Shown: positions 1 through 64,000 of the stretch, in pieces
How the letters are laid out: every line of letters begins with the position of its first letter
How positions within the stretch are numbered: the stretch's first letter is position 1
NCBI RefSeq assembly: GCF_026151205.1
Contig: NC_087075.1
Location: 6,342,858 to 6,406,857 of the forward strand
DNA: 64,000 bases
Direction of reading: 5' to 3'
DNA from: Bolinopsis microptera
Lineage: Eukaryota > Ctenophora > Tentaculata > Lobata > Bolinopsidae
The notes under the pieces: generated by a model
Seen by the model: only the letters and a program-made list of their open reading frames with translations
The model's database searches: none
Told to the model about the DNA's origin: nothing
Made by a program: the position numbers and the translations under genes

Positions 1-110
1 AAAACAAGGATAGGAATAGAATATAGCATTCTTAGAATTTTTATTAAGGCTTTTATAGATCTTCTATAATTAACGTCGAAAGTGAGATAAAATAAACTTT
101 AGAATAACTA
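1..110. repeat. dispersed repeat, copy 1
   Basis: This stretch closely matches 21,842-21,945 (shared runs such as GCATTCTTAGAATTTT and TATAATTAACGTCG). It is one arm of an interspersed element whose ends I cannot define. Confidence 0.6.
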
Positions 111-274
111 GCAGGAAGTGGGGATGGTGCAAAGGAGGGCTAGCAGGGCTGTTAGGAGTTGCAAAAACATTATCCTGGTTTAAGATTACTGAATAGTGAA
201 TACTGATAATTTATAAGTATGATTTTTATTTTAACTTAAACCATAATTGTTTAATTATTACTTGCCAATGGGTA

Positions 275-606
275 TTTTTTGTGAAACTTGATTTCGAGAC
301 CAACCAAATTTTCCCAGAAAAATTCAGAATATGGCAGCCAGATTTTGTTGGAGGCCTAAATCAAAAATCTGCGTATGCCCAAATATGGGCATATGGTTTT
401 TGGCTCATAACTCAGTCATTTTTTTGTCCAATCTTTACGAAATTTCATATACGAGTTCAGGAGACCACTAGCTACAAGTAGATCACCATAAATCTGGGTT
501 TTGGGCATGTTCAGGGTATTTGGCTAAATTTGGCCTAATTTGGACCAAATATGGGCGTGGTTGCCCTGCGCGCATCGTTTGGCGGTTGGGGTCCCCCCGC
601 CCTTAA
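275..606. mobile_element. truncated copy of TTAA-type MITE
   Basis: It shares long blocks with the 3,921-4,860 element: the GAAACTTG-TTTCGAGA start, a block around GGCATATGGTTTTTGGC, and the end around GCGGTTGGGGTCC. It finishes at CCC followed by TTAA at 603-606. The left terminal G-run is missing, so this is a partial copy. It encodes nothing I recognise. Confidence 0.6.
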
Positions 607-1708
607 CAAGAATAGGACCCAAATCCCAATCATTGGTAGTCAAATGGTAGCTATTAGCTAATTTTCTTAACCGAATACAGTTAAACCCTGATTAATATTG
701 AACAAAATGCCGAACGTTACAGAAAATCTATAATACATTAAATTGGGGTCATAACAACTGTAAGTGTAAGGTAACAAACCAAGCAATTATAAAATGACCC
801 TGCCCTTCAATCACGATGCTGATTGTTGTTGCATGGGAACTTGCCGGTAGACAGTTGACACGTCATAACGATACAGTCCAATAAAACTAAGGCTACCTTC
901 TGATATCTGGACCTCAGACCGCTGCTTATATAATATTCTCAATCCCGCCTCCACAGGGCTCTCTGACTACAGCAGTCTTACCGGCGCAGCTCGTTTTACA
1001 GGGCCTCCCCACACCATGTCAACTTATCAGCCTATTTTAAACCACCGCGGTGCGTTTATTGATAAAAGCTCTTTGTTTCTTGAATAATGCTTCAACACGT
1101 GCAAATTCTTAAAGCGCATGTTCACTACAATGAAAACACTCTCAATTTTTGTTCGAATTCTAGGGAAGGGCAGGATTCGGTTCCGAGAAAGTTAGTTTAA
1201 CAAAAGGTACAGTGGAGCTGCACGTGCCTGCTTCACTTCTTTACTCACCAGTTGGTGTTATGAGGTCCAGGAATAAACACATGCTCATAAACTAATAAAT
1301 CCTTAAATGTTTTTACCATTTATTTAGTCTGACTACCTCTTCAAGGGTAATTTAAGATTTATTCCAAACAATAACAGTGCAGATGGTTAAAGTTAACGTG
1401 TTTCTTTATTAGCCATCTGACCGCGGTTTACTTTCCAGTTCAATGGAGTTAATTTCATCCTGCTGGATGAAATTTCTATTCAAGTAATGCTTTTCAACTC
1501 CAGGACCGTTAATGTGTTGTTCCACTAAATTAACACGACCATCTTGAGGATGACCTGATCAATCTTCACCGTCTGGATATGAAGAAAATTATTGCGTTAA
1601 AAATCTTACTACTATCCGATAGATCCTTGCATGCTAGGATTGGCTCTAACTTATCTGCAAGACATGTTCAGATACTTACAAAATAGTCAATCATTGAAAC
1701 TTATTATC
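607..1708. other. non-coding, nothing recognised
   Basis: I see no convincing exon, RNA gene or transposon end here. Confidence 0.4.
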
Positions 1709-1903
1709 CTATCTTTCAAATTCTAAGTTTAGTGGCCTGGGTGTTGTCTGTGAGAGCGAGGTAGCAGCGGCAGGGACATTTAAGAGATTTGCTCTTCTGG
1801 AAACGCCAAGCAGAGGAGAGGACGGTGTCATCCGATTTTTTCCTGCTGTAGATATATCCGTCAGAATCAAGCACCTGTTGACATCATCTGAAACAATTGA
1901 GGA
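1709..1903 (-). CDS. possible terminal exon (uncertain)
   Basis: On the minus strand a strong pyrimidine tract and acceptor (TCTCCTTCTCCAG, ending near 1,904) precedes about 64 open codons ending in TAG at 1,709-1,711. The predicted peptide is Ser/Thr/Pro-rich with no domain. It lies downstream of, and on the same strand as, the iGluR gene, so it could be a distal cytoplasmic-tail exon. No connecting exon was found, and the required phase (1) does not match iGluR exon 15 (phase 0) directly. It could equally be a chance ORF. Confidence 0.25.
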   Translation of the reverse strand, partial: SSIVSDDVNRCLILTDISTAGKNRMTPSSPLLGVSRRANLLNVPAAATSLSQTTPRPLNLEFER

Positions 1904-2786
1904 ACCTGGAGAAGGAGAGCATGACTGTTGATAGAATGCGATACTACTACCTTCTATCTTCCAGTATATACAGCAGTGTGTCATAATTATTGTGTATTGG
2001 CGCGTAGACGATTTTGCGTAAAATTTTAGCTTACCCAAGCTTTCAGAAATGATCAATCTGAGGGTTTGCTTCTGACACCCTGCTGTATACCTAAGACCAC
2101 TTGATCGGCTCATTCCCCTTGCATGCCTTTGGCACGTACGTCTCACATCCCCCCCCCCCAGAGCAACCGTCTCCTATGTGATCTACGAGTCGAGCAGTCA
2201 GATATCATGTTTACTTTTTAATCATAATGTACAGTTTCCTAATCCAAAGTCTCCCAGTGATCAACCGAGGGGAGGGGCTTTTCCAAATGGGAAAATTTTG
2301 CAGAATTACAAAATTTTGCTAAATTGTAGCTTTTGTACTTGTAGTTGTACCTTATTTGTTATACGTTGTAAGGTTGTATGACCCGCCGCGCACGAGTGCA
2401 CCCTGCTCCCCCTGTATCGTACCACCATAGTGAAACGACCGTGGGGGTTACAACGTGATACAATACCTTATATGGTTCAGTTTTAAAGGTACGTACCGTA
2501 CAGTCATTTTTAAAGGTACGTACCGTAAGTACTTCTTTTCTTAGATATCCCTTGAAAAGCCGAAACCCCTATCCAAAGGGGCAATTTTGGGGGTCACAAA
2601 GGCGCATATCTCGAGACTTACATATGGCGCTTTACCTAAACTTTTCACGCAGTTGTATGGCCAGGAGACGTATAATCGGTGAAATCGAAATCGGAGCAAA
2701 TATGAACATAAAATTTATCAAATAGGACTATAACTGATAGTGACGAATCTGTGCTAAAGAACCTGAAACCTGTAATCTCACTACAG

Positions 2787-2954
2787 GTACACAGAAGAAA
2801 TTGCAGCCTTGAAAAGAGATGTCGAGAAGAGTGAACAAGTTAAAGAGGCTGAAGTCGAAGCTATAAAAAAAAAGATGGTGCTATCCGATATTCACCTGCG
2901 GAGGGTAAAGGGAATAAGAGGGAATAAAAGAAAAATAGAAATGACTTTTTGAAG
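2787..2954 (+). CDS. isolated coiled-coil exon
   Basis: After a good acceptor (CTCACTACAG) a reading frame runs open to TGA at about 2,952. Its first 40 residues are heptad-like and highly charged (starting YTEEIAALKRDVEK), which is typical of a coiled coil. A donor-like GTAAAG occurs after CGGAG near 2,902. The opening resembles the neck/coiled-coil region after kinesin-5 motor domains, but I cannot confirm this from one exon. No partner exons were found nearby, so it may be a pseudo-exon or part of a gene beyond the window. Confidence 0.35.
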
Positions 2955-3807
2955 CTTATTGGACTTATTATCATATCGTACCTTAATTAGCTCTTAAATT
3001 ATGATTTCAATCGGTGTGTCTGACTTTTCTCGATAATTTGTTGACTAGTTTAATTATTGATCACAAAAAGTATAAGGTTTATTTATTGGGTAAAGTTAAT
3101 ATTACATGTTTTGTTCAATGTTAATAATGAAAAATATCATTAAGACAAAATTCAAACTGAAACCGTGTTTTTATTCGCCTAAATTTCTGGAATTGATAAA
3201 ATCTAAAACATTTGTGAGCACATGTCCATCTATAAACAAGCGGTTTTATATTATAATTATTTCGTTGCGCCTGTTTTTGACGAGTCAAGTTATTCAAAGT
3301 ACTTGATTTGAATTGGTAGTGGTCAAAGTAAACTGGTTCATAGTAAATCAGTTGAATTTGAAGGTTTTGGTTGATCATCATCCACTGGAATCAGGCCATC
3401 GCCCTCTTTTGAGTGGAATAGTAACCATAGCAACAGTTACGTAACCACAGCAACAGCATTGCTGCTGTCTCTTAGAAGCTTTCTTAAGCGGATGCGCTTG
3501 TTTTGTTTCCTGTAGAGATCAGAATATAAAAATAGAGACAGTTCAGTAATAAAAAACTTCCCATTCAATAATTGCAATCAGGGTTCAGATAAAACCAAAA
3601 TCGAGTACATCGACACAGCTTTGTTATTTGGCTATTTTAAGTTACGCAAATTACCTGATTTTCATGAAAATGGAACTCAAGCCTTGGCAAGCAACTTCTT
3701 AACCTCGTGCGCAGGTTTCTCGGTTACCAACTGAAAAGTTGTGACGTCATATTATTACGTTATAGTATAACTCACCACACGGTTCTATGACGTCATAGTG
3801 ATTAACC
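2955..3807. other. AT-rich non-coding
   Basis: No exon with convincing splice sites or recognisable protein similarity is present, and short ORFs on both strands look random. Confidence 0.4.
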
Positions 3808-4965
3808 TAAAGTAAAGGTATATTTGCCATGCAGGGTTGTGTGAAATATATCCTTGTGTTTAACCTAAAATAAAGGTAAAGCCATACAGGGTGGCATGTA
3901 AAATATATCCTTGTGTTTAAGGGGGGGGGGGGGGGGTTCACCCTGATTTTTTTGTGAAACTTGGTTTCGAGATAGCAGTTGACCAACAAACTAGGACCGG
4001 TGACCAAACTTTTGAGGGGGTCCCGGACCCCAACCGCCAAACGGTGCCCGCGGGGCAGCCACGCCCATATTTGGTCCAAATTAGGCTCAATTTAGCCAAA
4101 TACCCAGAGCATGCCCAAAACCGAGATTTTATGTGCTCTTGTAGCACATAAAAAATTCGGCGGCCAAATTCTGAATTTTGCAGTGCAAATTTTGAAATTT
4201 GGCCGCCAAATTTTTTTAAAGGCCTAACTCAAAATTCCAATACAAAACTTAAGGTCGAAATGCGATTCTACGTTGATTCTGAAAATTTCATGTAAAAATA
4301 TTGAAACCCTATTGAGTTCTATAATTGTTTTGAGCGAAATCAGTTTTGCAAATATCGCGAACTGAGATATGGGCGGTTTTGTTCATTTTTTGCGATTATT
4401 TAAACACAGAATACACAGTTAGTTAGATACTGAGCTGATAATCATAGAGAATGTGTAGTATAGACTTAACTTCCATATAAAGTTAGTTTTATTCAAAAAT
4501 ATTGATATTTGACCAATTTATGGGCCAAAATCGATCAAATTTGGTGCGTATGCCCAAATATGGTCATATGGTTTTTGGCTCATAACTCAGTCATTTTTTG
4601 TCCAATCTTGATGAAAATTCATATACGAGTTCAAGAGACCACTAGCTACAAGAAGAGCACATAAAATCTCGGTTTTGGGCATGCTCTGGCTAAATTGAGC
4701 CTAATTTGGACCAAATATGGACGTGGCTGCCCCGCGGGCACCGTTTGGCAGTTGGGGTCCGGGACCCCCTCAAAAGTTTGGTCACCGGTCCTAGTTTGTT
4801 GGTCAACTGCTATCTCGAAACCAAGTTTAACAACAAAATCAGGGTGAACCCCCCCCCCCCTTAACCTAAGGTAAAGGTAATCATGCCATGCAGGGTGGTG
4901 TGAAATATATCCTTGTGTTCAACCTAAAGTAAAGGTAATCATGCCATGCAGGGTGGGAGTACCTT
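3808..4965. repeat. ~57-bp tandem unit split by a MITE
   Basis: Units of the type AACCTAAAGTAAAGG...GCCATGCAGGGTGG...AATATATCCTTGTGTT occur twice before 3,920 and twice after 4,861. The MITE at 3,921-4,860 splits the array exactly at a TTAA within a unit. Confidence 0.7.
3921..4860. mobile_element. piggyBac-like MITE with long inverted repeats
   Basis: This 940-bp element is bounded by TTAA on both sides (3,917-3,920 and 4,861-4,864). Inverted arms of roughly 230 bp begin with a G-run followed by GTTCACCCTGATTTT and GAAACTTGGTTTCGAG, and the mirror arm ends AGGGTGAAC plus a C-run. There is no transposase. TTAA target duplication is the hallmark of the piggyBac superfamily, so it is probably a non-autonomous member. 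Confidence 0.75.
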
Positions 4966-5589
4966 TACAAAACGAGTGCTGACAGTGTAATTCTGTGCTT
5001 TCTTTTCGTCATTAACTGCTATCAGATCGTTTAGAACTTTCTAAAATAACGCAGTGTAACTATGGTAACTAGTAATGTAACTATAGTAACTAGTTAACGA
5101 CTCAACTATTAACGGGTGATACTCGTAAAATATTTGTTCCAAATATTACTATTAGGTTGTCATGCAGAGTCCTATCAACTATTAGTTAGGGATTTATGCA
5201 ACATGTCTGTGAACAAATTTGCGACAAGCAGTTTTCTGCAGGAATGTGTTGTCTATAGTGTCAGGAACCACAAAAATATATTCAATCTGGATCTGATGGG
5301 GAAAAAAGTTAAAGCAAATTTTGTCCAGTCATCATAAAGATCGCACTTAAAAAATGTGTAACTGTCGTTAAAAACTATAGGAAATTAGGCGGGGTCGTCT
5401 TATGGCAACTCAACAAACAGGCGGATCCAGATGACAAAGAATTTGTGGCAACTTCTGTCGAGGGAAAGATAATATTAGTCTTTGAAAATATACCATAATC
5501 TGACTAACAAAACTAAAAGTAACTTATCAGATATCATACAAAATATGGGAAAGGTATGTTTCTGATAAACAAAGCAGGTATAACGGAAT
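4966..5589. other. no confident gene
   Basis: Short ORFs on both strands lack recognisable domains. On the minus strand an acceptor (TTTCCCTCGACAG, near 5,456) followed by 14 codons and a stop would be in phase with iGluR exon 15. It is a possible, unproven, short receptor C-terminus. Confidence 0.3.
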
Positions 5590-5745
5590 GAAAACGACCT
5601 GTCACAGTGATATAAAAACTAAATGTTACCTAAATGTTACCTAAATGTTACTTATATGTTACCTTAAGTTCCTGTCACAGTGATATAAAAACTAAATGTT
5701 ACCTAAATGTTACCTAAATGTTACCTAAATGTTACCTTAAGTTCC
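5590..5745. repeat. tandem array over the iGluR exon-15 donor
   Basis: The 11-mer ACCTAAATGTT is repeated. A larger unit (CTGTCACAGTGATATAAAAA through TTACCTTAAGTTCC) is present twice. Each larger unit carries the minus-strand junction GAACTTAAG/GTAACAT, which is the real 5' splice site of iGluR exon 15 at 5,735/5,736. Thus the exon end and donor are duplicated in the following intron. Confidence 0.75.
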
Positions 5746-5893
5746 GGGTTCCTATTCGGGCTCCTCTTTCCCTTCAATAGTTCCAGAATAAAGACTATAA
5801 CAGACAGTGCAACAACAGGCAGGATGATAGCCATAGTTCCCACTACGGAGAAGACGTTGATCTCACTTGAGCCTGGTTTAGCCGCCAGAGTTC
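5736..5893 (-). CDS. iGluR exon 15: M4 segment
   Basis: The acceptor CTCCAACAG gives phase 1 and the donor AAG/GTAACA gives phase 0. The peptide ends S2 and contains one hydrophobic helix (INVFSVVGTMAIILPVVALS and on) followed by a basic stretch (LLKGKRSPNRN). This matches the fourth membrane span and start of the cytoplasmic tail of animal iGluRs. Confidence 0.88.
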
Positions 5894-6190
5894 CTGTTGG
5901 AGTTAGACTGGATAATACCTTATTTGGGCATCACGTGTGTTAGACGGGATCTGATTTTTGGAGTGCTATAATTTTGCTTCACATTATCAATCAATACAGA
6001 CTAATTATGAAATTATTTATAGTTTAAAAATAAACAATAATATAGTTTATAAATAAACAATAATCTTATTATATATCTTTTAAGTATAAAGGTCCAGTCC
6101 CAGAGAGATTAAGATCTCACTTTATTAGCGTACGGACCAGTGGCGTAACGAAGGGCCCCGCTGACCCCGGTGGGGGGAGGGGGCGCCGTG

Positions 6191-6237
<47 letters not shown>

Positions 6238-9200
6238 AAATCGTCGTTTGAATGTGTGACAATTTCGAAAACTTAACTAAAGTACTAGCAAAACTGCGCG
6301 TTTTGCTCTAGATACACACTTTTTTAGAGATTTTACCGGCGTATCCTCTAAAATCACCTAATTTGTTCAATTTTAGAGAGGGGCACCAAAAAGGGAGGGG
6401 GCGCCAACAGGGGGCGCTTTTTCGGCGGGGGGCGCCAACAGGCAACGTTACGCCACTGGTACGGACGTGTAATAATAATAAACACTTACCAGTGCAGGTA
6501 CGTACTACGGACGTGTAATAATAGTAAACACTCACCAGTGCAGGTACGGACTACAGACGTGTAATAATAATAAACACTCACCAGTGCAGGTACGGACTAC
6601 GGACGTGTAATAATAGTAAACACTCACCAGTGCAGGTACGGACTACGGACGTGTAATAATAACTACACTCACCAGTGCAGGTACGGACTACGGACGTGTA
6701 ATAATAATAAACACTCACCAGTGCAGGGTCCAGCCGCCCAGTTCCTCCACGCTGGCAGTATCTCGTTCTTCTCCTTCATCTGGATCAGACCCTCATTTAT
6801 CAGCTCTATCAGGGGACTGTCATCAGGCAGAGCGAATGAGAGCTCGTACTCTAACAGCCTGTAGTTGCATGTGTGTTTATGTGCGTTTTAGTAGTGTTTA
6901 TGTGTGTTTTAATTGTGTTTATGTGCGTTTTAGTAGTGTTTATGTGCGTTTTAGTAGTGTTTATGTGCGTTTTAGTTGTGTTTATGTGCGTACTCTAACA
7001 GCCTGTAGTTGCATGTGTGTTTATGTGTGTTTTAATTGTGTTTATGTGCGTTTTAGTTGTGTTTATGTGCGTTTTAGTAGTGTTTATGTGCGTTTTAGTT
7101 GTGTTTATGTGCGTTTTAGTAGTGTTTATGCTCTCAATTCCTCAACAGTTATCAATTGTTTTTATACTGACTTGAGAGTTTTGTTTAGTGCTAGTAACAA
7201 GAGTTAATTACTATATTTCTGAGTTTAAAACTAATATAATGAGTATCTTAGTTATACATTCGTCCGGGCGTTTGAGTGAGAATCTTAGATATAACCTGTG
7301 AGTGGATATTTTGAGTCCGCAAGGTTCAAAGTTGCTGGTGTACTCTAGAGGAGCTGAACCGTAGAGGAATGCGTAGTCACCTTGTCTGGCACTGTTTACA
7401 CCTTCCTGGTATGAGGGGACATTCTTCATCCTCCTGGAGAGTGGTTTGTTACTTTCAACACTACTATTTAACAAATAAATTCTTCATTCTCCTACAAATA
7501 TTTTATCTGAATTGTGGTGTTTTACTGCCAACTTATAACATTTCTCGTGGAGATGGTATTAATCAGCAATTTTATCCTTATTCAAACACAAAGATTTGTT
7601 TTCTTCATCTTTGCATAAAATATCCCCACATATTCTGTGTAAAAGAAACAATACCTTATTTGGGCATCACGTGTGTTACCTGACGAGGCTAGCCATTTCC
7701 TGATCGGAGGTATTGCTCAGCAGCATGTCCGTTATCGAACCCTCCACAGTTCCAGTAGTCATTCCTGTACATTGTACATTGTTATTCCTGTACATTGTAC
7801 ATTGTTAAATATACTAGAGGTAGTCTTATTCCTGTACATTGTACATTGTTAAATATACTAGAGGTAGTCTTATTCCTGTACATTGTACATTGTTAAATAT
7901 ACTAGAGGTAGTCTTATTCCTGTACATTGTACATTGTTAAATATACTAGAGGTAGTCTTATTCCTGTACATTGTACATTGTTAAATATACTAGAGGTAGT
8001 CTTATTCCTGTACATTGTACATTGTTAAATATACTAGAGGTAGTCTTATTCCTGTACATTGTACATTGTTAAATATACTAGAGGTAGTCTTATTCCTGTA
8101 CATTGTACATTGTTAAATATACTAGAGGTAGTCTTATTCCTGTACATTGTACATTGTTAAATATACTAGAGGTAGTCTTATTCCTGTACATTGTACATTG
8201 TTAAATATACTAGAGGTAGTCTTATTCCTGTACATTGTACATTGTTAAATATACTAGAGGTAGTCTTATTCCTGTACATTGTACATTGTTAAATATACTA
8301 GAGGTAGTCTTATTCCTGTACATTGTACATTGTTAAATATACTAGAGGTAGTCTTATTCCTGTACATTGTACATTGTTAAATATACTAGAGGTAGTCTTA
8401 TTCCTGTACATTGTACATTGTTAAATATACTAGAGGTAGTCTTATTCCTGTACATTGTACATTGTTAAATATACTAGAGGTAGTCTTATTATAGTCTTAG
8501 AATAGTCAATAAATGGTCGTGAAATAGTGTGGAACCTGATTTTATCTGATTGTAATAGATCTCCCATATAAGTCTCAATATTCTTGTGGATCCTACCCTT
8601 ACCTGATTGTAATAGATCTCCCACAGTCTCGATATTCTCATGGATCCTACCCTTACCTGATTGTAATAGATCTCTCACAACCTCAATATTCTTGTGGATA
8701 CTCCCCTTACATGATTGTAATAGATCTCCCACAGTCTGAATATTCTTGTGGATCCTACCCTTACCTGATTGTAATAGATCTCTCACAACCTCAATATTCT
8801 TGTGGATACTACCCTTACATGATTGTAATAGATCTCCCACAGTCTCAATATTCTTATGGATCCTACCCTTACCTGATTGTAATAGATCTCTCACAACCTC
8901 AATATTCTTGTGGATCCTGCTTTTACCTGCTTGTAATAGATCTCCCACAGTCTCAATATTCTTGTGGATCCTGCTCTTATCTGATTGTAATAGATCTCAC
9001 ACAGTCTCAATATTCTTATGGATCCTACCCTTACCTGATTGTAATAGACCTCCCACAGTCTCAATATTCTTGTGGATACTACCCTTACATGATTGTAATA
9101 GATATCCCACAGTCTGAATATTCTTGTGGATCCTACCCTTACCTGATTGTAATAGATCTCTCACAACCTCAATATTCTTGTGGATACTACCCTTACATGA

Positions 9201-12200
9201 TTGTAATAGATCTCCCACAGTCTGAATATTCTTGTGGATCCTACCCTCACCTGATTGTAATAGATCTCCCACAGTCTCAATATTCTTATTGATCCTGCTC
9301 TTATCTGATTGTGATAGATCTCCCACAGTCTCAATATTCTTATGGATCCTACTCTTACCTGATTGTAATAGATCTCCCACAGTCTCGATATTCTTATGAA
9401 TCCTACCCTCACCTGATTGTAATAGATCTCCCACAGTCTCAATATTCTTATTGATCCTGCTCTTATCTGATTGTGATAGATCTCCCACAGTCTCAATATT
9501 CTTATGGATCCTACTCTTACCTGATTGTAATAGATCTCCCACAGTCTCAATATTCTTATGGATCCTACCCTTACCTGATTGTAATAGATCTCCCACAGTC
9601 TCAATATTCTTATGGATCCTACTCTTATCTGATTGTAATAGATCTCACACAGTCTCAATATTCTTATGGATCCTACCCTTACCTGATTGTAATAGATCTC
9701 CCACAGTCTCAATATTCTTATGGATCCTACTCTTACCTGATTGTAATAGATCTCCCACAGTCTCAATATTCTTATGGATCCTACTCTTACCTGATTGTAA
9801 TAGATCTCCCACAGTCTCGATATTCTTATGAATCCTACCCTTACCTGATTGTAATAGATCTCCCACAGTCTCAATATTCTTATGGATCCTACTCTTACCT
9901 TATTGTAATAGATCTCCCACAGTCTGAATATTCTTATGAATCCTACCCTTACCTGATTATAATAGATCTCCCACAGTCTCAATATTCTTGTGGATCCTAC
10001 TCTTACCTGATTGTAATAGATCTCCCACAGTCTCAATATTCTTGTGGATCCTGGTTACAGTGAGGTAGGCTGCCAGGTTTGCTGTATAGAGGGATATGAG
10101 GACCAGACATATAATCCACCAGGCGGTAACCAGGACTCTTGTGGACCAGCACCGGGGAGTGGCATCAGGAGGTCCTATCTGGTGGGGTAACGAGTAAAAT
10201 TACCTTATTGCGTGAACGGATATTAAAATGAACGCTCGAGGGGCCACTACTCAGGACAAATAACGTCCAATATATATATATATATAATAAGGTAAATTCT
10301 AGAAATGCAAGCCGTGAAATATTTGACTAAATACTAATAGGGGTTTTTAACCCTAAATAAACCGGTATGCTGCCTGTAACAATTACTACTCGGACCTCAC
10401 CTGCAGAAATGAGCAGATTATCAACCAGATACTGTTCAGCAGATTGAGACTCTTCATTTCATCATGTATACCCTGCTGCTCCCCAAACGGGCAGCCCTTC
10501 ACACTGAAGTCTCCGTTTAAACTAGCAGTGCACTGCTCACACTTACAACAGAGCAGCTTCTGTTTGGTGCCGCCGTAGTAACCGTAGGGGGAGAAGTGGT
10601 CGAATACCCATATCAGGACGCAGAAAACACAACCTGCTAACACAATAGCTATCCACAGCTCCCTGCTGAAGGGGCGCAGGAAGAAGAAACTGTCTGTTTT
10701 GAACATTGTGAGAGGGTCGAATCCGTCTGCTCCCACTGCTCCTCCTTCCTAAATAAATAAATGAATAAAATCAAAGTTTATACTGCAATTTATCGGTAAA
10801 TATTTGAGTCAGTTTTATTAGAAACTGTAAAGGATCGAATCAGACCATGAGTCTGTTTATAGTAGTACACCCTACTAAGGATATTATATCCTGGATTTAA
10901 AATATTATGAAGGAGCAGTACCTGCATTGCCATCACTATTCCTCCAGTCAGTAGGGGCACAGCGAAATCTACAACTCTCTCCCGGGCGCTGTTGATACCA
11001 AAAGCTACTATTCCCATGTCTATTTCCCGTCTTTTTAACATACCAATGAGACCATCCCACTCTTCTTCGTTCTCAGAGACCGGAGCTCCAAAGTTTCCTG
11101 ACGGGTCCTCAACAAAAGTGAAAGTAAAATCATACTGTTTAGCGAGCTTCTCTACAATATCAATGTTGAGCCCCTCGTAGCACCTCAGCTGGTCCTTGTA
11201 CAGACACTTATCATGACCTGCCTCCTCATAAGTAAACTTTACAAAGGGGGGATCCTTTACCACACCCAGGCGGAGGTGCGTGCTAATCGTGTTCTTCAGC
11301 TTGGTGTCACCCCCGTAGAACTGGGGTTTGGATTGCAACCCTATTCCTTTAGATTCCTCGAATTTACCAATGTCGACTGGCACACCTGTGTAGAAAGTTT
11401 GGATTTAAAACGTTATCATCAAATAAGATTAAGGCACCTATTCCTTTTTATTTGGTAATATACGTAATATATGACATTTGAATTTTGTCTGTATGCACAT
11501 GTTGACTAATTTATCATAGCAATATTGGCTAAGTAAAGGGCGAATAGAAGAGTATCTCAAAGAAGAGTATCTCAAATATGCAATAGAAAATATTAAAGAA
11601 TAAAACTATAAAATATCCAAATGATGAATATTAAAATGAAGGATGGCTTGTCTAGAAAGATGAAATAACTTGTGAACAAATGCAAACTAATAATTAAATA
11701 ATTAATAATTACTAACTAATAATTAACTAATAAATTACCTGTTCTAACATTGACTATCGTGTAAGTGTTCTTAGCAGGACCGCCCCATTTTGAAAAGGAA
11801 ATGTTTCCACCACTCACTCCCCGAAATGAGATCTCTTTCATGGCTCTAGTTATGAGGTACCCCTCCTTAAACCAATTCACAGCCGGAATAGTGTACCCGT
11901 GGTCATCCGCTCTTTTTACCCGTTTTAAACTCCCGTTTTTATTTTCACTTTCACTTTCACTTTCAGTATCAGTTTTATTGATGTCAAGGCTTTTTAGCTC
12001 GCATCTCACGGTTGGATCATCAAAAGTCAACTTTCCTTGTTTGTTAAGGTAGTCCAACGCTTTTATGAGCGCCATGGTGCTATCGTATACCTATAAACGA
12101 TATATTTCAGATCCAATGTAATTAATTTCACACGAAATGATAGCAAAAATAAAAAGGTAAGCATAGCTCAGGTCAATTATGAGCAAATCATATCTTCCAT

Positions 12201-15200
12201 TTTGCCATCTACTTTAATGCTTCCCAGCTCCTTGGTATTGATTCTACCACAATTATCATGCTTTCGCCAATACAAACAACCATTCGTAACCTTCCGCTTT
12301 ACATTTTTAAGGGTGGATGGAAAAATTAAAGCTGGATCACCTGAGCACTGAGAGAGTCTATTCTGTTAATTCTGGTACTCCTTGCCTCCTCCATCGCTTC
12401 TACAAGTCGGTCGTGTTGAGGAGAGTCTTCATTGGAGACCCTCCCTAGTAGCAGTAATCCGTCGTAGTAAACTGGCAAGTTGTTTCTTTTGTCATCCTGG
12501 AGGTAATATTGTCAGAATGATTCATTGAAATTGTACTGTAATATTAATACTATGATTGCATAGTTGAATCAATAATGGCTGTTTTAGAGTTAAAATTACG
12601 TGGAATGCTTATGATTACTAATAAATCTAAATGACTTAATATCCAGCTCATGAATCCCGTGCCCTTTAGAAAAAACTAAAACACCCACCAAGTCATTAAC
12701 AGCACTATTCCCGCTAATCCAGAGGAACTCTGGTCCAACCAGTCCAACTTTGTTAGCCTGATCTAGAACTGTGTTGATGAAGGAGCTCTTCACGAATAAT
12801 ACAAATATTCTGATCCGCTTTTCTTTGATAGCCTCCAGTTCTTTACTGTGAGATGTTTTGGTTTTAACTTAATCGGATTGAAGAATGTTCCTTTTTAAAT
12901 TGTGATCTGACTCACATTCTGTGTTAAGTAAAGTGGGTAAAGTAAAGTGGGTAAAGTAAAGTGGGTAAAGTAAAGTGGGTAAAGTAAAGTGGGTAAAGTA
13001 AAGTGGGTAAAGTAAAGTGAGTAAAGTAAAGTGGGTAAAGTAAAGTGGGTAAAGTAAAGTGGGTAAAGTAAAGTGGGTAAAGTAAAGTGGGTAAAGTAAA
13101 GTGGGTAAAGTATAGTGAGTAAAGTAAAGTGGGTAAAGTAAAGTGGGTAAAGTAAAGTGGGTAAAGTATAGTGGGTAAAGTAAAGTGGGTAAAGTAAAGT
13201 TGGGTAAAGTATAGTGGGTAAAGTATAGTGGGTAAAGTATAGTGGGTAAAGTATAGTGGGTAAAGTAAAGTGGGTAAAGTAAAGTGGGTAAAGTATAGTG
13301 GGTAAAGTAAAGTGGGTAAAGTAAAGTTGGTAAAGTAAAGTGGGTAAAGTATAGTGGGTAAAATAAAGTGGGTAAAGTAAAGTGGGTAAAGTAAAGTGGG
13401 TAAAGTAAAGTGGGTAAAGTAAAGTGGGTAAACTAAAGTGGGTAAAGTAAAGTTGGGTAAAGTAAAGTGGGTAAAGTATAGTGGGTAAAGTATAGTGGGT
13501 AAAGTATAGTGGGTAAAGTAAAGTGGGTAAAGTAAAGTGGGTAAAGTATAGTGGGTAAAGTAAAGTGGGTAAAGTAAAGTTGGTAAAGTAAAGTGGGTAA
13601 AGTATAGTGGGTAAAGTAAAGTGGGTAAAGTAAAGTGGGTAAAGAATAGGGGGTAAAGTAAAGTGGGTAAAGTAAAGTGGGTAAAGTTAAGTGTAGATAT
13701 TTCAGAGCCAACTTTAACAATAGTGCTATGACTAAAACGACTCACTTTATGTTGATATTTCGTGCAAAAGAGGAGGCGGGCAAAACAATATGATCCTTGA
13801 CGACCATTCGCTGACGATGCGCATCAACCTCAAACTTAGCACTCAGACTAGCACCTGAAGAGTTTAGTAACCATGGTAACACGACAGTGTACTGTTTTAG
13901 ATAACATTACCGTTCAAAACAAATACAGGTAGTTTATAGATCTAAGAACATCTTTTTATTAACAACACGTTGATCACCATTGAGAAATGAGCCACAAAAT
14001 AAGACAATGTGTTTCAGATGGGTTAACCAAACAGATGGCTTCAAAAGTAAGCATACATACAGGGTGGCCCATAAGTGACTACCCACACGCAACCTCTTAA
14101 TAACTCACGTAATTCGTCTCCAAATTGCACCAAAATTTCAGAGATTATAGATATGGGTCAAACTTAGATTTCCTGAAAGTTTCGTAAGCCACGCCCAATT
14201 ACAGTGGGCGTGGCGTGACACTCCCTTTTTTTCACTATTGTCTTCATAAAATGAGAACGCTTTAAGCTAAGAACTCAAAATTTTTTGCACACATTTGGCT
14301 TGATAATTGAAAACTTTTCCCAAAGTTTCAAGTTCATTGGTTAAAATATGGCTAAGTTATGACCATTTCAAAACTCATCGGATACGTGATCCGAGCACTC
14401 AGTCAGTGATCTCGTCACTTGGTTAATGGCCTGTTTGGCTCACATGCACATGCACCGCTTGATTGGTTGCAGCCTGCTTATGGGCCGGCCTATACAGCTG
14501 ACTGCACCTAAAACGCTATCACACGAATTTATGGTGGTGTCACCATTTCAGGGCTTGTTAGCCCTGCTGGTCACGGTGAACGGACCGAATCACTACATGA
14601 CTGAATCCCTAACGGACTGAATCACTACCAATCACTATTGGTAGGGATTGAGGTATATTTTAGGACTAAATCACTACCGGACTGAATCACTACCGCTAAT
14701 ATCTAAACCCAACCACTTTGATATGATCCCTACTGAACTTTGCAATAAAGGCATAATTATTTCATAGTCCACCAGCACCGACTGAGGGTAGAAGGGTCCG
14801 TAGGAGTCCAGTTCGTTGAGGATGTTCTCGTACATGATGGTGCGCTTCCCGGGTAGGAGTCCAAAGGCTGCAGGGATTCTCCATCCAGTAGGGTGTAAGG
14901 CGTGGACTGTGAAGAGTTGAGTAAACAGGTCTGGAGAGGTCTTAAAGGTTCCATCCACGACGAGGTGATCTGACTGATAGATGATGTTGATGTTGTCTGC
15001 AGTACCAAGGAGGATAGATCTTCTGGTGTTGGTGTCGTAGGAGGAGTCCCAGAGCAACATAGTGTCACCACCGGGAGAGGTCAGGTAGTTAGGAGGAATC
15101 ACCAGGTCTTCTAAGGAGATGGGGTTGACAGGATGGGAGTAGGCTGCCATTCTGGCTCGTCTGACTAGTCGTGCCAAGGACTTGGGATCACAGTTGAGCC

Positions 15201-18200
15201 GGGACGAGGCTTCGAAGGATAGTCCAGCGACAGAGTCTGCAACAATCTGCTTAGTTGAGTTCTCAGTAGTAGCTGCGAGGGTCTTCATTTTAGACTTGGA
15301 GCGGTGGGCTGCAATTTCTGCTGGTTGAGATTCGTGGTCATGAGGGGTAGCAGAACAGAAGGTGTCCTGGACAAGGATCAGGCGGGACTTGCACTTGTTG
15401 CACTTCCAGTAGGTCTTGTCTTCCCTCTTTCTGTTAAGGTGGTAGAGGTGACCATCGTAGAGGACGTTGCGGCTGCCTTTCTTTCTGCCAGGAATAAACT
15501 CGATGGATGAGGAAGACATAGTGGTATAAGATAAACACAGGCGTTGCGGGTTTATATATTATTCCCGCTAGCTGATTGAGATACCGAGCATGTGAAGGTT
15601 CACATCACTGTATTGTCGTATAGCAGGTCATTATGGATGACTTGATCCAAACCAGTTCTCGTTAGGGCTCCTCGTTGCGTACGTAAGTCTGTGTATCACA
15701 TGTCTGACAGGCCCCATAGCAAGCACTCCATGAGAGCACCGGCTCAGATCACGTCATGATATTAGACTAGTGAACTAAGATCAACTGGTAGGGATTGAGG
15801 TATATTTTAGGACTGAATCACTACCGGACTGAATCACTACCAGTAGCGATATTTGCGTGGTAGTGATTCCGTCCGGTAGGGATTCAGTCCTACAATCGCT
15901 GGTCACAGGTTCCTTACAATCAATAAAAAGGAATGAACCATCCATTGAATCATCGAAAATGGTTCACTATCCTCCCTTTACTGCAGAACAACGATTGTTC
16001 GTCTACCTGAAGAAAGAAAATGGGGAGTTCTACCCTCAGATTAAACGACAATTTCAGATGAAATTGTCGTTTCCGGGTCGGCAGAAGACGAACTGCGAGG
16101 ACTGTAGAAAACATCACGATGGTTGTTGGTGACGTGATGGACACACCTAAGATTGGCACCCGGAAACGAGCTCCTGCCTTAGACATCAGCAGAACCCTTC
16201 AGCGAATCCTAAAGCAAGACCTTTCTAACCGGGCCTACCGAATCACAAAGAAACACAAACTTTTGGACCGTGATTTCCAATCGAGGATAGATTTCGCCAA
16301 CACATTCCTGTCCAAGCAGAATGTGGATCCCTACTTTGAGGACGAAATCTGGTACAGCGACAAGGCCATATAAACGGATATGTCAACTCCCAGAATGCAA
16401 TTCACTGGGGCTCTACTAGACCGGATGAAGTGGTGGAGAGAACGGCTTTTCCTGAAAAGGTCACGATCTGGTTTTTATCGTAAAAATTTGTGTTTCCCTT
16501 TCTAGCAAAGTCATCATCGGTATCCAATCAAAGCCTAATGAACCTCATTAATACACGCTAACGCCTTACTCTTGATCAGATTGGGTGACGAGATCACTAA
16601 TTGAGTGCAAATATCACTGACTGAGTGCTCGGATCACATATCCGATGGATTTTAAAATGGTCATAACTCAGCCATATTTAAACCAATGAACTTGAAACTT
16701 TTGGAAAAGTTTTCAATTATCAAGCCAAATGTGTGCAAAAAATTTTGAGTTCTTAGCTTAAAGCGTTCTCATTTTATGAAGACAATAGTGAAAAAAAGGG
16801 AGTGTCACGCCACGCCCACTGTAATTGGGCGTGGCTTACGAAACTTTCAGGAAATCTAAGTTTGACCCATATCTATAATCTCTGAAATTTTGGTGCAATT
16901 TGGAGACGAATTACGTGAGTTATTAAGAGGTTGCGTGTGGGTAGTCACTTATGGGCCACCCTGTACCATAGATATCGTCAGTGTTGATAACAGCAACTTG
17001 ACTGTCCTTTAGCTCCAGCATCATTAGGATGTCAAATATAGCGGACACTTGTTCCGTATCCAGGGGGTTGAGATGGAACATGTTTTGTAACCAAAACGCG
17101 TCTTCCAGAAACGTTCCTGACGAGAAACTTTTTTAGAAAATTCACTCCCCGATTTTCGTAAGGCATCCAAAAAGACTAAGACAAGTGTGCGTTCACATAG
17201 TGTTGGACAATAATGCAATTGCAATCTATCACTGGGTCCTCGGAGTGGATATTGCCACGTGATGCCCATATGAGGAGTGGATATCCTGCTCGCTTTTCTT
17301 GAGAACTCTTAATAATATATATACCATATAGCCAGCTGCCAGGGCCAAGATATTCACACTTTCACACTATACCAGGGACAAAAGAAAATCGCGATCATTT
17401 TGGCCAAAAATCGCGGTATCGCGACAAGCCAAACAGGCAAACAGGCGACATATAAAATTTGTCGCAAAAAATGGGAAAAATCGCGATCCTGCACATGCCG
17501 CGATTTCCTTTTGTCCCTGCACTATACCGTTCTGGAGGTTCTCTGATATTCCTAACTGATACCCATCGTTCACAACTTATTTAGATATGAGTGATGGACA
17601 TAGTTACAATGCGGAGGTGGCGATAACACCAAAGTTAATATAACGACACTTATCTCAGATAACATGTGACTCAACAAAAGTTTATTAAACAGTTGATACT
17701 GGAAAATTAAAGTAGTATTTCTGTGCAACTACTACAGAAGTTGTATAACACTCGACCTCCGCATGATCCAGAGGATGTCATGGTCACCATTTTACCTTCA
17801 CACAGACATCGAACGCTGCAAGAAGATGACGATCAGACCTCGTTATTGTTTAAAATCAAAGTTATAGATGTAAATAAACTGACCACTGGCAGTGGGAGTG
17901 ATGTTAGGTATTCCCAGACTGGAGGTTATGAGAGAAACAGCTTTAGTCTGTTCGTAGTGGTACGGGCCGACCACAGCCACCATCGGGTGATCCTTCAGCA
18001 TCTTGCAAACTGTACAAGTAATTGTGATTAGTAATTAATAATTTCTAATTATTGATAAAATTATTACTGGTTATCGACCAAAAAAGTTAAGAACAAAGCT
18101 CGGTTTGATTTCTCAAAAGTATAGTTTCAAACATCTACGATAAACAAATAAATACACTAAACAAATAAATAAAATAATTCACTTATTTATCAACCAACTA

Positions 18201-18831
18201 AATCTATAAGAAAATTCAACCTTGCAGTTGAGCGATGAAGGGTGAAGCATAATAATTCTCAATGAGGGTCTCCACCGCTCTCAGCTGAACATTAGGGAGG
18301 ATGTCTGGGTCGGAGTTAGCATCTTGCAGTGCCAGGTTGAAGGGGGTCAGGTAGCTCGTCATATTGCGGGAGTGGTAGAGCACACCTTAGTTATTAAGTT
18401 ATTTTGTTAGAGCACGCCTTAGTTATTCAGTTATTTTGTTATTTATTCGAACAAATTGAAACAATCAAAATGGTGGGCAATCGATCCGTTTCATGATATG
18501 TATAAAACAATATACATAATACCAATCATAATACCAATCATCAGGGCTTATGATGCTCCTGCTTAACTGCAGTCGAGCACTCTCTTTGGGATTTATTTAT
18601 ATTATGTATGGCCTGGTTTGATCGTATTAAACTACTACTACTACTAGTAGAAATAGTAACCTAAAATCAATGACATTGTAGTTCATTAAATACGTTGTAC
18701 AAAAATAATTGAAATCAAGTAAAATTACCTAACTTACCGATGTGGAGTTCCTTCTTGACATTTGTTGATAAATCTTCACTTTCACTTTCACCCTTAACGA
18801 CACAAAACAGGAACAAGCATATTGAGAACAT
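5736..18831 (-). CDS. ionotropic glutamate receptor, 15 exons (3' open)
   Basis: A ligand-gated cation channel subunit of the plasma membrane. Exons, all with GT-AG borders and matching phases: 18738-18831, 18221-18385, 17884-18009, 16967-17116, 13746-13854, 12689-12845, 12341-12496, 11739-12090, 10922-11385, 10401-10748, 10007-10178, 7680-7764, 7296-7433, 6719-6858 and 5736-5893, totalling 2,814 nt (938 codons). The protein has a signal peptide (MFSICLFLFCVV), a periplasmic-binding-like amino-terminal domain, S1, M1, pore loop, M3 with YTANLAAYLTV, S2 and M4. The Cys-rich stretch before S1 (CLYKDQLRCYEG) recalls NMDA-type or other early-branching subunits, but the subclass is unresolved. The exon-6 donor choice (12,689) is the least certain. 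Introns hold a mariner/MULE composite, MITEs and large splice-junction arrays. The terminal exon is not identified. Confidence 0.92.
6138..6458. mobile_element. hAT-type MITE, copy 1
   Basis: This 321-bp element has terminal inverted repeats CAGTGGCGTAACG / CGTTACGCCACTG and an 8-bp target duplication GTACGGAC (6,130-6,137 and 6,459-6,466). It contains a run of about 46 G. Eight-bp duplication and CAG-type ends fit the hAT superfamily. A related copy is at 41,858-42,130. It sits within iGluR intron 14. Confidence 0.85.
6187..6233 (+). repeat. poly-G tract (~46 nt)
   Basis: An essentially uninterrupted G homopolymer inside the MITE. Such tracts can form G-quadruplexes and are error-prone in sequencing, so its length is approximate. 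Confidence 0.9.
6466..6718. repeat. 46-bp array of iGluR exon-14 donor
   Basis: Five extra copies of a 46-bp unit (CACTCACCAGTGCAGGTACG then GACTACGGACGTGTAATAAT) adjoin the exon-14 boundary at 6,719. On the minus strand every unit contains CCTGCACTG/GTGAGTG or a close variant, identical to the real exon end and 5' splice site. The intron therefore starts with a ladder of donor copies spaced 46 bp apart (not a multiple of 3). Confidence 0.85.
6719..7764 (-). CDS. iGluR exons 12-14: S2 ligand-binding lobe
   Basis: Exons 7680-7764, 7296-7433 and 6719-6858 have phases 1/2, 2/2 and 2/1. They encode the S2 half of the ligand-binding domain. GTVEGSI replaces the usual YGTxxxGST region. MKNVPSYQEGVNSARQGDYA followed by FLYGSAPLEY corresponds to the segment that normally carries the acidic Glu/Asp contacting the ligand amino group, where Gly is found instead. 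EPCGLKI supplies the conserved Cys before the final strand. LSFALPDDSPL and MKEKNEILPAWRNWA match the conserved C-terminal helix with its Trp. Residue assignments are from memory-based alignment. Confidence 0.87.
6846..7130. repeat. array beside the iGluR exon-14 acceptor
   Basis: A 21-bp unit (TGTTTATGTGCGTTTTAGTAG) is repeated about eleven times. A longer block GTACTCTAACAGCCTGTAGT followed by TGCATGTGTG occurs twice, at 6,846 and about 6,990. That block is the exon-14 start plus its 3' splice site read on the minus strand (CAACTACAG/GCTGTTAG), so the acceptor junction is duplicated inside intron 13. Confidence 0.8.
7765..8487. repeat. 44-bp array of iGluR exon-12 acceptor (~16 copies)
   Basis: About 16 near-identical 44-bp units (ATTCCTGTACATTGTACATT then GTTAAATATACTAGAGGTAG) directly abut exon 12. 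On the minus strand each ends AATGTACAATGTACAG/GAAT, which is the real 3' splice site of exon 12 (ACAG/GAATGACTAC). The following unit sequence GACTACC echoes the exon start GACTACT. It forms the 3' portion of intron 11. Confidence 0.9.
8535..10053. repeat. 54-bp array of iGluR exon-11 end and donor (~28 copies)
   Basis: About 28 diverged copies of a 54-bp unit. Read on the minus strand, the unit encodes RIHKNIETVGDLLQSGKG and contains CAATCAG/GTAAGG, a consensus 5' splice site. The copy at the high-coordinate end is the genuine end of exon 11 (M3-S2 linker, donor at 10,006/10,007). Because 54 is a multiple of 3, the array stays open over long stretches in several frames. The coding frame meets a TAA in the third unit, so the array is most simply intronic. 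Some units carry CATGTAAG or CAGATAAG at the junction. Confidence 0.93.
10007..10178 (-). CDS. iGluR exon 11: M3 gate segment
   Basis: Phase 0 in, phase 1 out. It encodes the rest of the pore loop, then WWIICLVLISLYTANLAAYL, the M3 helix with the family signature (usually SYTANLAAFLTV), then the linker RIHKNIETVGDLLQS leading into S2. This signature is near-diagnostic for iGluRs. The last 47 nt of this exon are the template of the neighbouring 54-bp array. Confidence 0.95.
10270..10287. repeat. (TA)n microsatellite
   Basis: Short TA dinucleotide run in iGluR intron 10. Confidence 0.8.
10401..10748 (-). CDS. iGluR exon 10: M1 and pore helix
   Basis: This 116-codon exon (acceptor TTTATTTAG, donor CAG/GTGAGG, phase 0 both sides) encodes the end of S1, the FLRPFSRELW pre-M1 segment, M1 (IAIVLAGCVFCVLIWVFDHF) and the SPYGYY motif typical after M1. 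A Cys-rich loop follows (CCKCEQC...C), then the pore helix NSIWLIICSFLQ. The Q/R/N selectivity position is near LQ/IG, where the exon border falls. The Cys-rich M1-M2 loop is longer than in AMPA receptors. Confidence 0.93.
10922..11385 (-). CDS. iGluR exon 9: S1 ligand-binding lobe
   Basis: It encodes the S1 half of the ligand-binding domain. Visible elements: KDPPFVKFTYEE, a CLYKDQLRCYEGLNIDIVEK segment (the GxxIDLL-type motif), EWDGLIGMLKRREIDMGIVA, and AFGINSARERVVDFAVPLL. The Arg of the SARERVVDF segment aligns with the alpha-carboxylate-binding Arg. The usual PLT tripeptide just before it is replaced by AFG. Phase 1 in, phase 0 out. Confidence 0.93.
11739..18831 (-). CDS. iGluR exons 1-8: signal peptide and ATD
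   Basis: Exon 1 (18738-18831) carries a hydrophobic signal peptide. Exons 2-8 encode a LIVBP-like amino-terminal domain: LTPFNLALQDANSDPDILPN, VVGPYHYEQTKAVSLITSSL, GIPNITPTASG, FWLQNMFHLNPLDTEQV, DSQVAVINTDDIYG, EKRIRIFVLFVKSSF, VYDSTMALIKALDYLN and ISFRGVSGGNISFSKWG. These are standard ATD landmarks in the right order. Exon 8 includes a Glu-Ser repeat (ESESESEN) encoded by a GAAAGT microsatellite. Splice phases agree across all junctions. Exon 4 ends exactly where a mariner element has inserted. Confidence 0.9.
12596..12688 (-). other. in-frame extension of iGluR exon 6
   Basis: If the GTGGGT donor at 12,688 is not used, the frame continues 29 codons (GVLVFSKGHGIHELDIKSFR...) to a stop. 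The peptide resembles the GVLGF-type ATD segment that exon 7 also supplies. It could be a remnant duplicate, an alternative exon end or coincidence. Confidence 0.3.
12926..13690. repeat. 14-bp minisatellite (~54 copies)
   Basis: A nearly pure array of GTAAAGTAAAGTGG with A/T and G/T variants fills most of iGluR intron 5. It is open on the minus strand (a Leu/Pro/Tyr/Phe/Thr repeat) only because of its composition. Unlike the arrays at introns 11, 13, 14 and 15, I see no splice junction in its unit. Confidence 0.95.
14674..15519 (-). CDS. FLYWCH zinc finger plus MULE-type transposase, truncated
   Basis: This 281-aa ORF has an N-terminal FLYWCH-type zinc finger: G-x-LY-x-LN at about residues 23-30, then YWKCNKCKSR with a downstream HDH. 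A MULE-like transposase core follows, with HLVVDGTFKTSP (first catalytic Asp) near residue 185 and SVLVDYE (second Asp) near 248. The third acidic residue (Glu) region is absent because the ORF ends at 281, so the enzyme is probably inactive. FLYWCH-MULE proteins are domesticated or mobile in many animals. The start is the ATG at 15,519, with a TATA box 30-40 bp upstream. Confidence 0.8.
   Translation of the reverse strand: MSSSSIEFIPGRKKGSRNVLYDGHLYHLNRKREDKTYWKCNKCKSRLILVQDTFCSATPHDHESQPAEIAAHRSKSKMKTLAATTENSTKQIVADSVAGLSFEASSRLNCDPKSLARLVRRARMAAYSHPVNPISLEDLVIPPNYLTSPGGDTMLLWDSSYDTNTRRSILLGTADNINIIYQSDHLVVDGTFKTSPDLFTQLFTVHALHPTGWRIPAAFGLLPGKRTIMYENILNELDSYGPFYPQSVLVDYEIIMPLLQSSVGIISKWLGLDISGSDSVR
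15548..15556 (-). promoter_or_regulatory. TATA box of the FLYWCH/MULE gene
   Basis: On the minus strand ATATATAAACC lies about 30 bp upstream of the ORF's ATG, a reasonable TATA element for this nested transposon gene. Confidence 0.5.
15957..16490 (+). pseudogene. decayed mariner/IS630-type transposase
   Basis: Fragments in three frames share the order of a mariner-type transposase. First is an HTH-like start (FTAEQRLFVYLKKENGEFYP). After a frameshift comes the second HTH/linker (ISRTLQRILKQDLSNRAYRI) and the first catalytic region EIWYSDKAI (usually SDEAHFH; the block contains D). After another frameshift comes HINGYVNSQNAIHWG. The rest of the catalytic domain is missing. The reading frame is broken at least twice, so this copy cannot make an active enzyme. 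Confidence 0.8.
17373..17519. mobile_element. short hAT-type MITE, copy 1
   Basis: A 147-bp element with ends CAGGGACAAAAG / CTTTTGTCCCTG and 8-bp target duplication CACTATAC on both sides. It is rich in ATCGCG motifs. It lies in iGluR intron 3. A partial copy in inverse orientation is at about 54,460-54,600. Confidence 0.85.
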
Positions 18832-20345
18832 TGTCACTGGTACTTTCGGTTCTGTTACATAGCGAATAATCGTATTAGATATAAATTTTACAGATCCGGC
18901 GAAAGCGAACGATCACAACAAAGAAGGGTGATTGTTGATTAGCAACAAATTGGGCAGTATAAATAAAAAATAATCACAACTTTTTCCTGCTGACTATTAT
19001 ATATTATATAAACTGTATATTCATAAACTGAACTAATCTTGAGTTGAAATTAACTGCTTTCTTTTTAACAAGCGGTAAATTAGTTTATTTATCATTATAA
19101 ACTGATCTTGAATATCTCATTGGAGGAAATATTAGAAATCACTATAACATGAGCTATGACCAACTTTAAACTGTAATTAACCAATTAATTAATTAATTAT
19201 TAACTGAGTAAGTACGGTTTATTGTAACAAGGAAATTGTGACCATGATTAAATCCACGACGGGGAGTAATTATTAAAACTACGACGGGGAATAATAAGGA
19301 AATAATAAAGTAATAATAAGTCCGGGTGTTCGAGTGAGGATAGCCGGGGATTCTTGGCAAATTATTATTGAAATGAAATAAAGTGCTTGTATTCCGCCCA
19401 TATGGTTAGCAATAAACCACCAGAGTCCTAACCCTCCTCACGTCCGTAAATGGAGTTGTCTTTGTATCATATAGGAATGCATAGGAAGCTGAAGGTTTAT
19501 TGATATATTATTACACACTGCACTAATAAATAAAGATACACCCACCAACAAATCATAAGAACAAAAACAACAGCAGTTATCAAATACGGTCATATAAATA
19601 ATGTTTAAGGCTTATACCTTTGAATAATTAACAGCATTAATTACTATTGAACGTGTACAGTGTACACGTTCAATAGTAATTAATGTAATTAATAATTAGT
19701 AATTAGTAATAGTAATTAATTACCATTGAACGTGTACACGGGATAAAAAGAATGTTAAGTATGCTCCAATAGCAACAATATCAGACAACATGCACGACAG
19801 GGTAGAAGTGTGCACTCAATTACTCGAACAGATTGCAGATATGACCTAGATTACTGCAGTTAATTGCCTTGCAAACAGCAGGTAATCTTTAATAGGGCTA
19901 CTATTTAAGCTAATTAGGTTACTCGTGATCATTGGGTTACCAGACAATTTGACTAAAAAACATGATGAATATTCAATATGGCAGAAACTGCAAACTGGTG
20001 ACGTATCCTTATATGGGCATCACATGGCTGATCTAACCGGCTAATTTATAGTAAAATGATCAAAGTATATCAATTAGAGGCTTAATCAAGTAAAGGAAGT
20101 GTTAACGATTTTGGAAAGTCACGTACGTTTAAAAGAACAACCATTAATTAACTTTAGAGCCAGTAAAAATGGAGACTGCATTTTACTGCATCCTACATCG
20201 TCTCCAGCGACGATATGGCGACATCCCCCCCCCCCCCCCCCTACATCGTCTCTAGCGCTTGAGAACTTTATAATATAACACTCAGATAATTTATTTTTTA
20301 ATGATTATGTGTATACTTTGGGAGTCCTGGCGTGCAGCTAGCAGG
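18832..20345. other. upstream region of iGluR, no gene seen
   Basis: It holds presumed 5' flank/promoter sequence of the minus-strand receptor, but I see no clear TATA box. It contains one long palindrome (19,635-19,685) and a poly-C tract at 20,226-20,242. Confidence 0.4.
19635..19685. repeat. near-perfect palindrome, ~25-bp arms
   Basis: CATTAATTACTATTGAACGT is followed by its reverse complement with almost no loop. A third partial copy of the arm lies at 19,717-19,741. Confidence 0.85.
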
Positions 20346-20410
20346 AGTTGCACGCTGTGGACACGGCGAGAAGGCTTCCCTTTTACCGTAGAAGGCCAGA
20401 AACCGTTACC

Positions 20411-20450
<40 letters not shown>
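20411..20450. repeat. (GA)n microsatellite
   Basis: A GAGA run of about 40 bp. Confidence 0.9.
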
Positions 20451-20453
<3 letters not shown>

Positions 20454-20549
20454 GATCAGATAAAGAATCAGTAAGAGAATGTTTGGGAGTGGTAAAGCAC
20501 TCGGAGGCGTGTTCTTATTTCACCCATGATGCATTTAGAGAGTATAACA

Positions 20550-20659
20550 GACCCTTGATGATATGCAGCCAGTTTCAGTTGCGATTATCCCGTACTAACT
20601 CTGAGTACTCTTAGTACGTGGTATTCGCAACTGAAACTGGCTGCATATCATCAAGGGTC
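20550..20659. repeat. long hairpin, 35-bp arms and ~40-nt loop
   Basis: GACCCTTGATGATATGCAGC... at 20,550 pairs perfectly with ...GCTGCATATCATCAAGGGTC ending at 20,659. It could be a tiny foldback MITE or a small-RNA precursor. No target duplication is obvious. Confidence 0.8.
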
Positions 20660-21841
20660 GTGCAATTACGTACTAACTCTAAGCAGTGCATTGTTGCGGC
20701 GTGAGACAAGCGCATTGACTTTGAGAGGATAAACGAATTATTAATTAAGCAAGCTGTTCGAAACGTTTAACTTGTTAACCCTTCAAGTTTTTACATGAAT
20801 AATGTATGTTTGTAAGTAGTATGTTTGTTTGCTGGGCACCTCAACGTTGTCTAATTGACCAGGAGAATGTCACCTAGAACGTGCGGCATCTTCCCGTATA
20901 TAATGTATTCATACATTATAATGTGTGAATTAGTAGACATCTTGGTTTAGTTGAGGGACTTTATGTTCGCTTCCCTGCAATTCAAAAGGCTGGGATGACA
21001 AATCAAATAAATTGATTCTAAAAAATTAATTATCATTTTTATTGTAGGAGTAGTTTTTTGGCTGAACCTGGTAACCTGGTAACCTGGTAACCAGGCATAT
21101 GTTACCAAAATGTGGCTGATTATATGGAAGTATGATAATATATAAGGCCAGTCGAGATATGTTTCAGTTACAAATTCAAGTGCTCAATTAATTTGGTAAA
21201 ATATTCCCCAATATAATTTATACACTGTAACACTGTAACACTATAAAGCACTGGTAAATCAAAATTATTAAATTAAGCCACAAAAAAAGCATTGTCAGGA
21301 CAATATAATCAGTTCAATGTTCATCGTATTTCACCTCCCTACTATAATAACGATCCAATCATCCAAGGATTTTTTCTCAGCAAGGACATGATCTAATGAT
21401 GCTTCTTTAAGTGCTTCACTAGGACCTCGTCAATCCGGTGCCGAATCCTCCCAGAACCTCCCATTGGTCTCGTAGTTTATCTAGTATCTTACTTGACACA
21501 ACCTGAACATATGATGTGATGATAATTGATATTGGAATACCTAGACATATTATCATGTAAACATGTAAAACTATTATTTTCTGTAATAAAACATTCAAAA
21601 GGTTGTAATACGATCCACAGTATTTCGAATTGTACCAACGAAGAGTATGATGGTGCACAGAAGTTTTAGAATTTTATAATTAATTAATTAATCTATATTA
21701 TAATTTAAACTTGACGAAATTTCCCCGGCAACGGGGACATAGAAGAAAAAACACCGAAAATCGACCTCAAAATGACCCTCTGGTGAAATCAAACCCAGCT
21801 CGCAAATGGAGTTGAAACCTCGCCATTTTTAGCAGGGTTGT
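20660..21841. other. non-coding, nothing recognised
   Basis: AT-rich with no supported exon. Confidence 0.4.
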
Positions 21842-21945
21842 AGAAAAAGGATAGGAATAGGCTATAGCATTCTTAGAATTTTGATTTAGGCTTTAGATTT
21901 TTTATAATTAACGTCGGAAGTGAGGTAAAATAACCGTTAGAATAA
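21842..21945. repeat. dispersed repeat, copy 2
   Basis: Homologous to the first ~110 bases of the window. Confidence 0.6.
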
Positions 21946-22085
21946 TGTCGTTTTTTAGCAAAGGTTTACTGCGCTGTTGCGTAGCAACGTTAAAATGCAC
22001 GTGCGCGAGCAAAAACATCTTAACTACGCGCGTTGTTATGCTGTATACTACGTCATAATTTCAAAACTAGCTCACATTTACGCTC

Positions 22086-22986
22086 ACGCTATGACTTATA
22101 TTCATAACTTTGGTTGTGATTGGTATTTTTTGATGCGGTAAAAAGTATCGTTTTGGGAATCCGAATACTAACAACGCTGTTGCCATTGTTAGATAAATTC
22201 CATTATGTCTACAGTATAACAGAGCTATATGATGAAGAGAAATTAAAACATAACTGATTTTTAAAATTTCCTCGAACAAAGCTTTGTCAAGAACACACGA
22301 TCCTAAGGATCCTAAGGATATCTTGGTGCTGTCAAGTCGGGGCAATATTGCAAAGAATCCCGTGTTCAAGGATTGTCTTCATAACTAGCTATTACTTACC
22401 TGAGGACCCCAGGCTATTATGTTCCTTAACATATAAGATAATAAAGATTTGGCGGAATGACAGGCTGAGCGCGGCCCAGTAAGCTATTACTTATTTTCAT
22501 AGCAATCAATTTTCATATAATAATTTCATATAATGATAATAATTTTGAATTAACGTTTTGTCAACCTACGTAAATATCCATTTATTAACCTATTTGATTT
22601 AGGATCTAAAGTCATTTGATAGATTATGTCATTTTACCAATTTCATTCAGCACAAATTTCCTTTTTTATTTATCACAATTCTTTCATACGTAAAAACTTC
22701 AATTTGAACAGATCTATCAAATGAGACGATGAGGGACCTGACATTTACCGAAATGATTCAAATGTGTAATTCATATATTTTCAGTGAAGCAGGGTTCGGG
22801 AACTAAAGCATATTTGTTGGATTGTTTGACCATTGACTAGCGATGACCGATAAATACCTATATATATTTATAACTTTGGTTGTGATTGAAATTTTTTGAT
22901 GCGGTAAAAAGTATTGTTTTGGGGCTATATGATGAAGAGAAATTAAAACATAACTGACGCTTAAAATTTCCTCGAACAAAGCTTTC
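22086..22986. repeat. duplicated segment
   Basis: ATAACTTTGGTTGTGATTG and the downstream block GCTATATGATGAAGAGAAAT through CCTCGAACAAAGCTTT occur at 22,090-22,285 and again in shortened form at 22,868-22,986, in direct orientation. This is an internal segmental duplication or two copies of one interspersed element. Confidence 0.65.
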
Positions 22987-23018
22987 GACTAGCGGCGGGT
23001 TTCTAGTTAATTATAATT

Positions 23019-23422
23019 TTATAACTGATTTAAATTATGATAAATCCACCACACGACTATTGACTCGGAAAAGTGGAGTATGTCCCAGGGATCAACATAC
23101 AGGGCATGTAATCCGCTCTTCAGTGATCGTTCCGTGCCTCTCAGTAGCTTAGAGAATAAGAGATGGTCTCCGCAAGAATACGTCCCCAAGTAGAGAATCC
23201 TCAAAGCAAAGTCAGAACACATCCCCGGGGATCAGAACATCTTTCCTACTTCCCCTACTTCCCCAGCCATTAGTTGCCTCTTGTAGACGTTTAGCTTTAG
23301 AAGTTCACCTCCAAACATATGGTTGCGGAATGAAGCACCCATTGTCGCCGTCTGGTGGTACTGTCCTATAGCTATTGTTCCTCCCATGGTCAGTTTTACG
23401 TCACCAGATGCTTCCTGTGCTA
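23019..23422 (-). CDS. possible pentraxin/ConA-like lectin exon
   Basis: After an acceptor (CCAATAGCACAG) the minus strand reads EASGDVKLTMGGTIAIGQY then FGGELLKLNVYKRQL. This resembles the GGxxxxGQxQ and FxGELxxVNxW core of pentraxin-type domains. An in-frame TGA at about 23,232 precedes a second open stretch in the same frame (CSDFALRILYLG... to about 23,019). Either the exon ends before the stop or the gene is decayed. No neighbouring exons of this gene were found, so the call is tentative. Confidence 0.4.
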
Positions 23423-24007
23423 TTGGCAAAATATAGTCTTAGTCTCAAACCCCCATGTTATGCAGACGTCACAGTCTAGTTGTCGAATTTCAACTATCGG
23501 TAAAGGTCCAATAAAACTACTAGTTGTTTAAATTGGCCGAAATTGCGAAAACTGAATTGTCTGAACGTCACGTGTCAGACATTGTATGACACGTGACACG
23601 TGACAGTGATTGTTGGGTGACCAGGATGCTGATATGTTAATTTCTGTGTAACAAAAATATGCCTCACCTCTCCACCGAATCCATTTAATCTAAAATATAA
23701 TTAATGACATTTACCCGCAGCGTATATATTATAGTATATGTAGTATATAGTAGTATTAGACACAAATACTTGGCGGGCTGCCAAATTAACTAGCTTTGAT
23801 TTGCCAATTTCAGAAGCAATTATAATTGTAATTATAATTATAAGCTCATAAGCTGGCTTTAAAATTATTATCACGCCTTATTTTTATCGGTCGACTTATA
23901 AAATATAATCTTAAGCTGGAATATTTCCGATTTCTGATATAATCGTCCTTGACAATCGTATATCGTATCATCATCAATCTTTATGATGTAAACAAATATT
24001 TTTTAAT

Positions 24008-24159
24008 ATGTTGGTCGGAGTAGTCGTGCTGTTTTTGTTGTGGACAGTTTTGCCCATCACCGCTTCAAATGTGGACCAGTGCGAGAGGTGTCAAGAGTTT
24101 CGATTACAAACTGATTATTGTGCACCACATGCAGGTACTATGTACGTTTACTGTCATTT

Positions 24160-24190
<31 letters not shown>

Positions 24191-25911
24191 CCCGTGGTAA
24201 ATTGTTTTAAATTGTAGCTTGCATTATGAGGATATCCTAATTTAATATTCAACTAGTCAATAGTTGAGTTACCCCAAGTTACCCCATTCTGGGACATGTT
24301 GAACTTTCGCTTTCGCTTTTTATGTGGTATTATTATTTCACTTTTACTTTCACTTTCACTTCACAGTGGTTCTGGGACACGTAAGACGTAGAGGGTGGTA
24401 CGACGAGGAATACAATTACTATAACGTCAATGTAAACCAGATCTTTAGAAGAAGGTAATGGTAATTATAGACCAATTAGTAATCAATATAACCGGGAAGT
24501 TACTGGAAAGTAATCAGGGCAATTGAGCCTTAATTCATGAGGTTATTACATTTATAACGATTTTGTTTACGATGACTGATGAGACACCACTTTAACCCTC
24601 GAGTAATTTTGTTTTGATGGATTTTATAGTCTCACAATCAATTATATTCTCAGGACAGTTGAATCATTTTTACTATCAGTTACCACCCCAGTTTCAAGAA
24701 CGGGCACTGTTCGTATTACCCCCAGTTACCCCCTAGTAACCACATAGTTACCACCTAGTAACCACCTATTTACCACCATGTTACCACCTAGTTACCACCT
24801 TGTTACCACCTAGTTACCAGCTAGTAACCACCTAGTTACCACCTTGTTAGTTGTTACCACCTAGTTACCACCTATTTACCACCTTGTTACCACCTAGTTA
24901 CCAGCTAGTTACCATTTAGTTACAATCTAGTTACCAGATAGTTACCACCCAGTTACTATCCAGTTACTATCCAGTTACCACCTAGTTACCACCTGGTTAC
25001 CACCTAGTTACCACCTAGTTACCATCCAGTTACTATCTAGTTACCACATAATTACCACCTAGTTACCATCCAGTTACTATCCAGTTACCACCTAGTTACC
25101 ACCTAGTTATCACCTAGTTACCACCTAGTTACCACCTAGTTACCACCTAGTTACTATCCAGTTACTATCCAGTTACCACCTAGTTACTATCCAGTTACCA
25201 CCTAGTTACCACCTAGCTACTATCCAGTTACCACCTAGTTACCACCTAGTTATCACCTAGTTACCACCTAGTTACCACCTAGTTGCTATCCAGTTACCAC
25301 CTAGTTACCACCTAGTTACCACCTAGTTACCACCTAGCTACTATCCAGTTACTATCCAGTTACCACCTAGTTACCACCTAGTTATCACCTAGTTACCACC
25401 TAGTTACCACCTAGTTACTATTCAGTTACCACCTAGTTACCACCTAGCTACTATCCAGTTACCACCTAGTTACCACCACAGTTTCAAGATTAAAACGGGC
25501 ACTGTTCGTATTGTGACCCCCCGAAAGTGTGGCAAAGAGCTAAAAGTCGGACAACTTTACATTTTGGGAATAGAAGTAAACCGAGAATTTGACTCAAACC
25601 CTCTACAAATCACCAGGTAATCTGAGAAAAAAAGACGATTTAAATTTCGGTTCGTTCATCGATGATATATAAAAAAATTCTATAACCTGTGACTCAGGTG
25701 CACCTTGGCAATGAAGTACAATGATGTCTCGTCTAACTTAAGGAATGCGATGGTGAGAAGGAGAATAGACTGCACGTGCGGTGTGTCTTCTTGTGGGCAT
25801 ACCACTTGTAACTCTGCTTTTCAGGTTAATTTCACTTTCACTTTCACTTTCACGTTCACTTTCACTTTCACTTTCACTTATTGTAACTCTGCTTTTCAGT
25901 TTAATCTTTGA
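24008..25911 (+). CDS. TIMP/NTR-like secreted protein
   Basis: Exons 24008-24134, 24367-24454, about 24654-24717 joined by frame to about 25513-25616, 25698-25824, and (if spliced) 25900-25911. The product begins with a strong signal peptide (MLVGVVVLFLLWTVLP). It then follows the tissue-inhibitor-of-metalloproteinase/NTR plan: CERCQEF...C, VVLGHV, YNYYNVNVNQIF, CGKELKVGQLYILGIE, and a Cys-rich end DCTCGVSSCGHTTCN comparable to GCxCxIxxC in TIMPs. Unlike classical TIMPs, residues precede the first Cys after the likely cleavage site. Exon 3 is interrupted by a 0.8-kb tandem array flanked by duplicated exon sequence. Function as a protease inhibitor is inference. Confidence 0.72.
24150..24192. 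repeat. (CTTTCA)n hexamer, TIMP intron 1
   Basis: CTTTCA/CACTTT hexamers follow the exon-1 donor. A second run (24,336-24,362) forms the pyrimidine tract before exon 2. Confidence 0.85.
24718..25512. repeat. 11-bp array inside TIMP exon 3
   Basis: About 65-70 copies of an 11-bp unit (AGTTACCACCT and AGTTACTATCC variants). The array is bracketed by two copies of the exon sequence CAGTTTCAAGA-ACGGGCACTGTTCGTATT: the left copy at about 24,690-24,717 and the right copy at about 25,482-25,512 with a 5-nt insertion. The unit itself matches exon sequence CAGTTACCACC at the left edge, so the array appears to have grown from the exon. Confidence 0.88.
25806..25899 (+). repeat. exon duplication forming a putative new 75-bp intron
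   Basis: TTGTAACTCTGCTTTTCAG (19 bp) occurs at 25,806-25,824 and 25,881-25,899. The first copy is followed by GTTAAT (donor) and the second ends in CTTTTCAG (acceptor). Between them is a CTTTCA hexamer array. Splicing from CAG/GTTAAT to TTTTCAG/TTTAAT removes 75 nt and restores one copy, ending in a stop at 25,911. Read-through is also open. Confidence 0.75.
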
Positions 25912-26162
25912 GGTGCAGTCTCTGTTTGAGTGGTATTGTTGCTTATTTTATTTCACGCTGGATCGAGGAAAGAAAAATGTTTTTTTTGCAGTATAAGATC
26001 GAAATTGCATAAGAATAATGTAAAATTACACAAAGCTCAGCTTATTATTTTGCGCTGTTAAATTGTATATTTATAATTGCATAACTTGGATAGTTTTAAG
26101 TTTTAATGGTTTCCTCCTTCTCCTAATATACCTAGTAAACAACCTTTTCATTGTGTTAAACT

Positions 26163-26532
26163 TTACAGATTTCTGTTACCTCGCTCCGCGACGCTAAGAT
26201 ACGTTCTCTTTGCCTTTCTACCACGTCCTTTTGTAGCCGCTATGTTGAACAAGGTTTGCTGGATATATAATCTATCGTCTAAAGATATTTGAATCTGACG
26301 ACGTAACACTAATTCAATATTTAATAGAATACTTTCTCCAGTATAGCGCAAAGTTTTATTTATGGTTTTAGTTGAAACCAAACTTAGTCCAGTGAAGAAA
26401 TATATTTTATATTTTATAAATTCCTTGCTTTTAAGGGTGCTGCTGGACGCTAGATTTTGAGGAAGTTTCAAGTTGTTATGGTGAAAAAATAAAGCCCGAG
26501 CGATCAGAGTTTCCTCCCATTGGTGAGACATT
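26163..26532 (-). CDS. hypothetical ORF downstream of an E-box array
   Basis: An ATG at 26,532 opens about 123 codons ending at 26,163. The peptide is basic, with KGRGRKAKRTYLS near its end, and has no domain that I know. The frame also runs back into the 16-bp array, so openness upstream carries no weight. Composition is plausible for a small protein, but without splice or homology support it may be chance. Confidence 0.25.
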
Positions 26533-26595
26533 GTATTAACGAAAAGGATCAAGGTTAAATCAGCTATAAGAAGATAAGACAATGTATAAGGGGCA

Positions 26596-26905
26596 CAAGT
26601 GTGTAATTGTACACGTGTGTAATTGTACACGTGTGTAATTGTACGCGTGTGTAATTGTACACGTGTGTAATTGTACACATGAGTAATTGTACACGTGTGT
26701 AACTGTACACGTGTGTAATTGTACACGTGTGTAATTGTACACGTGTGTAATTGTACACGTGTGTAATTGTACACGTGTGTAATTGTACACGTGTGTAATT
26801 GTACACGTGTGTAATTGTACACGTGTGTAATTGTACGCGTGTGTAATTGTACGCGTGTGTAATTGTACACGTGTGTAATTGTACACGTGTGTAATTGACA
26901 ATTGT
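26596..26905. repeat. 16-bp array carrying CACGTG E-boxes (~19 copies)
   Basis: The unit GTGTGTAATTGTACAC is repeated about 19 times. Most junctions give ACACGTGTG, so a palindromic CACGTG recurs every 16 bp. Some units have CGCGTG or CATGAG instead. Long minus-strand ORFs through it (His/Thr/Val/Gln/Tyr/Asn) are composition artefacts. Confidence 0.93.
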
Positions 26906-26993
26906 ACACGTCATGTGTACCATACTGTTCTCTTATTATTCTAATGTAGCACGTGTAGTGCGTATGTTGTATTAAAAGTATCGTCGGACCCAT

Positions 26994-28360
26994 CGTCTTA
27001 TCGTATACTATATATAGGGGGGGGGGGGGGGGGATGCACTTAGGGGGATGTGTAATGTGGTTATTTTGTTTAATTTTTGCGCAATACTGTTCAGTTATAC
27101 CATTTACAGCTGAATCTATTTCAGAGAACTACGAGATCGAGAAAAGAGAGCAATAAAAAACCATAATAATTTATTCTGTTCTGCTATCCTATACCTGGGG
27201 ATTGTATAACCTGTATGTTTACAAACACACGAACACATAAACAAACACCCGAATGAAGAAGTGGCGGAATGACAGCTGTGACCATGTTCCTAAGATGCGA
27301 CAATGTCGCCTAAAATGCGACAATGTCGCCTAAAATGCGACAATGTCCTGTAGGATGCCTATTTAACTTAATTAAAACTACATTGTTTATTTGATACGTG
27401 GTTATTAGGTACTGCTTTTCAGCTAATTTCTAAAACTGTGTTTTACACTTACAGTCAGAGGATATAAATTATAAAGAATCAAGCTAGAGGGTAATTTTAA
27501 TTTTCTTTTCAACTAAAACGATTGTATTTGTTGGTAATTATTGTTTCTCAGAAGAGCAAGGTTGCAGCGTGTGTAAAAAAAACTCGCTCAAACTTACACA
27601 GATTATCTGTCCTATTACCTATAACCACCATACGTATACTTTATGGAAAGTTTCAAGAAAATCGTACGGTATGATCCGACATAAACTATTGTCCGAATAA
27701 CCTATTTTCTGAGTCGGACAGATGTCGCTGTCGGACAGATGTCGCCCAATCGACGTTTTTGAGCACGTTTACAAATTTTTTTAGCTCAAATATTTCAGTG
27801 AATCGAAAAATTCGGGAAAATTTGGCCATGGAACTAGAGGGTAAAAAAGTGAGTTAAGTAGGACCCGATTTGTTAATTTTTACTTTAAATCTAGGAACAG
27901 TTATCGAATCTAATAAGCTTAACGGTGATTTTATTTCCACCCTCTTTCACATTAAGGGGATGTGACAAAAATGAGTATACACACGTTGAGTCTCATTAAA
28001 TTAATCAATCTTTTATGTAGTTAAAAGACAAACGATATACAATATCATTATGAACCGTACAAACTTAAAGTTTTCATAACATACTCTCAATCTGTTAGTG
28101 GTAATACTTAATGTTCTCAGGAAAATACCCGCACGGTGTCAATTTCAAATCTCATAATAAACAATAAAGAAAATGAGGTAATGGCCAATAAAATATAGTG
28201 TGAAAAGAAGTAAAACATCTTGTAACAAATTACTTAATTCAGAGTTTTAGTCCACGAAAAGTCTTAAATAGCCACGACAACAATACACAATAGTTCCTCC
28301 ATGAATGATCAACCTGATTCTTCTTGCTAACTATAAACTGTCTTTATTCCAGGTAACTTG
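26994..28360. other. non-coding with short repeats
   Basis: It contains a poly-G run (27,017-27,033) and three copies of AATGCGACAATGTCGCCTA (27,297-27,350). No exon was recognised. Confidence 0.45.
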
Positions 28361-28505
28361 GGGGGGGGGGGGGGGGGGTGTGTCAACCATATTAAAGTAT
28401 ATCAAAATGTAGGTTTTTTTCCGATTTTGACCCGGGGATATACTTTAATATACTTTAATATGGTTGCCCCCCCCCTCCCCCCCCCCCCCCTCCCCCCCCC
28501 CCCCC
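28361..28505. repeat. G-run/C-run foldback element
   Basis: A G-run, then CAACCATATTAAAGTATATC, then a spacer, then GATATACTTTAATATACTTT...GGTTG and a C-run of about 40 nt. The halves are complementary and form a 140-bp foldback just downstream of the F-box/WD40 stop codon. Confidence 0.65.
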
Positions 28506-28517
28506 AACTTTGTATTC

Positions 28518-29256
28518 TCAAGATTTGGTAAAGTCCCACAACTTGACAGTTTTATCGTAACTACCCGAAACTATCTTTAGATCGTTAAATTGTAGGCACG
28601 TGACGCCGTCAGTGTGTTCTCGCAGTGTTACCAGTCTCTTTCCGCTCTCTAGTGACCACACCTGTAACGTGGTTATCAGGGTTATTCTCATGCCAAAATA
28701 TCCAAAATATCCAAAATATCCAAAATATCCAAAATATCCAAAATATCCAAAATATCCAAAATTTAACCTGGATCATTTGATAAATTGATACATTTGGTCG
28801 TGTTTACAATTAATAAAGCTGGTATGTAGAAGAGGCAATATTATGCTTTTAGTGTTATCGTCACTACTTTAACAAGATTTCTTAGCGTTATCAATTTACA
28901 GTAATGGGACACAGCAGTTCTAAGACCGATTAGTGCATTTTTGTTTGATAAGTAGTTCTAGTCACTGCTAATCAGCTTACGAATTTTGACTGATTAAATT
29001 TTGCTTTTGTTACAATTTTTACGTTTGAGTTAGTAAGCTATGATGATTATATATGAATTTCACTTGCCACACCTGTATAAGTTTAAAGTGGTTATCGGGG
29101 TTACTCTCATGTGAAAATATCCAAAATATTACTTGTCAACTTTGCCTCTCTCGCAATTTCTACAAGGATTTTGTTTGAATAATGGTGTCAACAAGTCAAA
29201 CATTGAAATACAAATGTGTATCATATTGTATGTAGGATGTGGGGGGGGAGGGGGGG

Positions 29257-29287
<31 letters not shown>

Positions 29288-32200
29288 CTATTTACCTTGA
29301 TTGTTTTATCATCAGCAGCGCTAACAATCCTCCAGGTATCTGCTTGTAAACATCTCACAACACCAGTGTGTCCTTCAGCACTGGGCAGGAAAGGGAGACG
29401 TTACAGATGAAAACAAATATGGAACTCTTAAATCAGCTGAGAAAACTTGCGAATAAATTTGTCTGTCCAACAAGCTGTATTTCATTTCAACATACCTCGC
29501 CCAGTCGAGTGTTTGAATACACCTCTCACTTTTGATGTCCCAAACTTTTATTTGGGTATCTAAACTCCCAGATACTATCCGGGAATGGTCGAAGTGTATG
29601 CACGTGACAGCGTTGTTGTGACCAGATAGTGTCGCCAAACATTCTCCTGTATCAAAACTCCACACCTATCAAGGTGTTTATTACATAATAGCGGTATGAT
29701 TACATTAATTACTTATTAGTTATTCATCAATTTATTTTTAAAACTTTTTTGTAACTCGGTAAAAACGTTTTTATGTATGTTGAGACGAACCAAAAATCGT
29801 TCATATCCCATACAAACATAGAACATAATATTATCTTTAGACAGTAATTTAAGTAGAAGTGCCCCTAACATTCAAACAAAATCGGTGATTACAAACCTTA
29901 ATAGTGTTATCGCAGGAACCACTGACTATCTTGCTGCAATCAAACTGTACACTCAACACAGCTGCCAAATGTCCACGTAGAGTGGCTAGACATTCCCCAG
30001 TGCTCAGTCGCCATTTCTTTAGGGTGTGGTCGTAGGAACCACTAACTACAACCCCTAGACCTACCTGATTACAAGAATACAAACATGTTAGGAATGATAT
30101 ATGGAAATTTAACGGTGGACTAGTGACCACTCAGAGAATTATTCGAAGCCGCCATTTTATTTTAGGAAAACAACAACATGGTTGACTGCACGTTTTATGT
30201 TATGTTTTACTTTGCGGACGAAAACGCCGCGCAGTCATCCGATAAGATTGATTTAGTTTTTTCTCATAGTTTGCGGCGCGCGTTACAATTTACATTTTAT
30301 CCACTGTGACCGAATATTGTGCCCATCGTTGTCCAATTACTTTAGATCTGGGAGCAATGTCAAATTGCTAATTAGTGATTACCAATTAGTGATTGCTAAC
30401 AAAAATACAACCTGTAAACATCTGACTGTATGACTGTGGCCCACCATAGTTACAGTACATCTACTTCTTGACCATCCAACTCCTTCAGCAAGATCCCAAA
30501 CTTTAATCGTACAATCGCTTGAACCTAAAATAAAAATAAATATATATATATATGTGTGATACTAAAAATGTTGTGTACATAGTTAATGATAATATTTGTA
30601 AGTTAAGTTATATAGGATGTACTTCAGACTCTTTAAAGGTTAGATTTAGGAACCATAAATCCCACATTAAAACCCAAAGAAGGACTTGTGAACTTTCCTG
30701 CCATTTTATAGATAATGAGATTTTGCACAATCTTGACCGTACCACCACTAAGTTGTTTACCAGTACTTTAAGTAAGGACATTAATGTTTCGATTATAGAG
30801 CAAGTTGACGTTGGGAATTTTGAGCAATGTGCCCAGGATAGACTAAGTATATGTAAACAAAGGGAGAACTTTTGGCAAAACCAGCTTAAAACTTTAAAGC
30901 ACTTTGGAGGGATGAATGTTAGAGAAGAAAGATGATTTTTTTCTTGCATATTTTATTTTCTCACCTCTACCACTCATTTGGGATTTCCACCCACCATAAC
31001 TTGAATTGCTGAGTTACATAAATTTCTAAATTTTAAATTTCTTTTATTTGATTGATTGATGGATTGATATTTTGAATAAATTTACTAACATGTCTTTATA
31101 TCAGGATGACTGTAAAGGTACATTTTACCGACATTTGAAGTCAAGGCGTTGTTTTACTGATAGTTGTGGCTGACTAATAATATATATATATATATATAAA
31201 ATATCATTATTCAACCTTTCGTTGGTCAACCTTACTCGACGCTTCATAACATATATTCTAGAATATCTAAAAGATAAAATACAGTATCCTGTATCAAACA
31301 TTCGGAAAGTTTACACCACAACAAAACTAAATTCGATCAATATTAAAATTAAATTAAACTGTGAGAACTAACCGCTGACAAGTTGGTTATTATTGAGATG
31401 CAAGCACCTAACAGTGAAAACTTACCGCTGACAAGTTGGTTATTATTGAGATGCAAGCACCTAACAGTGAGAACTAACCGCTGACAAGTTGGTTATTATT
31501 GAGATGCAAGCACCTAACAGTGAGAACTTACCGCTGACAAGTTGGTTATTATTGAGATGCAAGCACCTAACAGTGAGAACTAACCGCTGACAAGTTGGTT
31601 ATTATTGAGATGCAAGCACCTAACAGTGAGAACTAACCGCTGACAAGTTGGTTATTATTGAGATGCAAGCACCTAACAGTGAGAACTAACCGCTGACAAG
31701 TTGGTTATTATTGAGATGCAAGCACCTAACAGTACCACTATGTCCTCTTAGTGTTAATCCGCCCCAGGGGGTGTTGGATCTGGTGCTCCATACTTTTATA
31801 GTCTTATCAGAACTACCACTAACAATTCTGAAGTCGTCGAACTGTACACATGTGATGCCCTGTGAAATGTCAATTTCGTATTTTGGGGATTATACAAAAT
31901 TGGATGTTGGTAAATTAATCATAATCATGTGATGCTTAGATGAAAACAGCAATGTTCAATAATCGCCATTGATTAGCTCGCTCTAAACTTACAATAAACC
32001 GTGTTAACATTCACCTGTGTATGTCCCTCAAACGTCCTCACGTAACAGTTACCAGTCAACCAGTTGTGTTGTAATTTGTACCTCTCTATGAACACTCGTC
32101 TCCAAGGTATATACCCGTACCGAGACTTGAATATCTCCAATTGTTTTGACGCTACCTGAATAATGTGTTTTATAAGCTGTGCTGTAAACATACAGATAGG

Positions 32201-32959
32201 TTAGACTGTAATTATAATTAGTAGAATTACACTTTTATCTACAGCAGACAAATTAATACAGGGAAGTGTGGGAAAGTAACTCCTGTATTTAAAGGGTGGA
32301 AATGTAGTGAAAGTTGAGAGAGACGGGCAGACTGTGTTTCTACTGGCATGGTCTTGACTCTTGACAAAAGTTGGTTATATTTTGAATGATCCATATCAAA
32401 TATGGAGTTATGATAATAATATAATGCTACATTATTTATACAGCTTCAAAATTAGTATCGTGACAGAACTTAGCACTAAATATAGCTGATAAATAAGCTA
32501 TATTTATCTGTGACGTTTTTTGGGTGGTAAAAACTGTCGCAAAAGTTTTATTCTGGCAAGATTTTTGTGTGGTATCATAAGTGATGGAGTACAACATTTG
32601 CCGTATAAAATTGAATATTCAATACAATTATTATACCACGTTCTCACGTTAATTATATTCTGCAGAAAATACAAGCATGGCTTCGCAGTGGTTACGATAG
32701 TTGCACACTATATATATAATTAACATTCCAATAATATCTGACAGTGAACTTGAGCTTCTAAATTTAAAATATCTAATCACGTGACACAAACCAACCAACC
32801 CGTGAACAGTACACAGCTAAAAGTTACCTTTGCTCCGAGCCTGTAAAAAGGTCTGAAACACAAATCTCTCCACAGCTTTGTGTCACAACTCAAACGATAC
32901 CAGTATTTGTTAACTTTCTGACACTCTGCTAGGGAATACGCGTCCAAATATCCCAGTAT
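28518..32959 (-). CDS. F-box/WD40 ubiquitin-ligase substrate receptor (5' open)
   Basis: Exons 32828-32959, 32015-32155, 31691-31859, 30412-30524, 29897-30064, 29496-29665, 29296-29380 and 28518-28661 (1,122 nt, stop TGA at 28,518). The first exon encodes an F-box (ILGYLDAYSLAECQKVNKYW...LWRDLC) that should bind SKP1. It is followed by the WRRVFIERYKLQHNWLTGN linker and about seven WD repeats (e.g. RIVSGSSDKTIKVW, KIVSGSYDKTVKLWD) forming a propeller. This order is that of SCF receptors such as FBXW7/beta-TrCP/Met30. The exact orthologue is uncertain. The N-terminus lies upstream. One WD repeat is extended by an insertion (AEGVGWSRSRCTVT). Introns host a Penelope-type fragment and duplicated splice junctions. 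Confidence 0.9.
28655..29125. repeat. duplicated acceptor region and 9-bp array
   Basis: The last F-box/WD40 exon's acceptor region (CACACCTGTAACGTGGTTAT...) with CCAAAATAT repeats (28,693-28,760) recurs, diverged, at about 29,068-29,125 in the same intron (CACACCTGTATAAGTTTAAA...AATATCCAAAATAT). Confidence 0.65.
29239..29287 (+). repeat. poly-G tract (~48 nt with few interruptions)
   Basis: A long G run immediately 3' (minus sense) of the donor of the exon at 29,296-29,380, so the transcript would carry a C-rich run near the 5' splice site. Confidence 0.9.
30552..30935 (+). pseudogene. Penelope-like element GIY-YIG endonuclease fragment
   Basis: This 127-aa ORF opens with VVYIVNDNICKLSYIGCTSD, then LKVRFRNHKSHIKTQ and a later CHFI, followed by ENFWQNQLKTLKHFGGMNVRE. 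The YI...YIG pair, Arg and His-x3-His match the C-terminal GIY-YIG endonuclease of Penelope-like retroelements, and the tail matches their usual ending. The reverse transcriptase part is absent, so this is a 5'-truncated, dead copy. It lies antisense within an F-box/WD40 intron after a (TA)n run. Confidence 0.75.
31363..31735. repeat. 53-bp array of F-box/WD40 exon end and donor (7 copies)
   Basis: Seven copies of a 53-bp unit, the last (31,691-31,735) being the true end of the exon 31691-31859. On the minus strand each reads GGTGCTTGCATCTCAATAAT...GTCAGCG followed by GTTAGT or GTAAGT, i.e. the coding end LHLNNNQLVSG plus the 5' splice site. Two intronic copies carry the consensus GTAAGT, stronger than the GTTAGT of the real junction. 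The spacing is not a multiple of 3, so use of other donors would shift frame. Confidence 0.9.
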
Positions 32960-34770
32960 CTGAAAATAGCAGTTTTAATCACCTGTTAATCAGTTGGTAA
33001 TTAGTAATTACAATATCAATCATTATAAAAACAATGTCATTATTGTAAAGTGGGATGTTTATTCTTGAATAAGGATGTTGAGTAGTTCCGAATTCTGATA
33101 TCTAATGTTGTTTATTTGGAGCCATCTCAGCAGACACCACATGATCTAATATTGAGCCTTGTTGTAAGATAACGATTTATAACTATATATAAATCAGATA
33201 ATACATTAAGAATGTACACACTGAGGAGGAAGTTTCTAGAATATTATATATATAGTGATTATTTGAATTGCTTAATAGTGACATAATTTGTAAGGTGATA
33301 TCTATACGATATAATTTGATAACTGTACATAGAGATTAGAGATGCCTCAACACGGTACCTACCCCTTAGTTCCATACGCAAACAATACAGTGAACAAATT
33401 CACATTTTATTTGCGAAATAAAATTGTACGGGCGAATTAATTTGCACACAGTAATCGATACGTGTATCGGTGGTGCCGGGCAGGATTAGGACTGCAGCTA
33501 CTCGAGTTTTAATTAGGATACACAAACAGAAACTTGGGTGCGGACAACAAAATGCAATTATAATATCGATTACGACCACAGCGAGTATATTATTTGAGTG
33601 AGAAAAATTTAATACGTGAGCACGTTCACGATTTTATAAAGCTCAATTAATTAATTGAGTGAATCGAAAAAAGAGAACCAAAAAATAGGACATATTTTTT
33701 TGAGCGTAGGGATGGTAGGGATATCGTTTAGTGTGTTATACAGTAATATTAATAATACACTACATATTTTACAATACAATACTATTACTAATATAACAAG
33801 AAATACACTACATTTACAATACACACGCGCTACCTATCTGTAGATATCTGTATTTATTAGACGTTCTTCCTTGTTATTGTACTTTTAAAAGTGTTAATTT
33901 ATTTGATTTGTCACTTAAAACAAAGAATATGTGGATCAAGGTAAGGTAATAAATATGTGTGAATATGAACACAGTATAATAAATGACAACCTTACATCCA
34001 AAGAGATAGACAAAGTAGAACTTAAGGCAACATAACGAATATATAATATGGATTAATATTATAGTGGGAAATCAATTATAAAGCATTTAAACAAGAGTGA
34101 AATGGCTCATTATTATAGCACACATAACGCTGAAACGAACAGGGGTTATATTTAAACTTATCATAATCTTATTTTATGATAAACCATCCAGATTATTGGA
34201 TGATTTATTTGGTTATTGCTTGCTTATTGAAACTTATTATCTCCTGCTTCAAGAAGTTATTATGGAAACTACGAACTGAACTCATACGACTCGATGATAC
34301 TAACTTCCTATTCTTGTTCATAGTATGATACGTTGTTTGTGTTATGTGTATATGGTTCACTATTCAGTGAGGGTGTGCTATCTATGTCATACCTAATTAT
34401 AATATAGTCCTGTCCAATGTCCATGGTGTCAGTTCATGTTTGAATGTTTCAGTTTGATGTTATTGTATAAAGGTGTTTTGAGCACTACAGCGTTCTAGGG
34501 ATCAGGCCCTCGATACTAAGGGCTGAGTGCTTGAAGATGCAAATGGCAGACATTCCACCAAATCCCGCCAGCACCCCTAACATCATTCAGAAGCTTATGG
34601 ATCTGAAGAAAACCATTACCTGGTCCTACTTAGCCATGAAAAGGCAATAGACATTGGTAAAGTTATATAATACAAATTTGCAGAAAACCCGAGAAGAGTG
34701 GTTTTGAAGTAATTTAACTGTTTTTTTGTAACCCTACATTCTAAAATGGTCGAGATTGAACTGTTAATTA
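32960..34770. other. AT-rich non-coding
   Basis: Upstream exons of the F-box/WD40 gene must exist here or beyond 34 kb, but I could not identify one. A GC-rich scrap near 34,835-34,930 stands out from its surroundings and looks like transposon debris. Confidence 0.4.
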
Positions 34771-35069
34771 ACATTGTTGTTTTACTCTAGAAACAGAAGA
34801 AATCCCTTAATAGAAACAGCCATCGATATATATAGCTGCGCCCCCGAACCCCTGCCGTGGCTCCTTCGGTGGCGCTTTGCGCCACGTCACCCTCCCAGAA
34901 TTTCACAGCTGGATCCATGCCTGCTGAACTGTAAGGGTGGTATGGGCTTCAAATATGTTGCAACATTCCTAACACAAAATTGTTGCTTATTGTCCAACAT
35001 GATCCACTTCTTAAAATAACGAGCTGCAATCTTCATAAAGGCAGATTTATTTTATTGTGATATCAAGTA

Positions 35070-36182
35070 ATTCCTATCCTTAAGGGAGGCTCAAAACTAG
35101 ATGTGAAAAACTACAGACCAATATCATTGCTCTGCACCTTTTCAAAAATCTATGAGAAACTCATGCACAGAAGAGTCCTTGACTTCCTAGAGCGACATAG
35201 CACTTTATTTGAAGGACAATACGGTTTTCGGCGGGTCGGTCGCGTGAACATGCGCTCCTTGATGCAACCAACACGATTAGACACAACCTCTCCAAAAAAG
35301 AGGTCTCTCTACTCCTCCTACTTGATTTTAGCAAAGCGTTTGATGTAATTTCCCACGATATTTTCTTAGACAAACTGTATCATTATGGTATAAGAGGACT
35401 AGCACACCAATGGTTCAAGTCTTATTTAAGTTCCAGGAGTCAGTATGTTTCAATAGGGGGCACAAATTCTTCCTCACAGTCCATGAGACATGGAGTGCCG
35501 CAAGGCAGTATTCTAGGACCTTTACTTTTCATAATATATATCAATGACATGCCAAAAATCAAATCGTACGCTAAATTTGTTTTATATGCTGACGACGCAA
35601 ACATAATTATATCAGGTAAAAATCATCAAGAATTACTACAAAAGATGACATAATTTTCACCTTTATTGATAAACTGGGTAGATCAAAATGGTCTTTCGTT
35701 AAACCTTAAGAAAACGTGCTACATGCTCCTCAACACCTGACGTAAATATTCAAATTGCAGGCACCACTATTGAGCGAAAAACTGAGGCCCGATTTCTTGG
35801 CGTAATTGTTGACGAAAAATTGACCTGGACCAGTCACATTACTGCTCTTAAATCGAAAATGATGCGGTATATTGGTATTATGTACAAAATAAAAAGTCGG
35901 CTGCCGATTAAAGTTAGACTCCAGATATACCAAAGCTTTGTACAGTCTCATATAAACTATTGTTCATTGATATGGGGTTTTGCTGCAAAAAGCCATATAG
36001 ATGCTATATTCAGCAAACAGAAGCAAGGAATAAGGGCTATTATGCCTGGCTTCGTAAACTACTACTTTAAGGAAGGTGCCTTACCACAACACACAAAGCC
36101 ATTTTTCAGTGAACATGAAATTCTCACTGTGCATGGTCTTATCGTTTACAACTCAATTTCAACTGAAACGAATATAATCTAA
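35070..36182 (+). pseudogene. non-LTR retrotransposon reverse transcriptase, broken
   Basis: Pieces in shifting frames give the reverse transcriptase in order: KNYRPISLLCTFSKIYEKL, FEGQYGFR, LLDFSKAFDVISHDIF, HGVPQGSILGPLLFIIYIND, the catalytic YADD (35,586-35,600), and the thumb/C-terminal region (IQIAGTTIERKTEARFLGVI to WGFAAKSHIDAIFSKQKQGI). At least two frameshifts and one stop disrupt it. It belongs to the jockey/CR1-like LINE class, and no 5' ORF or endonuclease is present. Confidence 0.85.
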
Positions 36183-37716
36183 GTTTAAATTAAGTCTATT
36201 GTCTAATTAATCGCATGCAACAGGGAGCAGTATGAAAATCACACAACCCAGCATATATAGAAAATACACTAAATGACACGAATTTAAATAACAACTTGCA
36301 ATTACTGACTACCAATATAATAACCGCTCGCAAAACTACCCCCACTTAGCGTAGATAAGCAAGCATTTCACTGCCGCTAAATTCCTTTTCCATACATTTA
36401 TCTCAATCGCGCGCTCATAATTACTGTAAGCGCTGAGTTACCGGCCAAAATCATTAATCACTGATGGTAAAATTTTGCACAAAATTTAAAAAACAATAGT
36501 CCAAGCTGTTCAGTGCAAGTCTAAACTTCTTAACCTATAGGATCGATATTATGGATGTGTAATATCATGTGTAGCGTGAAGCGTCGTGTTTTTAAATCTG
36601 TAGTTCATAGTACTTCATGATCACAGTGTACTTTTTGATAACAGTGTGCAGTGCCCTTTCCAGAGGGTTAAAAAAAAAAAGAATTTTTAACATTACTATT
36701 TTCTATCTATTACTGTTTGTATTATAATTTTGAGTAAACATTAATCGAGTAAACCGCTCGATTCCCAATCAATCAGTAGCTCTTCTTATATCTCCGAACC
36801 ACTACATCATTCTTTAGCATAATGCGTTGCTCTTACAACTTTACTTATAGTTTATTTATATCATGCAAGGAAGAATGCCTCAATTCTGCTTGTAATTATC
36901 AGTGATAATAACGTCGGGGGAAAGTTGGCAGAACGGCGGTAAAAGGCGTTAGTTATAGGTAAAAGATTAAATAAAGACATATTTATAAAGGAGCTAGAGG
37001 AATGTCAGGAATGTCTGATATTATTCCGTATCAGACAGTGCAGATGTAGAGCCAGATAATCTGAGGTTCTGCCGCTGTTCTGGTGTCCACTTGTACGACC
37101 ACTATTCTAATTTACCATACCAATTTACTACGAGATGTTGGGCCTACTAAGATACCGAGATTACAGAGCATCTCACAGAACTTAATGATAGAATACAATA
37201 TGAAGTTTACAGATTGGAACATTTCTTATTAGTTGTAGAATGATGATATTATCTGAAAACGGTGGCTATATCAAACTGGGCAGTGGGCACCCGGTACAAC
37301 AAAATCTACAACTTTAACAGTACAGAGTGAAGACAGGTTCTGGAAATTGTCCAAGAAACGTGCTGGAACTTTGTCAGCGCCTGCAAGACTGGCACGTGCC
37401 AACTGCCAAGCAGATCTTTAGTTTTTTTGTTAAGTTATAGGTCACGTGACATTTTTGACCAATGCGTGTCATAGTAGTAGGTCATGTGATACGCGTCATC
37501 AGAACACGTGACATGATAAACCAGCACACGGAATAAAGACGAGATATCACTCAACAAAACCAAACTAGAACTGGGTTGAGTGAATAGGAGAAGGAATTAT
37601 TTACAAAGTGGGAAAAACAGCGGTATGGATCAAAATAACACCGCCCCTTATTTTCTATATCCCCTCCCTTGGCAGTATCCCGGAGGAGTTTATACAGCCA
37701 TTAAACAAAAACCCAC
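36183..37716. other. non-coding, E-box cluster at 37,441-37,512
   Basis: No exon was recognised. GGTCACGTGAC at 37,441 and ACACGTGAC at about 37,505 match E-box/CLEAR-type palindromes, so this may be a regulatory patch. The link to any gene is unknown. Confidence 0.35.
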
Positions 37717-39004
37717 CTCTAAGCTGAGTCCAGGTGGCAACCAGTAAAGTATATCAGTACAGTTGTGTGGACAGTTAGCATGAAGTATTGGAGCCATCAG
37801 GGTCGACAACAGGTGGGTTTGGGGAGAGTTGGAAATTTCTAGAAGTTGTTTTAAAAAGTCGTTCTTCTGGGCGTCATCAAATTCTTCGTACCATCCCAGC
37901 ATTGTTCGTAGATGTGTGTGAAACTGCACTGTCGGAACTCCTTGCTGAAGAGGGTGCAATTATGGTTTTATGTGGAAATGAAATAAATATCAAATATTGT
38001 AGGGTAAGAAATTGTTAATATGTATAATAATATAAGTCCTGCAATACGAAATAAACTGAGTGTTTATGGTTGATGATTTGTTCAACGTTTAAAAAATTTC
38101 GTGGAATGTTAATAATCACCCGTGTTTCAATGCGAAGAATCGTTTTCATAATATGATTACTGAAAATAGCAAGGGGAAGTAAGGAAAGGGCCCACAAACC
38201 CGGGGTCGTCGGAAGCGTTTCCTCCGCCCAAATGACAGAAGAGGGCTGTCTTCCTCTACACTGCACCTCTTAGTCGAGTCAGGGCATGACCTATGGAATA
38301 TTGCTGTCTTTAGATCAAGTTATGAAGGAATTCTTATCGACAATGCCAGCGCGGAATTATTTACATACCACATCTTCGTAAATTAAATAGTTAATCAAAA
38401 CTGTTTACATAGACGATGTACAGGAATATAGTTTTGATTAAGTACATTGAACGTAAAATATTTGAAGTTCGGCCAATAAATTTTTGCTGGAATGTAGCAT
38501 TTAACCACGAACCTTCTAACATGACAGTTTCTAGTTTCAGCACTCAGAAAGGAAGAAGTACTGTCTCCAGCAGAAGTACTGTCTCCAGCAGATTCAGGGA
38601 CATTCTCGACTTCAGAGCTGCAGTTGGAAGGAGGTAAACTCGTCTTCCGAGTCAGGGTAACATCTGTTGTCAGGGATTGGGAACCAGGCGAGATCATTGA
38701 TGAACTGAAAATATCTAAATTTCATTAAAATTCGTAGAATCGTTTGGATCCCATGACGGTTACTTTAGTAAAATCATATAACAAATTCACGATAAAGAAA
38801 AATGCATACTTATCACACTCACGGTCTGGTTGATTTCTCAGGAATAGTAAGAGAAAGAAGGGGACAGGGGGTGTTCCAGGACCGGCGGTTATCACCAGCT
38901 CGACAGGAACAACAAACCGGACAGTGGCAAACAGGTGTGTTGGAAAGTTGAGGGAGGGAGCGGGAGAGATGTTGGACCGGGGCTTGGAGGGGCTTCTTCA
39001 TCAT
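37717..39004 (-). CDS. unassigned multi-exon gene
   Basis: Three candidate exons: about 38823-39004 (donor CC/GTGAGT), 38513-38704 (Ser/Thr/Glu-rich, with a 21-bp duplication giving AGDSTSAGDSTS) and 37717-37944. The last has the most protein-like sequence: FHTHLRTMLGWYEEFDDAQK, FLKQLLEISNSPQ, HLLSTLMAPILHANCPHNC and ILYWLPPGLSLE, with donor GAG/GTGGGT. Its plan (helical segment then LPPxLS) loosely resembles the region before the F-box in FBXO16-like proteins, which is weak inference. The junction between the second and third exon is out of phase, so an exon is missing or misplaced. Confidence 0.4.
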
Positions 39005-39049
39005 GAAGCTAGTGGAGGTTTTAATCGTTAATAGTTATAATGATATCTA

Positions 39050-39170
39050 ATTACGACACATACTTCTATCCCCTGAAACTTGGATGCACTGTTGCGTAGA
39101 ATTATGTGAGTTATTCAAGAGTTGCGTATGGGCAGCGAATTTTGGTTAATCCTGTACAATAATCATGACC
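39050..39170. repeat. degraded mariner terminal repeat
   Basis: Matches the terminal repeat of the 14,060-16,963 element at low identity (AATTATGTGAGTTATTCAAG, GTTGCGTATGGGCAG). Another relic is at about 63,056-63,130. Confidence 0.5.
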
Positions 39171-39599
39171 TTATATGGTAATATAAACTTGATTCATGAC
39201 TAGTAAGACATTCTATTAGTAATTTGAGGGTCAGTAGCAATACAATAAAGCGATTATATAATGAAGTTTTACTCTGATCATACAAATAAAATTATACCAG
39301 GATTACTAGCCTGAGCCAAATTATGATAAAAAATGATTAAAATTAAAATATTTCCATGGATAAAAAGCACAACATAAAAAATTGTGGGGGGTTCAGCCAC
39401 ATTTTCACTCATCCCCAAACCCAAATTTCGCGTTGTTTTTGGAGTTTAACAGTGTATGAATTAAAAGCGTGTTCTGGATTTACAGTATAAATTGTTGAGC
39501 AAAGGAATTAAAAGTATATACCATTATCAAACTGTAATAGTGGCAATACTGCAACTATCATCACATTCTAAAAACAAAGATCACACTGATTTTAACGGA

Positions 39600-41735
39600 T
39601 CAAAATTTGCTCTTGAATTCTTGTAACTTATCCGCACTAAGATTTATGTAGCCTCTTCCTCTACCCATACACTTTCTGGACTCAGGTAGCCCACTCTTCT
39701 CTTTTCCATGCTCAGAGAATTTGTTGGTAACTTCTTCAGGACTCATGAACATACTTCTCCCTTCTGTAAGATCACGTGGTATGTGAGTTTCTTTTTTAGC
39801 CTGGAAGAGTTTCTCTGGACTAGCTTCCGGAAACTTCTCCATGAGGCTAAAAGTAGGAATGTCCTGTCTTTTAGTTGGACATATTACGGCACATGGTTTA
39901 TTGATACTGATGGGCAAATTTGCGATATTTGCTTGTGATATAACTGGAGAGATTCTGGGACGTTGCTGACAGAAACCTCTTCCCATACCAGGTTCAAGGG
40001 GAGCAATGTTGGCTTGTCTGGTAAGTTCCGCTTCTATTTTAGCAAGAGCTTGTCTCTTCTTAGCAGACTTCTTTTTGGAAGATTTACTAACTTTTGGACC
40101 CTGGTTTGCAGGCTCTTGTGATTTTTTGTACAGTTGCAAAATCTCATTTGGTTTGTAAATTACACTTTCTGGTGCTTCAACAGGTAAAGTATCATGTGAC
40201 TCCTCAACAACTCCAGATTTTGTGACATGACTGAAGAATGCACACTCAGTGTGCCTATCTTTGCAAGTGAAATTGGTATCAATATCAGTGAAATTGGTTG
40301 TACCAACCAAGGTTTCAAGCTCGTTTGGCAGTTCTCTGGCACTGATGTTATGTTCTGTCATCCAACTGAATGCTTGTTTTATTCTAGCTGTAACTTGCTG
40401 ACTATGATTAATGGTTTCATTAGAATAGTTCATAGTGTACCTCACTTCAATTCTCTTGTTCTCTATGAATAAAGGGTCAGTTCTAAATGCTTTAAGAGCA
40501 GCAGCAGCATCAGCATCACAATGAAATACGACAAATGCACTGATTCCTGAAACGATAAATATACAGGGTGGGCCAAAAGTCAGTGTGCAAACGTTGGGTC
40601 TTATACCTCCGCCGTGTTTTATATTTGAGAGCTGTTGCTTTGTAGATGGCATACTGTACTTACTGGTTCGAGGACTCCGTCGTCAAAATTTGAAAATTTG
40701 AATATTTTAGACCACGCCCATTCAAGATTAAAACACCTATATTGTTTTCTCTGAACATGCTGAACGCCTAATTTTTTCAGAAACGGTAGATTATCAAATG
40801 TTGCATATGATCTGAAAACATGAGGCAAAACGGGTTAGAAATGACGAAGTTATCAAGCATTTTGTGTATCTCGTTAACAAAATTGACTGGGTGATTATGT
40901 GACACCGTGACACGACACCTTAATTGGGCACCCTTAACAATTCCCATAATGTTTAACGGGGTAGTTAACGGGGTCACCTTATCACGTGATTAGGTAAACC
41001 AATCACCTGATCACACGTAATGAATAAACTCGTTATGCTTCATATCTCGGTCATCTGAGAAGCTACAATTCTAATTTTTTCAGGACAAACGTAATTCGAA
41101 TGGCCAAACACAATTCAATAACATTTAGCTTGATCCGACTATCCTAACTATCAAATAAATGTGAAAATGAACCTCCATTTGAAAAAAATGAACGCGAATA
41201 TTTTTCGAGTTGACAAATTCCTCGAACCAGTGGTGGTACTAAGTCATACCAGAAGGAAGTATTTCAATTGGGCACTCAGTGACTGAGCTATTAAGGCCAA
41301 CGTTTGCACACTGACTTTTGGCCCACCCTGTATATTTCTATTAGGTAAAATGAATCAGAATGAGACACAATAACTGTTATTTAAATAAAAATGGGATGAC
41401 AAATTAATGGGATAGATCGAGATAATCTTGATCAATTCTATCAATATTAATCAAATACATGCAATGGATGAACAACAGCTCTAAGTAAATATGGATAATT
41501 TGGATGAGATTATCATTTACCTTTTACTCCTTTGTGAAGTCTAACATCTTTGCACTGAACACCTGTAGGTTGAAGGAGAGCTTGAACTTTAGCAGGATTG
41601 GCATCAGGAGGGAGTGGGGTAAAGAATAGCTCATGAAACCGTGTTCCCATAATTGTTTTCCGGTGGGCTTCCTTGTATCTTGAAGTTGGGGCCTCCTTGT
41701 ATCTTGAAGTTGGTCTCTTTCCATGATTTCTCATA
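39600..41735 (-). CDS. RRM-domain RNA-binding protein (5' open)
   Basis: Exons 41521-41735 and 39600-40546, joined in phase 1 across a MITE-bearing intron. Together they form an RNA-recognition motif: ELFFTPLPPDANPAKVQALL, GVQCKDVRLHKG, then GISAFVVFHCDADAAAALKA (the RNP1-like strand) and IENKRIEVRYT. The rest (about 270 aa) is basic and low-complexity: a Lys-rich patch KSSKKKSAKKRQAL resembling a nuclear signal, and a C-terminal GRGRGYINLSADKLQEFKSK motif. Exon 1 contains a direct repeat (TSRYKEAPTSRYKEA). The ORF across the exon-2 acceptor extends into the MITE, which is not coding. The orthologue is unknown and upstream exons are not located. Confidence 0.7.
40564..41330. mobile_element. 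mariner-like MITE, family B copy 1
   Basis: A 767-bp element with ends CAGGGTGGGCCAAAAGTCAG and its complement, flanked by TA. It has no coding capacity and lies in the intron of the RRM gene. Relatives are at 45,482-46,036 and 52,066-52,768. The first 10 bases match the 14,060 mariner element, suggesting a related transposase mobilised it. Confidence 0.88.
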
Positions 41736-41857
41736 CTGAACAATTATTTTGTCATTATTTTGAATGAATATGAATGAATTGTTCACAGTTTTGAAACAAA
41801 ATCACAATTTTCGATACCAATAAATTTTCCTTCAAACAGTAGCCCGCACAGCAGGGC

Positions 41858-42130
41858 CAGTGGCGTAACGAAGGCCCCAGTCCCCACTGTGTGGGGGCGA
41901 AATCTTAGGGGGGCACCAAATCGTGGGAAAATTTGGAAAAACTTGACTACAGTACTAGCAACACTGATATGAGCGTTTTGCTCTAGAAACACTTTTTTAG
42001 AGATTTTACCGGCGTATCCTCTAAAATCATCTAATTTGCTCAATTTTAGGGAGGGATGCCAAAAGGGGAGGGGGCGCCAACAGGGGGCGCATTTTCAGCA
42101 AGGGCGCCAACAGGCAACGTTACGCCACTG
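41858..42130. mobile_element. hAT-type MITE, copy 2
   Basis: CAGTGGCGTAACG ... CGTTACGCCACTG, with imperfect 8-bp target duplication AGC(A/G)GGGC. It shares the GCGCCAACAGG and TTTACCGGCGTATCCTCTAA blocks with 6,138-6,458 but lacks the long poly-G run. Confidence 0.85.
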
Positions 42131-42151
42131 AGCGGGGCGCTTCAGAAAACA

Positions 42152-43170
42152 ACAAATTCACCCTACTGTAACTTGTAATGGGATCCCAAATTAAGTCCAG
42201 GCTGCACCACCACGAGTTATAGATAAATGTATAAAAACACTTTACTGCAAAGCTAATAAAATTCTTAAACTTGTTCATCAGTATATGAAGAGTAACTTGC
42301 TGCATATCAACATAAAGAAATGTTGTTATATCCACTTTAAGCCGAACTGTAGAAATGAACCAGATTCAAACACCAATGAATTAGAACTGACACTAAATAA
42401 TATAGTAATTAAAAAGGTGGAGGAAACTAAGTTTCTTGGAGTCATTATTGACCAAAAACTGAACTGGGATGCTCACTTAAGAGCGTTAAACCGTAAATTG
42501 AAATGTGAGATAGGTAGACTATGTGGAATTAGACGCTGTGTACCTAAAAAAACTATATAAGGACCTGTACCACACCCTTTTTGAATCACACCTATGTTAT
42601 GGAATATCTGTTTGGGGAGGTGTATCAAATAATAAACTAGAAGCCATATTTAAAACACAAAAGAAATGCATAAGAATTCTCTTTGGTGATAATGATGCAT
42701 ACTTCAATAAGTTCAAAACATGTGCCAGAGTAAGGCCTATCACTAGGGATAAGACCGGTAAAGTTATCAAGCAGATGTTAGGCAAAGATTTCTTTGAACT
42801 AGAACACAGTAAACCAATCTGTAACGAGTATAACTTCCTGACTGTCCACAATCTTCATAAGTTGCACTGTTTACTGGAAATGTTTAAAATTAATAAGTTC
42901 CAATCACCAGTCTCAATGTTCTCTTTATTCAACAGGTCACCAAGACGAGACAACTACTTCATCCCACCCACTCCATCCTCACTATTCATCTATCAATCAA
43001 CTAGTATTTGGAATCACTGCCGTAAGTCAACAAGTGAAATAGACTTCTCCACTCCCATCAGTATATTCAAGAATAATCTTAAGAAATCTTTGTTAGAACT
43101 ACAATCTAAATATGACCGACAGCTTTGGTGCAGTTACAACTTTGATGCAAATGAATTATCATTGAAATAG
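42152..43170 (+). pseudogene. LINE C-terminal reverse transcriptase region
   Basis: Two overlapping frames (42,285-42,560 and 42,523-43,170) carry the post-catalytic part of a LINE polyprotein: IKKVEETKFLGVIIDQKLNW, HTLFESHLCYGISVWGG, EAIFKTQKKCIRILFG and a C-terminal SIWNHCRKS...SIFKNNLKKSLLEL. A frameshift separates them. There is no YADD or endonuclease, so it is a dead 5'-truncated copy. Confidence 0.8.
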
Positions 43171-43396
43171 GTTGATTTAGTAAACATAATCATATGAGTA
43201 AACCACGGTGTTATTGCAAAAAACCATGACAAGGGTATCAGACCTATATTAATCTAAGAGACGACACAAAACGAATCATCATACAACAAATTTTAAAATC
43301 CTGCGGCACAGGATCCTGTTGTTTTCCTACTCTACCTCTCCCAAACCCCTCTCTCCTTCTCCTATCTTCAGGTTTATTCTTCAATTTTTTTTAAAA

Positions 43397-43993
43397 TTAG
43401 ATAGCAGATATAAGTAAAATACAATTTTTTAAGTAACTTGTTATATTACAAATATCATTTATGTACAGTATGAACAGTAGAGGTCCGAGCACACTCCCTT
43501 GGGGGACTCCAAATTCTACAGGTAATTCATCAGATTTTACATCAAGAACGTCCACAAATTGTTTTCTATTAGATAAATAACTAGAGATAAGATTTAGAGC
43601 ATTTCCTCGGATACCATAGTTATTTAATTTTGTTATTAGCTTAGAGTGGTCTAGGGTATCAAAGGCTTTAGAAAGATCTACGAAGACACCTAGTACGTGC
43701 TGCTTTTTGCTAGTTAACGATTCAATATGTTCTACAGAATAATTAAGTGCATGACTAGTGGAATGCCCTTTTCTGAAAACAAATTGGTTTTCATGAATTA
43801 TTCCCTTAGAGGTTAAGAAACTATACAACCTAGCATATATCAGTTTTTCTAGTATTTTCCCAAAAACAGGTAGTGTCGATACGGGTCTATAATTTCCTAA
43901 AAGCTGTTCATCTTCCTTTTTGTAAATCGGACTAATTCTCCCTGTCTTAAGTTCTTCATATTTTCTTTTAAATGAAGTAATGGCATTATACAT
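43397..43993 (-). pseudogene. LINE reverse transcriptase N-terminal half
   Basis: A 198-aa open stretch with NYRPVSTLPVFGKILEKLIY, FRKGHSTSHALNYSVEHI, GVFVDLSKAFDTLDHSKLIT, and GVPQGSVLGPLLFILYINDI, ending just before the YADD box. The catalytic Asp pair is therefore absent. The orientation is opposite to the fragment at 42,152-43,170. Confidence 0.85.
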
Positions 43994-43999
43994 TGTTTG

Positions 44000-45481
44000 T
44001 TATCGTATGTATGTTGTGTATAGTGTTTGCTGACTGGGTATATGCTATATATTTTGAGGCTCACGACGTCTCGTCCCATGGGTGGAGTTGTAGGCTGAGT
44101 ATGTGTTCAAATCTCCTTACTTCGTATGGTGAAACATTGAAAGGTTTGCCTTAGCCTTTGGGACGAGTGTTTGCCCACCGGGGATCCAAATATATGATTA
44201 TCATGGACATTACTTTGACACATAAACTAATCAAACGACTTTAATGATTCCAGAAAATTTTACTAACTGCATTTAGCTAGTTTATAGTAAATACACACGA
44301 TCGCAGAATAGAGGAGCACAATTGGGTTCCTTGTTCTGCGACTGTGTTTCCTCGGTGGGCCGACAGGTTTTTGTTGTGTAGTAGTGCTGGGGAAAAAAAC
44401 GCTTTAACTATCAATGAGAGTACAAATTTTTAATTCTTGACCTTAGTGCCACAGTTTCTGTGGTAAAAACAAATTTATAGTTAAACGTGATATATTGTAG
44501 AAGGGCATGATTTACTCACATCACTAAGCATCTGGATGGATAATTAGCACACAAAGATAAACTGACCTTTAAACATGACCACCAGCTATACCACGTAACC
44601 ATAGCTCCGAAATAAATAAATTGCTCTACATAGAAACATCTGGCCTGATCCCATCACATTGTGGTCCCCAGGGGTTCGGTAAAGCCCTTACAGGCAACTG
44701 GGTCCTTTTACCAGCCACAATAAAATTGATCATGCCAGTACTGTCATAAACTGTAACCAACTATTTAAAAATTAGATATCTTTTGCTAAATTTTAAATTT
44801 TAAGTCATAGAGCAATCTTCTCAATTTTAAAATTTTTAAGAATTATATTTTACCCTAACTATGATGTGGTGGCATTTCATACTTAACTAAATTTCAACTT
44901 TGAAAGTAAATAGATTATTAGTGACAACAAAATTATAGTTTAAGACATCCATTCTGCATTGTGTTTCCAATATTAGAATTTATGATATGTATTGATTGAA
45001 TAATTGGTAATAAATTTAACTTTTGTTTTATTAACTTTTGTTTTATTATATTGAGATTACCGATCAACGTTCAAGATTTAAAGAAAAGATAAGTTATTAT
45101 ATTGAATGATCAAAATGGTGCATTCAGCAAATAGCTACTTCAAAAGATTTTAAAATATGAACTCCAGTAATTTTATTTCTCTAATTCCGTCGAATCTTAC
45201 ACATCTAACAGTGATCCCTGAAAACCAATCCAGTATCAACCAATCATATTTTAGAATTCTCTAAGATTATCAAGTACCACTGCCCATACTCCCTTTATGA
45301 GGCTATCAACATTTCAAACCGTGCAACGAGTCTAACGGTTATTCTTCTAAATAAATCAAATACCTTTTTGTTTAATGCAGCCAAGCTTTGGAACACTGTT
45401 CATAAAAAATTTTAAACATCAAGCAATTGCCTATAAACTTCCATTAACTTGATAAAATTGAGAACGAAAGCACTATTAATA
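44000..45481. other. non-coding with LINE scraps
   Basis: Around 45,350-45,415 the plus strand reads FLFNAAKLWNTVHKKF, a short LINE C-terminal remnant. Otherwise no gene was recognised. Confidence 0.4.
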
Positions 45482-46036
45482 CAGGGTGGGCCAAAAGTCA
45501 GGGGGCATACGTTGGCCTTAATAGCTCAGTCACTGAGTGCCCAATTGAAATAATTCTTTCTGGTACGACTTACTACTATCTCTGGTTTGAGAAATTTGTC
45601 AAATCGAAGAATATTCGAGTTCATTTGTTTCAAATGAAGGTTCATTTTTGCATTTATTTGATAGTTTGGATAGTCGGATCGAGCTAAATTTTATTGAATT
45701 GTGTTTGGCCATTCGAATTACGTTTGTCCTGAAAAAATTAGAACTTAAGCTTCTCAGATGACCGAGATATGAAGCATAACAAGTTTATTCATTACATGTG
45801 ATCAGGTGAATGGTTTACCTAATCACGTGATTAGGTGACCCCGTTTACCACCCCGTTAAACATTATGGGAATTGTTAAGGGTGCCCAATTAAGGTGTCGT
45901 GTCACGGTGTCACATAATCACCCAGTCAATTTTGTTAACGAGATACAGAAAATGCTTGATAACTCCGTTATTTCTAATCTGTTTTGCCTCATGTTTTCAG
46001 ATCATATGCAACATTTAATAATCTACCGTCTCTGAA
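45482..46036. mobile_element. mariner-like MITE, family B copy 2 (truncated)
   Basis: Begins TACAGGGTGGGCCAAAAGTC and matches the reverse complement of the right two-thirds of 40,564-41,330, ending near 46,040 without the second terminus. Confidence 0.8.
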
Positions 46037-46640
46037 AAAATAAAATATGTTCTTGTCTGCTTTAACTGATACTAAATAAAATTGTTGCTTTCTTGAAATT
46101 GTTGTTTTCTTGATAATATCATGGTGAAGAAGATAGACTTTTGAGACATATGACAAAAACGATGGGAATTGGTATTGATGAGGACTCCAAATCAATGAAG
46201 ATACATGAAAATCTGTATTGTAATTAAATTATACATCGAAACAATAAACAAATATAGGCAAACGAGTATAGTTCCGAAAGTATAAAATGTGATTCAAACA
46301 ATATATATATATTCAATTAAATCAAGTAATGAAAATGGTCCATTGTTACAAATATTTTTGAAACAATAAAATATACACAAAATTTATAGGAGTGTCTAAA
46401 AATACCCCGGAAACCTTACTGGTTGGAGCCTAATTTGGAAAGTAAAAGAGCTAGAGACGTCCGGTTTTTTTGCAAAATGTTCGTTTTGTAAAAGTAACGT
46501 TTCCTCCCCAAGAGGAAAATTACAAATTAGGGACATTGTAGATTTTTACTTTTTAGTTATCTCAAAATTTTCAAAAAAGTCTTACTTTGGGCTGTTCAAA
46601 AGTTTGCAACTTAAAAAAACAAATAAAAAAGAACTTAGCG
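46037..46640. other. AT-rich non-coding
   Basis: Nothing supported. Confidence 0.4.
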
Positions 46641-46667
46641 GATTTCTGTACTCTGATTGGCTGAATT

Positions 46668-46875
46668 TTTGAGGACTTCGCCGCTTCGACGCGCCGCGCA
46701 AACTAGCATTCTTGCTTCGCATCGTTCTTGCGTCGTTCTTGCGTCGATCGTTGCTCTGCTTCGCGTCGCAGAGCAGCGATCTCGACGGATTGGCGTCAAT
46801 CAAGCTGAATTTCAATTCACTAATTGTTGGAGGACTACGCCGCTTCGACGCGCCGCGCAAACTAGCATTCTTGCA
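46668..46875. repeat. GC-rich duplicated block
   Basis: GACTTCGCCGCTTCGACGCG through AACTAGCATTCTTGC (about 45 bp) occurs at about 46,674-46,715 and 46,831-46,875. CpG-rich sequence here contrasts with the AT-rich surroundings. Confidence 0.7.
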
Positions 46876-47940
46876 GAGCAACGATTTGGAAAAGTTGACA
46901 TCATCAATCAATATATTACATGATTAAAATGTTGCTGAATGCGCGTGGCATCTTTTCGGCAGCTGCCTAACTTGTAGCCGCTAACATCAATGCCGCCGCG
47001 CGCGCCAAGTGTTGGGGTGCATTCTCATTGACAATTAAACTTGGTCAAAAATATTTATATACAATTCCTAGATTAAATCAAAAATCATGTTAATGTGAGT
47101 ATTCAACACTACTCGACAACAAATAATTGCCGGCCCATCAAAGATTCAGTCGCCGAAACAAAATCAAATGTTTGCTTTTTCGTTTCGGGAACTGTTTGAA
47201 CTCAGTATTACATCCGGCCGGCTAATCATTTTTTATAATGGTTAAAGAACAAAGTAAAAATATTTTCCTCGATGGGCCGGCATTCGCAACCGCGAAACAT
47301 TTTGAGTATAACAAACGATGACACCACCACCAGCCTTTAATTGATAAGTCCATGGGATAAAGTAAAATTTGTAATTTCATATTGCCTATCACCTATCACC
47401 TATGTTACTTTGCATATACTGCTTCTAGTTACACGCTAGCGATCTCAGTCCCCAATAAACTTGTGACCCAACAGAAGGGATTGTGGAAGGACACGTACAT
47501 TTTTCATTAACACGTGCCCTGATTACCCCCTCCGTTGAGCTACGGGGAACGTCTGTAGTCTAGTAGTCAGATCGTTAATAAATTTTAATTTAAAATTGAT
47601 TGCCGGGCGATGGTGTCAGTGAGAAATGTTAAGTTAGGTGAACATTGGTACAAAATTATTAAATAATATAGCAGTTTATCTCTAAGTTAAAATCACTATT
47701 TGTTAAAGTATACAAACAGTTCCATTCAAAAAAACAAAGTCCGAGAGCAGAGAGAAGATTTGGAGACTATACACGCATATGTGGGGTTTAAATTTGGTAT
47801 TAGTAATTTTAGGGTTCGACCGAAAATGTTGGTCGGTTAGTTTTCTTAATAGGGAGCAGTCACTGTTATTAGAATTTTAGATTAGGAGCAACAATTAGAA
47901 TCTAATTTGACATATTGTGGCCCAGAAATCAGTGAATGGC
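46876..47940. other. non-coding, nothing recognised
   Basis: No supported exon or element ends. Confidence 0.4.
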
Positions 47941-47949
47941 AGTAAAATG

Positions 47950-48312
47950 CTAGCGCGCCTTGTTATGCGCACTAACATACTTGCTGCTGAAAATAAAGAA
48001 GTGTATCCATGATAATGTCGTTTGTGCGGCAGCCCCTGCCGATACCTGGATTATATTGTGTCCTCCTGTCCTCAAAGACAATATCACAAATTTCATTCCT
48101 GTCTTGTGCAAACTGGTCAACCAGTCTCTAGCTAAGGGCACATTCGACGGTTTGAAGACTGCTGACATTATTCCTACCATTAAGGACCACAAACTTGATC
48201 CAAATGACTTCAAGAGCTATGGACCTATATCTAACCTCTCTTTTCTGGGTAAACTCATCGATTTCGTTTCGAAATCCTAAGAACAACAGTGATTTCTCTA
48301 AGGGGGGACAGA
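47950..48312 (+). pseudogene. LINE reverse transcriptase N-terminal fragment
   Basis: KLVNQSLAKGTFDGLKTADI, IPTIKDHKLDPNDFKSYGPI and SNLSFLGKLIDFVSK match the start of LINE reverse transcriptases (NQSL..G.FP...K...I.PI.K...D......YRPIS). It is cut by the hAT-like element at 48,314. Confidence 0.75.
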
Positions 48313-48313
48313 G

Positions 48314-49542
48314 TAGGCTATCCACTCCGATAATCGTAACCGATAATTATCTCCGATAATTCGTTAAAAAAAGTTATCTGTTTATCTAGATAAAACATAT
48401 TTTTATCGGTATAAAAATTTACTAGATATTACCGAAAATAATGCCTCAATACCGTAAAATTGAAAAAGAAATATTAGTGTTTTTGCCTTTCCATGGAATC
48501 TAAGAAACAGTCCCAAACGTCTTCTAGTATGATAGAAGAGGTAGTTTACTTAAATGTGAGGTTTATTTACATTTGTATACCTATGGATTGTATGGAACTG
48601 TAGAACTGTATGAACTGTTGAAATCCAGAGAAGGTTATTGACATTGTTCTCTTGAGGGTATTGGCGTTTTACCTTATAATTATTCTTGAGACGGGAACGA
48701 GCATGTTACTGTTAACAAGAGTCAAAAATACCGGCAGGGCACTCAATTAAATTCTGTAAGTGTTCTGGGCGTGAAACATTGTCTTCAGGAGAAGGAATCT
48801 GTTGCTCCAAGTTATCAACAGGATAAGAAAACGGTTCACTGAATCACTTTAAATGCTTGACTGTTTCGAGGAGAATTGGTATTTGGTACACTACTGTTCT
48901 CAGGAGAAGGAAACCCTTGGTCTACTGTTTTGAAGAGAACTAGTACACTACTGTTCTCAGGAGAAGGAAACCAGTGGTAGATACTGTTTTGAAGAGAACT
49001 AGTACACTACTGTTCTCAGGAAAAGGACACCCTTGGTCTAGTACTGTTTTGAAGAGAACTAGTACACTACTGTTCTTAGGAGAAGAAAACCGGTGGGGTC
49101 TACTGTTTTGAAGAGAACTAGTGCGTTACTGTTCTCAGGAGAAGGAAACCGTTGGTCTACTGTTTTGAAGAGAACTGGTACACTACTGTTCTTAGGAGAA
49201 GAAAACCGTTGGGGTCTACTGTTTTGAAGAGAACTAGTGCGTTACTGTTCTCAGGAGAAGGAAACCGTTGGTCTACTGTTTTGAAGAAAACTGGTACACT
49301 TCTGCTCCCCGGAGAAGAAAACTGATACTCTAATATTTTCAAAAGAAAGGAAGTGGTACTTTAGCAAGATTACTGGTAAACAGTAATAAAAGTCGACAAT
49401 TAGTTTTTGCGAAATTTGGAAAACATTTTAGCTATGGCCTTCAGCAGAAAAATTATCGGTTTTATCGGTTTTATCTAGATAAAACCTAAATCTTTATCTG
49501 TTTATCTAGATAAAAGATTTCATACCGATAATGGATAGCCTA
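48314..49542. mobile_element. 1.2-kb hAT-like non-autonomous element
   Basis: Terminal inverted repeats TAGGCTATCCACTCCGATAA and complement (CCGATAATGGATAGCCTA), with 8-bp target duplication GGACAGAG at 48,306-48,313 and 49,543-49,550. Subterminal palindromes TTTATCTAGATAAA occur on both sides. The interior is occupied by a tandem array. No transposase was seen. Confidence 0.82.
48885..49345. repeat. ~57-bp tandem array inside the hAT-like element
   Basis: About eight units of the type CTGTTCTCAGGAGAAGGAAA followed by GTCTACTGTTTTGAAGAGAA and CTAGTACACTA. Minus-strand ORFs here are composition artefacts. Confidence 0.85.
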
Positions 49543-49949
49543 GGACAGAGGTGCGAGAAAGAACTTTGTTGATATAAACAGTTTAGATTTGAATTTGGAG
49601 CCACAAGGCAAAGGTTGATATTCAAATATTTCTCCCAATATTTGAGATAGGGAATATATTGATTTTTTGAAGGGTTGTTTTTATATAGGGTCATTGTGAC
49701 AATTATGTGTATATTGTTTGAATAATTTTACGAATGTTAAAACTCATCGAAACAGTTGTGCTGTATAATAATGAACTAAGGCAAATATCTAACTGAAATT
49801 TTAGTGGAAAATCGTTCATTTTTCGAAGAATTTGTGCCCAAATTTTCGGTCGCCCAAATGAGTTCAAATTTTCTGCCCAAATTTTTCGGGCTCAAATAAA
49901 TTGTGCTCAATATAATGGCACACAAATTTTTGGGAACTAAGGTATATAA

Positions 49950-50350
49950 ATATGATCATCTAGGAGACACTCTGAAAGACCTTCATTGGCTGCCTATTAG
50001 TTACAGAATTCAATATAAGTTATTGCTTCTTGTCTATAAATGTCTTAATGGTATGCAGTCACTCAGATGATTTTAAATCAGGACACTTAAATAAAGACAC
50101 ATACTCTGCCCACAATAAGGGGCCATAATTTTTAAATTATGTAACAGTATAGAATTATTATTATTATTATTTAATGGTATGGGACCAGATTATTTAAGTA
50201 ATATGTTTAAATATGCCAATTATAATTTCATCTTATCTATTTGTCTGAACATGAACCTAGAGTATCTAATATACACAGTATAATGGAGAAAGATCGTTTC
50301 AGAAAGTTTACCCTAAATTATGGAATGAGCTGCCTCTTGAAATTATTTTC
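49950..50350 (+). pseudogene. LINE C-terminal fragment
   Basis: LKDLHWLPISYRIQYKLLLL followed by VYKCLNGM matches the conserved LINE C-terminal segment (L..LHWLPI..RI.FK......K.L). A second piece near 50,175 restarts at LNGMGPDYLSNMF. It is heavily broken. Confidence 0.7.
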
Positions 50351-50428
50351 AAAGTTATTTATTTTCAAGGTTATTTATTTTCAAAGTTTTTTTCACTGTA
50401 GGATTGAATATTTTTGAAATAGGTACTC

Positions 50429-53400
50429 ATGATCACGAATGGCAAAGTTTTGTTTCCTGTTGTGTGTTGCAGGAGACTTTTGGTGAGAGCATCATCCACG
50501 GCCACAGATAAAGTAGGTGAGTTTCTGCAGATCATATCATTTACAAAATTCCTGTGTACATTCTACAGTAAAGTCCCTATTGAACGTGCCAGATTTACTG
50601 GAGGGATTGAACTGTATCATCCTACTCCACAATTTTGTTTCAATAGATATAATTCCTGTTTGGCATATTGGTTGATATATAAGTTTACAGGTGTTGACTT
50701 GAGCTGTAAGCACAATGACAAGACAGTTGTCTTGTCATTAAGAAATGAAGGGAAGATGAACTGCATGACTGAGTACATGGCAAGAACGTTCAAAGTAAGC
50801 ATAAGCATTTAATAAATGTTATAGTATACAATATTTGGTAAAATAATATTTAACAAAATTGTATTTGATAAATTATTAATATTGGTGGGAAATATTAATC
50901 ATATATTTGTTCACATAGTGCGATGATACTTAGTAGACATGTGTGATGATGTGATGTCATAATTTTTACATTACTTTACTCTTACCATCTTCCAGGATAT
51001 TGTGAGAAAATTGCCAGAATCTCACCCAAAAGCTCGATGTTTGGTTGTCACTGGTCATGGTAATAGCTTTGCCGCTGGTGCAGATTTAGCTTGGCTTGAG
51101 GAGCGCAGTAAAACTGATCCTTCCAAAAACATTGAAATTATGAAAGTAAGTTTGGCATTTTCTTTGTACTTTATAACAACACAGCTGTTAATTTATTACA
51201 AAACTTCACGTCTTGTACTGGTGATATTATATTGTTTGATGTAAGATATTGTTTGATGTCAGATAATTTCAGGAATATTATGGATTCTTCACACCTCTTC
51301 TTGAAGCCTCTATTCCTACTATAGCTGCTATCAATGGGCCTGCTATTGGCGCTGGCTTCTGTATTTCAATGTTTTGTGACCTAAGAATAACTGCTGATGA
51401 CGCCAAATTGGGTTTGTGAACAGAACACTAGATCTAACTACTACTAAAATTTGACAGAGCATAGTGTGGAGTGAGCTATGTGCCCATCCTTGGAGAACCT
51501 GGTGGATGTCCTTGCTGTACTGCATTGTTAAACAAGAAACTGAAACCGAGGGGTTCCGTTCAGGCCCTTCACACTTTGTTTCTGTCTAGTTCTAATGTAC
51601 CGTCACAATAGTGACTTAAATATACTCCTTCATAATAATAATACATAATATTATACCACTTCGAGGTCTGACATGGATCAATTTCACCCTATTCAAAATT
51701 GAGAACTGCACACTTAAAATTTTCAGGCGCTAACTTTGTGAAAGTTGGCATCAGTCCTGGTATGGGTGGTTCATTTACCCTGCCGCAAAAGCTTAACAAT
51801 CAGGTTTATTGAACATATCCCATATTAACATTTCGTTTGCTTCAGATTTGATACTAGTATCTAGTAACTACAGATTTGTAGTTACACATCTGTTTCATTT
51901 ATTAGGTACTACACTAGTCTAGTCCACAAGCAGATCAACTTGAGGTACTATGCTTCGTTTCATGTTTTCGTGATTTAATCAAGTCTGGGTTTTACTGACT
52001 AATAATGATAGTTATGGACAATACGGGCTGGTAATTTATTATTATTATTATAATACAGGGAGGGCCAAAAGTCAGTACCCAAACGTTGCATACTGTACCT
52101 ACTTGTTCGAGGATTCCGTCACCAAAATTTGAAAATTCGATTTTTGGGGGCCACACCCAATCAACATTGAATTGCTTATACTGGTGTTTGTGAACATGTT
52201 AGAGACTCCGTTGTAACATATTGCAATAGGCCATTTAATCAGGAGTATGATCTGAAAGATGGTGCGAAACGGATTTAAAATGACGAAGTTATCAAGCAAT
52301 TTTTTTAATCTCGTTAGCAAAATTGATTGGTACTCAATGATTACCCAATTACGGCACCGTAATTGGGCTCTCTACACGATTCCAATAATCGGATCTAGCC
52401 TCAACCCAATTACCTGATCACACGTAATGAAAAAACTCGTTATGCTTCATATCTCGGTCATCTGAGAAGCTAGAACCCCCTTTTTTTTCAGGACAAACGT
52501 CATTTGAATGGCCTTGAAACACTATTCAATAAAATTTGGCTTGATCCGATTTGGCTTGATCCGATTTGGCTATATCCAAACTATCAAATAAATGCAAACA
52601 TGGAACTTTATTTGAAAAAAATGAACCCGAATATTTTTCGATTTGACAAATTCCTCGAATAGAACCAGTGGTGGAAGTAAGTCATACCAGAAATATTTAT
52701 TTCAATTAGGCAGTCAGTGATTGAGCTATTAAGGCCAACATATGGGTACTGACTTTTGGCCCACCCTGTATATAAAGCTATATAATATGAATCGATTGGT
52801 CAATTCCATTTCAATAATCAATTCGCTCACTCACACTGGTATCAGGTATGTAACGATATTACACTCACTGGAAGAACGTTCTCTGGCAAAGAAGCAGAAA
52901 AAATGGGAGTTGTTCTAAAGTCTGTTAATTCAAGATCAATGGTAAATGTTCCTGTTACTCATTTTTCCTTTTCGAAATTCTAAACTCAATATAATAATGA
53001 TAATAATAATAACTAGAAATGTATACATCGCTTTATAGCCAAAAAGAACTCAAAATCCTAAGATTCAGTTCAAGCCGTCTAAAGCGACTCATGAACATGT
53101 ACATAAGAACTTAGCATTTTATGAAGTATGGTTTGTACGAGAAAGATATTATATGATACTTATATGAACACTTTTTCAAATAGATGAGTCTTTAGTCTCT
53201 TTTTAAACACGACAATATCAGTCAATGTTCTCAATTGATAAGGAAGCTGATTCCATACTGAGGGTCCACAGTAACTAAAACCTCTCTCAGTTTTACTATA
53301 ATTTGAGACAGGAGGAACATTTAGGAGGAAATAGTCTTGTTCAGTTTGTAGCACACGTACAGGTTGACTCTTGATGTCGATGCATTTGGTGATATAGTCT

Positions 53401-54842
53401 GGAGCTATGTTGTTGATGCATTTGAACACTGTTAGAGCAATCTTATACTCTATTCGCTGTCTACCTTACTCGGGATTATTACGACGGGTTTATTAACGAC
53501 CGGTTAAAATATGGTTCGGGAAAAATATGGCGAAATTGCTCAAAACCCACCACATTTTCCCGGTCGCCATTTTACCGGTGTCCAACCTTTCAATTTTAGA
53601 TTCAAAAATTTTGTCTCAGATGTAAATTTCCTTATCAGAGATAAGCAGGTTCAGAAATTTTCGCATTGCTAAAACTTGTGAAACAAGTCGAATTATCAAT
53701 AATTGTTGAAAGTAGACTCTAGCAAATTCGTTGTTTTGAATTAGCATTACATGTTTACGTGTATCAAATAACCATTATGACTCAATTTGTAGAAAATCTT
53801 CGAAAGAATGCATCGTTCACATTGTTTAGAATTATGAATAAATGACTGATGAAACTGATTCATGTTATTGACCGTTTTAATTAATTCTAGTTTTAATTTA
53901 ACTGTTACTTTTACTTTGAGTCCTATTTCATTATGTAGAGATAGTCAATACCTAAGAAATTAAAAATTGGCCTATTTAAATCAACTTTGACAATAAGGAT
54001 ATATGACAAGAATTGGGCAAAAAGGTGAATTTTTTGCAATTTTAGCCAAATGAAGTCGAAAAACCTACAACAAGTGTCCCAATAGTCTTCTTTAGTGAAT
54101 ATAAGACAACCATTAAAATATGAGCACCCATACCTATACCCCTTGGGAACCCTAAAAGCTGAGTCGGCGGGTTTATTAACGACCGGTGAAAATGTGGTTC
54201 GGGAAAAATATGGCGAAATTACCCTAAACCCGCCACTTTATCCCGGTCATAATAATCCCGAGTAAGGTAATTGGAAGAAAATGGGCTTTATACAGGTTGT
54301 CCCAAAAACAAGCGACCAAGTCATTGGCAAACATTAGGAATATCATCAAAAGATAGTTTGAAATAAAATATTTGTAGGGCACTTTTAAAACATCCAATAG
54401 TTGATGTTCACTAAGTAAGGTAGCTCATTCCACATTTTTGGTACACTAAACATGAATGCAGAAATCGCGGCATGTACGGAATCGCGATTTTTCCCATTAT
54501 TTGCGACAAATTTTATGACGTATAGTTTAATGTATAATCTGTTAAAAATCGCGGTATCGCGATTTTTGGCCAAAATAATCGCGAAATCCTTTTGTCCCTG
54601 ATGCAGTATCTTTACATTTTCAGGTTCTTGAAGAAAGTTTAAAGTTAGCACAGCAAATTGTAATCTCAACATCCCCAAACGCAATGAAGGAAACTGTTAA
54701 ACTCCTTCGTGCTCCGTACTTGGCAATTATGGAGGCTCAATTACAACAAGAAGCTCATGCCCAGAGTAGATGCTTTGCCAGCAACGATTTTAAGATATCT
54801 CTTGCTTCAGTGAAGAATAAGACTCTTCCAGTTTTTGATTGA
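50429..54842 (+). CDS. enoyl-CoA hydratase/isomerase family, mitochondrial-type
   Basis: Seven exons: 50429-50516, 50691-50794, 50996-51145, 51273-51411, 51727-51803, 52846-52941 and 54624-54842, giving 873 nt (290 aa). The N-terminus is basic and hydroxylated ([16 protein letters not shown]), like a mitochondrial presequence. The crotonase core is clear: [20 protein letters not shown] (first oxyanion loop), [20 protein letters not shown] (second oxyanion loop), [20 protein letters not shown] and [15 protein letters not shown]. By alignment from memory, the two catalytic Glu of classical ECHS1 fall on Cys and Phe here, so it is probably not a standard hydratase. The isomerase ECI or another crotonase role is possible. 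Introns hold MITEs and a LINE remnant. Confidence 0.9.
52066..52768. mobile_element. mariner-like MITE, family B copy 3
   Basis: Ends CAGGGAGGGCCAAAAGTCAG and TGACTTTTGGCCCACCCTG, flanked by TA, 703 bp, inside intron 5 of the crotonase gene. Its sequence parallels 40,564-41,330. Confidence 0.85.
53160..53460 (-). pseudogene. LINE C-terminal fragment
   Basis: [40 protein letters not shown] and [15 protein letters not shown] give the extreme C-terminus of a LINE polyprotein, antisense in intron 6 of the crotonase gene, ending next to a MITE. Confidence 0.8.
53464..54267. mobile_element. TA-flanked MITE
   Basis: Inverted ends CCTTACTCGGGATTATTA / TAATAATCCCGAGTAAGG, flanked by TA, with long complementary or repeated subterminal blocks (GGGTTTATTAACGACCGGT, GGTTCGGGAAAAATATGGCG). 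It is 804 bp, probably a Tc1/mariner MITE. Confidence 0.8.
54460..54600. mobile_element. short hAT-type MITE, copy 2 (partial)
   Basis: Reverse-complement relative of 17,373-17,519 (AATCGCGGTATCGCGATTTT, CTTTTGTCCCTG end), with its other terminus lost. It ends 23 bp before the last crotonase exon. Confidence 0.75.
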
Positions 54843-55147
54843 GTTTCGAATCTAAACTCTTAGTGATTTAAAAAAGTTTTTTAGAGGTTTTGTACATTTG
54901 TTTTTAAGGCCGGAATCGGTGGCAGGCAACTATCGTGTCATGAATAATGAACGTTTCTTTATTAAGTTGTAAAATCACATCATGTTAGACTTTATGATCT
55001 GCGAATTTCTTTATCCTTGGTTTATATATATATTTTATATTAGTGCATCTTCTATTATTTTATAAAGAAAAGATTAATATCTTAAAAGATTCAGATTTAT
55101 CAAAGATTTTTACCTATATTTTAAAACGATTTATTAACAGCAATAGG

Positions 55148-56090
55148 ATGCCTGAGTTCGATGACTCTATCGGGGAGCAGTGGCATCAGGATTTTCAAGG
55201 ATTCATGCACCAGTCTCGAGAAAATGGACAATCTGGGTTGGAAGATGAGTTTGGTGCCCAGCAGGAGATTTATACAAAAGTATGTTGCAATTGTCTGAAG
55301 TCTTTTGAACTTCTAATACTGATATTATTTGAACTATTTAACAGAACTTAAAAGTTATCATTTTAAATCTAAATTGTAATATTATTCTTTGAAACCCTCT
55401 GATTATTTTCCCATTAAAAGCCGTACAAATCATTATTGCAGAATGAAATACGATTAATTTCAAACACAGACTAAAATATGTAAATATGTAAATATACAAT
55501 TTTTTTTTCAGTACGCGGAAAACTATGACAACCTGATACACTCAGATTTTGAGCGTTACGTGGGCTTCAATATTCTGGCTAACGCTATCAACGAGAACTT
55601 TGCTGACAAGTCTCTCAGAATCTTAGACTTTGGCTGCGGAACTGGACTACTGGGCCAGGCTCTCCACAACAGAAACTTTAAGAACATCGACGGCTCCGAC
55701 TGCAATTCCGAATTATTGAAACCAGCAGCAGATAAAGGATGCTTTAAGAATCTGTACTGCAGTAGAGGAACAACCAACCTCCCAACCGAACGAGTATACG
55801 ACATTATATGTTCCTCTGGTACATTCTTTCTGTCCAGATCTCATCCCTGTACTGAGGCATTTCCTGATCTACTGAAACTATTGAAACGTGGAGGTACCCT
55901 TATCATCCTCACCAAGAAGTCCTATCTCAATAAGGATTACGTTGACTGGAGTATTGTTAAGGAGATGTTAAGGAAAAACATCATAGAGGAAGTTGAAAGG
56001 GTGTACATTCCTGGGTATAGGAAAGTGTTTGAATTTGAGGAGGATAGGTTGAGTATGGCATCCATCTTACACTATCGAGTTCTTCAATAA
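55148..56090 (+). CDS. METTL27: SAM-dependent methyltransferase, METTL27-like
   Basis: Two exons, 55148-55279 and 55512-56090 (donor AAA/GTATGT, acceptor TTTTTTTTCAG, phase 0), giving 236 aa. Motif I is RILDFGCGTGLLGQAL (about residue 80), followed by an acidic-loop equivalent IDGSDCNSELL. Motif IV is YDIICSSGTFFLS, then LLKRGGTLIIL (post-III strand). The YAENYDNLIHSDFERYVGF start is typical of the WBSCR27/METTL27 family (Y..W...Y...........Y..P). The substrate is unknown in the family. The start ATG gives a 44-residue acidic/Gln-rich leader. It lies on the same strand between the crotonase and TASOR genes, without overlap. Confidence 0.85.
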
Positions 56091-56720
56091 TTGAAGTTAA
56101 CTGATTTGTGTACATTTAGTTAAAGTCAGATCTGAATTGTAACAATTTTGATAGTGTATGTTGTTCAGTAGGTCTGTTTGTTCAAAATTTATTGAAAACA
56201 TGTTCTGATGTCGTTACATTTTATTTAATTTAATTAAATCAAGTTGGTTGTTATCGTTATTATTCATAGATTTTAGTGATTACTTTTTCTTGATATAATA
56301 TTTTATTCTGTACTACAATTTTTGCTTAAACTTACTATTTTCCCCGCCCCCTGTTTTGATGTATATTGCAAAAAAAGTTTTGTGTGAATTAAGAAATGGC
56401 CAATCTTCGATTTAGTACTTTTACGTTTTACATGATGCATTTCCATAAATGCAGACTATCCAGTGATGATTTCATCTAGATGTTTCTTCTAGCTTTCTAG
56501 TTTGATTAGATATTTGCAGTTAACAAATCCCTTTAATTTTGAACCTTGCTTTTAATTTTATACACTGCCTTGAGTTCTGAAACTTCTTAGAAATATTTTA
56601 GAGTAATATTGTAAAATGTTATATTTTATAAAACTATAATATTATATAATTTCAGATTTACATTAATTCTTGATATTTCAGGAAACAAAATAATGATTTC
56701 AGAAAAAAAATACACTCCTT

Positions 56721-57497
56721 ATGTTTTATTCATTTCTAAACAGTATTAGACTGGAATTTAAAACATTTTTGTTCAATATCATATTATATGTCAGCCCAAT
56801 CCAGACAATGGATTTAGGAGACCTCTCAATCCGCCCTGTTAGCAAGGCCAAGAACCTGGGATTCCTTTTCGATCACCAAATGAATCTGGACTCTCAAATA
56901 AATGCTGTCTCCAAAGTATGTTATTTGAATCAAAGGGACTTAGCAAGAATCGGTTCGAAGCTTTCCCATGACCTAAAAGTTCAGTTAGTTCACTCCAATA
57001 TCCTCTGTTTCATAGACTACTGCAACTCAGTCTATTATGGTATAACAGAAAAGAATCTCCATAAGCTACAAAAGATACAGAACAATGCTGCTAGATTTAT
57101 CTTTGGTCTTTACGGAAAAAAGATACGTGAACCTATCATGCCTTACCTCAAAAAGCTCCACTTTCTGCCTGTTCGGTTCAGAATTAAGTTCAAAATATCA
57201 CTTCTGGTCTTCAAGTGTCTTAATAACATAGCCCCTCAGTACTTACAAGGACACGTCAATCTAAGGGAAGTACGAAGACGAAGTTCCAGACTAGATGATG
57301 ACTTTTATTTGTTGAAAGTTCCTCCTGCTCCTCATTTCAGACGAACAGATGCTGCATTTATGTTTTGTGGACCAAAAATTTGGAATGAACTACCCTACTC
57401 AGTGAGATCATTATCATCTGTAGAATGTTTTAAAAATGCCCTAAAGACGTTTTATTTCCAACGAGCTTTTGATAATATTTCTAATATTTGTCCATAA
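56721..57497 (+). pseudogene. LINE C-terminal region, open but truncated
   Basis: A 258-aa open frame covering the LINE segment after the catalytic box: KAKNLGFLFDHQMNLDSQIN, YCNSVYYGITEKNLHKLQKI, KKLHFLPVRFRIKFKISLLV, FRRTDAAFMFCGPKIWNELP and FKNALKTFYFQRAF. It is intact over this span but lacks the reverse transcriptase palm and endonuclease, so it is 5'-truncated. It is probably young. It lies just 5' of the TASOR-like gene. Confidence 0.85.
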
Positions 57498-57745
57498 TGT
57501 CTGAACTGATATGAAAGTGCATAATTTTGGTAACTTCATACAAATATTTGTTCATAAAATCTGAACTGTTTAAAAAGTCCATAATCTTGCTATTTCAACA
57601 CTAAGTCTCGCTTGAATGACTTTAATGTACATCTTTGTTGGGTATATTTTAATGTCGAAGCGTGTAATAAATGTTAGAATTTATTTATTTATTTATATGT
57701 TATTTTTATAAAAATAATCGTGATGATCCCAAACTTCTTAAAGCA

Positions 57746-60700
57746 ATGAAGCCTGATGACACTCCCGGTAAATCTTTCGTTATTCCCAAGAAAGCGCGTT
57801 CTGTCGCCCACCAGTTCACCTCCAAATTGGAAAAAGGAACCAGAGATTGGGACAACATTGCTGGGATTCTGAAACACAGTTGCCGTGTAACTCGGAATAT
57901 TGATAGGTAAGTTAAGAATCGAGATCTGGCAGATGTTTTTCATTACCTATAATCTTTTATTTGAAAATAACGTCAATAAACGTGCACAATTTTGAAAAAT
58001 AGTTGGATCAAATCTTAAATAATACCACTATGATATGTAGGTATATTTTACACTGCAACTGTAACTTGAAATTTTAAACAATTGTATAAATTGATTCCCG
58101 TAATTATGTGTATCATTTGAAATTTCAAAGTTTTAAAATATCTCTATTACTTCCAGGTTTATTTTAGAAAACATGTGGTTGATCAACAACGAGAAGCTCA
58201 CTAGCCAATATAACCAGAAAAAACAAGACATGAAAGACCAAGGTTTAAAAAGTTAGAGGTTATTCTCCAAGAAGCTCATAAAATTGTCATCCTGCCTGTA
58301 CTGAATTCTTAGATGTATGAATAGCGTGTAATGAGACCGAAATAAGTAAAAGTCGGTATGTAAATTATTTTATAAACCTCTGTTTGCTTGTAGGACGAAC
58401 ACAGCAGGAACTGAAGGAGCTATTCGCATTTAACCTGTGCTCAGATTTCCGACTAGCAACTAATTTTTGTAAATATGGAATGAAGGCTGGCAACGCCTTC
58501 AGTGGAAATCATCTGGGGGACTGTAATATGGGCGTTTATTTCTACAGGTCAGTTTCTTAATTTATAATGTTTAGACCTGTTTTGTTCCCGAAGCAGTTTC
58601 TTAATTGATTAGGAATAAACTGTTCAGAAATAAAATGTTTGATGCTGAGAAAACAACCAATCACTTCCGTTGAAAGCTCAATAAATCCTACTTTTTACAC
58701 AATTTGGTAGACAATTACTAATTTAATCACATTTTTGAACTTTATACACATACCACCCGCTCAGATTTATAGATACGATGAAGAAGTACATTGGATGGAT
58801 GAACAAAGAATTTACTGGGTTTCTGGTGATATACAAATTAATGAGGGGCCGTGTAAAAAATGTTACAGTACACAAGGAAACAGACTCAATATTGGAACCG
58901 GATCCAAACTACGATTGCCACACTTCCAAGTATACGCTGTCACAGGTAATTAGTGAACTGGAGGAGTCACCAGAGCGGACCAACTACAAACTTTAACTTG
59001 TTTTCGCCTGGTGTAGCCTTTAAAGTTCATCAATATTTGATCCATTTACCCTCAAATCTTAGTGATTGATAACCGTTAACTAGCACAATCGCATCAAAAA
59101 CGTCATTTTTTCTTCCTCTCAACCTCGGTCGGATGACATAAACTAATTACTCTATTACATTTATTGAGAATTATGTCATGTAACGCGATAGAAATATTTT
59201 AAACGGGTCATATCCTGTCCAAACCCAGGATGCACTACATGAAGTTGTAACTTTGTTTGAAAGGCATTAATAAACTAAATATTTAAAATATTAAAAACAC
59301 CTCAGTTTCACACGATGAGATACGCAGATGCCTACATCTCTGGTCGGTACTATGTCTACGAGTTTGATGATAACCTAGAGATAGTAGGAATTCCTCGGCA
59401 GGTGGTCCCGTACGCTATTGTTGAGTTCCGCACTAAACCAGATGAGAATCAGAAGGAGAGGAACCATCAGCCGGTCATGAGATCTATTTCAGAGCTTCCC
59501 TCTTCCAAGTTAGGGAAATATGTGTTTTAAAAAAATTACACGTGCACCCTTTAAACCTGGTTAACTAATTATCTTTAATTGTGATAATATCTAGATTTAA
59601 CGTTTTTTATTACTATTCATTATAATACAATAATACCTTGGCTTTTGAGGGCTTTTGTTACACGTGCACCCTTTATATCTGGTCAACTTATTATGATTAT
59701 CTGAAATATCTAGATTTGAAATCGACAATAATGAGAACAAGGAACGATTAACATTCAAGCAACTATAGTTCAAGCTTGATTACCAAAACGATTTTTTATG
59801 TCTTGGAAGTACTTAGAAATCCTTGAACATCTGGCAATGGTGTAATTTCTCCTAAACAGTTTTGGTGTCCACCTCCTACTATCGACAATACTTATAAACT
59901 GTAAGTTTGTTGATTGATCTAAAGGTGACCCCCTGCAGGACGCCTAAAGAAAATCTGGAAGTAATAATAGACGGAGTACCTTTAGATGCTCCTTTACCTG
60001 CCCCAGAACCAGAGATAGCAGCTAAAGCCGGTCTCCTCCCCACTCCCACTTCTGTTACACCAGCCCTCCTGCCTACTCCTGATGATCCTGAGAAAAAGGT
60101 TTGCAACTGGTACATTTAATTATTTATCTTTCTCCTCCCCACCCCCACTTCTGTTACACCAGCCCTCCTGCCTACTCCTGATGATCCTGAGAAAAAGGTT
60201 TGCAACTGGTACATTTAATTATTTATCTTTCTCCTCCCCACCCCCACTTTTGTTACACCAGCCCTCCTGCCTACTCCTGATGATCCTGAGAAAAAGGTTT
60301 GCAACTGGTACATTTAATTATTTATCTTTCTCCTCCCCACCCCCACTTTTGTTACACCAGCCCTCCTGCCTACTCCTGATGATCCTGAGAAAAAGGTTTG
60401 CAACTGGTACATTTAATTATTTATCTTTCTCCTCCCCACCCCCACTTCTGTTACACCAGCCCTCCTGCTTACTCCTGATGATCCTGAGAAAAAGGTTTGC
60501 TGAGTACAAGTGGTTATATATAATATTTGCTGAGTGGTACATTTAATTATTTATCTTTCGTTCATCACTCACTTTTTGATTGTAGTATATGTATGGTGAA
60601 GCAAGTGAAGCATAGGAAACAAAAGATAATATGCATAATATGCCTAATAAATATTCAAACTACTAGAGGACTACTGCACTTCTATGTGGTGTTATATTTA

Positions 60701-63700
60701 AAAAAAATCTAAATCTTTCAAACAATACATAATTATACAGAATTGAATGCTTCTAAATAAACCCAGTTATAAAAGGAGAAAACCGATATAGCCCTAATAT
60801 CCACTATCCCAGTATGAAACCCAAATTATGTATTGAAAGAGGGGTGACCAAAACACAGTAGTGTGCAGTAAGAAATACCACACCCGCAATAATAAAATAA
60901 ATAATAATAAAATTTGGTAGCTTAAACACAAACTCTAAGCCCAGTGGATAAACCACAAAACTTATGCTCTATTGTGTGAAACAAAGATACTAGATCAAGA
61001 TAACTATCAAGGAGTGTATGCATAGGACATAAAAAGTTTTGGAACGAAGATGACATGCTTGTGAAGCGAGCTAACAGTCTAATTGCTAATAAGTTCAAAA
61101 AGATCATGACATTAGGTTGCATCCTAAACAGTTTAAGCAAATAACATAAAGTTATTATATTGTCAATTAATCGCTCATGCCATAACTTTTCTTAAACAGG
61201 TGAGTTTTTAATAATGTTTTGAACAGATCAACATCAGAACAAGTCTTAATTTCAATTGGTAGTTGGTTCCAGATTTTCGGAGCAACAGTCTGAAACGCTC
61301 TTGGGTGTGATCTTGTAGATCCGACGGGTAGGTGTAAGGAGGAAGTTCTTCTGCTACTCGAACTAACAAATGTTACTAGATCACACAGATATGCAGGAGC
61401 AACACCATTGACTGCTTTGAAAATCAGTAAGCATAACTTAAACTCAATCCTCTCCTTCACCTTGAGCCAATGAAGGGATTTGAGCTTCTCCTCGACTGAG
61501 TCTCTCTTCTTTAATCCAAAAACCAGACGGCATGCTCGGTTCTGAATGTTCTGCAGCTGCGTAATTGAGGCTTGACTACAACCATAGTAAAGTGCATTGC
61601 AGTAGTCAAGCGATGAGATTACAATTGCTTGAGTCAGTGTTCCCATCTGTTTGGTTGTGAGGAATGTTTTCATCTTAGCAAGGTCTCTTAGTTTCAGAAA
61701 ACAGGATGTTTTAAGTTGCTTGATTTGCTCACCAAAGTTTAGTTGAGAGTCGAGACGAAATCCGAGGTTCTTTGCAACAGGTGACAGCCTGACACACGTC
61801 TCAGAGTTAACAAACACGCCCCCTATAGACAGCTGCTGGAGGACAAGCGGTGTCCCAAAGACAAGAATCTCAGTTTTTCCTGCATTGAGCTGTAGATAAT
61901 GTTTTTTCATCCAGTCATTAATTTCTTGGAAACATTTGGGAACATCGTTGATTTATCAACGATGTTCCCAAATGTTTCCTTATAAGGACGGTGGGCTCCT
62001 CGTTTGGCTTGAAACTTTTATACAGCTGATGATCGTCGGCGTAACCCTGGATGGAGAAGTTCAAATCATGTGCTGCTGAGTACAAAGAGCGAATGTAGAT
62101 GTTGAACAGGACCGGACCCAGCACAGAGCCCTAACCCAGCACAGAGCCCTAACATTGGGCCCTAGCAAAAAATTAATTAATCAATGAATTAAAACATATA
62201 ATATTGTACTTATAGAAAATATATCACTCTTAAGGCTCCTTCTCCGAGCTAATGACTCTAAAGTTCCTGATAACATGAACTTTGTCAGGCTCTGCTGTCC
62301 TTTTATTGAGTAGTTGGTCGACAACTTTCTTTCTTGAAAATAAAACTGTTGTAATTTGTAACTCTTCTGGTAGTTGTTCTCAGATTTTGCCACCATAAGT
62401 ATGAAAGTGATACAAAACTTAAACTAAAACTGAAATAACTTAATTTTGTGCAGATATCAGAGAAATTGGATAACTTGCCTGCCAGACCTGACAAACCGTG
62501 GACAAATCCTGGGGATAGAACTCGCAGAGCCAGTAGCACTCACCAGTTCAACGGTAACATATAATTGTATATAATGTAGTGTATGGTCTGTATACGTAAC
62601 ACTGTAACGCTGTAACGCTGTAACGTTACTTATTCATGTTTTATGGGAAACCGTGGACAAATCCTGGGGATAGAACTCGCAGAGCCAGTAGCACTCACCA
62701 GTTCAACGGTGAATTAGTGAAACACGTAACCATTTGGATTTTATTTTAAATTAGCTGATATCAAATTTAAAGCAATCAATAGATCTAAATAGTGCACTCG
62801 GTAATTAAGTGATAGCCCCCAAAATGCCGAATTTCAATTGTGTTTTCAGCTGATCTCAAGTCAGAACTATTGGAAATGCAGGAGAAAAACCTGATATGGT
62901 ACCCGATAATAACCCAGAACAGCAACCATTGGTACACCCCTAGTATCACCCCTGAAGCACTTCATAAGGTCAGATTATTACAGGATTGCTGTCTAAAGGT
63001 CCTGGTTTAAACCGGAACCTTCTACAATCCTCACAACCGGGGACGTTTATCTGTTCGACCCATATCTGTAATTCCTGGAATTTGTGTGCAATTCTGATCA
63101 AAATTACATGAGTTAGTCAAGGATTGCTTCTGATTTTGAGGAGATCTCATCTTGGAATTTCCGTAGGTGATGTCGTGTTATGCCCGAAAGAAGAAAGAGA
63201 AACTACATGAAACATTCGTGTCCCTCAAGATCAACTCCCGCGATCACTATTATCCATGTAACTTCCTCCAGCCTATTAAGTTTGATAACCTTGGGCTCCG
63301 TCAAAAGGACATATTACCCCAGGTGATTAAACCAATTAATAAAGATTTTATGTTGAGGAGTTGTATTTGTAAGATAGTAACAATATAAGTTTGTAAGATA
63401 GTCACAATATAAATTTTTATACGTTATTTTCGTCATGACATTTTTGTTGTGTCCGAAAATGTATTATGTCGTTCATGTTTGACATACATAACGAAGAATT
63501 ATAATTTTGTTCATTTAGTCCTGTTTTAATTGATTAGTTATTATACATGAGGGCAATAATTTCAGAATATTTATCATGAAGTTAAGGAAACAGTGGAGAT
63601 TTACAACATTAGGAAACAGCCAACTTATATTGGGAAGATTTCTGCTAGGGGGAACTTTATTGTCAAGAGTACACTTGTATCAAGAGGAAAATTTCTGAGC

Positions 63701-63703
63701 CAG
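57746..63703 (+). CDS. TASOR: TASOR-family pseudo-PARP protein (3' open)
   Basis: Exons about 57746-57906, 58157-58242, 58394-58547, 58765-58945, 59306-~59500, ~59917/59935-60098, 62454-62553, 62850-62968, 63167-63322 and 63566-63703. The first four are phase-consistent. Recognised features of the TASOR/TASOR2/TEX15 DUF3715 domain: LGDCNMGVYFYR, GFLVIYKLMRGRVKNV, EPDPNYDCHTSK, YYVYEF and IPRQVVPYAIVEFRT. In mammals this domain is a catalytically dead PARP fold within the HUSH complex, which silences retroelements. The later exons (e.g. YNIRKQPTYIGKISARGNFI) could begin the SPOC-like domain, which is inference. The exon-5 end is uncertain because its frame also runs to TAA at 59,530. Introns contain a junction array and a LINE copy. 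Confidence 0.75.
60030..60500. repeat. 99-bp array of TASOR exon end and donor (5 copies)
   Basis: Five copies with an exact 99-bp period, the first being the real exon end (60,098). Each holds about 69 nt of exon (CTCCTCCCCACTCCCACTTC to GATCCTGAGAAAAAG) plus about 30 nt of intron starting GTTTGCAACTGG. Donors lie at 60,099, 60,198, 60,297, 60,396 and 60,495. The intronic part contains an in-frame TAA in the coding frame. Confidence 0.92.
60505..61160. other. intronic, AT-rich
   Basis: A presumed TASOR intron with no feature beyond LINE 3' flank. Confidence 0.4.
61167..62150 (-). pseudogene. LINE fragment in a TASOR intron
   Basis: The minus strand reads GPVLFNIYIRSLYSAAHDLN, then the catalytic box GYADDHQLYKSF. 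After a frame break come LQLNAGKTEILVFG, AKNLGFRLDSQLNFGEQI, DYCNALYYGCSQASITQLQN and the C-terminal end FKTLLKTHLFKKSYG. It is 5'-truncated and disrupted by a fold-back palindrome at about 61,926-61,978, and inserted antisense to TASOR. Confidence 0.85.
61926..61978. repeat. fold-back palindrome, ~25-bp arms
   Basis: GGAAACATTTGGGAACATCG is mirrored by CGATGTTCCCAAATGTTTCC with a minimal loop, shifting the LINE frame. Confidence 0.9.
62648..62710 (+). repeat. duplicated TASOR exon tail with donor
   Basis: A 61-bp copy of the end of exon 62454-62553 (AAACCGTGGACAAATCCTGG through CACCAGTTCAACG), followed by GTGAAT. It repeats the exon end and provides a second 5' splice site about 156 bp downstream. 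Confidence 0.9.
63056..63130. repeat. degraded mariner terminal repeat
   Basis: GACCCATATCTGTAATTCCT followed by GTGCAATT...ATTACATGAGTTAGTCAAG matches the 14,060 element's terminal repeat imperfectly. Confidence 0.5.
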
Positions 63704-63799
63704 GTAAAATAAGCTGGAAACTTGCCAAAATAAATTGTTTATTATTTTTCAGTTAATAGTTAATAGTACTCTGATCTCCTCGACCGAGAAGATTGCATA

Positions 63800-63906
63800 G
63801 ATCCAATGGATCCTTAGCTACTCCCTAGACTAGGTGACACTGGGATTCAAACCCTGAACCTTCTGCGCAGAAGGCGGATGCTCTAACTATCAGGCCACCT
63901 AGCCCC
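63800..63906 (-). tRNA. tRNA-like sequence, probable SINE or pseudogene
   Basis: On the minus strand, CTAGGTGGCCTGATAGTTAG with AGCATC resembles box A, and GGTTTGAATCC is a box B with the conserved C of GGTTCGA changed to T. Complementary CTAGGTG / CACCTAG ends could pair as an acceptor stem. A seven-base loop CTTCTGC can be drawn as an anticodon loop (TCT), but the stem has mismatches. It is best seen as a tRNA-derived SINE head or degraded tRNA rather than a working gene. Confidence 0.5.
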
Positions 63907-64000
63907 TTATTTTTGTAAAATATTTTGATAACAATTTAACTTACTAAAACTGCTAAAACGTACTAAAACTGCTAAAACGCATTCTAAATCAGAATTAACT

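Follow-up and report, generated by a model that had tools for sequence, protein, structure and literature searches.

Tandem repeats that carry a splice junction are known from human genes. In CBS, the variant c.1444_1467+7(16_21) is a 31-bp VNTR at the border of exon 13 and intron 13; as the name implies, its unit takes 24 nt from the exon and 7 nt from the intron. A second CBS variant, 844ins68, duplicates an intron-exon junction, with splicing strongly preferring the distal copy and yielding normal mRNA (PMC2630376, PMC1395315). Intron 18 of human ABCA7 contains a 25-bp VNTR, present in about 12 to about 427 copies and starting with the two bases of the exon 18 donor. One unit is retained through use of the second donor in about 2% of transcripts, leading to a premature stop, and the length of the VNTR affects splicing (PMC5954066). 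In a potato RdRp gene, a single duplication across an exon-intron boundary has been described.

Intron 11 of an ionotropic glutamate receptor gene, found in a stretch of 64,000 nucleotides of ctenophore DNA (the window), invites comparison with all of these systems. Like splice-junction VNTRs of the CBS and ABCA7 type, it has a native splice donor or acceptor inside the tandem unit. It resembles the CBS VNTR, with its 16-21 copies, in a unit that joins the exon end to the intron start with the native donor, and it resembles ABCA7 in an array that starts with the native donor and in the premature stop expected from inner-site use. However, the CBS VNTR and 844ins68 each affect one intron end, in different introns, and are polymorphisms of one gene, and the ABCA7 repeat lies at one end only with no exon letters in its unit, whereas intron 11 is affected at both ends. 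Tandem duplications in potato (across an exon-intron boundary) and in Drosophila (within exons) turn exon letters into intron, as in intron 11, but they create a new intron, whereas here an existing intron has become longer through repeated copying of two units that look unrelated. The initial annotation had held that no class of intron with this architecture was described, a view not borne out, CBS and ABCA7 having one-ended equivalents. Single one-ended junction arrays in human genes are already known; the involvement of both intron ends and the frequency of such arrays are new, searches of the openly licensed literature having yielded no account of junction arrays at both ends of an intron or across a genome.

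Layout of intron 11

Intron 11 coincides exactly with the interval first proposed for it, and consists of the 28 units of the 54-bp array, followed by unique DNA and then by the 16 copies of the 44-bp array (Table 1); these copy numbers, which agree with the initial estimates of about 28 and about 16, are those of one assembly. Unit 1 of the 54-bp array is the end of exon 11 itself, and the 8-nt intron part reads GTAAGRGT in most units. Exon 12 contributes only 1-4 nt to the 44-bp unit, depending on the assignment of the breakpoint AAT. The proposal that both arrays were seeded at opposite splice junctions of the intron that they now fill is supported. The accompanying statement that the intron has no unique sequence is slightly off, since 47 bp (8537-8491), between the 57-nt last unit and the 44-bp array, lie outside both. 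This stretch opens with AGGTTCCACA, which agrees with the beginning of the 54-bp unit at 9 of 10 bases.

Table 1. Positions, within the window, of the features of intron 11 and of further arrays on splice junctions
Feature	Position	Strand	Basis or remark
Intron 11, 2242 bp	7765..10006	minus	Donor CAG/GTAAG at 10007/10006; acceptor ACAG/GAAT at 7765/7764
Exon 11 (numbering of the initial annotation)	10007..10178	minus	Last 46 nt fall within the first 54-bp unit; colinear with P0051, a protein from a relative
Donor array of 28 54-bp units, the final one having 57 nt	8538..10052	minus	46 nt exon and 8 nt intron per unit; TRF 8542-10052, 54 bp x 27.9, 90% matches, 0% indels
Unique intron DNA between the arrays, 47 bp	8491..8537	minus	Outside both arrays
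Acceptor array, 44-bp unit; all 16 copies are identical and carry ACAG/GAAT	7782..8490	minus	TRF, 44 bp x 16.1, 100% matches
Second duplication at the intron 11 acceptor, 23 bp x 2	7761..7807	minus	TRF, letters
Exon 12, reading GMTTGTVEGS past the outermost acceptor	7680..7764	minus	Translation, comparison with P0051
32 bp x 2.1 over exon 2 acceptor (CTAAG/GTGTGCTCTA)	18376..18441	minus	TRF, gene model
144 bp x 2 over exon 14 acceptor (CTACAG/GCTGTTAGAGTACG), with a 21-bp array inside	6845..7130	minus	TRF, letters
46 bp x 5.8 over exon 14 donor (CTGCACTG/GTGAGTG)	6460..6727	minus	TRF, letters
73 bp x 2 over exon 15 donor (GGAACTTAAG/GTAACATTTAG) and a nested 11-bp subarray	5598..5745	minus	TRF, letters
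WD40-repeat gene, 53 bp x 7.1	31357..31733	minus	TRF; Pfam WD40
DUF3715-like gene, 99 bp x 4.7, probably on a splice junction	60032..60500	plus	TRF; exon assigned by open frame only

The arrays had also been thought to grow away from the two ends of the intron, a reading that the internal order of the 54-bp array does not support. Units 11-12 recur as units 14-15, indicating a multi-unit duplication within the array, and position 9 of the unit is C in the exon, in unit 2 and in 10 of units 16-28; the T common to all of units 3-15 makes the middle of the array look younger than its far end.

A genome search with a 171-bp query of the 54-bp array gave 13 matches, all inside the array (the search skips very common words), and a search with the 44-bp end and exon 12 gave 15, of which 8 lie at the locus and 7 are weaker matches (71-88% identity) on C7, C8, C12 and C13. 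A dispersed element, satellite or introner was rejected as the source, the 54-bp unit having matched nothing outside its own array in that search. A structured RNA was likewise rejected, no Rfam match at gathering score being found in 5000-19500. Gain of the intron by duplication of a single AGGT segment was set aside too, since the units of the two arrays look unrelated by eye. Paralogs matching across the position of intron 11 have no intron there, a pattern that fits gain as well as loss, and at L061 an intron lies, by eye, 1-2 codons from this position in a different phase.

Putative growth by local tandem duplication

Intron 11 and similar arrays are likely splice-junction minisatellites that have grown by local tandem duplication and are spliced at their outermost sites. 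Such duplication could occur where short direct repeats allow slippage during replication or repair by microhomology; at the 54-bp array, AGGATCCACA of exon 11 and the intronic AGGTTCCACA are candidates for such a pair. A first event would have duplicated the exon end with its donor and, separately, the intron end with its acceptor, after which slippage or unequal exchange would have raised the number of units. The spliceosome would stay on the outermost donor and acceptor, and because these stay in use, every added copy, exon-derived letters included, would turn into intron and drift neutrally, inner-site use being predicted to result in a premature stop. Counting one unit per array, intron 11 may have grown from about 100 bp to its present 2242 bp. 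Flanking direct repeats are clear at the 54-bp and 44-bp arrays only and are weak, by eye, at the others. It may be added that a neutral model with uniform duplication leaves the preference for junctions over intron interiors unexplained.

Long-unit arrays at other splice junctions

All six arrays of the glutamate-receptor gene with a unit of at least 30 bp, a cut-off set after the data were seen, span splice junctions. Under random placement this outcome has P = 2.2e-5, or 5.1e-4 when the TE-rich part is left out, and 10 repeats with shorter units in the gene lie off junctions. One overlap of arrays with the gene model covered 26 of its 27 junctions, all but the exon 8 acceptor. Arrays of longer unit are in excess at the junctions of this gene. 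At such a rate, the chance that some intron is struck at both ends is 0.52 for 6 hits among 26 intron ends; setting aside the exon 15 donor, the other end of whose intron is unmodelled, leaves 5 hits and a chance of 0.37. The two-ended layout of intron 11 is thus unsurprising in itself. The point of interest is the bias of arrays to junctions, not the two-ended layout.

Arrays on splice junctions occur beyond this gene. Three lie in two paralogs. The 53-bp unit in the WD40-repeat gene, whose 4 genome matches all lie in its own array, consists of about 40 nt of exon end (...VRCLHLNNNQLVSG) and about 13 nt of intron (GTTAGTTCTCAC). The 99-bp unit of the DUF3715-like gene combines a putative exon end (...LLPTPDDPEKK) with GTTTGC. 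The 51-bp unit of L048 has all 8 of its genome matches in its own array. Several candidates were set aside: L048 7247-7409, first taken as a junction array, has no donor at the exon edge; L047 8100-8213, likewise first taken as one and presumably part of an MND1-like gene, stops some 8 nt short of the acceptor; and the 16 bp x 93 array of L063 begins about 6 nt downstream of a donor without spanning it. In the P0001 gene of L063, which is related and has many introns, no array with a unit of at least 25 bp was found on modelled junctions.

These observations bear on the possibility that tandem duplication in this genome has genuine mutational hotspots at splice junctions, caused by transcription or splicing, for example through R-loops at exon edges, so that introns grow from their ends. 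This would add a cause to the splice-junction minisatellite model. Consistent with it, 8 of the 10 long-unit arrays in the whole window lie on junctions, one of them on open-frame evidence only; the six of the glutamate-receptor gene are among these 8. In an annotation-free splice-site score applied to 28 of 33 arrays (satellite-filled L045 being left out), the donor reached p<0.05 in 7, where 1.4 were expected (binomial 4e-4), and in random regions alone in 4 of 18, where 0.9 were expected (binomial 0.011); 3 of these 18 were convincingly on junctions when read. Nevertheless, the sample is small, 10 of the 28 arrays come from the window where the hypothesis was formed, and 15 of the 18 arrays from random regions were not assigned to a junction. 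Among the four that scored there, L039 508-909 looks like a dispersed repeat, its frame resembling, by eye, the window sequence near 22490, and it was not counted. The score, with a codon table trained on glutamate receptors of the same genome, also passes over known cases (donor p 0.12 for the WD40 array, p 0.105 for the exon 2 acceptor); the DUF3715-like array gave donor p 0.083 and, on the other strand, acceptor p 0.02. Strong-donor words showed no excess in the window (2 counted, 2.42 expected). On balance, hotspot activity is a tentative reading, less likely than not. Its extension to splice junctions throughout the genome of this ctenophore, where transcription or splicing would drive the copying of exon edges and splice sites and introns would lengthen from their ends, is more doubtful still; no description of such general intron growth was found in the openly licensed literature.

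Inner splice sites and their consequences

GT is kept in 23 of the 28 54-bp units, and GTAAG or GTGAG in 22. Selection for extra splice sites, whereby redundant donors would raise U1 recruitment or decoys would regulate expression through nonsense-mediated decay, could explain this retention and the identity of all 16 acceptor units. The donor core, however, has 1.5 changes per column against 1.39 in the rest of the unit (units 1-27), so that change is as common in inner donors as elsewhere in the unit, with no constraint evident, and recent expansion accounts for the identical 44-bp units, making selection improbable. The same 16 identical copies might suggest collapsed or expanded repeats in the assembly, but the 54-bp units are diverged and internally ordered, and comparable arrays occur at other independent junctions, so that an artefact is quite unlikely. 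An 18-residue coding repeat in the ligand-binding domain, which 54 being a multiple of 3 and an indel-free frame through units 1-27 would allow, can hardly be entertained given stop codons in units 2, 3, 8 and 20, variable sites that are mostly non-synonymous (by eye), and P0051, which is colinear across the exon 11-12 junction with no insert (DLKDSGLPYGTV versus DLLQSG/MTTGTV).

When GT donors were paired with acceptors, in 391 combinations, the outermost alone preserved the frame. With 23 GT donors, 17 acceptors and one working pair, intron 11 is a natural experiment in splice-site choice. Growth as a splice-junction minisatellite suggests a route by which introns lengthen, through copies of the junction that are neutral for as long as splicing stays at the outermost sites. 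Should the junction excess prove genome-wide, it would indicate a mutational process acting on splice junctions, which may be the places where introns grow.

Exon model and composition of intron 11

The gene, an ionotropic glutamate receptor, occupies about 18.8-5.7 kb of the window on the minus strand; the contig measures 16,326,010 bp, and the searched genome 264.65 Mb (232 contigs). Exons E5-E14 of our model form a single joined frame with zero stops, as do E1-E4; the E4-E5 join is out of frame, and therefore one exon is probably absent from the model within the 4-kb transposon-bearing intron between them. With one missing exon assumed, E10 equals exon 11 of the initial annotation, whose numbering is adopted here. 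An 882-bp open frame (14677-15558, minus strand) inside an intron of the gene has a FLYWCH match and a MULE transposase match, below the Pfam cut-off. Several paralogs in this genome are single open frames of ~900-990 aa, versus at least 14 exons in the window gene. A 25-bp stretch is identical at 5914-5938 and 7650-7674 (minus strand), both in the gene, one copy lying immediately inside the donor of exon 12, the other ~20 nt ahead of the exon 15 acceptor; at C4:12718505-12718566, pieces of 30 bp and 26 bp that match this DNA exactly lie next to each other.

The two arrays of intron 11 are real, with 28 units of 54 bp and 16 of 44 bp. The proposal that they were seeded at splice junctions is borne out: 54-bp unit 1 is exon 11's own end (46 nt coding, 8 nt intron) with its donor, and the 44-bp copies, all identical, each hold ACAG/GAAT. 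Units 1-27 of the 54-bp array lack indels, unit 28 is 57 nt, and matches are 90% (TRF). The intron had also been described as devoid of unique sequence; the arrays do fill most of it, but 47 bp of unique DNA separate the 54-bp from the 44-bp array. After the 44-bp copies, a 23-bp duplication adjoins exon 12. In genome searches, a 171-bp query from the 54-bp array gave 13 matches, all inside the intron 11 array, and a query including the 44-bp end gave 15, of which 7 were weak and elsewhere.

By eye, exon AGGATCCACA and AGGTTCCACA beyond the last 54-bp unit agree at 9/10 bases, and at the 44-bp array intron AATAAGACTAC and exon 12 AATGACTAC are alike with a 2-base gap; slippage between short repeats would leave such matches as its expected trace at both arrays. 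GT is retained in 23 of the 28 54-bp units and acceptors number 17, and a single one of the 391 donor-acceptor pairs, the outermost donor with the outermost acceptor, preserves the frame. A relative's protein (P0051, eukprot), whose identifier follows the Pleurobrachia style, is colinear over the exon 11-12 junction without an insert. With 1.5 changes per column at inner donors versus 1.39 in the remaining unit (units 1-27), and stop codons in units 2, 3, 8 and 20, nothing in the sequence suggests a coding role for the inner copies or their retention as donors.

Frequency of arrays at the junctions of the gene

All six arrays of the gene with units of at least 30 bp, a cut-off fixed after the data had been seen, span a junction (TRF and exon model); intron 11 has two of them, and the remaining four are at other places in the gene. 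They account for 6/26 junctions tested for a nearby copy, a 27th (exon 8 acceptor of the model) being outside the test. Among shorter units, 10 TRF repeats lie off junctions and a 23-bp repeat (7761-7807) on one. Under a null model in which each array is represented by a single unit, dropped randomly into the collapsed gene but never at a position lying entirely in exon, P for 6/6 is 2.2e-5, or 5.1e-4 with 13.7-16.9 kb excluded. The two-ended form of intron 11 is likely a by-product of this high hit frequency; with 6 hits on 26 intron ends, the probability that some intron is struck at both ends is 0.52, falling to 0.37 with 5 hits, the exon 15 donor set aside.

Intron 11, junction-spanning arrays of the receptor gene and arrays of random 10-kb regions judged on reading to span junctions (L047, L048)
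Feature	Location	Strand	Junction or exon	Basis of exon
Intron 11	10006-7765	minus		
32-bp unit			exon 2 acceptor	
54-bp unit			intron 11 donor	
44-bp unit			intron 11 acceptor	
144-bp unit			exon 14 acceptor	
46-bp unit			exon 14 donor	
73-bp unit			exon 15 donor	
51 bp x 17	L048		45 nt exon + GTAAGT	open frame, codon usage
60 bp x 4.8	L048			open frame, codon usage
40 bp x 2.8	L047			open frame, codon usage

Arrays in the window, paralogs and random regions

Ten distinct arrays with units of at least 30 bp were found in the window (TRF), six of them in the receptor gene. One lies on a donor of a WD40 gene and one, judging from an open frame, probably on a donor of a DUF3715-like gene; those at 3798-3920 and 48886-49322 have no placement relative to junctions. 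Short-unit arrays at 12926-13693 (14 bp x 55), 24716-25477 (11 bp x 70) and 26595-26897 (16 bp x 19) are off recognised junctions. Open frames at 30540-30932, 35061-36179, 43400-43999 and 61170-61952 are, by eye, presumably pieces like GIY-YIG endonuclease or reverse transcriptase.

Among paralog loci, L062 has a 25 bp x 2.1 array on a donor, and L064 a 46/104 bp array on an acceptor and another (32 bp x 22) terminating at an acceptor AG; L063 has one array with a unit of at least 25 bp, off its modelled exons, and none of that size was found in L061, L065, L066, L067 and L068. A 16 bp x 93 array (L063 4853-6342), with TTTCAG in most units shown, starts ~6 nt past a splice donor. The deposited B. 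microptera protein of this gene (P0001; C4:4.24 Mb) carries LHNKS 15 times within a 7-residue repeat close to its N-terminus, which may be a minisatellite translated as coding sequence. A relative's predicted protein (P0052, ENA; 88% identical) continues across the donor that follows FLQ and reads through three copies of a NIFFESS-like unit (21 bp), and therefore a donor-adjacent array may be present at another intron there.

An annotation-free score (splice motif plus codon usage) was applied to 28 arrays from ten random 10-kb regions and the window. Donors scored at p<0.05 in 7/28 arrays, versus 1.4 expected, and acceptors in 4/28; in random regions alone the counts were 4/18 and 1/18. The sole acceptor-scoring array there (L047 8100) proved on reading not to span the acceptor. 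On reading, by a classifier who knew the hypothesis, 3/18 arrays in random regions were convincing; their exons rest on frames and codon usage because the L048 frames tried gave no Pfam matches. Among the protein-supported junction arrays that the score passes over are the one on the WD40 donor (p 0.12) and the one on the exon 2 acceptor (p 0.105).

Relation to known junction repeats

The human CBS 31-bp VNTR and 844ins68 (PMC2630376, PMC1395315) are known comparisons, the human ABCA7 25-bp VNTR has one unit retained in ~2% of transcripts and more skipping of the following exon with longer arrays (PMC5954066), and intron changes by tandem duplication occur in potato and Drosophila; elements of the mechanism are already known from these cases. 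The assertion that no such class of intron had been described does not hold, the CBS and ABCA7 VNTRs showing that the class is not new. A search of open-licence literature listings found no report of both-ended junction arrays or of a genome rich in them. ABCA7 is a ready-made experiment on unit retention and exon skipping in relation to array length. For the ctenophore gene, the point of interest is how often junctions are hit, rather than the two-ended form.
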